Origin: Trifolium pratense
Taxonomy: Eukaryota > Streptophyta > Magnoliopsida > Fabales > Fabaceae
DNA length: 64,000 bases
NCBI RefSeq assembly: GCF_020283565.1
Contig: NC_060065.1
Coordinates: 28,136,409-28,200,408 of the forward strand
Direction: 5' to 3'
In this document: piece after piece, positions 1 to 64,000 of the stretch
How the letters are laid out: the number at the start of each line of letters is the position of its first letter
Position numbering within the stretch: position 1 is the stretch's first letter
The notes under the pieces: model-generated
The model's input: the letters and a program-made list of their open reading frames with translations, nothing else
Databases searched by the model: none
What the model was told of the DNA's origin: nothing
Position numbers and translations under genes: made by a program

Positions 1-1
1 T

Positions 2-3000
2 TGTAATTCAAACGAACGAGATGTCCCTTTCATGGGAATGGCAGCTGGAGCCTCTGTTTATAATAGGAACCCAAGTCAGAATCCTCCTGAGCCTGGCAAT
101 TCACATGGTAGGTCTGGTGGACATGATCCTGCAGCGAAGTCATTGGCCTCAGAACCGGTAGAATCCAGTCATACTCCTGATACTGTCGGACCCTACAGGG
201 TTCTTCTTAAGCAACACAACAAGTGGGATGGAAAAAATGAACCAACAAAGGATTCATTAACAACAAATACATCATTTGTCAATGCGAGGGACCAACCGAC
301 AATGTCTGTCCAAGAGAATGATCATATTAGGAACACGGAGATGGATTTAAGGAGGACAAGTGCTCATGGCAAAGAAGCTTCTTCTCAAACATTGGGAAAT
401 CAAGGATCTAGTTTGGTCAATAATGCCAAATCACTTGAAAACACAGAAAGCTTTAATAAATTTGATAATATTGCGGCAAGGAAAAGGGATGGTGTAGCTT
501 CTAATACACTAGAAACTTCCCCAAGATTGCCCACCCCTAAAGATTCCTCTCTGATTCAGAAAATTGAGGGTTTAAATGCAAAAGCCAGGGATAGTTCATC
601 TACTAAAAGTAAAGAGGAGAGGAGGAATAAGTTTCATGCTGGTAGCCATGCAGAAAATGAATTCGGTGCTGGTGTTGTGTTTCCTGAGACAACCGTTGCC
701 ACTGAAGTTAAAAATCCAACTGCTCGTGGAGTGAGTGCTTTTGGAGGCGAAAATAGTTTTGAATCATCATCTCTCGGTGGAACAGCTACATCTAGGTTGG
801 CCTTTTTTTTTAATATATATTAACTGCTCCAGTTGTGGTTCATTTACCATGCTGAACATATTGAAATGCTTATCTACAGGCATATTTCTCATGGCATGCA
901 AGGAAGAGGCAATCATCGTAAAGGAAGACTCGATACTCAAGATGCTGATGATTGGCGAAAGAAATCTGGGGTCATAGATTCTTCAACTTCATCAGGTGCT
1001 GCACAGTTGGATTCTTCTAACATTCTTGTTGGTGAGCATCAAATATCTGTTGATGCGTATGAAAGGTCCGGGTCCTATAGCCAAGTTGGGCGTAAAGGAG
1101 AATCTATGCAAACCTCGGCTGATAGCCATGCACAGGTAATGCATACACCATTTCTTTACTTACCACCTGCTATTCTTACATTTAAATCTTGCACACTTTG
1201 AAACTCTTCAGAATGCTAAAACAAAAGAGTTAGCCAAGCAACGGACTAAGCAACTGCTGGAGGAAGAGGTTGAGCGGCCTAAAAAGCAAAACCCTAAAAG
1301 TCTAGTGAAGTTAGATGAAGTAAACAGGCGCACACAAGCCGTGGCAGGGTCAACACAGAAAGATTATAATGCAAATTCTGCCCTACAGAGTAAGCAAGAA
1401 GAATTTCAACCTTCTGAATCAGCAACAGTATTGGGCAAATCTGGAGCAGCCGCTTCATCTGTAATGCCTAGTGACAATGATGCTTCTCAGATTAGCGATA
1501 CCAACATAGTTGAAAAACAACCCATCTTGTCTGGTGAAACACAAACACCTTGTGGTGATGCCACTAATGCCTTACAGATTCACAACAATGTTGCGTCAAG
1601 GCAGAAAAGAGCGAGCTATAAACATAAACATAGTCTTTCTCAAGAGAAGACTTTGAATGTTTCTACAGCCTCAACTGCCCCAGAAGTTGAGAATCACACA
1701 GTGGCTTATGTTAGTGTATCTTCCGGCATTGCTACTGCCGTGAATGAAGTTAGTTCAGCCTTTGTCTCTGGCGTACCCATGAATTCAACTTCTATGGTTG
1801 AGTCATCTGTAAACCAGAAAAAGAAGCATAACAGGAATAGCAAAAACAAACAGAAAGTTGAAGAGACTTTGTCCTCGGCTACATTACCATCGGCAATACC
1901 AAAAGAAGTCAATCTTTCTAGAAGATCTGTTGAAAATAAATCCAGGGAAGACGTCGAGTTAGATCAGGGCTCACTTCAGTCATCGTCCTTACCGAAAGAT
2001 TCAAATCAGTATTCTGACCAAAGATATATAGAAAATGAAGAATCCTACGGTAGAATGAATAGCCAGTTGAAATCACAACATTCTCGTAGGATACCAAGAA
2101 ACATGCAGGCTAATAGACAGGCTGAGAAATCCCATGGGAGTGATGGTTTGATGTGGGCACCTGTTAAACCATCAAACAAGATAGAGATTGTGGATGAATC
2201 AAGTGAGAAAAGTAAAATTGAGGCAATTGTTCCTGCAAAGAGTGATCAGCAGGTGCATAATTCGAAAAATAAGAGGGCTGAAATGGAGAGATATATTCCA
2301 AAACCTGTTGCAAAAGAAATGGCTCAGCAAGGAAGTTTACAACAAACGGTGTCCTCAGTAACTCAAGCTCCAACGGATGACTGTATTGAAAAAGCTGATT
2401 CAGGCCCTCAAGGCCCCCAGATAACTCGGCATGCTATTTCCGGTGTTGGAAAAGTGGGTTCTGTAATGGAATCTAAAAATGGAGATAACAGGCAGACCAG
2501 GGCTTGGAAGGGAAAAGCACATGGTTCATGGCGGCAAAGGAATTCAACAGAATCATATGATGTGTATGACATGCAAGATGGATTGGACCATGGTTCAAAC
2601 TCCTATCAAAATCTGATGCCGATGGAGCGTCAGCAAGTGCAGATGTCTGAAACAAGCTCGTCGAGAGGATATTCTAAGCATGGTAATGACACTAGTAAAC
2701 CTGATGGCTTAAACAATTCAGACAATCATGATTCAGCTGTTCCTGTTATTAAAGATCATAAAGCAATGGTCAGGGAGAGGCAGGTTTCTTTTAGACGACA
2801 GAAGGGCACAGGGGTAAATCATGATGTTGATCAAAAGAAAAATGCTGGGGACACAAGTAAAACTGAAACATTGTCATCATTGTCTGAGCACAATCAACCA
2901 GATGACAATGCTGTTGCAAAAGAAAGTATGTCATCTCATTGGCAACCCAAATTCCAGGCATCAAATAATCAGAGAGGAAACAGACCCAAGAAAAAGGAGT

Positions 3001-3554
3001 CTACTCATGCTGGTGTATCATTTCCAGATGGTCAAGACAAGGAGTCTGGCACTCTTATAACACAACCTGGCAGCCAATCAGTTACCGAGACGAGCAAGGG
3101 TGGAGATGCCTCAAATTTAGGGAATCTGAAGACTGTAAGAGAGAGTAGAAATGCTCCACCAAAAGGCTATCCCCACTCCTCAAATCAGGTAGCTGCTAGC
3201 TCAAGTGAGCAGGCTCCAACAGGTATGGATTTTAGGAATCAGCAACGGCCATCATCTGGAGGTCGCAGAAATGGAAACCAAAATCGTTATGGAAGGGGAC
3301 ATGAATCTCAGGGAGATTGGAAAACAGCTGCGCAAGATGACATGCATCATCATAACCATCCTGCTAACCGGCAAAGACAAGGTCCAAACTTTCATAATCA
3401 TTATGAGTACCAAACTAATGGGCCACATGTTGGTGACAACAAATCAGACAACTATGAACGACCTAAAGATGGTAATTATCAGGCTGGGGGAAGATTTAGA
3501 GAGAGAAGTCAAACTCACTTAAGACGAGGCGGTGGAAACTTCTCTGGCCACTAG
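2..3554 (+). CDS. MOS1: MODIFIER OF SNC1 1-like protein, C-terminal part (left-truncated by window)
   Basis: Three exons: 1-795 (open at the left edge), 880-1135 and 1212-3554, stop TAG at 3552-3554. Both introns are short (84 and 76 bp) with GT..AG ends and the reading frame is kept across both junctions (phase 1, then phase 0). The product is hydrophilic and disordered, rich in Ser, Gln, Asn and charged residues. Recognisable MOS1 features are the KDSSLIQKIEGLNAKAR block near the end of exon 1, a charged helix at the start of exon 3 (KELAKQRTKQLLEEE, then LDEVNRRTQ), the RRNGNQNRYGRGHES stretch and an Arg/Gly-rich tail ending RRGGGNFSGH. In Arabidopsis MOS1 is a large nuclear protein with an N-terminal BAT2 domain that affects expression of the immune receptor gene SNC1. 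That N-terminal part lies outside this window. The family call comes from recognised C-terminal blocks only. No frame break is seen. Confidence 0.75.
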
Positions 3555-3957
3555 TTAGAGTGGTAGTTTTGATTAGAAGCTGTTAATGAGTAGTTGTTCT
3601 ATTTCAAGATGGTTTTTGTGCTCCATCAGAAGCCCATACATATATATTGGTGCTTTGTTCAGTCATATTGGAGTATATGTAGTTCAGGTTTTGGATAAGT
3701 TAAGTTTTGAAAGGTAAATGCAGTTGCATCAGTTATGTTCTGATGGTCGGTAGGCATTGGGCAGGGAACAATGAAGATGACGCCTTCTTTTTTTGGGGCT
3801 GGGGAAAAAGTTTGATGTTCTGTGCCCTGTGATTTATTATTCTTCATATGTATCTGAATGAAAATAGTAATTTATTTGATGGCATGGCTTTTGTTTTTCG
3901 TTTCATCAAGACTGCTGTCTACTGACTTTTTACTTTCTGCTTATGTTTCTTTTTTCA
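3555..3957 (+). other. 3' flank / probable 3' UTR of the MOS1-like gene
   Basis: Non-coding, moderately T-rich sequence directly after the stop codon. The poly(A) site cannot be fixed. No other gene is visible. Confidence 0.5.
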
Positions 3958-4430
3958 GTTCTTTTTTCGGGAAAAAAGTTTCGGATTTTTTCGGAAAAAA
4001 AGATTTCGATTTTTTAAGGAAAAAGTTCCGATGTTTTCCGGAAAAAAGTTCCCGATTTTTTGGGGAAAATAGTTTCGAAATGTTCATATGAAAAAGTATT
4101 GCTGATACAAAGAGTGAAAAAACAGAAAATATTTAAAACTTTTTTTCCGAATAAAATATTAGAACTTTTCCAGAAAAATATCGGAAACTTTTTTTCTGGA
4201 AAATATCCGAAACTTTTTTCCGAATAAAATATCGGAACTTTTTTCCCGAAAAAAGAATGGAAACTTTTTTGTTCAGACAAAACCTCCGGAATTTTGTTTT
4301 TTTTTATCTAAAATCGATATTTTTCCCGTGAAATTCGGGAACTTTTTTCCGAAAAAAAATCGAAATTTTTTCCCCAAAAAAGATCGAAAACTTTTTTCCG
4401 AAAAAATCGGGAACTTTTTTTCAAAAATAA
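3958..4430. repeat. Foldback minisatellite of ~20-25 bp units (GGAAAAAAGTTYCGAT-like)
   Basis: From about 3958 to 4080 imperfect units of the type 'ggaaaaaagttccgattttt' run in one orientation. After an unrelated spacer (about 4085-4135) units of the reverse complement ('aacttttttccgaataaaa', 'cgggaacttttttccg') run to about 4430. The whole tract could fold into one imperfect hairpin. The Phe/Lys-rich open frames in it are by-products of the repeat. Confidence 0.8.
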
Positions 4431-5555
4431 AAAATAATATAATACTGACAATACACTGTAATATCACGTACACATTCAATTCGATCCACAAAACACATGG
4501 CTCATTGGTGAGAGACCTATCATGGTTTCCCATCCTAGAATCCGCTATATCTTAGGTGGCATTTAGGATGGTCAAGTAATAAACTTGTCCACCATAGAGC
4601 ACTTTGAATTATTGGTTGGATTTTGCAATCCTATTAAATCTTACCATACATCTCCTATACTATATCACTTCTTTTTCCTTCTTGTCGCCCACCCCACCCC
4701 ACTCCACCATCACCATTAACCCACTCCAACAGAAATATTACTTGCAGAAATTCAATTAAAAATCAAGAAAACAAATTGTAAACATAAATCATTATCAAAC
4801 TTAAATACCCAAATAAGATAAATCAAAGGGCGGATTCTACCGTGAGTGAGTGTCTCATATCACTCACGGGTGCACAACTTAAATACAAATCTCAGCCGTT
4901 CATTAATGATGGTGCATCCTACATATCTTACACTTTATTATTATCTTTGTGCTTTCTTCTGCAATTGAGATCACTATTTCTCTGTCTTCATCTCTCTACA
5001 CTACACACATTATACCTCTCTATGAAACAAACAAAACCCAGAAATCAAGGACTAAAATAAATCTCAAAGCTTCCAAAACCATAAATTTTAACAATGTTGC
5101 AATCAATTTCAATTCTTGTATCCCTTTAACAATGCGGCTACAGCAAAAATCACCACCACCGTTGCAAAATCAAAATTGAAACTTCCATAAACTAAAAAAC
5201 TCTAAACTTTGAACAAAATTTAACCATAACCAAAAATCAAAACTTTTGAACATAATTTAACCGGAAAATAAAATCTTTGAGTAAAAAGAAATTTATCAGA
5301 AGATGTATAAAATAAATATGACATCCTATTTTACTTTTATTTATTTCCTTTTCTTTGTTTCTTTATCTCTTCATCAATCATATTATCTCCCTCTCACTTC
5401 TATTGAACTCAGGAAAAATCAAAATAACATTAAATAAAAAGCTTCACCAACATGAAAAATAATGATAATCTTCAAGCTATTTTTACAGTCATAATTGTAC
5501 CTATTTTTTTTCGAGATTTTGCTAAAATACCTGAATTAATTTGATGTTTCCTCAC

Positions 5556-5556
<1 letters not shown>

Positions 5557-5604
<48 letters not shown>
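5557..5604. repeat. (TTA)n microsatellite
   Basis: About 15 uninterrupted TTA units ending at the TA target duplication of the adjoining Stowaway MITE. Confidence 0.95.
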
Positions 5605-5605
<1 letters not shown>

Positions 5606-5865
5606 TCCCTCCGTCCCAAAAAAAAAAAGAACTATTTGACCACTATACGCACACCAATGCATAACTTTGATTACAAATATTTTTAATTGTGCATTAGTAA
5701 AAATTATAGAAATTTGATATTTTGAAAATATTCGTCGAAACAAATCAAACAAGATCTTATATGATAATATTTACATTTATATACTTGTAGAAAAATACGG
5801 TCAAAACAAGACATATGAATAGTGCATTTAGTCAAATGAGATCTTATAAAATGGAACGGAGGAAG
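5605..5865. mobile_element. Stowaway-type MITE (Tc1/mariner derived), 261 bp
   Basis: The left end CTCCCTCCGTCCCA is the canonical Stowaway terminus. The right end is its imperfect inverse (tggaacggaggaag). Both ends are flanked by TA (5603-5604 and 5866-5867). There is no coding capacity. Confidence 0.9.
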
Positions 5866-6361
5866 TATTATTTTTATAAATAAAGGTTGAAGAATGAAGG
5901 AAAAATTATTTTATTTTTTTAAACAATATTTTCAGATGATTTGGATGAATGAACACTTAGGGTGCGTTTGATTTGCTAAGAAACAGGGAACTGGACAGGA
6001 CAACTTTTGTTGTACCCTGTTTGATTTGAACCACGAGACAACTTTTTATCCACACTACAACTATAAAAATACCTAATGGGCAGTTAAATAAAATACTAAA
6101 TCCGACATAAATGGACAATTAAAGAAAAACAGAGGGAATATTTAAATTTCCCGAGGTTCATTATTTTCATAAAGCAAAATAAAAATTACTGACTTAAGAC
6201 TAATGAAAATAATATTAATAAGAGAGTATAATATTTAAAAATAATAGAAACACAATAAATAAATAAAAAAGTAAATATGACTCTATTGATTAAATCACGA
6301 GAATTAGTAAAGTTGGTGATAATAATAATAAATTTATCGATAATTGATGTTATTTTTATAA

Positions 6362-6465
6362 GGCAAATGCTAAATAGTGCCCCCGGGGTACTCTTTAAGC
6401 CCTTAAAAAGTTTCTTTAAATGGAATGCTTAAAGAGTGCCCCGGGGGCACTCGTTAGCAAGACCC
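6362..6465. mobile_element. 104 bp Mutator-type foldback MITE
   Basis: Nearly the whole element is a hairpin: arms at about 6362-6401 and 6427-6465 share the GTGCCCCCGGGG core. It is flanked by a perfect 9 bp direct repeat, TTTTTATAA (6353-6361 and 6466-6474), the size expected for Mutator-superfamily insertion. Confidence 0.88.
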
Positions 6466-6823
6466 TTTTTATAAATGAGTTTTTCTAGTATGTGCAATTT
6501 TAAACACGTTACGAAGTTCATTGTATAATTTATATTATATGCATAATTTTTTGATAAATAATTGTTGTTTTTTAATAAAAAGTTACTATTTTTAGTTGCT
6601 TTAAAATGTGTACCATTTATTAATCGTTAGTTGATTCAGTGGTGATTGGTACTGAACTTGTTAGGAATGATCACGATTCTATGTCAACAACTGCGATAGG
6701 GAGAGGACTGTAGCCAATTAATGTCAGAACTGACCCCGGAACCAGATTAAACTGGTGGTAAAAAAAAAGTGCGCCCTTTATAAATTCATCCCGTAAGAGA
6801 GAGAGAGAGTTTATTTATGTTTA

Positions 6824-6964
6824 TTTTTTTGTAGATAGACGAAATGACAAAACCATTATAAATTCACACACTCGAGTAAAGGAGGCGGGATTCGAACCAC
6901 GGCCATGACGTCTACCTAACAATTTTCGACATTTTAACTAATTGAGCTAGGTGCTGTGGACAAA
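6824..6964 (-). mobile_element. tRNA-derived SINE, minus strand
   Basis: Read on the minus strand it has an A-box-like TAGCTCAATTAGTTA (about 6936-6951), a B-box GGTTCGAATCCC (about 6887-6900) and an A-rich 3' tail (the T run after 6823). The flanking 14 bp repeats 6810-6823 and 6965-6978 (TTTATTTAKGTTTA) differ at one position and are the target duplication. Confidence 0.88.
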
Positions 6965-7890
6965 TTTATTTAGGTTTATCAAAGCATTTATTGTAAAGTA
7001 TAGGAAAAAATATATAGTTAAAATAATTAGAATTATGTAGATTAAAAAAATTGATTGAAAATTAAAAAATGATCTTATATTAAAAGATAGAAGTAGTATT
7101 GTATTAAAAATTAAAAGAATTACTGGAAACAGAGAAAGTAAAAAAAATCACGGTTGAAAAAGTTTGAGGCCAAAAGGGAAAATATTCTGATATGGAAAGC
7201 TTAACATAAGCTCTATAGACCTTTTAATCTAAAGGCCCTTAACAGCTGCCCATTGGTGAGAGATATGATAGGCTCTCTCACCCTAGCATGAAAGTTCAAA
7301 TTTTCATCTAACTCTTACAATAATTTCATTTCATTCAAACTTTCAAGCTATGTTCAGATCTAACAATATACTCTTTTACTCTTTGATTTACTAGAACAAT
7401 ACATATTGATGTAATGAAAGGAACAATAAATATTATTACAAAGCAAACAACCCTTAACCAGGGGTACATGAGAGAGCAAGGCACATGCACAAGCTGCCGT
7501 AATAAAAGAAAACAGAACAAATCACACGGGTCAAAACAAAACAATAAGACCCCAACAAACAACACTCATTTTTCGGATCCCTTTTCTGGGTTATCTTTAT
7601 ATTGCGTTTTGCACTTTTGCATATGTTAGATTTGTCTGATTTGGGGATTTAAGTTTGATAATGATTTATGTTTACATTAATTGTTTCTTGATTTTTAATT
7701 GAATTCCTGCAAGTAGTGTTTTTGTTGGTGATAGACTGATAGTGGGTGGGGGGACAAGAAGGAAGAAGAAAGAGAAGTGATGTGGTGTAGGAGATGTATA
7801 GTAAGATTTAATAGGATTGCAAAATCCAACCAATAATTCAAAGTGCTCTATGGTGGACAAGTTTATTACTTGACCGTACTAAATGCCACC

Positions 7891-9703
7891 TATTAATTAG
7901 GATGGATTGGGTTTGGTAAATACATCAGTAACTGTAACGTACATCTTCACCGAGTAATCAAGCACATTTAACAAATCATCAATTAATAATAATAACATTA
8001 AATTAATTTTTATAAAATAATTTTAAATAACTTTAAAATAAATTATATGTTCAAAATGTACGACAGAAACTTGTTTCCAAAATATTTTGAATATGATAAT
8101 GTAACACTCATTCTACTTTTATGAATTGTCAATTGTCTCCACAAATCAGCCCAAATCTTTTTAGCTGTTTTGTTTTCACTCGCACATTTTCGGGAACTTC
8201 CCATAATGTCCAAAGAGTGATCCAAATCAAGCACGCTTTAGTGTAGAGTTCTTTTGAAATGTGCTACAAAAAATAAGATGCATCTTGTTTATATAGATAG
8301 TGTAATTCAATTCTTATAGGCCTTCCGTCAACTATACAGTCACATACCTACGCAACCTCATATGATAGTGTAACTCAATTCTCATATGAAGAAGGTGAAT
8401 TTTTAAGGATGAGGCAATGAATTTGGTAATTATTGAATAGCATTGTCAATGGTGAATTCATTGGTGATCAAGATTGTTGGCATAACTCATGGTGGATGTT
8501 GGAGAAGAGAAAACGACATGATGAAAGCAGATGAAAAAAACACGTTTTGATGTGAGCTGATGAACAGAGAGAAGAGAGAAAGATCACAACTTTTGGGAAA
8601 AATTAGACGAGAGAGAGAGAATCACGTGAGGGAGGTGATAAAATTTGGGTTTTAATCAAAGCCGTTCATTTCAATCTAATCTAATGGTTTATTCTCACGT
8701 AAAAATACCATTCTCACAAATATGTCCTTATATATACTAGTGGCTAAACGGGCACGGTATGATCCATATTTTCTATTTTGCTAACCTATATATAAACTGT
8801 AAACAATGATTTTACTAAAAAATTGATTTTTATTCAATTCAATTTTTGCGTACTTTTAGTTTTCATTTAAATAAAAAATGTATTTTATGTGCATTGATCA
8901 ACATAATAGGTAAAGAAACACCTTGATGGATTTAGAAGTACTCTCTCTGTCTAAAAACGGTTGAGAAAGGCTAAGGGAACGCGTTAGTACACCACGTCCT
9001 GAAACCGTTCTCATAGCCTATGGCAACGTTTTTTTTTTTTTTTTTTTGCATTTTTTTTTATACCGATGAGGGTGCATTACACAATGGCTTTTAGGCGTTG
9101 CTATAGAATGAAAATGTTATAATGAAAGAAAAATAATTTAATAATCAATTTTACTATATTTAAGAATGACTTCATGCAATTTTTCTTATTTAAAGGAGTA
9201 CAAAGTAAACGTTGTTGATAGCATTATATATGGTTTTAAATTGTGGTCTGCATTTACAATTGCGGTGTGATCTTCAATTATGTGTATGACCACATCGTAC
9301 CGCATCAGGAAGCCTGTCATTCAACCCATATGAACTCTCAAATATTCTCTTCTATTCCACGTTTCTTCAAACAATGAAACACTTTATCCTATCCTATATT
9401 CTTAAAAATTGTAAGCACATTACTTATAATGAAAATTGAAAAACTAAAAAGATCACAGTTTGGCCATCCTTTTTATATTCCCCTTGTTGTATTTGTTCTT
9501 GACTTCTGGCTTCAATGAGGACCTTAAACCAAGCCATCAGAAAAGAAGAAGAAAAAAAATTATATTCTTAATTTATGAACCAATCTTGAAAAAAAAAATA
9601 TAAATATAGAAGAAAAATAAAAGTAGCAAAGTACACAAAAAGCAAAACACTATTTCTAAACTCTTTTTTTAATGTGTTATTTTTACAATTTTATGTTTAT
9701 ATT
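7891..9703. other. AT-rich intergenic DNA, no gene recognised
   Basis: No credible coding region is seen. A CTAG followed by 'gtggctaaacgggcacgg' at 8737 resembles a Helitron 3' end on the minus strand but has no clear hairpin. A T run lies at about 9030-9047. Confidence 0.5.
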
Positions 9704-10067
9704 TGAAATTCCTGGCACGCGGTGGACAAGTGCTGTGACAAATGCTACAACAGTTGTATATATATATACTCTGGGGATACCAATCCATGAAGGAAATCCA
9801 CTATCAACAGTATTAATTCAGAGCTAAACTCTCTCGTTTACAACTCCTCACTTAATCACTACCTGTGCTAACTTCTACCTAGGAACTCCTAGATATGAGA
9901 CTCCTCTCACTTCCTCTCAATCACACAACCTGTGATTTAAATTCAGTAACAAACCAATTGTGAAGATACTCTTCAAAGACAAACCCTAACTCTATACTTC
10001 AAAGCTTAAGAGTAGGTTCACATAAACTAATAGCAACCTGTACTTAAAAGCTTAAGGTTACGATCAT

Positions 10068-11649
10068 TGTTGAGGACAAAATCCTTATTTGATGTTTTAA
10101 AGATAACAAACATGTTAATTAATTTTAATTATGATTATCTTGTTATCTACTAATGTGTTTTGTGAGAAATGTTTCAACGATAATGATATCATCTGTCAAA
10201 GGTCTTGACTTAAATGATGAAGTGCTTCACAAATATATTATTCCTTTGCCTCATCAAAAGTGGTAACATTTTAAGGAAACACTTATGTAAGGAATATGCC
10301 AAACATGGCATAAATTGAATCATGGGCCATAAAGCCTTTTTGGACTAAAGTGATTAAAAGCCCCTTTGGACAAACAAAGGAAGCTTCCATCAATGATTGA
10401 AAAAGATTTGAAATTCAAATGAAAGCCACATCACACAATGATGCCTTGGACGAAAATTGGCCACCAAGGTGAAGTCACACCATAAGGCAAGATGTAGCAA
10501 GTCTCTTTCTCATCAAGGGAACATAGAGGGGACAAGAATCCAACAACATCCATCCCTTTGTGAAACAAAGGACATGAGTCACCAAAACAAGTACAATTGA
10601 TCACATGATATTTTTTCCCACTTGCATACAAGTTGTCCAACCCTAAATTAGGAAAGATTCCTTCTTATGGACATATATGGGCCACGTAAATGCAATGGTT
10701 GCCATAGATTAAAAGTGAAGTGCAAATTGCCATAACGGTAATGTTACTGAAGCAACAATAACACACTATTCACAGCAAATTGACAGCACACCATTGTGAC
10801 ATGTCAAGTTGGATTTGAAATTCAAATCCCTCTCTCATACGCTCCTCCAAAGGTTATATTTGCCTATAAATACAATGGAGCTACATGAAGGAAAGATTAA
10901 GAGTTTGCAAAAATAATTAAATCATATACTTAGTTGAAGCAAAAATCAACAAGTCATAAACTCTTCAAAAGCAAAGCAAATCTTCAAAGATATTATTCAT
11001 AAATTTGTGAAAAACAAATAGACAAAGCTTGCTATTATCAATCTCTCACTTGAGTTGATTTAACCCATATTCTCCACAAATATTGTAACCCTCTCAAGTC
11101 TTTCTTTCATGATAGATTGAGTGTTTGTGAGAAAGTCTTTTCGAGTAAAGAAAAACATTTTGAGTGAAAGTCTTTTCGAGTGAAGAAAAGCATTTGTGTA
11201 AAAGTCTTTTCGAGTGAAGAAAAACAGATTGTATTGATCCAGTTGTGATCAAGTTTTTGATGCGAAGCAGAAGGTTCTGATCTGAGCATTTTTAGTGGAC
11301 AATCTCACAAGGATTGTGAGGACTGGACTAGCCCAAGTTGGGTGAACCAGGATAACTTCTGTGTGTTTTTCTCTTGGACTCTAAAATCCTTAAAACATAC
11401 TAAACTAACTAACTGAGTAATACCAGAGTGCTCTGGGCCTTAAACATTTACTTATTCAGCAACTAACCCAGTATTTATATTGTTCATTTATATTTTATTA
11501 TTGCTAACTATATTTCTTTTCATTTTGTTAATTGTTAACTAACCAATTAAAAGAAATATTGTCTTGAGTTATTTTAAACTAACAAAAAAGAATTTTAAAA
11601 AGGGTCACAATTCAAACCCCCCTTTCTTGTGACATTTATTGCTACTTCA
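10068..11649 (+). mobile_element. 1.58 kb solo LTR nested in the Copia solo LTR
   Basis: Starts TGTTGAGGACAAAATCC and ends TTGCTACTTCA, with TG..CA termini. Flanks atcat / atcac match at 4 of 5 positions. The outer LTR continues in register on both sides. The 'caattcaaacccccc' motif near the 3' end and the start sequence resemble Maximus/SIRE-lineage Copia LTRs; that lineage call is from memory of the family. Confidence 0.8.
11126..11227 (+). repeat. Three tandem copies of a ~40 bp unit (AAAGTCTTTTCGAGTGAAG)
   Basis: The phrase 'agtcttttcgagt(a/g)aagaaaa' occurs three times in a row within the nested solo LTR. Confidence 0.85.
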
Positions 11650-12304
11650 ATCACACACTACCTAACCTCCTTGATTAAAAGCTTTGGAGTTAGTACACAA
11701 ATTACAACTCAAACACAGTCCTAAGCTTGCATCAAAGTGAAGCAAGAAAGACACACAATTAAATGAAGAACTCTCTAAACCCTAAAAATACACGCTTTAG
11801 TAAACACGACTTAGATCCTTGAATTCTTTTTTTTTTAGGTTTAGGTCTTCACACATATATATAGCCTTGTGTAGTCTTGGTCCGCAAGTAAAAGTCTTCA
11901 AATATTTGACTGGAATCTTCAATGGCCAGCTCACAAGATTTGCTTGAAAATAATTCTTCAACAAAGTATTCACTCCCAAAAAAAATATTTCTTTGAGATA
12001 AGATTTACTCCAAAAAAAATATTTCTTCAACAAAAATATTTGATGTAAAAATATTGAAACATATTTTTGTAACAAATAAAACAAATCGCCTTTTAAATAA
12101 ATTGTAGTGGAAGGCGCGTTTAGCTTGCTGGTTAAGCACGAACATATTTGTAAATCAAATCTTCAAAAGATATAAAAACAGAGCATTAACGCGCGCAGCT
12201 TCAGGAGACACATGTTGTACAAACATGCTACAACATCTTGGTCCAACATTTGGCTATTGTTGTTTTTGCAAAATTGTAGCCAACATTCAAAACCCAACAA
12301 TATT

Positions 12305-13406
12305 GTAGTATTTTCTTTGTCACGTTTAGTTTGGAACTCTTATTTATCATGATGACCACATTAACTTTCACTATGTGATGATATCATGTTCCTTTGAAAT
12401 TGGATATAATATTTAATATTGGTTAAATTTAATACGTGTCTTTAATACACTTGTTAATGAGTACTCTTTGTTAATGTACTATAGATAGATAGTAATTTTA
12501 TATTAAAAATGTGTATTTTGTTCAAGATATTACTATTTAAAATTACTACTGTAAAAAAAATTACTATTTAAAATAACCTAAGGGCACGTGTTAACATGAT
12601 CCTTTAAGATTTTAAGAAAAATAGTAGAATAATCAAAGTTGAACTTTTAAAATTAATAGATACATTATTGCTTAAAAAAATTTAATAGATACATGAAGTT
12701 TCAAATAAAATTGTATTTGTACGTTGACCATTGGCAATCATTACAACCGATTTGCATTCCCCTTAGTATTACATGTATAGCCTTCAACATTTAGGGTTGC
12801 CTTTCACATATCTTCAAGAGGACATGAATGAAAAATTCAAACACAATTGATTTCAATTAAAAAACAATTGAACAAATTAGTATGATAATTAAAATACCGT
12901 ATTTGAATTTTCTTTTGCTGCACTCTCGACATATGCTACTCCTACGACGTACTTTTAGAGTTTAGGTGTTCAAAATACCATAGTATATTTGACACAATTG
13001 AACAAAATTAGTGTCCATATTACGGAGTTTTGGTTCACCTGTAATCACAAATAGATAAATATGCACAAATGAAATTAATTTTTAAAAAGAGAGTCTTCAA
13101 AATGAAAACTTGAAACAATTTAGAAGAATGATGAAAACCTGCAGAAAGAAAGGAAAAGATAAATGATGATGGTTTTTTATTCTCACACCAAATGTATTGC
13201 TATTGGAATGCATGATCAAAGAAGAAAAAATGCATATAAAGTAAAAGTAAAATAAAGGAAAATATTATTTTAACCTTATCATCCATATTGATCATGTAAT
13301 TAGCCTAATTACCTATTTTTAAATTTGAGAATTACCCAAACAATTCAAATAGAAGATGCCAACATCTTTCCTCCAAAAAATCACAGTTCCGAACACGATC
13401 AAAATT
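12305..13406. other. AT-rich intergenic DNA, nothing recognised
   Basis: No gene, terminal repeat or RNA gene could be supported on either strand. Confidence 0.5.
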
Positions 13407-13423
13407 GAAACATATATGAGAAC

Positions 13424-13643
13424 AACCCACTTGGGGTTGGTCGAGTGGTGTTGGCTTTGGCCCTTGGAGTATGCTCCTCTCAAGGTCTCAGGTTCGATTC
13501 CCACTGGTGCCAATTTCGGTGGGCTAAGTCCATACAGAGCAAAAAAAACTCTGGCTTTAAATGGGGCCCCCGCAAGTGGGCGGTGAGATTGGTCCCCTTG
13601 GATTAGTCGGTCCTAAGGCCGGATACCAAGTTTTCAAAAAAAA
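13424..13643 (+). mobile_element. tRNA-derived SINE, 220 bp, plus strand
   Basis: The 5' tRNA-like region has an A-box (GGTCGAGTGGTGTTGG, about 13438-13453) and a B-box (GGTTCGATTCC, 13491-13501). It ends in an A-rich tail. It is flanked by a perfect 17 bp duplication, gaaacatatatgagaac (13407-13423 and 13644-13660), which makes the boundaries certain. The intact TSD suggests a fairly recent insertion. Confidence 0.95.
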
Positions 13644-13660
13644 GAAACATATATGAGAAC

Positions 13661-17328
<3,668 letters not shown>

Positions 17329-18358
17329 TAGGTTTATCTTCGTCCCCCACCCCAAAACTGACCCACAACACAGCGCCCATTCGCTTCGCACGCGGGAAGG
17401 CTACAAAGTTCAGTTCATGAGACCGCGGCGGAGTGGAGCAGCCGCGACACGAAGTTCCTTACCTTAGCTGGATCTCGCTAGTGCCACCTAAATGGTAAGT
17501 AGGAGACAGATGTGTGACGTTTAGAGTTGTCGTTCGTGCACCTGTCTCCAATGGAAGAATGAGTGATCCGTTCCCCTGCGATATATATATATACGAGCAC
17601 GTGGCAATGGATTAAGACTTACAAGGTGTGACATCCTTAGCACGTCTTATATTCTCTTTGATGTGATTATGCTACTCATCTAAAAAAAATGAATTACCCT
17701 AAATTTTCATAATCAAATTTCTAATTTAATGGTCCTAAAACGTTACGGGATAATATTGACCACTTATACATAAAAATTATTATAACAATAGTTTATCTCA
17801 TATTTTATCAATATTTTATAACAAATTTTTAAATATTTTATTATAAATAAATTTTCTAACTTATTTTTTTTATAGAATAAAATTATTGATATTTTATTCA
17901 ATAAATTTTCTAACTTAATGACAAACTTAAATATCGAATAAAAATCAATTGACTCGTTCGCACGGGTCTCTAGTATATTTCGAAAACATTGAACATTTTT
18001 TAATTGTTAAGGTCAATAAAAATATCTCTAAGTAAATAAGCAGTAATTTATCACTCATGTAACTATGCATTCAATCTTCCACATAGTACCTTAGTTTGGG
18101 TTCTAATACAAGAAAATCCAAATTCATGAAACTCCTTTTACTATTTTCTCTTACTTTCTCCTTTATCAGTTAACCAATATAGAAGAGTTCAAGCATATGA
18201 AAGACTCGGACAAATAAAAAGCATGTGAAAGACAGGTGAGCAAGTGGGTTTTTATATAGAGACCCATTTTTTCCACCGACTCTTGGGCACATTCTACGAA
18301 ATTATCAAAATATTATTATCCGCTACACTGCTACTTAGGTAATGGACACCCCTCAAAA
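17329..18358. other. Intergenic DNA: GC-rich patch, then AT-rich tract with a possible Helitron 3' end
   Basis: 17340-17640 is unusually GC-rich for this window but matches no gene or rRNA that I recognise. At 17951-17973 'gactcgttcgcacgggtc' can form a 6 bp stem (one G:T pair) and is followed 4 bases later by CTAG|T, the layout of a plus-strand Helitron 3' end. Its body and 5' end are not identified. Confidence 0.45.
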
Positions 18359-18478
18359 CACCCTACCTTTATAACGTCGCTATTTAAATAGCGGACGTTA
18401 TTTTTCAAAATTTCTAATTTTTATAACGTCCGGGTAAAATTGAAAAGTCGTAGGACGTGCGAGCAACCGGTAGGGTGG
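18359..18478. mobile_element. Possible ~120 bp foldback MITE
   Basis: Ends CACCCTACC (18359) and GGTAGGGTG (18469-18477) are inverted, with 'caaaa' on both sides. Inside, 18373-18399 is a near-perfect palindrome (aacgtcgc..gcggacgtt). The duplication is short and the ends are offset by one base, so the boundaries are tentative. Confidence 0.5.
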
Positions 18479-18479
18479 C

Positions 18480-19384
18480 AAAAGTAACTCACTTTATATA
18501 TACCATAGAATAATCTGTGTAGTAATTCAAATGGTAATTTACAGAAACTAAGATGAAGTGAACTAGTGAAGCAATCCATCTAGGTTTATCTCATAATTGT
18601 TGAAGAAAAAAAATACACGAAGCATAAGCAAACTGAACTAGGCTTATCTCTAATTCTCTGTCAAGCAACATTTTTCTTTTAAAAACAGACAATAATGTAT
18701 CTATAGATAAACAAGACAGTGAATTACTGCAAAGAGCAGAATTGTCACTCTAACGTAAATGAGGAGAAACATAAAACATATTAGCATAACTTAATTGAAC
18801 TACCCTACTGAGATAAAAACTTAGTTAACTCAATTTGCAGGTTTATTTTCAATAAAAACCCTACACAAATTCTGTATAAAAGTTCATCAGTGACTTATTT
18901 TGTACCACAAAAAATGAGGCATGAAAATCAACTATCAGAGGAATTCAGCAAAGTTTTGTAAGTTTTCAAAACTCAATTTGCTTAGATTTCCATATCATTT
19001 AGCTCTCCGTTGTAACATGCATATGAAAAGGCCATCAACCACGGGTTATGAGCAACATTCAACCCCATCTAATAAAGAGGAAAACTGTAACAGTTGATCC
19101 CTCAACATAAATCTCATCATTGATGCAATTTAAGAAACCCAACAGTAAGAGACAAAACAGGTATAAGCAATTAACAACAACAAACAACAAAACATTCTGA
19201 TGGAAAAATAGTATCCAATCCAATTTGACTAAAGATCATCCCGAAGTTAAATTTAACCCTATAAATTACCGCAGACAAGTTGTATGAGAAGGCAAAAGTC
19301 AATTAATTGATTGCATTAAAAATAAATAAATAAAGAAACCCCATTTAAAGAGCAATGCTACAGCAGCCGGATAGAAATCTTCAT
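18480..19384. other. 3' flank of tufA, no other gene seen
   Basis: AT-rich. The part next to 19384 should hold the tufA 3' UTR on the minus strand. No other feature is supported. Confidence 0.5.
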
Positions 19385-21142
19385 TCAAACAATGATAGCT
19401 CCGATAACACCAGCTCCAACAGTCTTCCCTCCTTCTCTAATAGCAAACCTCATTCCTTGTTCAATAGCCACGGGAACAATTAGCTCAACCACCATCTTAA
19501 CACGATCACCAGGCATCACCATCTTTGACTCCTCATCTTTATCATTCATAATAGACGTAACTTTTCCGGTAACATCGGTAGTTCTCATATAAAACTGAGG
19601 CCTATAACCAGCAAAGAAAGGTGAGTGTCTTCCACCTTCTTCCTTCTTTAAAACATACACAATAGCACTAAACTTAGAGTGGGGAGTAATAGTTCCAGGC
19701 TTAGCCAAAACCATTCCTCTCTCAATATCATCCTTCTGAACACCTCTCAGCAACAACCCCACGTTGTCGCCGGCCATAGCATCATCCAAAATCTTTTGGA
19801 ACATTTCCACTCCTGTCACTGTTGTGCTCCTTGTGTTCCTCAAACCAACAAGGTCAACTACATCACCAACTTTAACGGTCCCTCTTTCGATTCTCCCGGT
19901 GGCAACTGTTCCACGACCGGTGATTGAAAACACATCCTCAACGGCAAGCAAAAAGGGGAGATCCGTTTGACGTTGAGGAATTGGTATGTATTTGTCAACT
20001 TCGTCCATGAGCTGGTAAATCTTATCCACCCACTTGTTATCGCCACGTTTAAGTGTAGGATTTGCCATCAATGCTTCTAAAGCCAAGAGCGCGGAACCAG
20101 AAACAATCGGAATGTCATCACCAGGAAACTCATAAGATGAGAGAAGCTCCCGAACTTCAAGGTCCACAAGTTCAAGAAGCTCCTCATCATCCACTTGGTC
20201 CTGCTTGTTCAAAAACACAACCACACTCGGAACACCGACCTGACATATCATCAACCAGTAAAAAAAACATACATTATAATTATTGAAATCAACCAATCGA
20301 ATACTACCATTACCATACATAACAATAACCATCAAAATTGATAGAGAAACTCTGTACCTACCTACCAACCAATCTATTACTACTATACTACAAAAATATG
20401 GTTAAATTCCACACATCTATTATCTGTTGGAACTTTTCATCACTACATTAATTAATTAATTAATTAATAGTGTAAGAAAGAAATCATTACTAAAATTGAA
20501 ATTGAAATTAAAATAAAGAAACTATTATTAAGATACCTGTTTGGCGAGAAGGATGTGTTCTTTGGTTTGAGGCATGGGACCATCAGCACCGGAGACAACG
20601 AGGATAGCGCCGTCCATTTGAGCAGCACCGGTGATCATATTCTTAACATAATCAGCGTGACCAGGGCAATCAACATGAGCATAGTGACGAGTTTCGGTTT
20701 CATATTCAACAGTAGCAGTATTAATAGTAATACCACGAGCACGCTCTTCAGGAGCAGCGTCAATTTCATCGTATTTTTTAGGGGCGCTGTTACCTAGAGA
20801 AGCAAGAGCCATAGTAAGAGCAGCAGTTAAAGTGGTTTTACCATGGTCGACGTGACCAATTGTACCGATGTTCAGATGAGGTTTTTTGCGCTCGAATTTG
20901 CCACGTGCGGCACGAACGGTGAAACGACGTTGGTGGTTTGAGTAATGGGAAGTGGGAGTTAAGTGGAGGATTGTGGATGGGTTGAGGAATGATGAAGTGA
21001 GACGAGTTAGGGTTAGTTTGGGGGGGTTTGTGGTGGAACGGGTGGAAGCGGAAGCAGCGATGAAAGTGTGGGAGTTTGGTGAGTGAGAGGGGGTTAGTTT
21101 AAGTTTGGAGGAAGTAGATGATGAAGAAATTGAAATTGCCAT
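19385..21142 (-). CDS. tufA: Chloroplast elongation factor Tu, nuclear-encoded
   Basis: Two exons on the minus strand: 20537-21142 (202 codons) and 19385-20239 (284 codons plus TGA), joined in phase 0 across a 297 bp GT..AG intron; 486 residues. The start is the ATG at 21140-21142; an in-frame upstream ATG would only add sequence read from the presumed 5' UTR. Residues 1 to about 77 form a Ser/Thr-rich chloroplast transit peptide ending near VRAARGK. GTPase motifs are GHVDHGKT (96-103), DCPGH (158-162) and NKQD (213-216), followed by EF-Tu domains 2 and 3 and the C-terminus GVIGAIIV. The protein delivers aminoacyl-tRNA to the plastid ribosome. It appears intact. The intron lies between the G3 and G4 motifs; as I recall the Arabidopsis gene has no intron. 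Confidence 0.95.
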
Positions 21143-21500
21143 GGTTAAAGAAGAAGAAGAAGAAGAAAGAAATTGAGTGGGAATTTGGGAGTGAAGAGAG
21201 AAAAGAGGATTTGTTATGTTATCTCTCTGTGTGTGTGTGTGTGGACGAAGAAATGAATGATAACCTCTTATCAATTCAATTGTGTTATCCTTACTTTTGG
21301 AGTCACTCGCCGCGCCCTCTCAGATTACATTTTCATTATGTTGATATTTCTTTGACACTTCAATTCATAATCGTCTACGGGTTTAGTATTTATTTATTTT
21401 TTCTTTCTTTCAAACATGTCTTTTATATTTACAAGCTCCCAGTCAGACTCGTTTCGTGTTTTATTATGCAAATTTATGTAAAAAAAAAATCTTATGTTTC
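21143..21500 (-). promoter_or_regulatory. tufA 5' UTR and proximal promoter region
   Basis: On the minus strand there is a pyrimidine-rich leader with an (AC)n/CT stretch (about 21220-21241). A palindromic GATAAGAGGTTATC (about 21258-21271) contains a GATAAG I-box of the type found in light-regulated promoters. An AATATAAAAGA TATA-like element lies at about 21418-21430. The sites are seen by eye; function is inferred. Confidence 0.4.
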
Positions 21501-21656
21501 TTATATAAGGGAATAAGTGAATAAGTGAAATTAAACATTCAAAACATTTGAAAATCGTTCAATGTTTCTTATAAAAAATATTTATTTTCCTTACTGTTTG
21601 AATTTTTCTATATAATATATAATGATACAAACTTAATTTTGTGATTTGATTATAAT

Positions 21657-21813
21657 TGGGCTTAAATGCAGTTTTAGTTCCCATATTTTATAAAAAGTGC
21701 AATTTTGGTTCCTATATTTTGTTTTGGCAATTTCATTCCCTATTTTACAAAATGCACAATTTTGATTATAAAAAAAAAAAAATGCACAATTTTGGTTCGC
21801 CTATTTTAAAAAA
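21657..21813. mobile_element. Left arm of a Mutator-type MITE, truncated by a Helitron end
   Basis: Starts 'gggcttaaatgcagttttag' and carries the repeated 'tgcaattttggtt' phrases. It stops exactly at the CTAG of the adjacent Helitron terminus. A related right arm (ending 'aaaactgcatttaag') lies at 60840-60965. Confidence 0.65.
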
Positions 21814-22034
21814 CTAGTCATCATGCCCGTGCGTTCGCACAGATCAATAATTGTACATCGATTATATTATATATCAATAGACTAATAAACAAAGTAATTT
21901 ATACGCATAGAAACCAAAAATACTTAGTCAATTATATTATTGACATTGTCTGATATATTTTCACCAACTTATGTAAACATGAAAGTACAAACAATCTTAC
22001 AAAATTTGGAACATTTATTTATAAACTATATTTG

Positions 22035-22165
22035 AAGTGGTATTTATAAGGTTGTCATCATCATCAACGACTAAAATTTTCAAACCATTTTTCGATGTGA
22101 CTCTTGACACAACAACTAATAACTGACTATGTAAAAATACTGATTGCGAAAGTAAATAGATCACA
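22035..22165 (-). pseudogene. Helitron PIF1-like helicase, C-terminal remnant
   Basis: Conceptual translation gives VVSRVTSKNGLKIL followed by an Asp run. This aligns with the LAISRVTSRKGLKILIIDDD tail of the helicase copies in the 43-57 kb array. Only the last ~45 residues remain, directly downstream of B3-like sequence, so it cannot encode a working helicase. Confidence 0.7.
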
Positions 22166-22169
22166 ATGA

Positions 22170-22930
22170 AGTTTAATCATGTCACCGACGACAATTCTTC
22201 GCGCCGCCACCATTCTTTTCCATTCGCCACCAATCTTAAAATATATGAGAACACAATTCTATATGTCCCACAGTCATCAACAATATTAATTGTAGTAATT
22301 TTCTTCTCAAAAGCTTATAACTACAGCAAACCTATCTTTTATAAAAGGCTTAACTATACATTTAGTCTCTTACGTTTATTTTAGGTTTCAATTTGGTCCC
22401 TTACGTTTAAAAAGTATCAATTTGGTCTCTTACGTTTAAAAAGTATCAATTTGGTCCCTTACGTTTATTTTAGGTTTCAAGTTAGTCATTTCCGTCAATT
22501 TTGTTACAATTGCAGCCAATTTGCATATGTGGACTGACACGTGGCACTTGGACACGCTGACATGTGTACTGTTCAAAAGGTGTTAGTGACAAAACTAACG
22601 GAAACGACTAACTTGAAACCTAAAATAAACGTAAGAGACCAAATTGAAACCTAAAATAAAAGTAAGGGACCAAATGTGTAGTTAAGCCTTTATAAAATTA
22701 TACCAAATTGTCATCTTCCGGTATATATCAGAATATCCCAAGTCCCGATAGAGATGTTGTAAAAATCCTTTAAAGCATACCAGTCATGCGTTAAATAAAT
22801 ATTCTTGTTTATTTTTCGACTAATACTTCGAATTGATTCCCAAATGGGTCTACCAAATTTGCAAAACGATAATGAAAATTAGCAGAAAAATCTCGAAAGC
22901 ATCAACACCCTATAAACGCAACATACAACA
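22170..22930 (-). pseudogene. B3 DNA-binding-domain-like gene fragment, interrupted by a MITE
   Basis: On the minus strand 22930-22700 reads RFANLVDPFGNQFEVLVEK, then after a frame change YLTHDWYALKDFYNISIGTW. This is the pattern of plant B3 domains (a 'DPFGN.F.V' strand followed by '..GW..LKDFY.I..G.W'). After the MITE at 22347-22688 a further piece reads GGEWKRMVAARRIVVGD. Stops and frame changes are present. B3 proteins are plant transcription factors; this fragment is probably non-functional. The domain call rests on my recall of the family pattern. Confidence 0.55.
22347..22688. mobile_element. 342 bp Mutator-type MITE with perfect 9 bp TSD
   Basis: Inverted ends GGCTTAACTA / TAGTTAAGCC, with arms containing repeated 'tttggtcccttacgttta' phrases. 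It is flanked by TTTATAAAA at 22338-22346 and 22689-22697. There is no coding capacity. It lies inside the B3-like fragment. Confidence 0.92.
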
Positions 22931-23093
22931 GAAATAAGAATCACATTATTTTGCAAATTACAAACAAAAAACCGTATATTCATAAATTTAGAACTACACT
23001 AACTTCAGTTACGCTAAACTCAACGTAGTAGGTCTGATATCTAATCTGCAGTTCATTAATAAGCTTATTCTGATCAGATTGGGATTCAAAGGA

Positions 23094-23096
<3 letters not shown>

Positions 23097-23157
<61 letters not shown>
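23097..23157. repeat. (AT)n microsatellite
   Basis: TA repeat abutting the GGGGAGGG end of a MITE, as at 14757 and 16480. Confidence 0.95.
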
Positions 23158-23160
<3 letters not shown>

Positions 23161-23511
23161 GAGGGATCAAATTACACCGGTGTAACATTTGAGTAATGTT
23201 ACACCGCTCAATAACGCTTTAACGGATACAAATTTTACAAAATTCACCACTGGATTGAAAGCTTATATCGTATAGATCATCTATGTTGAATTGTATAAAA
23301 ATCTAAAATCGTTTGATATGTTTTTGAGATAGATCAAGATTAACGGTATTCAATAACAACGCATAAACCATTAATCTTCATCGGTCTCAATAACATATCA
23401 AACGATTTTAGATATTTTGTAAAATTTAACATGGATGATCTATACGATATAAGCTTTCAATCCAACGGTGGATTTTGTAAAATTTGTATTCGTTAAAGCG
23501 TTATTGAGCGG

Positions 23512-24741
23512 TGATGACATGCGTCATTACATGAAAATAAAGACCAATTGCAAGTGTTTTTAGAAGAATTGTGACCTATTTCATGGAGGAATAATGCACT
23601 AGTTTGAGGATATTTGTAAAGGAAGAAAGTAGCTGAAGAATTCAGAAAAATCAACCCAAGTCCCTGTTTTCACGCCCCAGACGAAATTCTTCGTGCCTGG
23701 GGCGAAATTCTCCTGCAAAAAATCATCAAGACTGCTGTTTTCACGCCCCAGGCGAAATTTCTTGTGCCTGGGGCGAAATTTTCATCAGAAAATCATGCCA
23801 GCTGTTGTTTTAGTGCCTGGGGCGAAATTTCTGTGCCTGGGCAAAATTTCTGTGCCTGGGGCGAAAATCTCATTTATTGGCCTCCGTTATAAAAGGAAAT
23901 GGTAGATATGATACCAGGGATCGAAAAATAGCATTGGAAACATCAATTTTGAGAACTTTTGAAGATCAAAGAGCTTGGAGACAAGGATTTGAAGGTGGAA
24001 ACACATCAAGATCATCTTGTAATCATGCTTTCTTTCATTTCTTTGATTGTAATGTCTTTTATTACTATGTGTAACTAAATTCCCATGATTAGTCCTTAGG
24101 GGATTCTGATTTCTATTTCTCTTGAACAATGTGATTATCATATGATATGATCAATGAATTACGAAGTTAGTTTCTTCAATTATTCCTTGTGCTTAATGCT
24201 TTGCATGACTTGATCAATTGTGTAATGATTTCAATTATTTGTTTTACTATGACTATAGGAATGAATGATCGATCTAGGAATGATTGATCAATTAACTTTC
24301 ACTTAAGACATTTCGGATCATTAATTGAGATTAAAAGATTAAAGTTTGTAAACCTCAATTGATCATAGATTACCTAAGACATTGGGAATCGATGATCAAG
24401 GGAGAGAATTATGTTACCAAGACATTGAGCATAATCAATTTTGATTTAATCTAATCGTGAAACTAAATTGAGTAATTTGTAATCATACATGAAATTACCA
24501 AGAGAAGTAGTAATTAGATGAACCAAAAGGATCAATCGATTTTCTCCTATTGATTTTAATCTTAAGTTATTTCTAATTCTTGTGATCGAAATTTGAATCA
24601 ACAAAATTACCACCATTTTTACATTTAAATTTATATGTTTAAATATGAATTCAATTCGTTTTTTAATTACAACAATGCCTGTGGAAAGAACGATTTTTAT
24701 ACTACTTGACGGCTATTTGTACACTTGCAAATTATTCATCA
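23512..24741 (+). repeat. LTR1 of the tandem element (1230 bp)
   Basis: Begins TGATGACATG and ends TTATTCATCA. It contains several direct and inverted copies of 'gcctggggcgaaatt' between about 23660 and 23875. It includes the uninterrupted site 'gtaatgtcttttattac' at about 24049-24065 into which the Copia element inserted in LTR2. Confidence 0.9.
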
Positions 24742-24747
24742 AGTTTT

Positions 24748-24765
24748 TGGCGCTGTTGCCGGGGA
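24748..24765 (+). other. Primer binding site (tRNA-Asp type)
   Basis: TGGCGCTGTTGCCGGGGA lies six bases after LTR1. It is complementary to the 3' end of plant tRNA-Asp(GTC) with one mismatch, as recalled. It recurs at 40503-40520 after LTR2. Confidence 0.85.
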
Positions 24766-24932
24766 TTGTTGATTGATTCAACAAGGCAATTGAACCATAC
24801 TTAGTAATTTTTACTGTTTTAATTTTTGTTTCTTTTTATCATTTTCATGTTATTCTTGTATATTTAAAATTTTCTCTTCATGTCTTCTTTAATTTTCTTT
24901 GCTACTGAAAATTTTCTCTAAGTTTTGTAGCA

Positions 24933-25574
24933 ATGAAATGGATTGATAACAGATTGGTTGATAACAAAGAAATAAATATCATTTATTATCAACTATGTTT
25001 ACTATCTTATGAACAAGAGAGGTTGGATGCAAAGATTTCAAGAAGATTGAAGGTGAGAAGTGATTCTTGTGGGTCGCATCATCACAATGACAATTGTGAG
25101 GAGTCTTGTTTAAAGGACGAAGAACATCAAGGGATTAAGATTGATTTCAACTCTCAACTCGAAAAGATTTTGGATGAATTTTTTAGGTTAAATCAAGGTT
25201 CATTTGATGGATTTGAAGTTGATTGTCGTAATCTTGTTGAAAAGGCAAATGAGTGTGAGAAGTTGGCTGAGATGGAGATGAAACATCGTGCTATTGGAGA
25301 AGAAGAAAAATTGAAAACCAAGAAGAATGACATGAGAAGAGTGAACCATGGTGATCTCTATGTGACATTTGAGTTTCAACTAATGTTGTTTAAAGAGATA
25401 AATCAATTGTCAAAGAAGCATCAATCTTCTCAAAGGTGGGAGAGTGTCCATTCCAAAAACTTAGTTATTGGAAGATGGGAACATTTGCTTCTCTATGCTA
25501 AGTTCATGGAATTCTTAACAAACAAGAGAAAGAAGAAAGATGATGTGTTATTGCTATCATTTAGGCCACCCTAA
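24933..25574 (+). CDS. Unknown 213-residue protein of the tandem LTR element
   Basis: An intact ORF starting MKWIDNRLVDNKEIN near the 5' end of the internal region, where gag would sit. The product is charged and probably helical, with a Glu/Lys-rich middle (CEKLAEMEMKHRAIGEEEK) and a basic end (TNKRKKKDD). There is no zinc knuckle, protease or polymerase motif, so I do not assign a function. A near-identical copy starts at 40688; the shared frame shows recent duplication rather than selection. Confidence 0.6.
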   Translation: MKWIDNRLVDNKEINIIYYQLCLLSYEQERLDAKISRRLKVRSDSCGSHHHNDNCEESCLKDEEHQGIKIDFNSQLEKILDEFFRLNQGSFDGFEVDCRNLVEKANECEKLAEMEMKHRAIGEEEKLKTKKNDMRRVNHGDLYVTFEFQLMLFKEINQLSKKHQSSQRWESVHSKNLVIGRWEHLLLYAKFMEFLTNKRKKKDDVLLLSFRPP

Positions 25575-25616
25575 CAGTGGTTGAGGCGTCGAGCTCGGGA
25601 CGTTAAAGAAGCGCTT

Positions 25617-25634
25617 CATGGGAGGCAACCCATG
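25617..25634 (+). repeat. Conserved-looking hairpin CATGGGAGGCAACCCATG
   Basis: A perfect 6 bp stem with AGGCAA loop, just downstream of the ORF and following 'gtcgagctcgggacgttaaa'. The combination resembles a motif I recall from other plant LTR elements. A structural role in the RNA is inference. Confidence 0.6.
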
Positions 25635-25780
25635 AGATTTACGATTCTTTCTTCTCTCTCGTTTTTACTTTCTTGTTGGAATAATTGATTGGTCTGAAAT
25701 AAGTCTTATGTTACCATGCTTGTTTTGTTGTTTTGTCTGAATTGAATGCTTTAGTATTTTTGAAAACCTGACTCTATTTG

Positions 25781-27899
25781 TGTAACACCCAAACCCCTTA
25801 ACGCGAATTTATTAAATATAAATAAATAAAACACTTAAGAAAATTCAGGCGTCACATGTTATAATACGAAATCACGGCATAAACGCGTCATGCTAGCACA
25901 GCGGAAATTAAAAACAAATAATTAACATAGTACATATCATACAATATCCAAATTGTTCACACAATATCCTTAGGCTCTAGGCCATATCAACAACAAGGAT
26001 ATTATGTTTACAACAAAAGTAAAGGATTAGCAAGGTCAAATATGCCATCACGGGCTTAATACAATTCAAACGAATAACCCGACCCGGTAAATACCTAATC
26101 AGAGCAATTCTATACAACCCAGTCAAAAGATATACAAAATATATCTAAGGAGTAGTCTAAGCTAAACTCCTCACCAAAAAGAGCACTACCACGAGCACGA
26201 GCAATCCTCTAACTCTGATCGGGATCCTCAACCTGAGAATCTGAACCCCCAACGGTCCAGCACATAACACAAAGCATGAGAGTTAGATCACATAATCAAA
26301 ATACAAGTGCAAGTAAAAGAGTACTTGAACACTTCTTCAATAATCATGCATATATCATACATTCATACATATTCATCAACAAGCTACCATTCAATTATAA
26401 GTATATAAACACATATAATCGAATACTCACACAATCAATTATCACTTATCACAATTAGCCAAGTATGTGTCACATATCACTTATCACATAAATGTACACA
26501 TAACCTAATGCATTCTAATGCGTCAACTTCATGCAATGTCACCCTAGACATATCTAATGCATGTGGTACCGTTTCGTCTTTATTAGAGTATCTCACCTCT
26601 AATATTCGTCTTTATCGGATAAATATAATCTGATATCCGTCTTTATTGGAATATCCAATATACAACAACAATTCATGAATGCATGTATATGTTTTTCATG
26701 AATTCACCAACATTTATTTAGCATAAAGCTCGTCATTTATTATGTGGAACACTATCCAACATACGTCATTATTAAGATTAGCAAAACCTTAATATTCGTC
26801 ATTTACAACTTCATACATGATTAACAATCGTTATAAGCATCAACAAGCATCAACAATCATGTAAGAATACCATTAAACCATGTTACAAGTGTCTAATTAC
26901 ACTTACAATCATCAACAAAAATTGCTGTCACAGAGGCCTTCGCTGAGCGAAAGCTCAGCGAGCCAAAGCGAACAACGCCAGGAAGTCACTGACTCACGGA
27001 GAGCATCGGCGAGCATCAGCGAACTATTCGCTGAGCGAAGGCTCAGCGAGCCTAAGCGAACCACACCAGTGGATCACCTACTCGTGGCGAGCTGTTCGCC
27101 ACACATTCGCTGAGCGAAGGCCTAGCGAGTGCCTCCTGTCAGGACAGTTCAAAACTTGCGTTTTCTACACCAAATCACCCAAAAAATCCCATTTTTCATG
27201 TTATAAATCCCAAAAGAGTTTGTATTCAAGCATAACAAACATGGATAAACACAAAAGGACAGTTCATTTCTTAGATCTACATCATAAACATCGAAAAAGT
27301 AAGGATTGGACACTTTTTCATCAAAACTCTCAAGAACACAAAGTTCTTGAGTTTAATCTTTCATAAAACTCGTTTTTAACCATTATTTTCGTTCATTAAT
27401 CATGTTAAAAGCATGTTAAGCATATTAAGAACCTTAGGAACGATTTCCATCAAGAAAATCCGTTCTAAGCTAAAACGAAAATGGGGTGGAGGAAGTTCGG
27501 GTGAGGAGAAATCGACATTCTCCCCTTCCTCGGGTCACCCACGATTATGGAACCTACTCTCATACCTGGATTCGAAGAAAACACGACGAAGATCTTGAAT
27601 CCCTCCCTTTTCCTCTTGCCCTAGCTCCCAAGCTCTCCTTCTCTTCTCAAGAACCCACAAGAACAAAAGATAATAATGAATTTCTCTCCCAATCATGGCC
27701 ATATGGCGCCCCACACACACACAAGGCTCATTGGGCCTCAAGCCCAGTTGGCTTGGCCCAATAACACGTTAACTCTCACTACTCGCTTAATAACTAAAGT
27801 ACTCGGTAAATAACTCAAGTTATTAACTTAATTAAAATTCTACGTCAATAAAATATTTTAACACATAAAAATTAATAATTTGAAAATTGGGTCGTTACA
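25781..27899 (-). mobile_element. Tekay-like (Ty3 chromovirus) solo LTR, 2.12 kb, minus strand
   Basis: The plus strand reads TGTAACACCC..GGGTCGTTACA; the sense strand is the complement. A perfect 5 bp duplication ATTTG lies at 25776-25780 and 27900-27904. Two further copies, in sense orientation, are at 47731-49871 and 52830-54970. The TGTAACG..GTTACA ends and length fit Tekay-type LTRs. A cluster of TTCGCTGAGCGAA-like palindromes lies at about 26935-27130. Confidence 0.9.
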
Positions 27900-27904
27900 A
27901 TTTG

Positions 27905-29056
27905 CAATTTGTTTGGCTACCACCTTAGATTCAAATTTGTTGACCATTTGCATGATATGAATGCGTGATGTTTATGCATCATTGTTGATTACTTAGGCAA
28001 AGCTTAGGGACTCTTACAAATAGTGACCACATTTTGAATCCGGCCTAACCGTGAGTTCTTGAGCCATACACTGATCTTTTGTTGATTATGAGAATTCCAC
28101 ACTTAGCTATGTCTCTAGAATTTGCGCTTGTTGTCTTTAATTGATTTATTGTTGTGATGCACACACGAGGCAAATTGTTTGATACCTTGAGCCTTTATCA
28201 TTGTTTATCCTTTGCTTAACCCCTTTGAGCTTAAAGAAAAATATTGTGTTTTGTGTTCTTACCCAAGTTTTGAATATCACAATATATATAAAAAATGATG
28301 ATTTTCTTGAAGAATTAGATACTTTTTTAGTGATTGTTGCAAAATGCACGTCACTAAGTTTGGGGTTGCTTTTGGAATTAGCAACAAATAAAGTTTGGGG
28401 TGGGTATACTATAGAATAATGAAGAAAAAAAAAATTATGAAAGAAAAAATTCAAAAGTTCACCAAGAAAAGAAGTAAAAAAAAAATATACAAAAATCATG
28501 GTGATCTTCTTGAAAACAAAAAGAAATTGTGTTTGAAATTGGATAGTTAAATCCAAAAGAAAATGTGAAAAATTGTTCTCTAGTATCAATTCTTGAAAAA
28601 TAGGGTGGGGTGTTATACGTTTATTCAATCTAGTAGTATTTAACTTCAAGTTTTTCTACTCACTTACCAAAATGCCACCATCCACCCTTTATCCAGGCCA
28701 CGTTACAACCGATAAAAGTCCTCTATTAATGTGTGTGCTCATTACATGGTGATTGATTTTTGAGAAGGTTTGCAAATTTATAGTAGACTAGTTATGATGT
28801 GTTGATTGAGTGTATATTACCCTTAAACAGGAGAGTCAGTGAGTGTGTGAAGAGATTAAGTGTGGTCAATTTTTGTTTTGATGCTCTTTGTTTTGCCTAA
28901 ATTTGAAACTATATGCATTTGAATCATGATGAAATTGATCGTTGATATATTGTGTAAGTTGTGATTAACTTCATTGGGTTTGAGTTTGTGTAGCCAAATG
29001 GATTGAGGTAGTGTGTTGTTTTCTAAGAGATTGAGATATTCCTTGAGGACAAGGAA
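27905..29056 (+). other. 3' non-coding part of the tandem LTR element
   Basis: No coding frame of note. Contains 'aagtttgggg' purine phrases (about 28355 and 28390), and ends with 'ttgaggacaaggaa' (29043-29056), a likely polypurine tract directly before LTR2. Confidence 0.6.
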
Positions 29057-29607
29057 TGAAATAAGTTCGTCATTACATGAAAATAAAGACCAATTGCAAG
29101 TGTTTTTAGAAGAATTGTGACCTATTTCATGGAGGAATAATGCACTAGTTTGAGGATATTTGCAAAGGAAGAAAGTAGCTGAAGAATTCAGAAAAATCAA
29201 CCCAAGTCCCTGTTTTCACGCCCAAGGAGAAATTCTTCGTGCCTGGGGCGAAATTCTCCTGCAAAAAATCATCAAGACTGTTGTTTTCACGCCCCAGGCG
29301 AAATTTCTTGTGCCTGGGGCGAAATTTTCATCAGAAAATCATGCCAGCTGCTGTTTTCGTGCCTGGGGCGAAATTTCTGTGCCTGGGGCGAAAATCTTCG
29401 TGCCTGTGGCGAAAATCTCATTTATTGGCCTCCGTTATAAAAGGAAATGGTAGATCTGATACCAGGGATCGAAAAATAGCATCGGAAACATCAATTTTGA
29501 GAACTTTTGAAGATCAAGGAGCTTGGAGACAAGGATTTGAAGGTGGAAACACATCAAGTTCATCTTGTAATCATGCTTTCTTTCATTTCTTTGATTGTAA
29601 TGTCTTT

Positions 29608-30647
29608 TGTTGGGTTTTTGTATATTGGCTACATTTTGCAAAAACATATTTTAGCCAAGTGTTGAGACAAGTGTGCTGACCCCAAGTGTTGTGACAAATG
29701 TTGTGACACTTTGGAACAACACCTGACTCTGTTCTGCGCGCGCCAGCTGGATGTTATTATTTTCTACTCAATCTTTTGAAGATCTGTTTGAAGAATTATG
29801 TCAAGGTTTCTTACAGAGGAAGGCGCACGTGTTTAATGTGTTTCATGAGGCAGCTAAACCCTAGTTTTATTTTCCAAAAGAATTATATTTTTGGAAAATA
29901 TATTTTTGCGGTTTCAAAAATATAACTATTGTTTTCAAAAATATATCACTGCTGCCGCAATTCTAGAAGCCCTAATTTTTCTTGAAGCCCAAGTCGTTCT
30001 ACTACTATAAATACGAAGGCAAGCATATGGTTTCAAGCATCTAAAATCGAGTCTTACAAAGCGTGTGTTTTTAGGGATTTTAGAGTGTTAATTGTGAGCC
30101 TATCTTGTGTCTCATTGATGCAAGCTTAGGACCTGAGTGTTATTGAGTTGTAAGTGTGAACTTCTCCTAAGCTTTGAAGTACGGAGATTGTTCTATTGTG
30201 TTGTGTGGTTTACTCGCAAGCTTTTAAGCAAGAGTGAATCCTAGTTTGTAGGAGTGTGTCTCCAATCGTTGTAATCGTCTGAGTTGAATAGCAGCGCTGT
30301 CTGTGTTGCTAAGGTGGGAATTGGGACGGGGTCTCATATCTAGGAGTTCCTAGGTAGAAGGGTCATTGGGTAGTGATTGAGTGAGAAGTTGTAAACGGGT
30401 GAGTTTAGCTTCGAAGTAATACTGCTGATAGTGGACTTCATTCCTGGATTGGTATCCCCCAGAGTAGGCTTTAGGCTGAACTGGGTTAACAACTCTCGTG
30501 TGTTATTTACTTTACTGTTTGTATTGTTTTATGTTATTTGCTCTGTTTATAGACAAGTGTTGGCGCACTAGTAACAACATCTGTCTACAACAGACAAGTG
30601 TTGCTACACCTTGAGCAACACCTGTCCACTGTGTGCCAGGAATTTCA
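29608..30647 (+). repeat. 5' LTR of the Copia element
   Basis: Contains a TATAAATA box at 30006-30013 that should drive element transcription. An imperfect hairpin GACAAGTGTTGCT..AGCAACACCTGTC lies at 30593-30626 just before the LTR end. Confidence 0.95.
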
Positions 30648-30648
30648 A

Positions 30649-30661
30649 TTGGCATCAGAGC
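30649..30661 (+). other. Primer binding site (initiator tRNA-Met type)
   Basis: TTGGCATCAGAGC starts one base after the LTR. It matches the usual Copia site TGGTATCAGAGC with one change (C for T). Confidence 0.8.
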
Positions 30662-30717
30662 AGGCACCCTGTTCTGAATTTTTAGGGTGAGCTCCAGGGA
30701 AACTTTTTCTGGCAAGG

Positions 30718-33700
30718 ATGGACAAAGAAGGAGGTTTTGTTACCAGACCACCTCTTCTGGTTGGTGCTTCAAACTATGACTATTGGAAGTCCCGCATGAT
30801 GGCCTTTCTAAAACAAATTGATAGCAAGACTTGGAAGGCAGTTCTGAGAGGGTGGACTCCACCTGTGAAGATGGACAAAGATGGCAAACCAACTCTTGAG
30901 TTGAAATCTGCTGAAGAATGGTCCAAAGAAGAGGATGAGCTTGCTCTTGCAAACTCAAAAGCATTATATGCACTATATAATGGTGTTGACAAACACATAT
31001 TCAGACTCATCAAAAAGTGTGTTTGTGCTAAGGAAGCTTGGACAATTCTTGAGACTGTTCATGAAGGTACCTCTAAAGTGAAGTTGTCTAAGCTACAACT
31101 CCTAACAACTAAGTTTGAGAATCTTAGAATGAATGATGATGAAACCATTCAGGATTTTCACATGACCATACTTGACTTTGACAATCAATTTGATGCCTTG
31201 GGTGAAAAGATACCTGAAGAAAAGCTGGTAAGAAAAATGCTCAGGTCTCTACCTAAGAAGTTTGACATGAAAGTCACAGCTATAGAAGAAGCAAAGGATA
31301 TCACAGATATGAAGCTAGATGAACTGGTTGGTTCACTACAAACCTATGAGGTAGCTGCAAATGAAAAGATGGATAAGAAAAACAAAAGTATTGCCTTTGT
31401 TTCAAATGCTGAGGAAGAAGATCAACTGAGTGACACAGAGTCTGAACAAAGCATCTCTGATGCAATGGTTCTTTTGGGAAAACAATTTAATAAAGTACTG
31501 AAGAGAATGGACAAACGCCCTAAGACAGGTGCAGCTGACATTGGGCGCAACACTTACAGGAACTTCAGAAAACCTGTAACAGATGAAAAATCAGCTCCAA
31601 ATAAGGGTGTTCAATGCCATGAATGTGAGGGGTTTGGTCACATTAGAAGTGAATGTGGTACCTTTCTGAAGAAACAAAAGAAGGGGTTAACTGTAACTTG
31701 GTCAGATGAAGATTCTGAAGGAGAAACTGATACTGCAAAGGCTATACATGCATTGACAAGTGTTTGCACATCTGACACTGAATCATGTGAAGAAGAACTG
31801 ACCTTTGATGAACTGGCTGAATCATATAAAAAGCTGTGTCTGAAGAGTGCAGAAGTCTGCAGAGTCTCTGAAGAACAAAAAGAAACAATCACTAAGTTGC
31901 AAACTGAGAGAGCTGATAATATGTCAAGAATCTCTGAATTTAGTACTAAATGGGAAGATAGTTTAAAGATCATTGAGGAACAGAAGGCTACCATCATCAA
32001 CTTAGAAGCTGACAAGATCAAACAACTGACTGAAATAGCCCATCTAAATGAAGAGGTAACTGAATTAAACTCTCATCTTGAGAATTTAAAGAAACATGTT
32101 CTTAGGCTATTCAAAGGAAGTGATCTAGATGAAATCCTGGAAACTCTGCCAGTTCCTAGCAAATCCAAAACTGGTATTGGGTATGAATACAAAAATGTTA
32201 ATAGGATTATGGATTACAACAAAGAGGGGAAATATATGCCTGAGATAAGGAAACAACCACCTCCAAAAATGCATGACAGGATGTCGCCACACCTGTCTCC
32301 TAGACAGCAGAGACAAGTGTTGCCACATGTGGCACCACATCAGCAAAGATGGCAGAGACCTAGGTTTATACCTAGACCAAGAAGCAGGTACCATTCATGG
32401 AGATGTCATCACTGTGGAAGAAAGGGGCACATAAGGCCTTATTGCTACAAACTGTATGGTTATCCAAGTGAAACTCCACAAGAACCTGATCAGTCCATCA
32501 CTAAAACAAAGATGGAATGGAAGCAAAAAGATGATGCAACCAATACCAAGGAGTATACAGCTGAAAGCAGTGGGAAAAGTCTGATTGCCCATACATCTCT
32601 CAGAGCATCATCAAAAGAAGATTGGTACTTTGATAGTGGCTGTTCCAGACACATGACTGGTGTTGAAAAATATTTAAAGGAAGTAAAATCTTATGCCACA
32701 AGTTTTGTGACATTTGGAGATGGAGCAAAGGGGGAAATCAAAGGTATTGGAAGACTTATTGACCATGGTCTACCAAAACTTGAAAATGTTCTCCTTGTAA
32801 AAGGACTAACTGCCAATCTAATCAGTATAAGCCAACTATGTGATCAAGGCATGCAAGTCAACTTTACAAAAAATGAATGTCTTGTTACCAATAATGAAGG
32901 TGACATCCTGATGAAGGGTGTTAGATCGAAGGATAATTGTTACTTGTGGGTTCCTCTTGAAGAAGGTAATGTATCTACATGTCTCTTAACTAAAAATGAA
33001 GAGGTTAAGCTGTGGCATCAAAAATTAGGACACCTTAACCTGAAGAGCATGAAGAGAGTCATATCAGAAGAAGCTGTCAGAGGACTACCTAGCTTACAGA
33101 TACAGGAAGGCAATATCTGTGGTGAATGTCAGATTGGAAAGCAAACCAAAGTGTCGCACCAAAAGTTGCAACACTTGTCCACCTCTAGAGTTCTTGAATT
33201 ACTACATATGGATCTGATGGGGCCCATACAAGTTGAGAGTCTTGGAGGTAAGAAATATGTTCTTGTTATTGTTGATGACTTCTCTAGATATACTTGGGTG
33301 AATTTCATTAGGGAAAAATCTGAGACTTTTGAGGAATTCAAAAATCTTTGTGTACAACTTCAAAAGGAGAAAGACTGTGGTATTGTAAGAATCAGAAGTG
33401 ACCATGGTAAGGAGTTTGAAAACTCTAAATTTGCTGATTTTTGTGCTGCTGAAGGAATAATTCATGAATTCTCTTCACCAATTACACCTCAACAAAATGG
33501 TGTGGTTGAAAGAAAGAATAGAACCTTACAAGAATCTGCTAGAGTAATGTTGCATGCCAAAAATGTTCCTTACAAGTTCTGGGCTGAAGCCATGAATACA
33601 GCATGTTACATTCACAATAGAGTAACATTAAGGAAAGGTACTGCTACAACGTTGTATGAACTATGGAAGAATAGGAAGCCTACTGTGAAGTACTTCCATG

Positions 33701-35661
33701 TGTTTGGGTCAAAATGTTATATTCTGGCAGATAGAGAACCTAGGAGAAAATTGGATCCCAAAAGTGATGAGGGGATATTTTTAGGTTACTCAACCAACAG
33801 CAGAGCGTACAGGGTTTTTAACTCCAGAACAAGAACGATGATGGAATCAATTAATGTTGTTGTTGATGACAGTGATACAACAAATGCAGATCCAGCTGAA
33901 GAGACAGATGTCATAACACCTGTCCCAACACCTGATGATGATCAAACTGAACCTGAACCTGATCAACATTCTGAGTCTACTACAGAGGTTCCTAGACCAA
34001 ACAAGGGACCATCTACTAGAACACAGAAGAATCATCCTCTGGAACTTGTCATTGGAAATCCAAATCAAGGAATTGCAACAAGAAGATCAAAAGAAGCAAT
34101 CTCCAATTCATGTTTCATATCAAAGATTGAACCAAAGAATGTTAAAGAAGCTTTGACTGATGAATACTGGATCAATGCTATGCAGGAGGAACTAACTCAG
34201 TTCAAAAGAAGTGAGGTATGGGATCTGGTACCTAGACCAGATGGTATAAATGTTATTGGTACAAAGTGGGTGTACAAGAACAAAACTGATGAAAATGGTG
34301 ATATTACTAGAAATAAAGCCAGACTTGTAGCACAAGGATACACCCAGATAGAAGGAGTAGATTTTGATGAGACTTTTGCTCCAGTTGCTCGCTTGGAGTC
34401 CATAAGATTACTCTTGGCTGTGGCATGCATTTTAAAATTCAAGCTATATCAAATGGATGTAAAAAGTGCATTCCTAAATGGCTATCTAAATGAAGAGGTA
34501 TATGTTGAGCAACCAAAAGGGTTTGTAGATCCAAGCTTTCCTAACCATGTTTACAAACTAAAGAAAGCACTTTATGGATTGAAACAAGCCCCTAGAGCAT
34601 GGTATGAAAGATTGACTGAATTTCTTGTCAGCCATGGATACAAGAAGGGTGGTAATGATAAAACCCTATTTGTAAGAGAAGAGAAAGGGAAGCTAATGAT
34701 AGCTCAGATATATGTAGATGATATTGTATTTGGTGGAATGTCGCGACAAATGGTGGAACATTTTGTGCATCAAATGCAATCTGAATTTGAAATGAGTCTT
34801 GTAGGTGAGCTAACTTATTTTTTAGGTCTTCAGGTCAAACAAATGGAAGACACCATATTTATCTCTCAAGAAAAATATGCAAGAAACATTGTGAAGAAAT
34901 TTGGTATGGAAGGTGGTAGTCACAAAAGGACACCTGCACCTACACACTTGAAGCTTACCAAAGATGAGAAAGGGGTTGATGTGGATCAAAGTCTCTATAG
35001 AAGTATGATTGGAAGCCTACTATATCTCACAGCTAGCAGGCCGGATATCATGTTTGCAGTTGGAGTTTGTGCTAGATACCAATCTGAACCCAAGATGAGT
35101 CATCTGACTCAAGTAAAGAGGATCTTCAAATATGTCAATGGCACATGTGGCTATGGAATTCTATACTCTCATGGTAATGATTCTACCTTAATTGGATATT
35201 GTGATGCAGATTGGGCTGGAAGTGCTGATGATAGAAAGAGCACCTCCGGTGCATGTTTCTTCTTAGGAAACAATCTAGTATCTTGGTTTAGTAAGAAGCA
35301 AAATAGTGTGTCTCTATCAACAGCTGAGGCAGAATATATAGCAGCTGGGAGTAGTTGCTCTCAATTGTTATGGATGAGACAAATGTTGAAGGAATATAGT
35401 GTGGAGCAAGATGTCATGACACTTTACTGTGACAATCTTAGTGCTATAAACATTTCTAAAAATCCTATTCAACATAGTAGGACTAAGCACATTGATATAC
35501 GTCATCATTTTATAAGGGAGCTTGTAGAAGAAAAAATTGTTACACTTGAGCACATTGCATCGGAAAAACAATTAGCAGACATTTTTACTAAAGCGTTGGA
35601 TGCAAGTCAATTTGAAAATTTAAGAGGCAAACTTGGAATTTGCCTTTTTGAAGACAAATAG
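30718..35661 (+). CDS. Copia gag-pol polyprotein (1647 residues)
   Basis: One uninterrupted frame. Gag with '[17 protein letters not shown]' at the N-terminus, a CCHC zinc knuckle at about 299-312 ([14 protein letters not shown]) and a second at about 562-575 ([14 protein letters not shown]). Protease DSG at about 637. Integrase HHCC zinc finger from about 764 ([18 protein letters not shown]) and catalytic D-D-E at about 829, 894 and 929 ([23 protein letters not shown]). Reverse transcriptase with YVDDIVFG at about 1331; RNase H with DADWAGS at about 1496. The frame ends in TAG at 35659-35661 followed by CAGTTA, a leaky-stop context that would allow extension into the next ORF. A coiled-coil stretch (about 370-465) lies between the knuckles. 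No inactivating change is seen. Confidence 0.97.
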
Positions 35662-35667
35662 CAGTTA
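35659..35667 (+). promoter_or_regulatory. Readthrough stop context TAG-CAG-TTA
   Basis: The amber codon that ends gag-pol is followed by CAGTTA, fitting UAG-CAR-YYA, the context that directs readthrough in tobamoviruses and that was reported for the soybean Copia element SIRE1. The frame stays open from here into the envelope-like ORF, whose first ATG is five codons after the stop. Confidence 0.75.
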
Positions 35668-35676
35668 CAGCAGGCA

Positions 35677-37935
35677 ATGCGTGTAACTACCTCTCATCAC
35701 TTTAAGTTACACGCAAATCAAGGAAGTTCTCATTCAACTTCCCACAACCTCCTTCAACCACAATCATTACTCCTCATTCATTCTCTCTCTCACGCTCAAA
35801 AACTATCCATCTTCCGCATCAACATTTCTCCACCCTTGTCTTTTCTCAGAAAACTTCAATTCCAAATCATGTCGAACTCTGTCAAATCTTCACCAACAAA
35901 GTCAGATGCTACTCCATCACTACAAAAGGTGGTAATCGATGCTGTTCCTCTAACCACCATACCTTCCACAAGTCCAACGATGAGGAGAAAATCAGTTGCG
36001 AAAAAGGAAAAATTATCACGAACGAGCATAAATCCTTCATCTCCCTCCTCTTCAATTAAGAAAACGAAGAAGAAGAGCAAGAAATCGCGAACTGAATCGA
36101 GAAGAAGTTTTACAATGTCTGAACTGCATGTTGATCCACTTCCATCGAGTGGTGTTGCTACTCCTGTCGTAAAAGCTGCAGAGGTTAATGTTGACACATC
36201 TGGTAAGAACTCACTTAATCAAAACTCTGATGCTCCAAATTCTGTTGAAAACCTAGGTTTAGAGAAACCTACTGTGTCTGAAAATTTGGGGAAAAGTGTT
36301 CCTAACTCCCCTGTTGCTGATGATGATAATATTGGTGCTTCTACTGAGACCAATAATCCTGTTGCTAATGAGTCCATTAAGAAAACTGCTCCTGAGACAC
36401 ATGTTGCGCCGAATGTTGCAACACATGGCGCTGCGCCAAATGTGGTGCCAGATGTTACCACATCTTTGGCACAAGAAAACCTTGTGGACTATTCTGAGTC
36501 TGATGAGAGTCCCCCACCAAAGGATACTGATAAAGAAGCTGGTTCTGATAAAGTTGTGAATGAAACTCCTGAGGTGATAATTGTTAATGAAAATGAAACT
36601 ACTGTTAGTGATAAGGCTGTTCCTGCACATTCTGAAGCTAGTGTGGCTAGGAGGACTAGAAGTAGGGCTGGTAAAGCTGTAGAGACTACTAACACACCTG
36701 TCCAAACTCCCAAACCCTCTAAGACTGGAAAGGCTACTGGTAAAAAGCCTGTGTATGGACCTCCAAAACCTGTCAGTAAAGTGGTCCCTAGGTCAGAGAC
36801 CAAGAAAAGAAAAGCTCCTCCAACTAGTGATTCTGATTTTGAACCAGAGACAGATGTTGCTGCATCTGGCAGCACATCTAGGAAAAGTGTAGGAAGGAAG
36901 AAGGTTCCTCAATCTGTTCCATCTGCTCCATTAGATAATGTTTCATTTCATCTGGAAAATGGGTCTGCAAGGTGGAAGTTTGTATATCATAGAAGGTTAG
37001 CTCTGGAAAGAAATTTGAAGGCTGATATTCTTGAATGTCCTAGTGTTGTAGAAGCTCTTGAGTATGCAGGTTTGATGAAAACTGTGGTTGGTTTGGACAA
37101 GTGCTATGACAGGCTTGTGAAGGAATTTTTGATTAATGTGGCTGCAGACTGTAATGATCCAAAAAGCCCTGAATATAGGCAAGTGTTTGTTCGAGGAAAG
37201 TGTGTTCAATTCTCTCCAACTGTGATCAACCAATATTTGCAAAGGGATTCTGATGAAGTGGCTCCTCTGAAAGCCACAGATAATGAAATCTGCAAGGTCC
37301 TCACTGGAGGAAGAGTTAAAGTATGGCCAAGCAAGGCTAAGTTGTCTGCAACTTCCCTCTCTCCATTTTATGCTGTTTTGAATAGGATAGCTGCACACAA
37401 CTGGGTCCCTACAACCCATTCAGGTGATGTGGCCAGAGGATTGGGAAAGTTCATATATGCTGTGGGTACAAAGGCAAAATTTGATTATGGGTCTTATTTC
37501 TTTCAAGAAACTTTAAGCCATGCCCTGACTTATGCTGTTGAGAAGCCAGTGGCTCTCCCCACTCTGCTATGCAATATTATACTTGAACAACACCCAGATA
37601 TACTAAGAAGTTCTGATGTTCCTTGCAAAAGGAAAGGGGTGTTGGTGATTGAGCAGAGGCTGCTGGATGGGACAAATGCTGCAGCAGGTGTTGGCACATC
37701 TGTCCAGGGTGGTGTTCTTTCAAGGAAGCAGATGATTGCAGACTTGACTGAGACCAGCAGAGCACTTGAGGCCAGGAAGCTGAAAATAGACCGTGTGATT
37801 GAGGCACTCAAGGCTGAGGAAGCTACTGAGATGGCTGAGGGTGAGCCAAATGGACAAGAAGAAGAAGAGGCTAGTGAGTCTGAGGATGGTTCTGAGGATG
37901 TGATGGAGGACTCTGATGAAAGTTCTTCAATATAA
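35677..37935 (+). CDS. Envelope-like protein of the SIRE-type Copia element (752 residues)
   Basis: Starts 15 bp after the gag-pol stop, in the same frame. The first ~380 residues are low-complexity, rich in Ser, Pro, Lys and acidic residues, with basic patches (KKTKKKSKKSR). Residues about 420-650 form the globular part shared with plant 'envelope-like' or 'putative plant transposon' proteins (RWKFVYHRRLALERN, VFVRGKCVQFSPTVINQYL). The end is a short predicted coiled coil followed by an acidic tail. I see no convincing transmembrane segment or signal peptide, so a true envelope role is doubtful. Expression may be by readthrough as a Gag-Pol fusion or from its own ATG. Confidence 0.8.
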   Translation: MRVTTSHHFKLHANQGSSHSTSHNLLQPQSLLLIHSLSHAQKLSIFRINISPPLSFLRKLQFQIMSNSVKSSPTKSDATPSLQKVVIDAVPLTTIPSTSPTMRRKSVAKKEKLSRTSINPSSPSSSIKKTKKKSKKSRTESRRSFTMSELHVDPLPSSGVATPVVKAAEVNVDTSGKNSLNQNSDAPNSVENLGLEKPTVSENLGKSVPNSPVADDDNIGASTETNNPVANESIKKTAPETHVAPNVATHGAAPNVVPDVTTSLAQENLVDYSESDESPPPKDTDKEAGSDKVVNETPEVIIVNENETTVSDKAVPAHSEASVARRTRSRAGKAVETTNTPVQTPKPSKTGKATGKKPVYGPPKPVSKVVPRSETKKRKAPPTSDSDFEPETDVAASGSTSRKSVGRKKVPQSVPSAPLDNVSFHLENGSARWKFVYHRRLALERNLKADILECPSVVEALEYAGLMKTVVGLDKCYDRLVKEFLINVAADCNDPKSPEYRQVFVRGKCVQFSPTVINQYLQRDSDEVAPLKATDNEICKVLTGGRVKVWPSKAKLSATSLSPFYAVLNRIAAHNWVPTTHSGDVARGLGKFIYAVGTKAKFDYGSYFFQETLSHALTYAVEKPVALPTLLCNIILEQHPDILRSSDVPCKRKGVLVIEQRLLDGTNAAAGVGTSVQGGVLSRKQMIADLTETSRALEARKLKIDRVIEALKAEEATEMAEGEPNGQEEEEASESEDGSEDVMEDSDESSSI

Positions 37936-38769
37936 TTTCTGATGTTTTCCTTATATTTGTTTCTGATGTACTTTTGTTGTTTTTCTTTTGTTGTTCCTTT
38001 ATGGGCAAGGCCCTGGATTTCTAGATGGTCTGTAATAACTGCACACTGATGTTTGTCTATGCTCTGGTACACTACTATTTCCTATGCATGATGTTTGTCA
38101 AAATTATGGCTAAAAAGGGGGAGTAGTGTGTGTGTGTGTGACAGTGTGTGTGACAAGTGTGAAGACAGATGTTCTCACATCTGGAGACTGTTGACTGTTT
38201 TTGCATGAATTGTTCGTATGCTCGTATGCTCGTATTGAGGGGGAGTGTGAGTAATATGCATGTACTGAGGGGGAGTAGTAAATATTCTTTCTCTATCTGG
38301 TGTGTGTATGCATGAATTCAGGGGGAGTGTGAGTGATATTATCTCTTGATCGCGCCTGAATATGTTTGATGACAAATGTTGTGCCAAGTGTTATGGCACC
38401 TGACTATTGAGTCCACTATCTATTATGACTGAGAATTTATTTTTCTCAGATGTTTATGGGAATTTATTTTTCCTATTGTTCTTATGTTGATGAAATGCGC
38501 CTTAAACTATTAGGAGTTTATTTCTCCTACTACTTAGCATCTACTATGGGAGTTTATTTCTCCCTTGTGTTGTTCCATGAGGCTAGTTGTGTTTTATTCC
38601 GCTGTTGCATTGCCTCTGATGCTACTTGACTATCTTGGAAGTATTGTTTATTATGTGTTACTTTCTTTCCTAGTTGTGTGATCATGTTGACTCGAAGGAA
38701 AGGTAATACTGTATCTCTCTATATACTGGTCTAATATTGTTTTAGCCAAAATTTGCCAAAGGGGGAGAT
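37936..38769 (+). other. 3' untranslated region with five polypurine tracts
   Basis: GGGGGAG tracts occur at 38112-38123, 38236-38245, 38266-38275, about 38319-38327 and 38758-38769. Only the last abuts the 3' LTR and is the expected plus-strand primer. Multiple tracts of this kind are typical of Sireviruses. Confidence 0.85.
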
Positions 38770-39809
38770 TGTTGGGTTTTTGTATATTGGCTACATTTTG
38801 CAAAAACATATTTTAGCCAAGTGTTGAGACAAGTGTGCTGACCCCAAGTGTTGTGACAAATGTTGTGACACTTTGGAACAACACCTGACTCTGTTCTGCG
38901 CGCGCCAGCTGGATGTTATTATTTTCTACTCAATCTTTTGAAGATCTGTTTGAAGAATTATGTCAAGGTTTCTTACAGAGGAAGGCGCACGTGTTTAATG
39001 TGTTTCATGAGGCAGCTAAACCCTAGTTTTATTTTCCAAAAGAATTATATTTTTGGAAAATATATTTTTGCGGTTTCAAAAATATAACTATTGTTTTCAA
39101 AAATATATCACTGCTGCCGCAATTCTAGAAGCCCTAATTTTTCTTGAAGCCCAAGTCGTTCTACTACTATAAATACGAAGGCAAGCATATGGTTTCAAGC
39201 ATCTAAAATCGAGTCTTACAAAGCGTGTGTTTTTAGGGATTTTAGAGTGTTAATTGTGAGCCTATCTTGTGTCTCATTGATGCAAGCTTAGGACCTGAGT
39301 GTTATTGAGTTGTAAGTGTGAACTTCTCCTAAGCTTTGAAGTACGGAGATTGTTCTATTGTGTTGTGTGGTTTACTCGCAAGCTTTTAAGCAAGAGTGAA
39401 TCCTAGTTTGTAGGAGTGTGTCTCCAATCGTTGTAATCGTCTGAGTTGAATAGCAGCGCTGTCTGTGTTGCTAAGGTGGGAATTGGGACGGGGTCTCATA
39501 TCTAGGAGTTCCTAGGTAGAAGGGTCATTGGGTAGTGATTGAGTGAGAAGTTGTAAACGGGTGAGTTTAGCTTCGAAGTAATACTGCTGATAGTGGACTT
39601 CATTCCTGGATTGGTATCCCCCAGAGTAGGCTTTAGGCTGAACTGGGTTAACAACTCTCGTGTGTTATTTACTTTACTGTTTGTATTGTTTTATGTTATT
39701 TGCTCTGTTTATAGACAAGTGTTGGCGCACTAGTAACAACATCTGTCTACAACAGACAAGTGTTGCTACACCTTGAGCAACACCTGTCCACTGTGTGCCA
39801 GGAATTTCA
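38770..39809 (+). repeat. 3' LTR of the Copia element
   Basis: Same length as the 5' LTR, with the TATAAATA box at 39168-39175 and the terminal hairpin at 39755-39788. No sequence difference from the 5' LTR was noticed. Confidence 0.95.
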
Positions 39810-40687
39810 TCTTTTATTACTATGTGTAACAAAATTCCCATGATTGGTCCTTAGGGGATTCTGATTTCTATTTCTCTTGAACAATGTGATTATCATATGA
39901 TATGATCAATGAATTACGAAGTTAGTTTCTTCAATTATTCCTTGTGCTTAATGCTTTGCATGACTTGATCAATTATGTAATGATTTCAATTATTTGTTTT
40001 ACTATGACGATAGGAATGAATGATCGATCTAGGAATGATTGATCAATTAACTTTCACTTAAGACATTTCGGATCATTAATTGAGATTAAAAGATTAAAGT
40101 TTGCAAACCTCAATTGATCATAGATTACCTAAGACATTGGGAATCGATGATCAAGGGAGAGAATTATGTTACCAAGACATTGGGCATAATCAATTTTGAT
40201 TTAATCTAATCGTGAAACTAAATTGAGTAATTTGTAATCATACATGAAATTACCAAGAGAAGTAGTAATTAGATGAACCAAAAGGATCAATCGATTTTCT
40301 CCTATTGATTTTAATCTTAAGTTATTTCTAATTCTTGTGATCGAAATTTGAATCAACAAAATTACCACCATTTTTACATTTAAATTTATATGTTTAAATA
40401 TGAATTCAATTCGTTTTTTAATTACAACAATGCCTGTGGAAAGAACGATTTTTATACTACTTGACGGCTATTTGTACACTTGCAAATTATTCATCAAGTT
40501 TTTGGCGCTGTTGCCGGGGATTGTTGATTGATTCAACAAGGCAATTGAACCATACTTAGTAATTTTTACTGTTTTAATTTTTGTTTCTTTTTATCATTTT
40601 CATGTTATTCTTGTATATTTAAAATTTTCTCTTCATGTCTTCTTTAATTTTCTTTGCTACTGAAAATTTTCTCTAAGTTTTGTAGCA

Positions 40688-41398
40688 ATGAAATGGATTG
40701 ATAACAGATTGGTTGATAACAAAGAAATAAATATCATTTATTATCAACTATGTTTACTATCTTATGAACAAGAGAGGTTGGATGCAAAGATTTCAAGAAG
40801 ATTGAAGGTGAGAAGTGATTCTTGTGGGTCGCATCATCACAATGACAATTGTGAGGAGTCTTGTTTAAAGGACGAAGAACATCAAGGGATTAAGATTGAT
40901 TTTAACTCTCAACTCGAAAAGATTTTGGATGAATTTTTTAGGTTAAATCAAGGTTCATTTGATGGATTTGAAGTTGATTGTCGTAATCTTGTTGAAAAGG
41001 CAAATGAGTGTGAGAAGTTGGCTGAGATGGAGATGAAACATCGTGCTATTGGAGAAGAAGAAAAATTGAAAACCAAGAAGAATGACATGAGAAGAGTGAA
41101 CCATGGTGATCTCTATGTGACATTTGAGTTTCAACTAATGTTGTTTAAAGAGATAAATCAATTGTCAAAGAAGCATCAATCTTCTCAAAGGTGGGAGAGT
41201 GTCCATTCCAAAAACTTAGTTATTGGAAGATGGGAAAATTTGCTTCTCTATGCTAAGTTCATGGAATTCTTAACAAACAAGAGAAAGAAGAAATTAGTTA
41301 TTGGAAGATGGGGCGAAATTTCTGTGCCTGGGGCGAAAATCTTCGTGCCTGTGGCGAAAATCTCATTTATTGGCCTCCGTTATAAAAGGAAATGGTAG
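40688..41398 (+). CDS. Second copy of the unknown ORF, fused to LTR3 sequence (236 residues)
   Basis: The first ~200 residues match the 24933-25574 product almost exactly (one visible change, H to N in RWENLLLY). After TNKRKKK the frame runs through a repeated LVIGRW and then into LTR sequence, giving a nonsense tail (GEISVPGAKIFVPVAK). The junction lies at about 41295-41312. The chimera is a recombination product; function is unlikely. Confidence 0.55.
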   Translation: MKWIDNRLVDNKEINIIYYQLCLLSYEQERLDAKISRRLKVRSDSCGSHHHNDNCEESCLKDEEHQGIKIDFNSQLEKILDEFFRLNQGSFDGFEVDCRNLVEKANECEKLAEMEMKHRAIGEEEKLKTKKNDMRRVNHGDLYVTFEFQLMLFKEINQLSKKHQSSQRWESVHSKNLVIGRWENLLLYAKFMEFLTNKRKKKLVIGRWGEISVPGAKIFVPVAKISFIGLRYKRKW

Positions 41399-42234
41399 AT
41401 CTGATACCAGGGATCGAAAAATAGCATCGGAAACATCAATTTTGAGAACTTTTGAAGATCAAGGAGCTTGGAGACAAGGATTTGAAGGTGGAAACACATC
41501 AAGTTCATCTTGTAATCATGCTTTCTTTAATTTCTTTGATTGTAATGTCTTTTATTACTATGTGTAACAAAATTCCCATGATTGGTCCTTAGGGGATTCT
41601 GATTTCTATTTCTCTTGAACAATGTGATTATCATATGATATGATCAATGAATTACGAAGTTAGTTTCTTCAATTATTCCTTGTGCTTAATGCTTTGCATG
41701 ACTTGATCAATTATGTAATGATTTCAATTATTTGTTTTACTATGACGATAGGAATGAATGATCGATCTAGGAATGATTGATCAATTAACTTTCACTTAAG
41801 ACATTTCGGATCGTTAATTGAGATTAAAAGATTAAAGTTTGTAAACCTCAATTGATCATAGATTACCTAAGACATTAGGAATCGATGATCAAGGGAGAGG
41901 ATTATGTTACCAAGACATTGGGCATAATCAATTTTGATTTAATCTAATCGTGAAACTAAATTGAGTAATTTGTAATCATACATGAAATTACCAAGAGAAG
42001 TAGTAATTAGATGAACCTAAAGGATCAATCGCTTTTCTCCTATTGATTTTAATCTTAAGTTATTTCTAATTCTTGTGATCGAAATTTGAATCAACAAATT
42101 TCCCCCCATTTTTACATTTAAATTTATATGTTTAAATATGAATTCAATTCGTTTTTGAATTACAACAATCCCTGTGGAAAGAACGATTTTTATACTACTT
42201 GACGGCTATTTGTATACTTGCAAATTATTCATCA
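41310..42234 (+). repeat. LTR3 of the tandem element, 5'-truncated
   Basis: Starts inside the 'ggggcgaaatttc' repeats, at the point equivalent to about 29366 in LTR2, and continues to the shared end TTATTCATCA. The stretch equivalent to the Copia target is uninterrupted here (about 41536-41566). Confidence 0.88.
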
Positions 42235-42285
42235 AGCGGTGTAACGTTACTCAAATGTTACACCGGTGTAATTTGATCCCTCCCC

Positions 42286-43052
42286 ATATATATATTAAAA
42301 AAAATTAGCATAAAATTTTAGAAAAATTTTGATTTCATGAATAAAAAATAATAAATCACAAAACAACATGCAAATACAAATTCCAGCCTAAATTGCAAAG
42401 ATAATTAGGGTTAACCTAATTGCAAATTATAACCCTTAGATATAAGAAAGATATTAGAAATTGTGATCAATTATGCCGTTCAAAATTTATTAAAAAACAT
42501 GGTTAACAATTTGAGTTCCTAAATTTAATCACAATTGAAGCACATGTTCTAGTGGTTTGAAGACTTTATTGCAAGCAAATGATGCGGGTTTGATTCCTTT
42601 CTATTTTCCTTCAATATTTTTTTTTTTATTTTATTTTCCTTTTCATTCTAATTGTGACTATAAATATGTGCTAAAGTGATACTAAATACATAATTCCAAT
42701 CTCAAAAAAAATAAAATCAAGTTAATTAAAATTCAAAATATTTTCTATTTGGGTATGAACAAATTAATTGACATACAAAATCTTTCCTATTTGGGTATGA
42801 ACAAATTAATTCCGCAAGATTTATTTTCAATTTTAAAATTTCGATAAGGTTAATACATGGATGACGTAATTTTAATCACAATTGATTTGCATGCCATAGT
42901 GGTTGAAAGACTTAATTTAGAGCAAGTGATCCCGGATTTGAATCTCATGTAAGACACATTTCTCTTTTTTTAGTAAATTAGATAGTGAATAAATTCCCTC
43001 CAAAACTGCATATGCAAATTAGGGTTAACCTAGTTGCATATTATAACCATTA
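42286..43052. other. Degenerate Helitron 5'-end sequences left of the array
   Basis: Two diverged copies of the Helitron 5' subterminal region, each with 'tttaatcacaattg', an A-box-like 'agtggtt' and a B-box-like element (42525-42600 and 42871-42950). Two diverged end motifs 'attagggttaacct(a)..ttgca..attataacc' end at about 42441 and 43048, the second ending directly at the CTAG of the first clear unit. No gene is present. Confidence 0.6.
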
Positions 43053-43329
43053 CTAGAACATCGACCCGTGCGATGCACGGGTCTGATTAGCTGTAAGATA
43101 TATAATGATTAAATAAGATATGATAATTACAATAATTTAAGGTATATGAAAAAAGTTGAGTAACATTAAACGATGGTTCAATATTAATTTTGGATAAATA
43201 TTCATACAAAGAAAATTATGTTATATTATGGAAGACTTCCTTATAGACCACATTCGAAGTCTTAGTCGTATCTTCATCGTCGTCATCAATGATCAATATT
43301 TTTAATCCTTTTATAGAAGTAACTCTTGA

Positions 43330-44843
43330 AATTGCAACATACAACTAACCATGTGAAAACACTGGCGGCGGAAGATATATATCCCAACATGCTTTAAAGA
43401 TTATCCCCGACTCTTATTAATAGTCATCGCAAAAGAAATCATTATAGGAAATTGTCTCCGTTGAAATTTAAAAGGAATTCTCACGTCAGATGGTGTCAAA
43501 GAAAATCTAGGTATGAAAACTTGATCACCAATATTACTTCCTGAAATAATTTTTCCTTCAAGAGCACGTTTTTCCAATCTCGTAATAATAATTCTTGTTC
43601 CATTGCATAATCCCAATTTTTGATTCAAATTCCTTAATAGCATAACTGGAACTCCAACTTTAAGTCTCAACATGTGATTTGGAAGTCCCGACGTAGAAAT
43701 CATGTTCAAAAATTCGGGAGTATGAACATCATCCATTGTTTGACCTTCTACATTTTGTGAGTGGAGTATCATAACTCAAATATGTTTTTTCATCACCGAG
43801 AATTAAATCCAACATATAATCATTTATTGTGTCGACTATTGAATTTTTAGGAGCTAGTATAACTCTATTTTGGAAATACGTTATATCGTTCATGTTTTGT
43901 AAAAGTTGGGGGTAGGTGCTTTCAACGATAGAAGCAAGAGGATCACCTGAATTTGGAGTCAATAAATCTGATGGAATGTCAAGTTCTAAATCATCGTCAT
44001 TGTCATCTCCATTTTCTCCATCACCAACACCCAAAACCCATTCAGAAAACAATCTTCTTTGTTCAACGTCTGCACTTGAAGCACCGCCGAGAAGCCTCGT
44101 GTTTTTATTCAATGTTAAAACTTCACAAAAATTCCAAAGAACCGAAGAATTAATAGTAGCATGAAAAACTTCTGGCCTTGTACCTTTGGGTATTACTGGT
44201 ATAGAATTTGTCTAAAATCTCCGCCAAAAACAACAATTTTTCCACCGAAGGGAATATGTTTATTTTTTTCATCAACAGACTTGAGAATATCTTTTAAAGT
44301 TCGACCAACAGCGTCGAAACAGTGTTTGTGCATCATTGGTGCTTCATCCCATATAATGAGCTTTGCTTTTTGTATTAATAGTGCCAAAGGACTTTTAGAA
44401 ACTATGGTACATGTTGAAAACTCGTCAACATTTAGAGGAATACAAAACCTTGAATGTGTTGTTCTACCGCCAGGTATAAGCAATGCAGCGATCCCACTTA
44501 AGACAACTGTTAAAACTATCTCACCTTTTGAGCATAATGCGACTGACATGGCGCTCCAAATAAATGTCTTCCCTGTACCACCATAACCATAAAGAAAAAA
44601 AACACCAGGTTTGTTTTCGTTAACTCTTGTCATGATTGTGTCATATATTTTACGTTGCTTTGAAGTCATAGCTGACATCAATCTAACATGTTCCTCAGCT
44701 AATGATTGTCTGTTATAATTCAATTCGTCATGTATTAAACTATTTAATGATGTGTCTGCTCTAAGCATTGGAGGATAATTTTTTAAACTCTTCCCACAAC
44801 TACGTAACATCATCTCAATATCTGTTAGTGCATATTGTATCAA
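43330..44843 (-). pseudogene. Helitron PIF1-like helicase, unit 1a
   Basis: Reads from about 44843 to 43330. Walker A GYGGTGKT, Walker B IIWDEAPM and FGGDFRQIL are in the first piece (44193-44843). A 2 bp insertion at about 44212 shifts the frame; the middle (43729-44112) and last (43401-43772) pieces are also out of register with each other. In the conserved INKSQGQS motif CAA has become TAA. Such 5'-3' helicases unwind DNA during rolling-circle transposition. This copy is dead. Confidence 0.88.
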
Positions 44844-45430
44844 TTGATCATCAATTAATATTAAATCTGCAATGTTAAAATCAAAATAATGAATGTGATT
44901 AGTGACATGACCATGGTTATGTTTGGTTGTATTGCAAAAAAAAAATTGATTTAGCAGAATTGAGTTTGATAGATTTGATTTTGGTTAAAAGTGAGTTAAA
45001 CAAAATTGATTTATGTTTGAATATATTAACGTAAAAATAAAGGGTCTTTATAAAAAATATCAATTCTTTTTCCATTTTTTTTTTGACAAAATTCTTTTTC
45101 CAATTTTAAAAAACTTCAATTTAATAAACTGCATAATAAACTCCAATTACATGAGACATTGAAATGTGAAAGATGTTTTTTTTTTTTAATAGATTTCAAT
45201 ATTGTTGAAGGTATTATAGTATGAGAATATATATATAACTTTCCAAATCACACGTGATAATAACTTTCCAAATCTCACATGATAATTATTCTCTAAATTT
45301 ATGATTCGGTAGAAAAAAAATCATTGATCAGGAAAGACATAAAAATATTTTGTGATGAATAATATAGTCAACAATAATTTTGATATGACATACTTTTAAA
45401 ATTGATGGTGCTTATCCATTATTGCACATA

Positions 45431-45530
45431 ATTTTAATCACAATTGGTATACTTGACATAGTGGTTGGAAATATTGTCTTGCACTGAAGGGTCGAGGGTT
45501 CGAATCCAAGTCAAGACAAAATTGTATTAT
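45431..45530 (+). repeat. tRNA-like A-box/B-box module in Helitron 5' region (one of six)
   Basis: The A-box-like TTGACATAGTGGTTGG (about 45453-45468) and B-box GGGTTCGAATCC (45496-45507) are spaced as in a tRNA-derived Pol III promoter, on the strand opposite to RepHel. Other copies: 46925-47010, 52047-52130, 57151-57166 continued at 60384-60450 (split by the LINE), and diverged ones at 42525-42600 and 42871-42950. Confidence 0.7.
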
Positions 45531-45625
45531 TTTTTAATAAAAATTGCAAGATAAAATGGAGGGAAAACAGGGAAAACAAATTAGGGTTTAGAGTTTGCTT
45601 GTGTATACAAGCTTATAATATAAAC

Positions 45626-47142
45626 TTGTGTTTTTATTCAATGTTAAAACTTCACAAAAATTCCAAAGAACCGAAGAATTAATAGTAGCATGAAAAACTT
45701 CTGGCCTTGTACCTTTGGGTATTACTGGTATAGAATTTGTCTAAAATCTCCGCCAAAAACAACAATTTTTCCACCGAAGGGAATATGTTTATTTTTTTCA
45801 TCAACAGACTTGAGAATATCTTTTAAAGTTCGACCAACAGCGTCGAAACAGTGTTTGTGCATCATTGGTGCTTCATCCCATATAATGAGCTTTGCTTTTT
45901 GTATTAATAGTGCCAAAGGACTTTTAGAAACTATGGTACATGTTGAAAACTCGTCAACATTTAGAGGAATACAAAACCTTGAATGTGTTGTTCTACCGCC
46001 AGGTATAAGCAATGCAGCGATCCCACTTAAGACAACTGTTAAAACTATCTCACCTTTTGAGCGTAATGCGACTGAGATGGCGCTCCAAATAAATGTCTTC
46101 CCTGTACCACCATAACCATAAAGAAAAAAAACACCAGGTTTGTTTTCGTTAACTCTTGCCATGATTGTGTCATATATTTTACGTTGCTTTGAAGTCATAG
46201 CTGACATCAATCTAACATGTTCCTCAGCTAATGATTGTCTGTTATAATTCAATTCGTCATGTATTAAACTATTTAATGATGTGTCTGCTCTAAGCATTGG
46301 AGGATAATTTTTTAAACTCTTCCCACAACTACGTAACATCATCTCAATATCTGTTAGTGCATATTGTATCAATTGATCATCAATTAATATTAAATCTGCA
46401 ATGTTAAAATCAAAATAATGAATGTGATTAGTGACATGACCATGGTTATGTTTGGTTGTATTGCAAAAAAAAAATTGATTTAGCAGAATTGAGTTTGATA
46501 GATTTGATTTTGGTTAAAAGTGAGTTAAACAAAATTGATTTATGTTTGAATATATTAACGTAAAAATAAAGGGTATTTATAAAAAATATCAATTCTTTTT
46601 CCATTTTTTTTTTGACAAAATTCTTTTTCCAATTTTAAAAAACTTCAATTTAATAAACTCCAATTACATGAGACATTGAAATGTGAAAGATGTTTTTTTT
46701 TTTAATAGATTTCAATATTGTTGAAGGTATTATAGTATGAGAATATATATATAACTTTCCAAATCTCACATGATAATTATTCTCTAAATTTATGATTCGG
46801 TAGAAAAAAAATCATTGATCAGGAAAGACATAAAAATATTTTGTGATGAATAATATAGTCAACAATAATTTTGATATGACATACTTTTAAAATTGATGGT
46901 GCTTATCCATTATTGCACATAATTTTAATCACAATTGGTATACTTGACATAGTGGTTGGAAATATTGTCTTGCACTGAAGGGTCGAGGGTTCGAATCCAA
47001 GTCAAGACAAAATTGTATTATTTTTTAATAAAAATTGCAAGATAAAATGGAGGGAAAACAGGGAAAACAAATTAGGGTTTAGAGTTTGCTTGTGTATACA
47101 AGCTTATAATATAAAATGTATACAAGCTTATAATATAAAAGA
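45626..47142 (-). mobile_element. Helitron unit 1b, lacking its 3' end
   Basis: A 1.5 kb tandem copy of the right part of unit 1a (offset 1529 bp), beginning inside the helicase gene. The last ~24 bp (tgtatacaagcttataatat) of the terminus are repeated once more at about 47117-47142. Confidence 0.85.
45722..46372 (-). pseudogene. Helitron helicase N-terminal part, unit 1b
   Basis: A near-identical copy of the 44193-44843 piece (Walker A, Walker B and FGGDFRQIL present), with the same 2 bp frameshift at its end. The rest of the gene is absent because the unit starts at the junction 45626. Confidence 0.88.
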
Positions 47143-47309
47143 TATACTAGAACATCGACCCGTGCGGTGCACGAGTCTAATTAGCTGTAAAATATATAAT
47201 GATTAAATAAGATATGATAATTCCAATAATGTAAGGTATATGAAAAAAGTTGAGTAACATTAAATGATAGTTCAACAATAATTTTGGATAAATATTCATA
47301 CAAAGAAAA

Positions 47310-50300
47310 TTATGTTATATTACGGAAGACTTCCTTATAGACCACATTCGAAGTCTTAGTCGTATCTTCACCGTCGTCATCGATGATCAATATTTTTAAT
47401 CCTTTTCTAGAAGTAACTCTTGAAATTGCAAGATACAACTGACCATGTGAAAACACTGGCGACGAAAGATATATCCCAACATGCTTTAAAGATTGTCCCT
47501 GACTCTTATTAATAGTCCTCAAAAGAAATCATTATAGGAAATTGTCTCCGTTGAAATTTAAAAGGAATTCTCACCTCAGATGATGTCAGAGAAAATCTAG
47601 GTATGAAAACCTGATCACCAATATTACTTCATGAAATAATTTTTCCTTCAAGAGCACGTTTTCCCAATCTCATAATAATAAGTCTTGTTCCATTGCATAA
47701 TCATAATTTTTTATTCAAATTTCTTAATAGTGTAACGACCCAATTTTCAAATTATTAATTTTTATGTGTTAAAACATTTTATTAACGTAGAATTTTAATT
47801 AAGTTAATAACTTGAGTTATTTACCGAGTACTTTAGTTATTAAGCGAGTAGTGAGAGATAACGTGTTATTGGGCCAAGCCAACTGGGCTTGAGGCCCAAT
47901 GGGCCTTGTGTGTGTGTGGGGTGCCATATGGCCATGAGTGGGAGAGAAATTCATTATTCTCTTTTGTTCTTGTGAGTTCTTGAGAGAAGGGAGAGCTTGG
48001 GAGCTAGGGCAAGAAGAAGAGCTAGAGATTCAAGATCTTTTCATCGAGTTTTCTTCGAATCCAGGTATGAGAGTAGGTTCCATAATCGTGGGTGACCCGA
48101 GGAAGGGGAGAATGTCGATTTCTCCTCACCCGAACTTTCTTCACCCCATTTTCGTTTTAGCTTAGAACGGATTTTCTTGATGGAAATCGTTCCTAAGGTT
48201 CTTAATATGTTTAACATGCTTTTAACATGATTAATGAACGGATTTAAGGGTTAAAAACGAGTTTTATAAGAGATTAAACTCAAGAACTTTGTGTTCTTGA
48301 GAGTTTTGATGAAAAAGTGTTCAATCTTTACTTTTTCGATGTTTATGATGTAGATCTGATAAATGAACTGTCCTTTTGTGTTTATCTATGTTTGTTATGT
48401 TTGAATACAAACTCTTTTGGGATTTATAACATGAAAAATGGGATTTTTGGGTGATTTGGTGTAGAAAACGCAAGTTTTGAACTGTCCTGACAGGAGGCAC
48501 TCGCTAGGCCTTCGCTCAGCGAACGTGTGGCGAACAGCTCGCCACGAGCAGGTGTCTTCCTGGCGTTGTTCGCTTAGGCTCGCTAAGCCTTCGCTCAGCG
48601 AATAGTTCGCTGATGTTCGCTGATGCTCGCTATGAGTTAGCATTTCTCTAGTAGCGTTCGCTGATGCTCGCTACCCTTCGCTTAGCGAACAGTACTGGAC
48701 CTGCAACTTTTTGTTAATGTTTGTAAGTGTAATTAGGCACTTGTAACATGGTTTAATGATATTCTTACATGATTGTTGATGCATGTTGATGCTTATAATG
48801 CTCATTGCTAATCGTTAATTGATTGTTAATCATGTATGAAGTATAAATGAAGAATATTAAGGTTTTGTTAAATCTTAATGATGAAGTATGTTGGATAGTG
48901 TTCCATATAGTAAATGAAGAGCTTTATGCTATATAATTGTGAGTGAATTCATGAAAAACATATACATGCATTCATGAATTAAATAGGATATTGGATATTC
49001 CAATAAAGAAGTATATCGGATTATATTTATCCGATAAAGAAGGATATTAGAGGTGAGATACTCTAATAAAGAAGATGGTACCACATGCATTAGAAATGTC
49101 TAGGGTGACATTCATGAAGTTGAAGCATTAGAGTCGCATTAGGCTATGTGTGCATTTTATGATAAATGATATGTGACACATGTTTGGCTAATTGTGGTAT
49201 TTGATAATTGATAATTGATTGTGTGAGTATTCGATTATATGTGTTTATGTACTTATAATGGAATGATAGATGTTGATGAATATGTATAGATGTATGATAT
49301 ATGCATGAATATTGAGAAGTGTTTAAGTACCGTTTTACTTACACTTATATTTTGATTATGTGATCTAACTCTCATGCTTTGTGTTATGTGCTGGACCGTT
49401 GGGGGTTCAGATTCTCAGGTTGAGGATCCCGATCAGAGTTAGAGGATTGCTCGTGCTCGTGGTAGTGCGCTTTTTGGTGAGGAGTTTAGCTTAGACTACT
49501 CCTTAGATATATTTTGTATATCTTTTTGATGGGTTGTATAGAATTGCTCTGATTAGGTTTTACTGTGTCGGGTTATTCGAATTGAATTGTATTAAGCCCG
49601 TGATGGCATACTTAACTTTGCTAATCCTATCTTTTGTTGTAAACATAATATCCTTGTTGTTGATATGGCCTAGAGCCTAGGGATATTATGTGAACAATTA
49701 TGTTGATTGTATGATATGCACTATGTTTAATTATTTGTTTTTAATTTCCGCTGTGCTAGCATGACGCGTTTATGCCGTGATTTCGTATTATAACATGTGA
49801 CGCCTGAATTTTCTTAAGTGTTTTATTTATTTATATTTAACAAATTCTCGTTAAGGGGTTTGGGTGTTACAAATAGCATAACTGAAACTCCAACTTTAAG
49901 TCTCAACTTGTGATTTGGAAGTCCCGACGTAGAAATCGTGTTCAAAAATTTGGGAGTATGAACATCATCCACTGTTTGACCGTCTATATTTTGTGTGAGT
50001 GGAGTATCATAACTCAAATATGTTTTTTCTTCACCAGGAATTAAATCCAACATATAATCATTTATTGTGTCGACTATTGAATTTTTAGGAGCTAGTATAG
50101 CTCTATTTTGGAAATATGTTATATCGTTCATGTTTCGTAAAAGTTGGGGATAGGTGCTTTCAACGATAGAAGCAAGAGGATCACCTGAATTTGGAATCAA
50201 TAAATCTGATGGAATGGCAAGTTCTAAATCATCATCGTTGTCATCTCCAATTTCTCCATCGCCAACACCCAAAACTCATTCAGAAAACAAACGTCTACAC

Positions 50301-51378
50301 TCGAAGCACCACCGTGAAGCATCATGTTTTTACTCAATGTTAAAACTTCACAAAAATTCCAAAGAACCGAAGAATTAATAGTAGCATGAACAACTTCTGG
50401 CCTTGTACCTTTGGGTATTACTGGTAGAATTTGTATAAAATTTCCGCCAAAAACAACAACTTTTCCAACGAAGGGAATGTGTTTATTTTTTTCATCAACA
50501 GACTTGAGAATATCTTTTAAAGTTCGATCAACAACTTCGAAACAGTGTTTGTGCATCATTGGTGCTTCGAAACAGTGCTTTTTGTATTAATAGCGCCAAA
50601 GGGCTTTTAGGAACTATGGTACATGTTGAAAACTCGTCAACATTTAGAGGAATACAAAACCTTGAATGTGCTGTTCTACCGCCAGGTATAAGCAATGCAG
50701 CGATCCCACTTGAGGCAACTGTTAAAACTATCTCACCTTTTAAGCGTAATGCGGCTGACATGGTCCTCCAGATAAATGTTTTCCCTGTACCGCCATAACC
50801 ATAAATACTGGTTTGAGGAAAACCAATATATGAGCATGTGGCAGTCCATGTTTTTGAAACTCAATAGTATATATAACTGTAAAAAAAAAATAGAATTAAA
50901 ATTAATGCCAAATAGTTCATATACAATTAAAATTTAAAAGTTAATTGGACCAATTATACCAACTATATAAAAGGATGAAAAATAAGATTTGTAAAATTAA
51001 CTGTTTACGTGCTCTAATTTCACCAAATATTTTTCCTTTCTTGATCTCCTTAATCAAACGGTCAACTTTGATCTTGAAAATTCTGCTCGATAAATCCGGT
51101 CTATCTTCTGGCTTAAGATTGCACGGTTTCAAAAAGTCAACTACTTCAGGCCATTCATAATTACATGTAAAGGTGATGAATAAATCAGGATAATCAATCC
51201 ATCCACAAATTGCCATAGCATCCTGATAATTTTGAATCATGTACCTTGGTCCTCCTGCAAAAGATGATGGCAACACCACTCTTTTTCCCATTGTAGATGA
51301 ATCAGTCTCTCCTCTAAGAATTGCCTCACGGAGGCCCTTATACATATCAGCCCTTACATCCTTTTGGTGATCTGACAT
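47310..51378 (-). pseudogene. RepHel fragments of Helitron unit 2
   Basis: Order on the minus strand: Helitron-like N-terminal/Rep region 51378-50941 (MSDHQKDVRADMYKGLREAI.., FITFTCNYEWPE), a probable intron, an exon with the HUH motif as GLPHAHIL (about 50828-50847), then an abrupt join to the helicase just after Walker A (about 50815-50761), helicase pieces to 49877, the solo LTR, and helicase C-terminus 47725-47310 (INKSQGQSLKHVG). The Walker B segment has been replaced by a copy of 'cttcgaaacagtg' at about 50566. Several frame changes are present. It cannot make an active transposase. Confidence 0.85.
47731..49871 (+). mobile_element. Tekay-like solo LTR in Helitron unit 2
   Basis: TGTAACGACCC..GGGTGTTACA, 2141 bp, with TSD AATAG at 47726-47730 and 49872-49876. 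It is in opposite orientation to the related LTR at 25781-27899. It interrupts the helicase gene. Confidence 0.95.
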
Positions 51379-52408
51379 ATCAGCCCTTACATATCAGCCC
51401 TTATACATATCAATTTCAGGAATAAAGATAATAAATCACAAAACAGAATGAAAGTTTATACACACCTCTGAGTAAATTAAGTCGAATTGTGGTGAAGTTG
51501 TTAACATAGACATTGAAATGTGAAAGATGTTTTTTTTTTTAATAGATTTCAATATTGTTGCAGGTGTTATAGTATGAAAATATATATATAACTTTCCAAA
51601 TCACACGTGATAATAACTTTCCAAATCTCACATGATAATTATTCTCTAAATTTATGATCTGGTAGAAAAAAAATCGTTGACCAGGAAAGGCATAAAATAT
51701 TTCGTGATGAATAATATAGTCAACAATAATTTTGATATGATATACTTTTAAAATTGATGAAGCATTTTAAATAAAAAATAATTTCTTTTATCAAATTAGT
51801 TGCATCTGACAAAAAAATAAAATAAAACATCTATTTATACGTACCTAAAAATTTTATAGTTTTGCAAAATTGCACAACCAATATGACCAGAGTCAAATTG
51901 TCAGAATTTGCAAACACGTTATCAAGCTTATTAGCATAATCACCCAAATAGAACAGTGAATACGGTTAGATCTACAAAAAACAATAAGGAATGTTAATAA
52001 ATATAAAGGAAATTATTGACGGTGCTTATCAATTATTGCACATAATTTTAATCACAATTGGTATACTTGACATAGTGGTTGGAAATATTGTCTTGCACTG
52101 AAGGGTCGAGGGTTCGAATCCAAGTCAAGACAAAATTGTATTATTTTTTAATAAAAATTGCAAGATAAAATGGAGGGAAAACAGGGAAAACAAATTAGGG
52201 TTTAGAGTTTGCTTGTGTATACAAGCTTATAATATAAAAGATATACTAAAACATCGACCCGTGCGGTGCACGAGTCTGATTAGCTGTAAAATATATAATG
52301 ATTAAATAAGATATGATAATTCCAATAATGTAAGGTATATGAAAAAAGTTGAGTAACATTAAATGATAGTTCAACAATAATTTTGGATAAATATTCATAC
52401 AAAGAAAA

Positions 52409-55400
52409 TTATGTTATATTACGGAAGACTTCCTTATAGACCACATTCGAAGTCTTAGTCGTATCTTCACCGTCGTCATCAATGATCAATATTTTTAATC
52501 CTTTTCTAGAAGTAACTCTTGAAATTGCAAGATACAACTGACCATGTGAAAACACTGGCGACGAAAGATATATCCCAACATGCTTTAACGATTGTCCCTG
52601 ACTCTTATTAATAATCCTCAAAAGAAATCATTATAGGAAATTGTCTCCGTTGAAATTTAAAAGGAATTCTCACCTCAGATGATGTCAGAGAAAATCTAGG
52701 TATGAAAACCTGATCACCAATATTACTTCATGAAATAATTTTTCCTTCAAGAGCACGTTTTCCCAATCTCATAATAATAAGTCTTGTTCCATTGCATAAT
52801 CCTAATTTTTTATTCAAATTTCTTAATAGTGTAACGACCCAATTTTCAAATTATTAATTTTTATGTGTTAAAACATTTTATTAACGTAGAATTTTAATTA
52901 AGTTAATAACTTGAGTTATTTACCGAGTACTTTAGTTATTAAGCGAGTAGTGAGAGTTAACGTGTTATTGGGCCAAGCCAACTGGGCTTGAGGCCCAATG
53001 GGCCTTGTGTGTGTGTGGGGCGCCATATGGCCATGAGTGGGAGAGAAATTCATTATTCTCTTTTGTTCTTGTGAGTTCTTGAGAGAAGGGAGAGCTTGGG
53101 AGCTAGGGCAAGAAGAAGAGCTAGAGATTCAAGATCTTTTCATCGAGGTTTCTTTGAATCCAGGTATGAGAGTAGGTTCCATAATCGTGGGTGACCCGAG
53201 GAAGGGGAGAATGTCGATTTCTCCTCACCCGAACTTTCTTCACCCCATTTTCGTTTTAGCTTAGAACGGATTTTCTTGATGGAAATCGTTCCTAAGGTGC
53301 TTAATATGTTTAACATGCTTTTAACATGATTAATGAAAGGATTTAAGGGTTAAAAACGAGTTTTATAAGAGATTAAACTCAAGAACTTTGTGTTCTTGAG
53401 AGTTTTGATGAAAAATTGTTCAATCTTTACTTTTTCGATGTTTATGATGTAGATCTGATAAATGAACTGTCCTTTTGTGTTTATCTATGTTTGTTATGTT
53501 TGAATACAAACTCTTTTGAGATTTATAACATGAAAAATGGGATTTTTGGGTGATTTGGTGTAGAAAACGCAAGTTTTGAACTGTCCTGACAGGAGGCACT
53601 CGCTAGGCCTTCGCTCAGCGAACGTGTGGCGAACAGCTCGCCACGAGCAGGTGTCTTCCTGGCGTTGTTCGCTTAGGCTCGCTAAGCCTTCGCTCAGCGA
53701 ATAGTTCGCTGATGTTCGCTAATGCTCGCTATGAGTTAGCATTTCTCTGGTAGCGTTCGCAGATGCTCGCTACCCTTCGCTTAGCGAACAGTACTGGACC
53801 TGCAACTTTTTGTTAATGTTTGTAAGTGTAATTAGGCACTTGTAACATGGTTTAATGGTATTCTTACATGATTGTTGATGCATGTTGATGCTTATAATGC
53901 TCATTGCTAATCGTTAATTGATTGTTAATCATGTATGAAGTATAAATGAAGAATATTAAGGTTTTGTTAAATCTTAATGATGAAGTATGTTGGATAGTGT
54001 TCCACATAGTAAATGAAGAGCTTTATGCTATATAATTGTGAGTGAATTCATGAAAAACATATACATGCATTCATGAATTAAATAAGATATTGGATATTCC
54101 AATAAAGAAGTATATCGGATTATATTTATCCGATAAAGAAGGATATTAGAGGTGAGATACTCTAATAAAGAAGATGGTACCACATGCATTAGAAATGCCT
54201 AGGGTGACATTCATGAAGTTGAAGCATTAGAGTCGCATTAGGCTATGTGTGCATTTTATGATAAATGATATGTGACACATGTTTGGCTAATTGTGGTATT
54301 TGATAATTGATAATTGATTGTGTGAGTATTCGATTATATGTGTTTATGTACTTATAATGGAATGATAGATGTTGATGAATATGTATAGATGTATGATATA
54401 TGCATGAATATTGAGAAGTGTTTAAGTACCGTTTTACTTACACTTATATTTTGATTATGTGATCTAACTCTCATGCTTTGTGTTATGTGCTGGACCGTTG
54501 GGGGTTCAGATTCTCAGGTTGAGGATCCCGATCAGAGTTAGAGGATTGCTCGTGCTCGTGGTAGTGCGCTTTTTGGTGAGGAGTTTAGCTTAGACTACTC
54601 CTTAGATATATTTTGTATATCTTTTTGATGGGTTGTATAGAATTGCTCTGATTAGGTTTTACCGTGTCGGGTTATTCGAATTGAATTGTATTAAGCCCGT
54701 GATGGCATACTTAACTTTGCTAATCCTATCTTTTGTTGTAAACATAATATCCTTGTTGTTGATATGGCCTAGAGCCTAGGGATATTATGTGAACAATTAT
54801 GTTGATTGTATGATATGCACTATGTTTAATTATTTGTTTTTAATTTCCGCTGTGCTAGCATGACGCGTTTATGCCGTGATTTCGTATTATAACATGTGAC
54901 GCCTGAATTTTCTTAAGTGTTTTATTTATTTATATTTAACAAATTCTCGTTAAGGGGTTTGGGTGTTACAAATAGCATAACTGAAACTCCAACTTTAAGT
55001 CTCAACTTGTGATTTGGAAGTCCCGACGTAGAAATCGTGTTCAAAAATTTGGGAGTATGAACATCATCCACTGTTTGACCGTCTATATTTTGTGTGAGTG
55101 GAGTATCATAACTCAAATATGTTTTTTCTTCACCAGGAATTAAATCCAACATATAATCATTTATTGTGTCGACTATTGAATTTTTAGGAGCTAGTATAGC
55201 TCTATTTTGGAAATATGTTATATCGTTCATGTTTCGTAAAAGTTGGGGATAGGTGCTTTCAACGATAGAAGCAAGAGGATCACCTGAATTTGGAATCAAT
55301 AAATCTGATGGAATGGCAAGTTCTAAATCATCATCGTTGTCATCTCCAATTTCTCCATCGCCAACACCCAAAACTCATTCAGAAAACAAACGTCTACACT

Positions 55401-56478
55401 CGAAGCACCACCGTGAAGCATCATGTTTTTACTCAATGTTAAAACTTCACAAAAATTCCAAAGAACCGAAGAATTAATAGTAGCATGAACAACTTCTGGC
55501 CTTGTACCTTTGGGTATTACTAGTAGAATTTGTCTAAAATTTCCGCCAAAAACAACAACTTTTCCAACGAAGGGAATGTGTTTATTTTTTTCATCAACAG
55601 ACTTGAGAATATCTTTTAAAGTTCGATCAACAACTTCGAAACAGTGTTTGTGCATCATTGGTGCTTCGAAACAGTGCTTTTTGTATTAATAGCGCCAAAG
55701 GGCTTTTAGGAACTATGGTACATGTTGAAAACTCGTCAACATTTAGAGGAATACAAAACCTTGAATGTGTTGTTCTACCGCCAGGTATAAGCAATGTAGC
55801 GATCCCACTTAAGGCAACTGTTAAAACTATCTCACCTTTTAAGCGTAATGCGGCTGACATGGTCCTCCAGATAAATGTTTTCCCTGTACCGCCATAACCA
55901 TAAATACTGGTTTGAGGAAAACCAATATATGAGCATGTGGCAGTCCACGTTTTTGAAACTCAATAGTATATATAACTGTAAAAAAAAAAATAGAATTAAA
56001 ATTAATGCCAAATAGTTCATATACAATTGAAATTTAAAAGTTAATTGGACCAATTATACCAACTATATAAAAGGATGAAAAATAAGATTTGTAAAATTAA
56101 CTATTTACGTGCTCTAATTTCACCAAATATTTTTCCTTTCTTGATCTCCTTTATCAAACGGTCAACTTTGATCTTGAAAATTCTGCTCGATAAATTCGGT
56201 CTATCTTCTGGCTTAAGATTGCACGGTTTCAAAAAGTCAACTACTTCAGGCCATTCATAATTACATGTAAATGTGATGAATAAATCAGGATAATCAATCC
56301 ATCCACAAATTGCCATAGCATCCTGATAATTTTGAATCATGTACCTTGGTCCTCCTGCAAAAGATGATGGCAACACCACTCTTTTTCCCATTGTAGATGA
56401 ATCAGTCTCTCCTCTAAGAATTGCCTCACGGAGGCCCTTATACATATCAACCCTTACATCCTTTTGGTGATCTGACAT
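52409..56478 (-). pseudogene. RepHel fragments of Helitron unit 3
   Basis: Same arrangement and same lesions as unit 2: Rep region 56478-56101, HUH exon at about 55927-55946, join to Walker A, missing Walker B, solo LTR, and C-terminus 52621-52409. A few substitutions separate the two copies (for example RADMYK / RVDMYK). Confidence 0.85.
52830..54970 (+). mobile_element. Tekay-like solo LTR in Helitron unit 3
   Basis: 2141 bp, TSD AATAG at 52825-52829 and 54971-54975, at the same position in the helicase as in unit 2. It differs from that copy by scattered substitutions only, so it was copied with the unit rather than inserted twice. Confidence 0.95.
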
Positions 56479-57166
56479 ATCAGCCCTTACATATCAGCCC
56501 TTATACATATCAATTTCAGGAATAAAGATAATAAATCACAAAACATAATGAAAGTTTATACACACCTCTGAGTAAATTAAGTCGAATTGTGGTGAAGTTG
56601 TTAACATGAGACATTGAAATGTGAAAGATGTTTTTTTTTTTAATAGATTTCAATATTGTTGCAGGTATTATAGTATGAAAATATATATATAACTTTCCAA
56701 ATCACACATGATAATAACTTTCCAAATCTCACATGATAATTATTCTCTAAATTTATGATCTGGTAGAAAAAAAATCGTTGATCAGGAAAGGCATAAAAAT
56801 ATTTCGTGATGAATAATATAGTCAACAATAATTTTGATATGATATACTTTTAAAATTGATGAAGCATTTTAAATAAAAAATAATTTCTTTTATCAAATTA
56901 GTTGCATCTGACAAAAAAATAAAATAAAACATCTATTTATACGTACCTAAAAATTTTATAGTTTTGTAAAATTGCACAACCAATATGACCAGAGTCAAAT
57001 TGTCAGAATTTGCAAACACGTTATCAAGCTTATTAGCATAATCACCCAAATAGAACAGTGAATACGGTTAGATCTACAAAAAACAATAAGGAATGTTAAT
57101 AAATATAAAGGAAATTATTGACGGTGCTTATCAATTATTGCACATAATTTTAATCACAATTGGTAT

Positions 57167-60100
57167 TGAACATACCAATTGTGATTAGACTCAAGGCAGG
57201 GGATAATTACATTGAGGACATTAATGATATTGAACATCATGTGTTAAATTTTTACAAAGAATTATTTGCTAGTAACAATAATTGTGCTCCTACTAATATT
57301 ATTGAGCGCACTATACCTCATCTTATAACTGTTGCAGATAATGATATGATGACCAAAATTCCTTCTTTTGAAGAAGTTAAGCAAGCTGTTTTTAATATGG
57401 ATGGTTCTTCTTCACCCGGCCCTGATGGTTTTGGGGGATGTTTTTTTCAAAATTATTGGGATATTGTTGGCAGTGATGTTGTGGCCTCGGTCACTCAATT
57501 CTTTAGTCAAGGTTGGATTTTACCCAATCTGAATTCAAGTCATGTGGCTATTGTTCCTAAATTTCCAGGCGCGGATACTATTGAAAATTTTAGACCAATC
57601 GCGGTGGCAAATTTTCAATTCAAAATTATTACAAAAATTTTGGCGGATAGACTTGCGGTGATTGCTCCTAAAATTGTTTCAGAACATCAAAGAGGGTTTG
57701 TACAAGGAAGACACATTTATGAATGCATTTGTATAGCCTCCGAGGCCATTAACATGTTGGACAAAAAATCTTTCGGTGGTAATATGGCTATGAAAATAGA
57801 CATTAAAAAGGCTTTTGATACTTTAGATTGGAGTTTCCTTCTCAAAGTACTACAGGCTTTTGGCTTTAATCATAAATTTTGTTCTTGGATTTCCACTATT
57901 CTTCATTCTGCAAAATTGTCACTCTTGATTAATGGTAAAACTGTTGGCTTTTTCGGCTGTTCTAGAGGAGTCAGACAAGGGGACCCCTTATCCCCTCTTC
58001 TTTTTTGTATTGCAGAAGAAGTGTTGAGCAGACATCTTTCTCTTCTTGTGGATGCTAACAAGTTAAGTTGCATTACTTCAGGTAGAACTATTCTTCCTAG
58101 CCACTCTTTTTTTGCTGATGACTTGATGATTTTTTGTAAAGCTACTAAAAAAAATGCTAGAAACATTCATGATTTGTTGGAAGAATATGGTGCTAACTCG
58201 GGCCAGAGGGTTAGTCCTCATAAGAGCAAACTTTATGGAGGCTCTATTAGTCCTACCAGATTAAATACTTTGTCCAATACTCTTGGATTTTCTTTGGGTT
58301 CATTACCTTTTGACTATCTTGGAGTTCCTATCTTTAAAGGGAAGCCCAAAAACATTCATCTTCAGGCTTTAGCAGATAGAGTCAAATCTAAACTTGCTTC
58401 TTGGAAGGGTCATTCTTTGTCTATGATGGGAAGAGTTCAACTTGTTAATTCTGTGATTCATGGCATGTTGACTTATAGCTTCAAGGTCTATATCTGGCCT
58501 AAAGGTTTGATTAAGCAGATGGATCGTTGTATTAGAAATTTTATTTGGTCTGGAAATGTAGATAAGAAGAAATTGGTCTCTCTATCTTGGGACAAAGTTT
58601 GTACTCCTACTTCAGCTGGTGGTCTTGGGTTGAGAAAACTAAAAGACATGAACAAAGCTGGTTGTCTTAAACTTTGTTGGGACTTAATCAAATCTGACAA
58701 ACAATGGGCTATCACTCTTAAAAGCAGATTTTTTTCGTAATTCTAGCCCCATCAATCATGCGATTTCATCATCTATTTGGTCAAGTTTGAAAAATGTTTT
58801 ACATTTGGTTCGTGATCATAGTATTTGGCAAATTGGTAATGGTTTATCTACTTCATTTTGGAATGATAATTGGCTTGGTTACAAATTAAAAGACTTAATT
58901 TTAGAGCCACTTCCTAATCCTATTTCGCATCTAGTGAATGCCAAAGTTGCAGAAGTCGTTCATAATCAAGTTTGGGCTTTACCTGAAATTTTTAAACAAC
59001 AATTTCCTATTATTACTTGTGATATTCATGCTCTTTCTCTCCCATCCATATCGGAACCAGACGAATTAGTATGGGAAGATTCTATCTCTGGAGAATTGAC
59101 TTTTAAACTTGCATATTCTTGTGATATGCAGCCCCCTCAATGTATCGGCTGGACCAAGTTCATCTGGAAACTGTTTATTCCTCCTTCTAGATCTTTAGTT
59201 GCTTGGAGAATTATGCACAATGTTATTGCCACTGATGATAACTTGATCAAAAGAGGCCTCACGATTGTTTCTTGTTGCAGTCTTTGTGGTAGTAGTTACG
59301 AAACTGTTACTCATTTGTTCTTGCGCTGCCCCTTTATAATGCAGTATTGGAACTGGTTATCTTCTTTGCTAGGCATGCCTCTTGATCTCTCAAATTTTGA
59401 TTCCCTTCTTGGCATATGTAACAAAGGTTGGAGTCCTCAATTACATGATCTCATTATTGCAGCCATTGTCAATATTTTATGGAAGGTCTGGAAATGCAGG
59501 AACAATGTCAGATTTAATGATATTTATCCCTATTTTTCTCGTGATCTGATCTATGTGAAAAGTCTTATTCATCAAGCAGCCCATTATTCCAAAGGTCACA
59601 TGTACTCATCTATAAAAGAATTTTCTATCCTCAAGCATTTTGGTGTTGATTGTCATCCTCCCCCTCCGCCATCTATTAAACAAGTCAATTGGATCATGCC
59701 TCCTAGTTTTTGGGTGAAGTGCAATACTGATGGAGCCTCTAGAGGTTCTCCAGGTATTTCTTCTTGTGGTGGCATCTTTAGAGACCATCTTGGTACTTTT
59801 TTAGGTGCATTTTCGGCTAACATTGGTGTTGCAACCTCTCTTTATGCTGAAATTTGCGCTGCAATTTATGCTATTGAATTTGCTTCTGCTAAAGGATGGA
59901 CCCGTCTTTGGCTTGAATGTGACTCTATCCTCTTAGTTCAAGCTTTCACTAATGTGAATGTGGTCCCTTGGAAGCTGAAGGTTAAATGGAAAAATTGTCT
60001 TCATATTGTTAGGAATTTTCGTTTTAGATTTTCTCATATTTATAGAGAAGGAAATACTTGTGCAGACAGATTAGCTAATGCGGGTTTTTTTGTTGATGGG

Positions 60101-60370
60101 TTAGTCTGGTGGGATCAATTACCAAGTTGCTCTAGAGAGAGTTTCTTTAGAGATAGAGTTGGTTTGTCTAATTATCGCTTTCGTTAATCTTGTTTTGGTG
60201 GGTTTGGTTTATGCCCCCCCCACCCTTTCTTTTGTTTTTTCATTCTAATAATACTTTTGGTGAGATGGTAGAGGAGTGGTAGTTCATTGAGGTGCCAACA
60301 TAGTTGGGATGTCGATGACTTACTATGATGCCATGCTCTCCATTTTTGAAAAAAAAAAAAAAAAAAAAAA
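57167..60370 (+). mobile_element. 5'-truncated L1-type LINE
   Basis: Flanked by the 13 bp duplication tcacaattggtat (57154-57166 and 60371-60383). It ends in a ~20 bp A run (60349-60370). The 5' part (ORF1 and endonuclease) is missing. The left ~20 bp are an inverted copy of target sequence (see findings). It interrupts the tRNA-like module of Helitron unit 3. Confidence 0.93.
57188..60187 (+). pseudogene. LINE reverse transcriptase / RNase H, one frameshift
   Basis: Frame 57160-58740 carries the RT domain: SSPGPDGFGG, FRPIAVANFQFK, GFVQGRHI, MKIDIKKAFDTLDW, GVRQGDPLSPLLF and the catalytic FADDLMIF near 58108-58131. A run of seven T at about 58730-58736 shifts the frame and gives TAA. The next frame (to 60187) holds the zinc-binding RT tail (LVAWRIMHN..CSLCGSSYETVTHLFLRC) and an RNase H domain with NTDGASRG, AEICAAIYA, LECDS and NTCADRLAN. 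Apart from that single shift and the missing N-terminus the coding region is open, so the insertion is not very old. Confidence 0.92.
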
Positions 60371-60560
60371 TCACAATTGGTATACTTGGCATAGTGGATG
60401 GAAATATTGCCTTGCATTGAAAGGTTGTGGGCTCGAATCATAGTCAAGACTAAATTGTATTATTTTTTAATAAAAATTGCAAGATAAAATGGGGGGAAAA
60501 CAGAGAAAACAAATTAGGGTTTAAAGTTTGCTTGTGTATACAAACTTATAATATAAAAGA

Positions 60561-60965
60561 TAAGAAAGATTCAAACATTTGGTCTCCCTTTTCATTTAGC
60601 CTTCAATTTTGATGATTTGACGCATTCTTTAAATGACATGACATATTAAATAAATTCTTTAAATACATGCTTATGTTTAGGAAAACCACAATAATTAAAT
60701 AAATTTAATATGCCGTGACAGCCACATTAGCATATATCATGCGTCATTTCATTTAAAGAATGTGTCATGTCATCAAAATTGAAAGATAAATAAAAAGGGG
60801 ACTAATTGTCTGGATTTTTCAAAATAGAGATAAAAAATGCACAAAGAAAAGGGACTTAAATTGCTCATTTTTTAGAATAGGGGACCAAAATTGAGCAAAA
60901 TAAAATAGGAGGACCAAAATTGCACATTTTTTAAAATAGGGAGACTAAAACTGCATTTAAGTCTT
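60561..60965. mobile_element. Mutator-type foldback MITE, left end incomplete
   Basis: The right arm ends 'agactaaaactgcatttaag' and contains 'accaaaattg' phrases. Inner arms 'caattttgatgatttgacgc' (about 60606) and its inverse at about 60745-60785 fold back. The left terminus is missing where the Helitron array ends. Same family as 21657-21813. Confidence 0.65.
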
Positions 60966-61065
60966 ATAATTATTATGTTATTTTTCTTCCATTTTTACAG
61001 ATAAATATTAATGATTAATTTGTTAGATAAGAGGTAATTTGTTATCAGCGGCCTCCTTCTTAAAA

Positions 61066-61738
61066 GCAGTTTTAACCCCCCAAGTTTCACACTTGTGTGA
61101 TTTTAACCCTCTAAGTTTGACAATTGTGCGATTTTGTCCCCCCAAATTTACCCCATTTTGGATTTGCTAGCCCCCGTTGATTTTTTTGACTAAAATTGCT
61201 CATTTGAAATTAATTTTTTTTAACAAAAGTAAAATTAATTTTAAAATTAAAAAAATGTATTCTTTTTTTACTAAGAGGTTGAATAATTATTGTTTTTTAA
61301 AAAATAGTTTATAAAGTTTTAAAAATAAATTAAAAAATTAGTTCATGAAGTTTATTTTATAAAGTTTTAAAAATAAATTAAAAAAATAGTGCATAAAAAA
61401 TAATTAGTTCATAAAGTTTTTAAAAAATATTTTTATAACTTTATAAATTGTTTTTTTTTAAAACAATAATGATTAAAACGTTTTAAAATGAATATATTTT
61501 TTATTTTATAACTAATTTTAATTTTAAAATGCCACATAAGCATTTTTTTAGTCAAAAAGTCAATGGAAGGCTAGCAAATACAAAAGGAGGTAATCTTGGA
61601 GGGACAAAATCGCACAATTAAAACTTGCGGGGCTAAAATCGCACATTTGTCAAATTTAGAGGGTTAAAATCATACAATTGAAGCTCGGACCAAAATCGCA
61701 CAATCGTAAAACTTGAGGGTCAAAACTGCAATTAAGCC
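61066..61738. mobile_element. ~670 bp foldback MITE with repeated arm units
   Basis: Both arms carry repeats of 'ggtcaaaa(t/c)(c/t)gcacaattg' or its inverse; the ends read 'ttaaaagcagttttaacccc' and 'gggtcaaaactgcaattaag'. The centre is AT-rich. The target duplication is not clear, so the ends are approximate. Confidence 0.7.
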
Positions 61739-61739
61739 T

Positions 61740-62585
61740 AATACTATCTTGGCATGTCTACTACTATAGTACTATTATTATTTGGTTTTATTTAGTTAAA
61801 TTGAAAATAAACATCTATGTTTTCATATTTGTTTTATATTCTTATTAGGTTTCTCCTTTTATTAAATAAAATATGTTAACTCAGACTCACAACAATAATG
61901 GCGGATTAGTAGAAGAAATTGCTCATCAGGTGTATGGCTGAATCTATGTCAGAGGCAATGTCTAATGTCTATTGGTGAGGGTATTAAGGGTATAGGGAAA
62001 CACTTTGACGCCCAAGTTCAAAGCGTAAAATTTCACTAATTAAATGATATTTTCATACCAATTCTAAAATACTTTATCATGTTTTATTTTTTCTTAATAA
62101 GTGAGATTTTTGTTTTTTCCTTCATAATTTGGGACCAAAGTATCGTAAAACATTTGTTTGGTTGAGAAAATCCATTTCTAAAATTCACAATGAAAGTAAA
62201 TGGGCAGCCCACATGTATGAAATTGAGTGCCAATGTATTTTTTCCACACATGTATAGAGGGCATTTTTTTAGTTTTTTTTTTTTTTTTGACAAGTACACA
62301 TAGAAGTATAACCACATATTCTACTCCTTTGTGCTCTAATTATTTGGGATGTTCCCGTTAAATAAACTTTTAAAGATTAGAGAAGCTCCACGGAGACTTG
62401 ATTGTGACATGTACTCAACTAATGTCTCCACATTAAGGAGACTTGTTGGAAGCCAGATTCACCACAAGAAGACGGTCTATTCTCTAAAACACTCAAGTCC
62501 AAATCAATATCAATATAGAGTACAACCGAAGGCTTTGTTTAATATGAAAGAACTCATTAAGTCTTTCATCATATATCAGTCTTAA
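61740..62585. other. AT-rich DNA, nothing recognised
   Basis: A short open frame at 62349-62585 has no recognised domain. No terminal repeats or RNA genes are seen. Confidence 0.45.
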
Positions 62586-62697
62586 ATAGCATTATAACGA
62601 ATACGAATTTTACAAAATTTATTGTTGGATCGAAAGTTTATATTATATAGATAATCCATAATTTGTTTTAAGGAAATTGAAAATAATTTGATATGTT
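62586..62697. mobile_element. Truncated copy of the 23158 MITE family
   Basis: Aligns with 23217-23330 (gcwttataacgratac.. through 'tttgatatgtt'). It is cut off at the LTR fragment that follows. Confidence 0.65.
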
Positions 62698-62698
62698 A

Positions 62699-62897
62699 TT
62701 TGAAGGTGAGAAAAACACAACAGGGGAGGTTGAATTGTGTTTATTTTTTCTGGCTTTTAAAAATACCAAAGCTTATCAGGTTTTGAATGCGTTCAGAGAC
62801 TGTTCAAGTGATGGTTCCAGAAAGAGATTATGCAGCGGAAATAAAAAGTAGAGAGAAGAAGGCAACACAAAACAATTTTATACATGTTCCTCTCACA
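62699..62897 (-). mobile_element. LTR fragment, SIRE/Maximus-like, minus strand
   Basis: Begins TGAAGGTGAGAAAAACACAA and 'ggaggttgaattgtg', the inverse of the 3' end pattern of the 10068-11649 solo LTR. It breaks off where the next LTR starts. Confidence 0.5.
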
Positions 62898-64000
62898 AAT
62901 TGAGGTTTTTATGTTGGCTACATTTTGCAAAAACAAGTTATAGCCATAATGCTACACAAGATGGTGTAGCATGTGAGTACAACATTGTTTGCTCTGTTTT
63001 GCGCAGGAATTTTTATATCATATCTTTGGAAGATTTGTTTCAGAAATAATTATGTGCTTATCTAACAAGCCAAGACGTGCCTTGTCCCACAAGTCTCTAA
63101 AGGCGGTTGTTTATTTTATTTACTCCAAAAATATAACTCAATATTTTTGGAATGCATCAAATATTGTTTTGGAGTAAATCTTTGTTGAAGAATTATTTTG
63201 AAGTAAATCTTGTGAGCTGATCAATGAAGATTCCAGTTGTTTATTTGAAGCCTTGCTCCTCAAGCTTCTGGAAGACGGTTTGCATGCTTTATGTAAAACA
63301 AAAATATAACATAATATATTTTTGTGTGAAATCAAATATTGTTTAAATTTTAAAACTAGGGCTGGCCGCAATTCCTACATGTGTGTGTTTGAAAACCTAC
63401 CATGCATATCAAGACAATTCAAGGCTATAAATACATGAAGAATCAGACCTATTTTGTGCACCGAAACCATTGTTCATCAAAGATGTAGTCTTTAGGGTTT
63501 CATGTCTTTGAGCCACTCTCTAGGAGAGTTGGTGTAAGTGAACCACTCGGGTTGTGATATGGTCACTATGTCCTCACTCAGAAACCTGTAGGTAATGAGT
63601 TGAGTATTGTACTTGGAGGAAGCTTGTAAGCAACTCCAAATTGTGAACTTAATCAAGTGTTGGCTAGGTATTAGTTTCTTAAAAGGGTGTCTCCATCTTT
63701 GATCATTATAAAGTTGACAGCAACACAATACGTGTTGTTAGAGGGAATTTGGGACGGGGTCTCATTATCTAGGAGGTTCCTAGGTAGGATTGCACGGGTA
63801 GTGTCTAGGCGAGAAGTCAAGTACCGGGTGTTGGTCGAGGGCTTTGAACTAGAGCTATTATAGTGGATTCATTCCTGGATTGGTACCCCTAGAGTAGGTG
63901 ACGTTGCACTGAACTGTGTTAACAAACGATCTGTCTTATTTATCTTCTGCACTTAATTTATTTTTAACTTGTCTATTGTGTTCTGTACTGGTACGAGATG
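62898..64000 (+). mobile_element. SIRE-type Copia LTR, diverged, running off the right edge
   Basis: Aligns with the 29608-30647 LTR: 'ggctacattttgcaaaaac' at the start, a 'ctataaatac' TATA box at about 63426, 'gggacggggtctcatt', 'ctaggaggttcctaggtag', and 'ggattcattcctggattggtac' near the end. Clearly older than the intact element. Whether an internal region follows cannot be seen. Confidence 0.8.

Follow-up and report, generated by a model that had tools for sequence, protein, structure and literature searches.

Unequal homologous exchange between two older Helitron copies as the probable origin of a head-to-tail Helitron array in red clover

The window analysed here, 64,000 nucleotides of Trifolium pratense DNA at C7:28.14-28.20 Mb, contains a head-to-tail array of three minus-strand Helitron units, U1, U2 and U3 in plus-strand order (Table 1). 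The two TATA spacers lie exactly where the initial annotation had placed them. The GA that represents a unit's 5' end on the plus strand is found at 47141-47142, 52240-52241 and 60559-60560, so that U3 ends at 60560; the plus-strand starts of the 3' ends are 43053, 47147 and 52246. On the element strand all three units start with TCTTTTATATTATAAG, the Helitron 5' TC being present in each. The 3' ends of U1 and U2 are CTAG, in agreement with CTRR, whereas U3 has TTAG on the element strand (CTAA on the plus strand at 52246), which lies outside CTRR. A short hairpin is predicted near the 3' end of every unit (-7.8 to -12.3 kcal/mol, DNA parameters), and the flanks of the array fit A[TC...]T, i.e., insertion between A and T. 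Coding sequence is present as remnants only, namely Helitron_like_N in U2 and U3 and pieces of PIF1 and Pif1_2B (Pfam), with broken frames. A B-box-like motif in the Helitron 5' ends prompted the idea of a tRNA gene, which was abandoned after ARAGORN (bacterial code) and Rfam returned no tRNA in 43000-61000.

Table 1. Features of the array, in positions of the window.
Feature	Position	Strand	Details
U1, Helitron unit (insertion B)	43053..47142	-	Termini; 3' CTAG; hairpin; PIF1 and Pif1_2B helicase fragments (Pfam); internal partial duplication
U1a, near-complete copy	43053..45624	-	5' end without outer 3 nt, adjoins U1b
U1b, 5' part of second copy	45625..47142	-	About 1.5 kb; stops at an internal position
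Tandem duplication of 24 bp	47094..47141	-	5' terminus of U1b; read from sequence
J12, junction U1/U2	47143..47146		Spacer TATA
U2, mosaic Helitron unit	47147..52241	-	U1-type 5' tract, U3-type body; 3' CTAG
Solo LTR in U2	47731..49871	-	TG...CA; 5-bp target duplication AATAG
Block of about 255 bp	51760..52014		In U2 and U3, not in U1
Switch from U1-like to U3-like in U2	52031..52070	-	Inferred exchange point; informative sites
J23, junction U2/U3	52242..52245		Spacer TATA; interpreted as the J12 junction duplicated
U3, Helitron unit (insertion A)	52246..60560	-	3' TTAG on element strand; own divergent 5' end
Solo LTR in U3	52830..54970	-	Site and AATAG duplication as in U2
LINE-type insertion, U3 only	~57167..60368	+	3.2 kb; RVT_1, zf-RVT, RVT_3; A-rich 3' tail; target duplication of about 15 bp

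The bodies of U2 and U3 agree at 4879 of 4918 positions (99.2%), with 39 substitutions and three 1-bp gaps, corresponding to a K2P divergence of 0.008. Both units carry a solo LTR at the same site, which was found in none of the 24 testable copies among 25 fetched loci, and they have three stop-bounded helicase frames with common boundaries (49823/54922, 50224/55323 and 50528/55627), while a fourth frame is unequal (150 aa in U2, 130 aa in U3). The two units had been described as alignable over their full length; this is true of the bodies but not of the 5' ends, whose outermost stretch agrees at just 162 of 177 positions, nor of the additional LINE-type insertion in U3. U1 is compound, which brings the 5' regions of the array to four, against three 3' ends. 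Its segment 44096-45624 is repeated at 45625-47115 with 1486 of 1491 bases identical, besides three gaps of 12, 1 and 25 bp (the BLAST identity of 97.2% counts these gaps; the substitutions alone amount to 5 in 1491). A single 3' end serves both U1b and U1a, giving U1, alone of the three units, a multiple-5'/single-3' layout.

The relationship between the units changes abruptly near the 5' end of U2. The 5' tract of U2 is identical to that of U1 (148/148) and differs from that of U3 (134/148). Informative sites grouped U2 with U1 rather than U3 at a ratio of 14:0 in the 5' tract, compared with 5:93 in the other five homologous blocks pooled (Fisher P 5e-14). These counts were taken from homologous blocks only, starting at 52217, because the whole alignment misplaces the 24-bp duplication of U1b, so that 52241-52240 look U3-like, and aligns a long stretch in which U1 has no solo LTR. 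Fifteen successive sites, from 52225 to 52070, unite U2 with U1, and from 52031 on U2 follows U3. As a background control, using matches that cover at least 85% of the query, the U1 and U2 5' tracts were 100% identical over 173 bp and the best other copy in the 25 fetched loci reached 93.1%; the U3 tract is 91.7% identical to both. A BLAST self-comparison (46892-52064 versus 52015-57166) revealed that high identity passes through J12 into the 5' end of U1, and since it continues across the spacer, the repeat is not bounded by Helitron termini. Homology across the proposed termini, which the initial annotation would have read as plain segmental duplication had it reached host DNA, thus runs into the neighbouring Helitron and not into host DNA.

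Taken from the sequence comparison, the most probable reading (probability approximately 0.87) is that unequal exchange between two older Helitron copies duplicated one body together with a single junction, in which case no Helitron replication would be needed for U2 and U3. J12 and J23 would then most likely be one junction, copied once along with the unit. The new unit expected from unequal exchange is mosaic and switches once, within homologous sequence; U2 has this structure, although the five informative sites beyond the 5' tract that group U2 with U1 count against it. The initial annotation had taken the repeated junction to indicate either rolling-circle readthrough or amplification of a unit plus spacer, and of these the U2 5' mosaic and the match between the U2 and U3 bodies favour amplification.

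The following history would account for the array. Two already divergent Helitrons of the same family and orientation, U_A and U_B, would have entered an AT-rich target at two A^T sites separated by 4 bp, producing A[U_A]TATA[U_B]T. To judge from the features common to U2 and U3, the solo LTR would then have formed in U_A and the helicase frames of U_A decayed. The observed mosaic suggests that the 5' ends of U_A and U_B subsequently took part in an unequal homologous exchange, within 52031-52070, which duplicated the U_A body and the junction, with the product U3 (5'A and body A), TATA, U2 (5'B and body A), TATA, U1 (5'B and body B). The observed differences would have arisen afterwards, in an order that is partly conjectural: the divergence of U2 and U3, the TTAG change in U3 and, within U1, the partial tandem duplication. 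Since U2 lacks the 24-bp duplication found at the terminus of U1b, that duplication must either be later than the exchange or have been lost from U2. The LINE may have entered U3 before or after the exchange. Its insertion site falls within the exchange interval, a coincidence that counts against this history, as does the fact that neither the two-unit parental allele, nor the reciprocal product, nor an empty site came to light.

The first junction probably goes back to two separate insertions whose A^T sites lay 4 bp from each other, as U1 and U3 are no closer to each other than to other sampled members of the family: they agree at 551 of 584 positions at the 3' end, and eight sampled copies equal or exceed U3 in their 3'-end match to U1 (93.7-95.0%). 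Alternatively, a pre-formed dimer may have moved as one piece. Insertion between A and T is consistent across the family, with T directly after 98 of 98 sampled 3' ends and A directly before 18 of 18 matched 5' ends, a set that leaves out a nineteenth match, the 3'/5' fusion at locus L009. At L009 a Helitron is nested at 5' nucleotide 7/8 of another, the partners being 89.6-91.8% alike, which is the background level. Both halves of the interrupted recipient Helitron are present at L009 and at L024, with no duplicated bases evident, and L105 holds an adjacent pair spaced by 2 bp whose units gave no match to each other at E 1e-8. There are hints in the fetched copies that Helitrons repeatedly land in the 5' ends of other Helitrons, and such landings could give rise to arrays of this kind.

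A tandem duplication that involved no crossover, either by break-induced replication or single-strand annealing or through gene conversion of the U2 5' end after some other duplication, is an unlikely source of U2. It would give the same mosaic, as would conversion of the U2 5' end by U1 in particular, and the repair pathway is not distinguishable from sequence; moreover, the family member L030 contains an internal duplication whose join shows no more than short stretches of matching bases. If conversion were separate, however, two events would be needed, whereas a single homologous exchange would cover the junction, the mosaic and the number of units. That the three units inserted independently, at consecutive A^T sites within a TA run, is very unlikely, even though the array flanks fit such insertions, a TTATATATATAATGG-like target would be conceivable, and Helitrons of the sampled loci do land in or beside Helitrons. 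We rejected this explanation on the solo LTR with its identical target duplication, missing in 24 of 24 other testable copies, and on the three common decayed frames within the 99.2% identical bodies; it also leaves the 5' mosaic unexplained.

Readthrough during rolling-circle replication, in which one Helitron copied past its terminator would produce the concatemer U3-TATA-U2-TATA-U1, agrees with the head-to-tail order and the same spacer used twice. Tandem Helitrons have been cited as support for rolling-circle transposition (PMC5876387, in the portion available), and local Helitron duplication through failed termination has been proposed (PMC10701932, in the portion available). Readthrough, however, predicts the 5' end of U3 on U2, which has that of U1, and together with the background control this mosaic led us to discard a rolling-circle origin of U2 and U3. 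Units of a concatemer should furthermore be copies of one element throughout, whereas the divergence between U1 and U3 equals that of other family members, and both clover junctions hold four bases between the termini, while the perfect junctions reported for bats have CTAG and TC directly adjoining (as described in the available part of PMC2267711). We therefore regard this part of the earlier interpretation as extremely improbable. The accompanying proposal that a change from CTAG to CTAA impaired termination and so caused the array finds no support either. U1 and U2 have CTAG, as do all 100 listed of the 243 genome places matching a pattern that permits CTAG or CTAA, so U3 most plausibly acquired its change later, as a point mutation of that single copy, and the exchange requires no terminator failure. 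An assembly artefact or haplotype false duplication is equally improbable: if the window comes from red clover HEN17-A07, its source is highly heterozygous (PMC9650271, available part), and the 0.8% divergence of U2 and U3 could be allelic in size, but the HEN17-A07 assembly was made from HiFi reads (same source), the window contains no N, 39 substitutions and a 3.2-kb insertion separate the two units, and where similarity is about 92% over a few hundred bp, a haplotype switch alone should not join a U1-type 5' end to a U3-type body.

The duplication within U1 is the only part of the array that resembles rolling-circle arrays as summarised in a review (PMC12628747, available part). One could see in U1b-U1a an early stage of the multiple-5'/single-3' arrays, formed in place and comprising two copies. 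A nick at the Helitron 5' end would prime re-copying of about 1.5 kb, synthesis would halt internally, and the new strand would be joined to the displaced 5' end after the latter had lost 3 nt. Such re-replication, of the rolling-circle type, would take place at the donor site and involve no circle. We consider this unlikely, and a simple duplication, or a deletion within a longer array, may explain U1b-U1a too. The internal tandem duplication of L030 (1.6 kb, 99.2%) is similar in size to that of U1 and its edge is not at a terminus, for which reason 5'-anchored re-replication is kept here only as an unlikely reading of U1.

Unequal exchange, the preferred reading for U2 and U3, is a known kind of genome reshuffling. 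Comparison of the 5' ends thus shows how homologous exchange can account for a head-to-tail array with a repeated identical junction, the sort cited for rolling-circle replication, and this 5'-end mosaic test is simple and could serve for other tandem Helitrons. In unequal exchange among tandem or nearby transposable element copies, as covered by the accessible text of the review (PMC12628747) and of a study of Cassandra arrays (PMC7215508), a short tandem likewise gains a unit through exchange between homologous parts, the junction being copied along; in clover, by comparison, the putative exchange point falls within a 40-bp interval of Helitron 5' ends, and two different Helitron insertions 4 bp apart would have been the partners. 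A maize Helitron pair described in 2008 (PMC2267711, available part) is similarly adjacent and in the same orientation and was ascribed to independent insertions, not rolling-circle repeats; it has no spacer (CTAG/TC), whereas the clover array has TATA and a third unit that would stem from a later duplication. The tandem Helitrons of Myotis (Pritham and Feschotte, as reported in the same part of PMC2267711) are also head-to-tail, but their junctions are perfect, in contrast to the four spacer bases in clover and to U1 and U3, whose similarity is that of family members in general. Finally, the multiple-5'/single-3' Helitron arrays (Xiong, Dooner and Du 2016, as summarised in the available part of PMC12628747), centromeric to judge by the title of that paper, share with U1 the two or more 5' regions, the one 3' end and the truncated 5' copy upstream, whereas U1 comprises only two copies, one breakpoint lying 3 nt in from the 5' terminus.

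Three head-to-tail, Helitron-ended units on the minus strand, separated by TATA spacers at 47143-47146 and 52242-52245, had been proposed in the initial annotation and were borne out by self-comparison and a motif scan. The units, named U1 to U3 in order of coordinate, have 5' TC and 3' CTAG ends with a hairpin, an A preceding and a T following, although U3 has TTAG as its element-strand 3' end and so departs from CTRR. They contain helicase remnants (PIF1, Pif1_2B, Helitron_like_N) in broken reading frames and, judged by these and by their ends, are Helitrons. The earlier claim that U2 and U3 align over their full length held for the body, where they are nearly identical, but failed near the 5' end of U3, where near-identity ends early. 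In self-comparison, it continues across the U1/U2 junction into U1 (46892-52064 versus 52015-57166). U3 also contains a LINE-type insertion flanked by a duplication of ~15 bp.

U2 is a mosaic of its two neighbors. Its 5' tract shares 14 informative sites with U1 and none with U3, whereas in the remaining five blocks pooled the counts are 5 and 93 (Fisher P = 5e-14). The switch from U1-like to U3-like sequence falls between 52070 and 52031. As a background control, we compared the U2 5' tract with 25 fetched loci of the same genome holding other family copies (L009-L033; matches covering at least 85% of the query). The tract is 100% identical over 173 bp to both 5' copies within U1, the nearly complete U1a and the partial U1b. 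The best control copy reaches 93.1%, which makes this 5'-end identity of U1 and U2 local and special; the body identity of U2 and U3 is likewise special. At the 3' end of U1, eight sampled copies match at 93.7-95.0%, equal to or better than U2 or U3, so the kinship of U1 and U3 looks like that of ordinary family members only.

Features of the array, the window and the fetched loci, with matching positions of U2 against its neighbors
Feature	Position	U2 vs U3	U2 vs U1	Remark
U1	43053-47142			U1a, 43053-45624; U1b, 45625-47142
U2	47147-52241
U3	52246-60560
5' tract		134/148	148/148
Switch block		49/49	52/54
Further block 1		253/256	221/231
Further block 2		476/481	452/481
Further block 3		453/453	424/451
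Further block 4		578/584	551/584
Helitron-in-Helitron insertion	L009:2100-5030			first ~100 nt of 5' end
Helitron-in-Helitron insertion	L011:4930-5060			first ~100 nt of 5' end
Helitron-in-Helitron insertion	L024:4160-5480			first ~100 nt of 5' end
Copia-type element	29607-39809			young-looking; 1041-bp LTRs identical
Inverted repeat	60597-60788			just beyond the 5' end of U3

A single unequal exchange that paired the 5' ends of an upstream and a downstream unit, starting from two original insertions A (U3) and B (U1), would give exactly U3 (5'A, body A), TATA, U2 (5'B, body A), TATA, U1 (5'B, body B). The identical TATA junction is then one junction, copied once. The route could be crossing over or other homologous repair, and the sequence fits either. 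Tandem Helitrons, TE dimers, proposed termination failure and unequal exchange are all known themes in the literature consulted, and unequal crossing over has also been proposed for repeat blocks within rice Mothra Helitrons (PMC4683698). Titles on Helitron tandems in Trifolium or red clover included nothing on this locus, which carries little weight.

The exchange interval (52031-52070), the site of the LINE insertion in U3 and the edge of a duplication in the family member L030 (nt ~152-161) share one stretch of ~60 nt in the 5' region.

For the origin of the first junction, we turned to adjacent Helitrons elsewhere. The 413,558,439-base, 90-contig genome, in which the window occupies C7:28136409-28200408, holds 243 exact matches to the 3' end, of which 100 were listed and 98 fetched (C1:16301432 and C1:16625541 being left out). 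A T directly follows the 3' end in 98/98, and six flanks contain Helitron sequence within 230 bases (L009, L011 twice, L083, L090 and L104), none of these six with the 4-bp TATA junction. A same-orientation 5' end starts at most 10 bases away in three of the six. In L009, both halves of the interrupted Helitron are visible, its 5' end being split at an A^T between nt 7 and 8, and the units are 89.6-91.8% alike, about background; in L011, the downstream half, the one examined, likewise starts at nt 8; L083/L105 has a 2-bp TA spacer and no self-match between its units at E 1e-8. From these cases, the sampled adjacent pairs look like independent insertions at A^T sites within AT-rich 5' ends, and the TATA spacer of the array fits the same rule. 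L024 holds an opposite-orientation Helitron inside another's 5' end, both halves being present. With such insertions in 3 of the 25 fetched loci, two of them (L009 and L011) sharing A^T at nt 7/8, Helitron 5' ends may be hit repeatedly by other Helitrons.

U2 and U3 have in common a 2141-bp solo LTR with an AATAG duplication, missing in 24/24 copies (22 loci) testable on both sides among L009-L033, a non-random sample of the first listed places and a few close pairs in which L017, L025 and L029 gave no testable pair. Three broken helicase frames have identical boundaries in both units, and a fourth differs (150 versus 130 aa). The bodies show 39 differences in 4918 sites (K2P 0.008), giving a rough divergence age of ~0.3 million years at 1.3e-8 substitutions per site and year. 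A further copy of this LTR, 91% identical and in opposite orientation, lies at 25781-27899.

U1a, U1b and U2 each have the motif GGTTCGAATCC on the plus strand of their 5' region, at 45497, 46988 and 52111, respectively; it resembles a tRNA B box, and ARAGORN and Rfam found no tRNA gene. The Copia-type element has an apparent 5-bp duplication (TCTTT), a 1647-aa polyprotein ORF and, ahead of its 3' LTR, a 752-aa ORF with PF20167 (Transposase_32). The inverted repeat, possibly MITE-like, weakly matches plant miRNA-precursor families, far under the cut-offs.

U1 itself includes a 1.5-kb partial duplication, in which U1b breaks off internally and abuts U1a, the latter being 3 nt short at its 5' end; inspection of the join revealed no clear homology, and the U1b terminus bears a 24-bp tandem duplication. 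Two 5' ends sharing one 3' end are also the form of the Helitron arrays of Xiong et al. 2016, which, according to PMC12628747, are attributed to rolling-circle amplification. A remnant of a longer array after deletion, or a plain duplication, explains the arrangement in U1 as well. L030 (element strand 3942-7167) carries an internal tandem duplication of similar size (1.6 kb, 99.2%) with short matching bases at the join, its edge lying away from the terminus.
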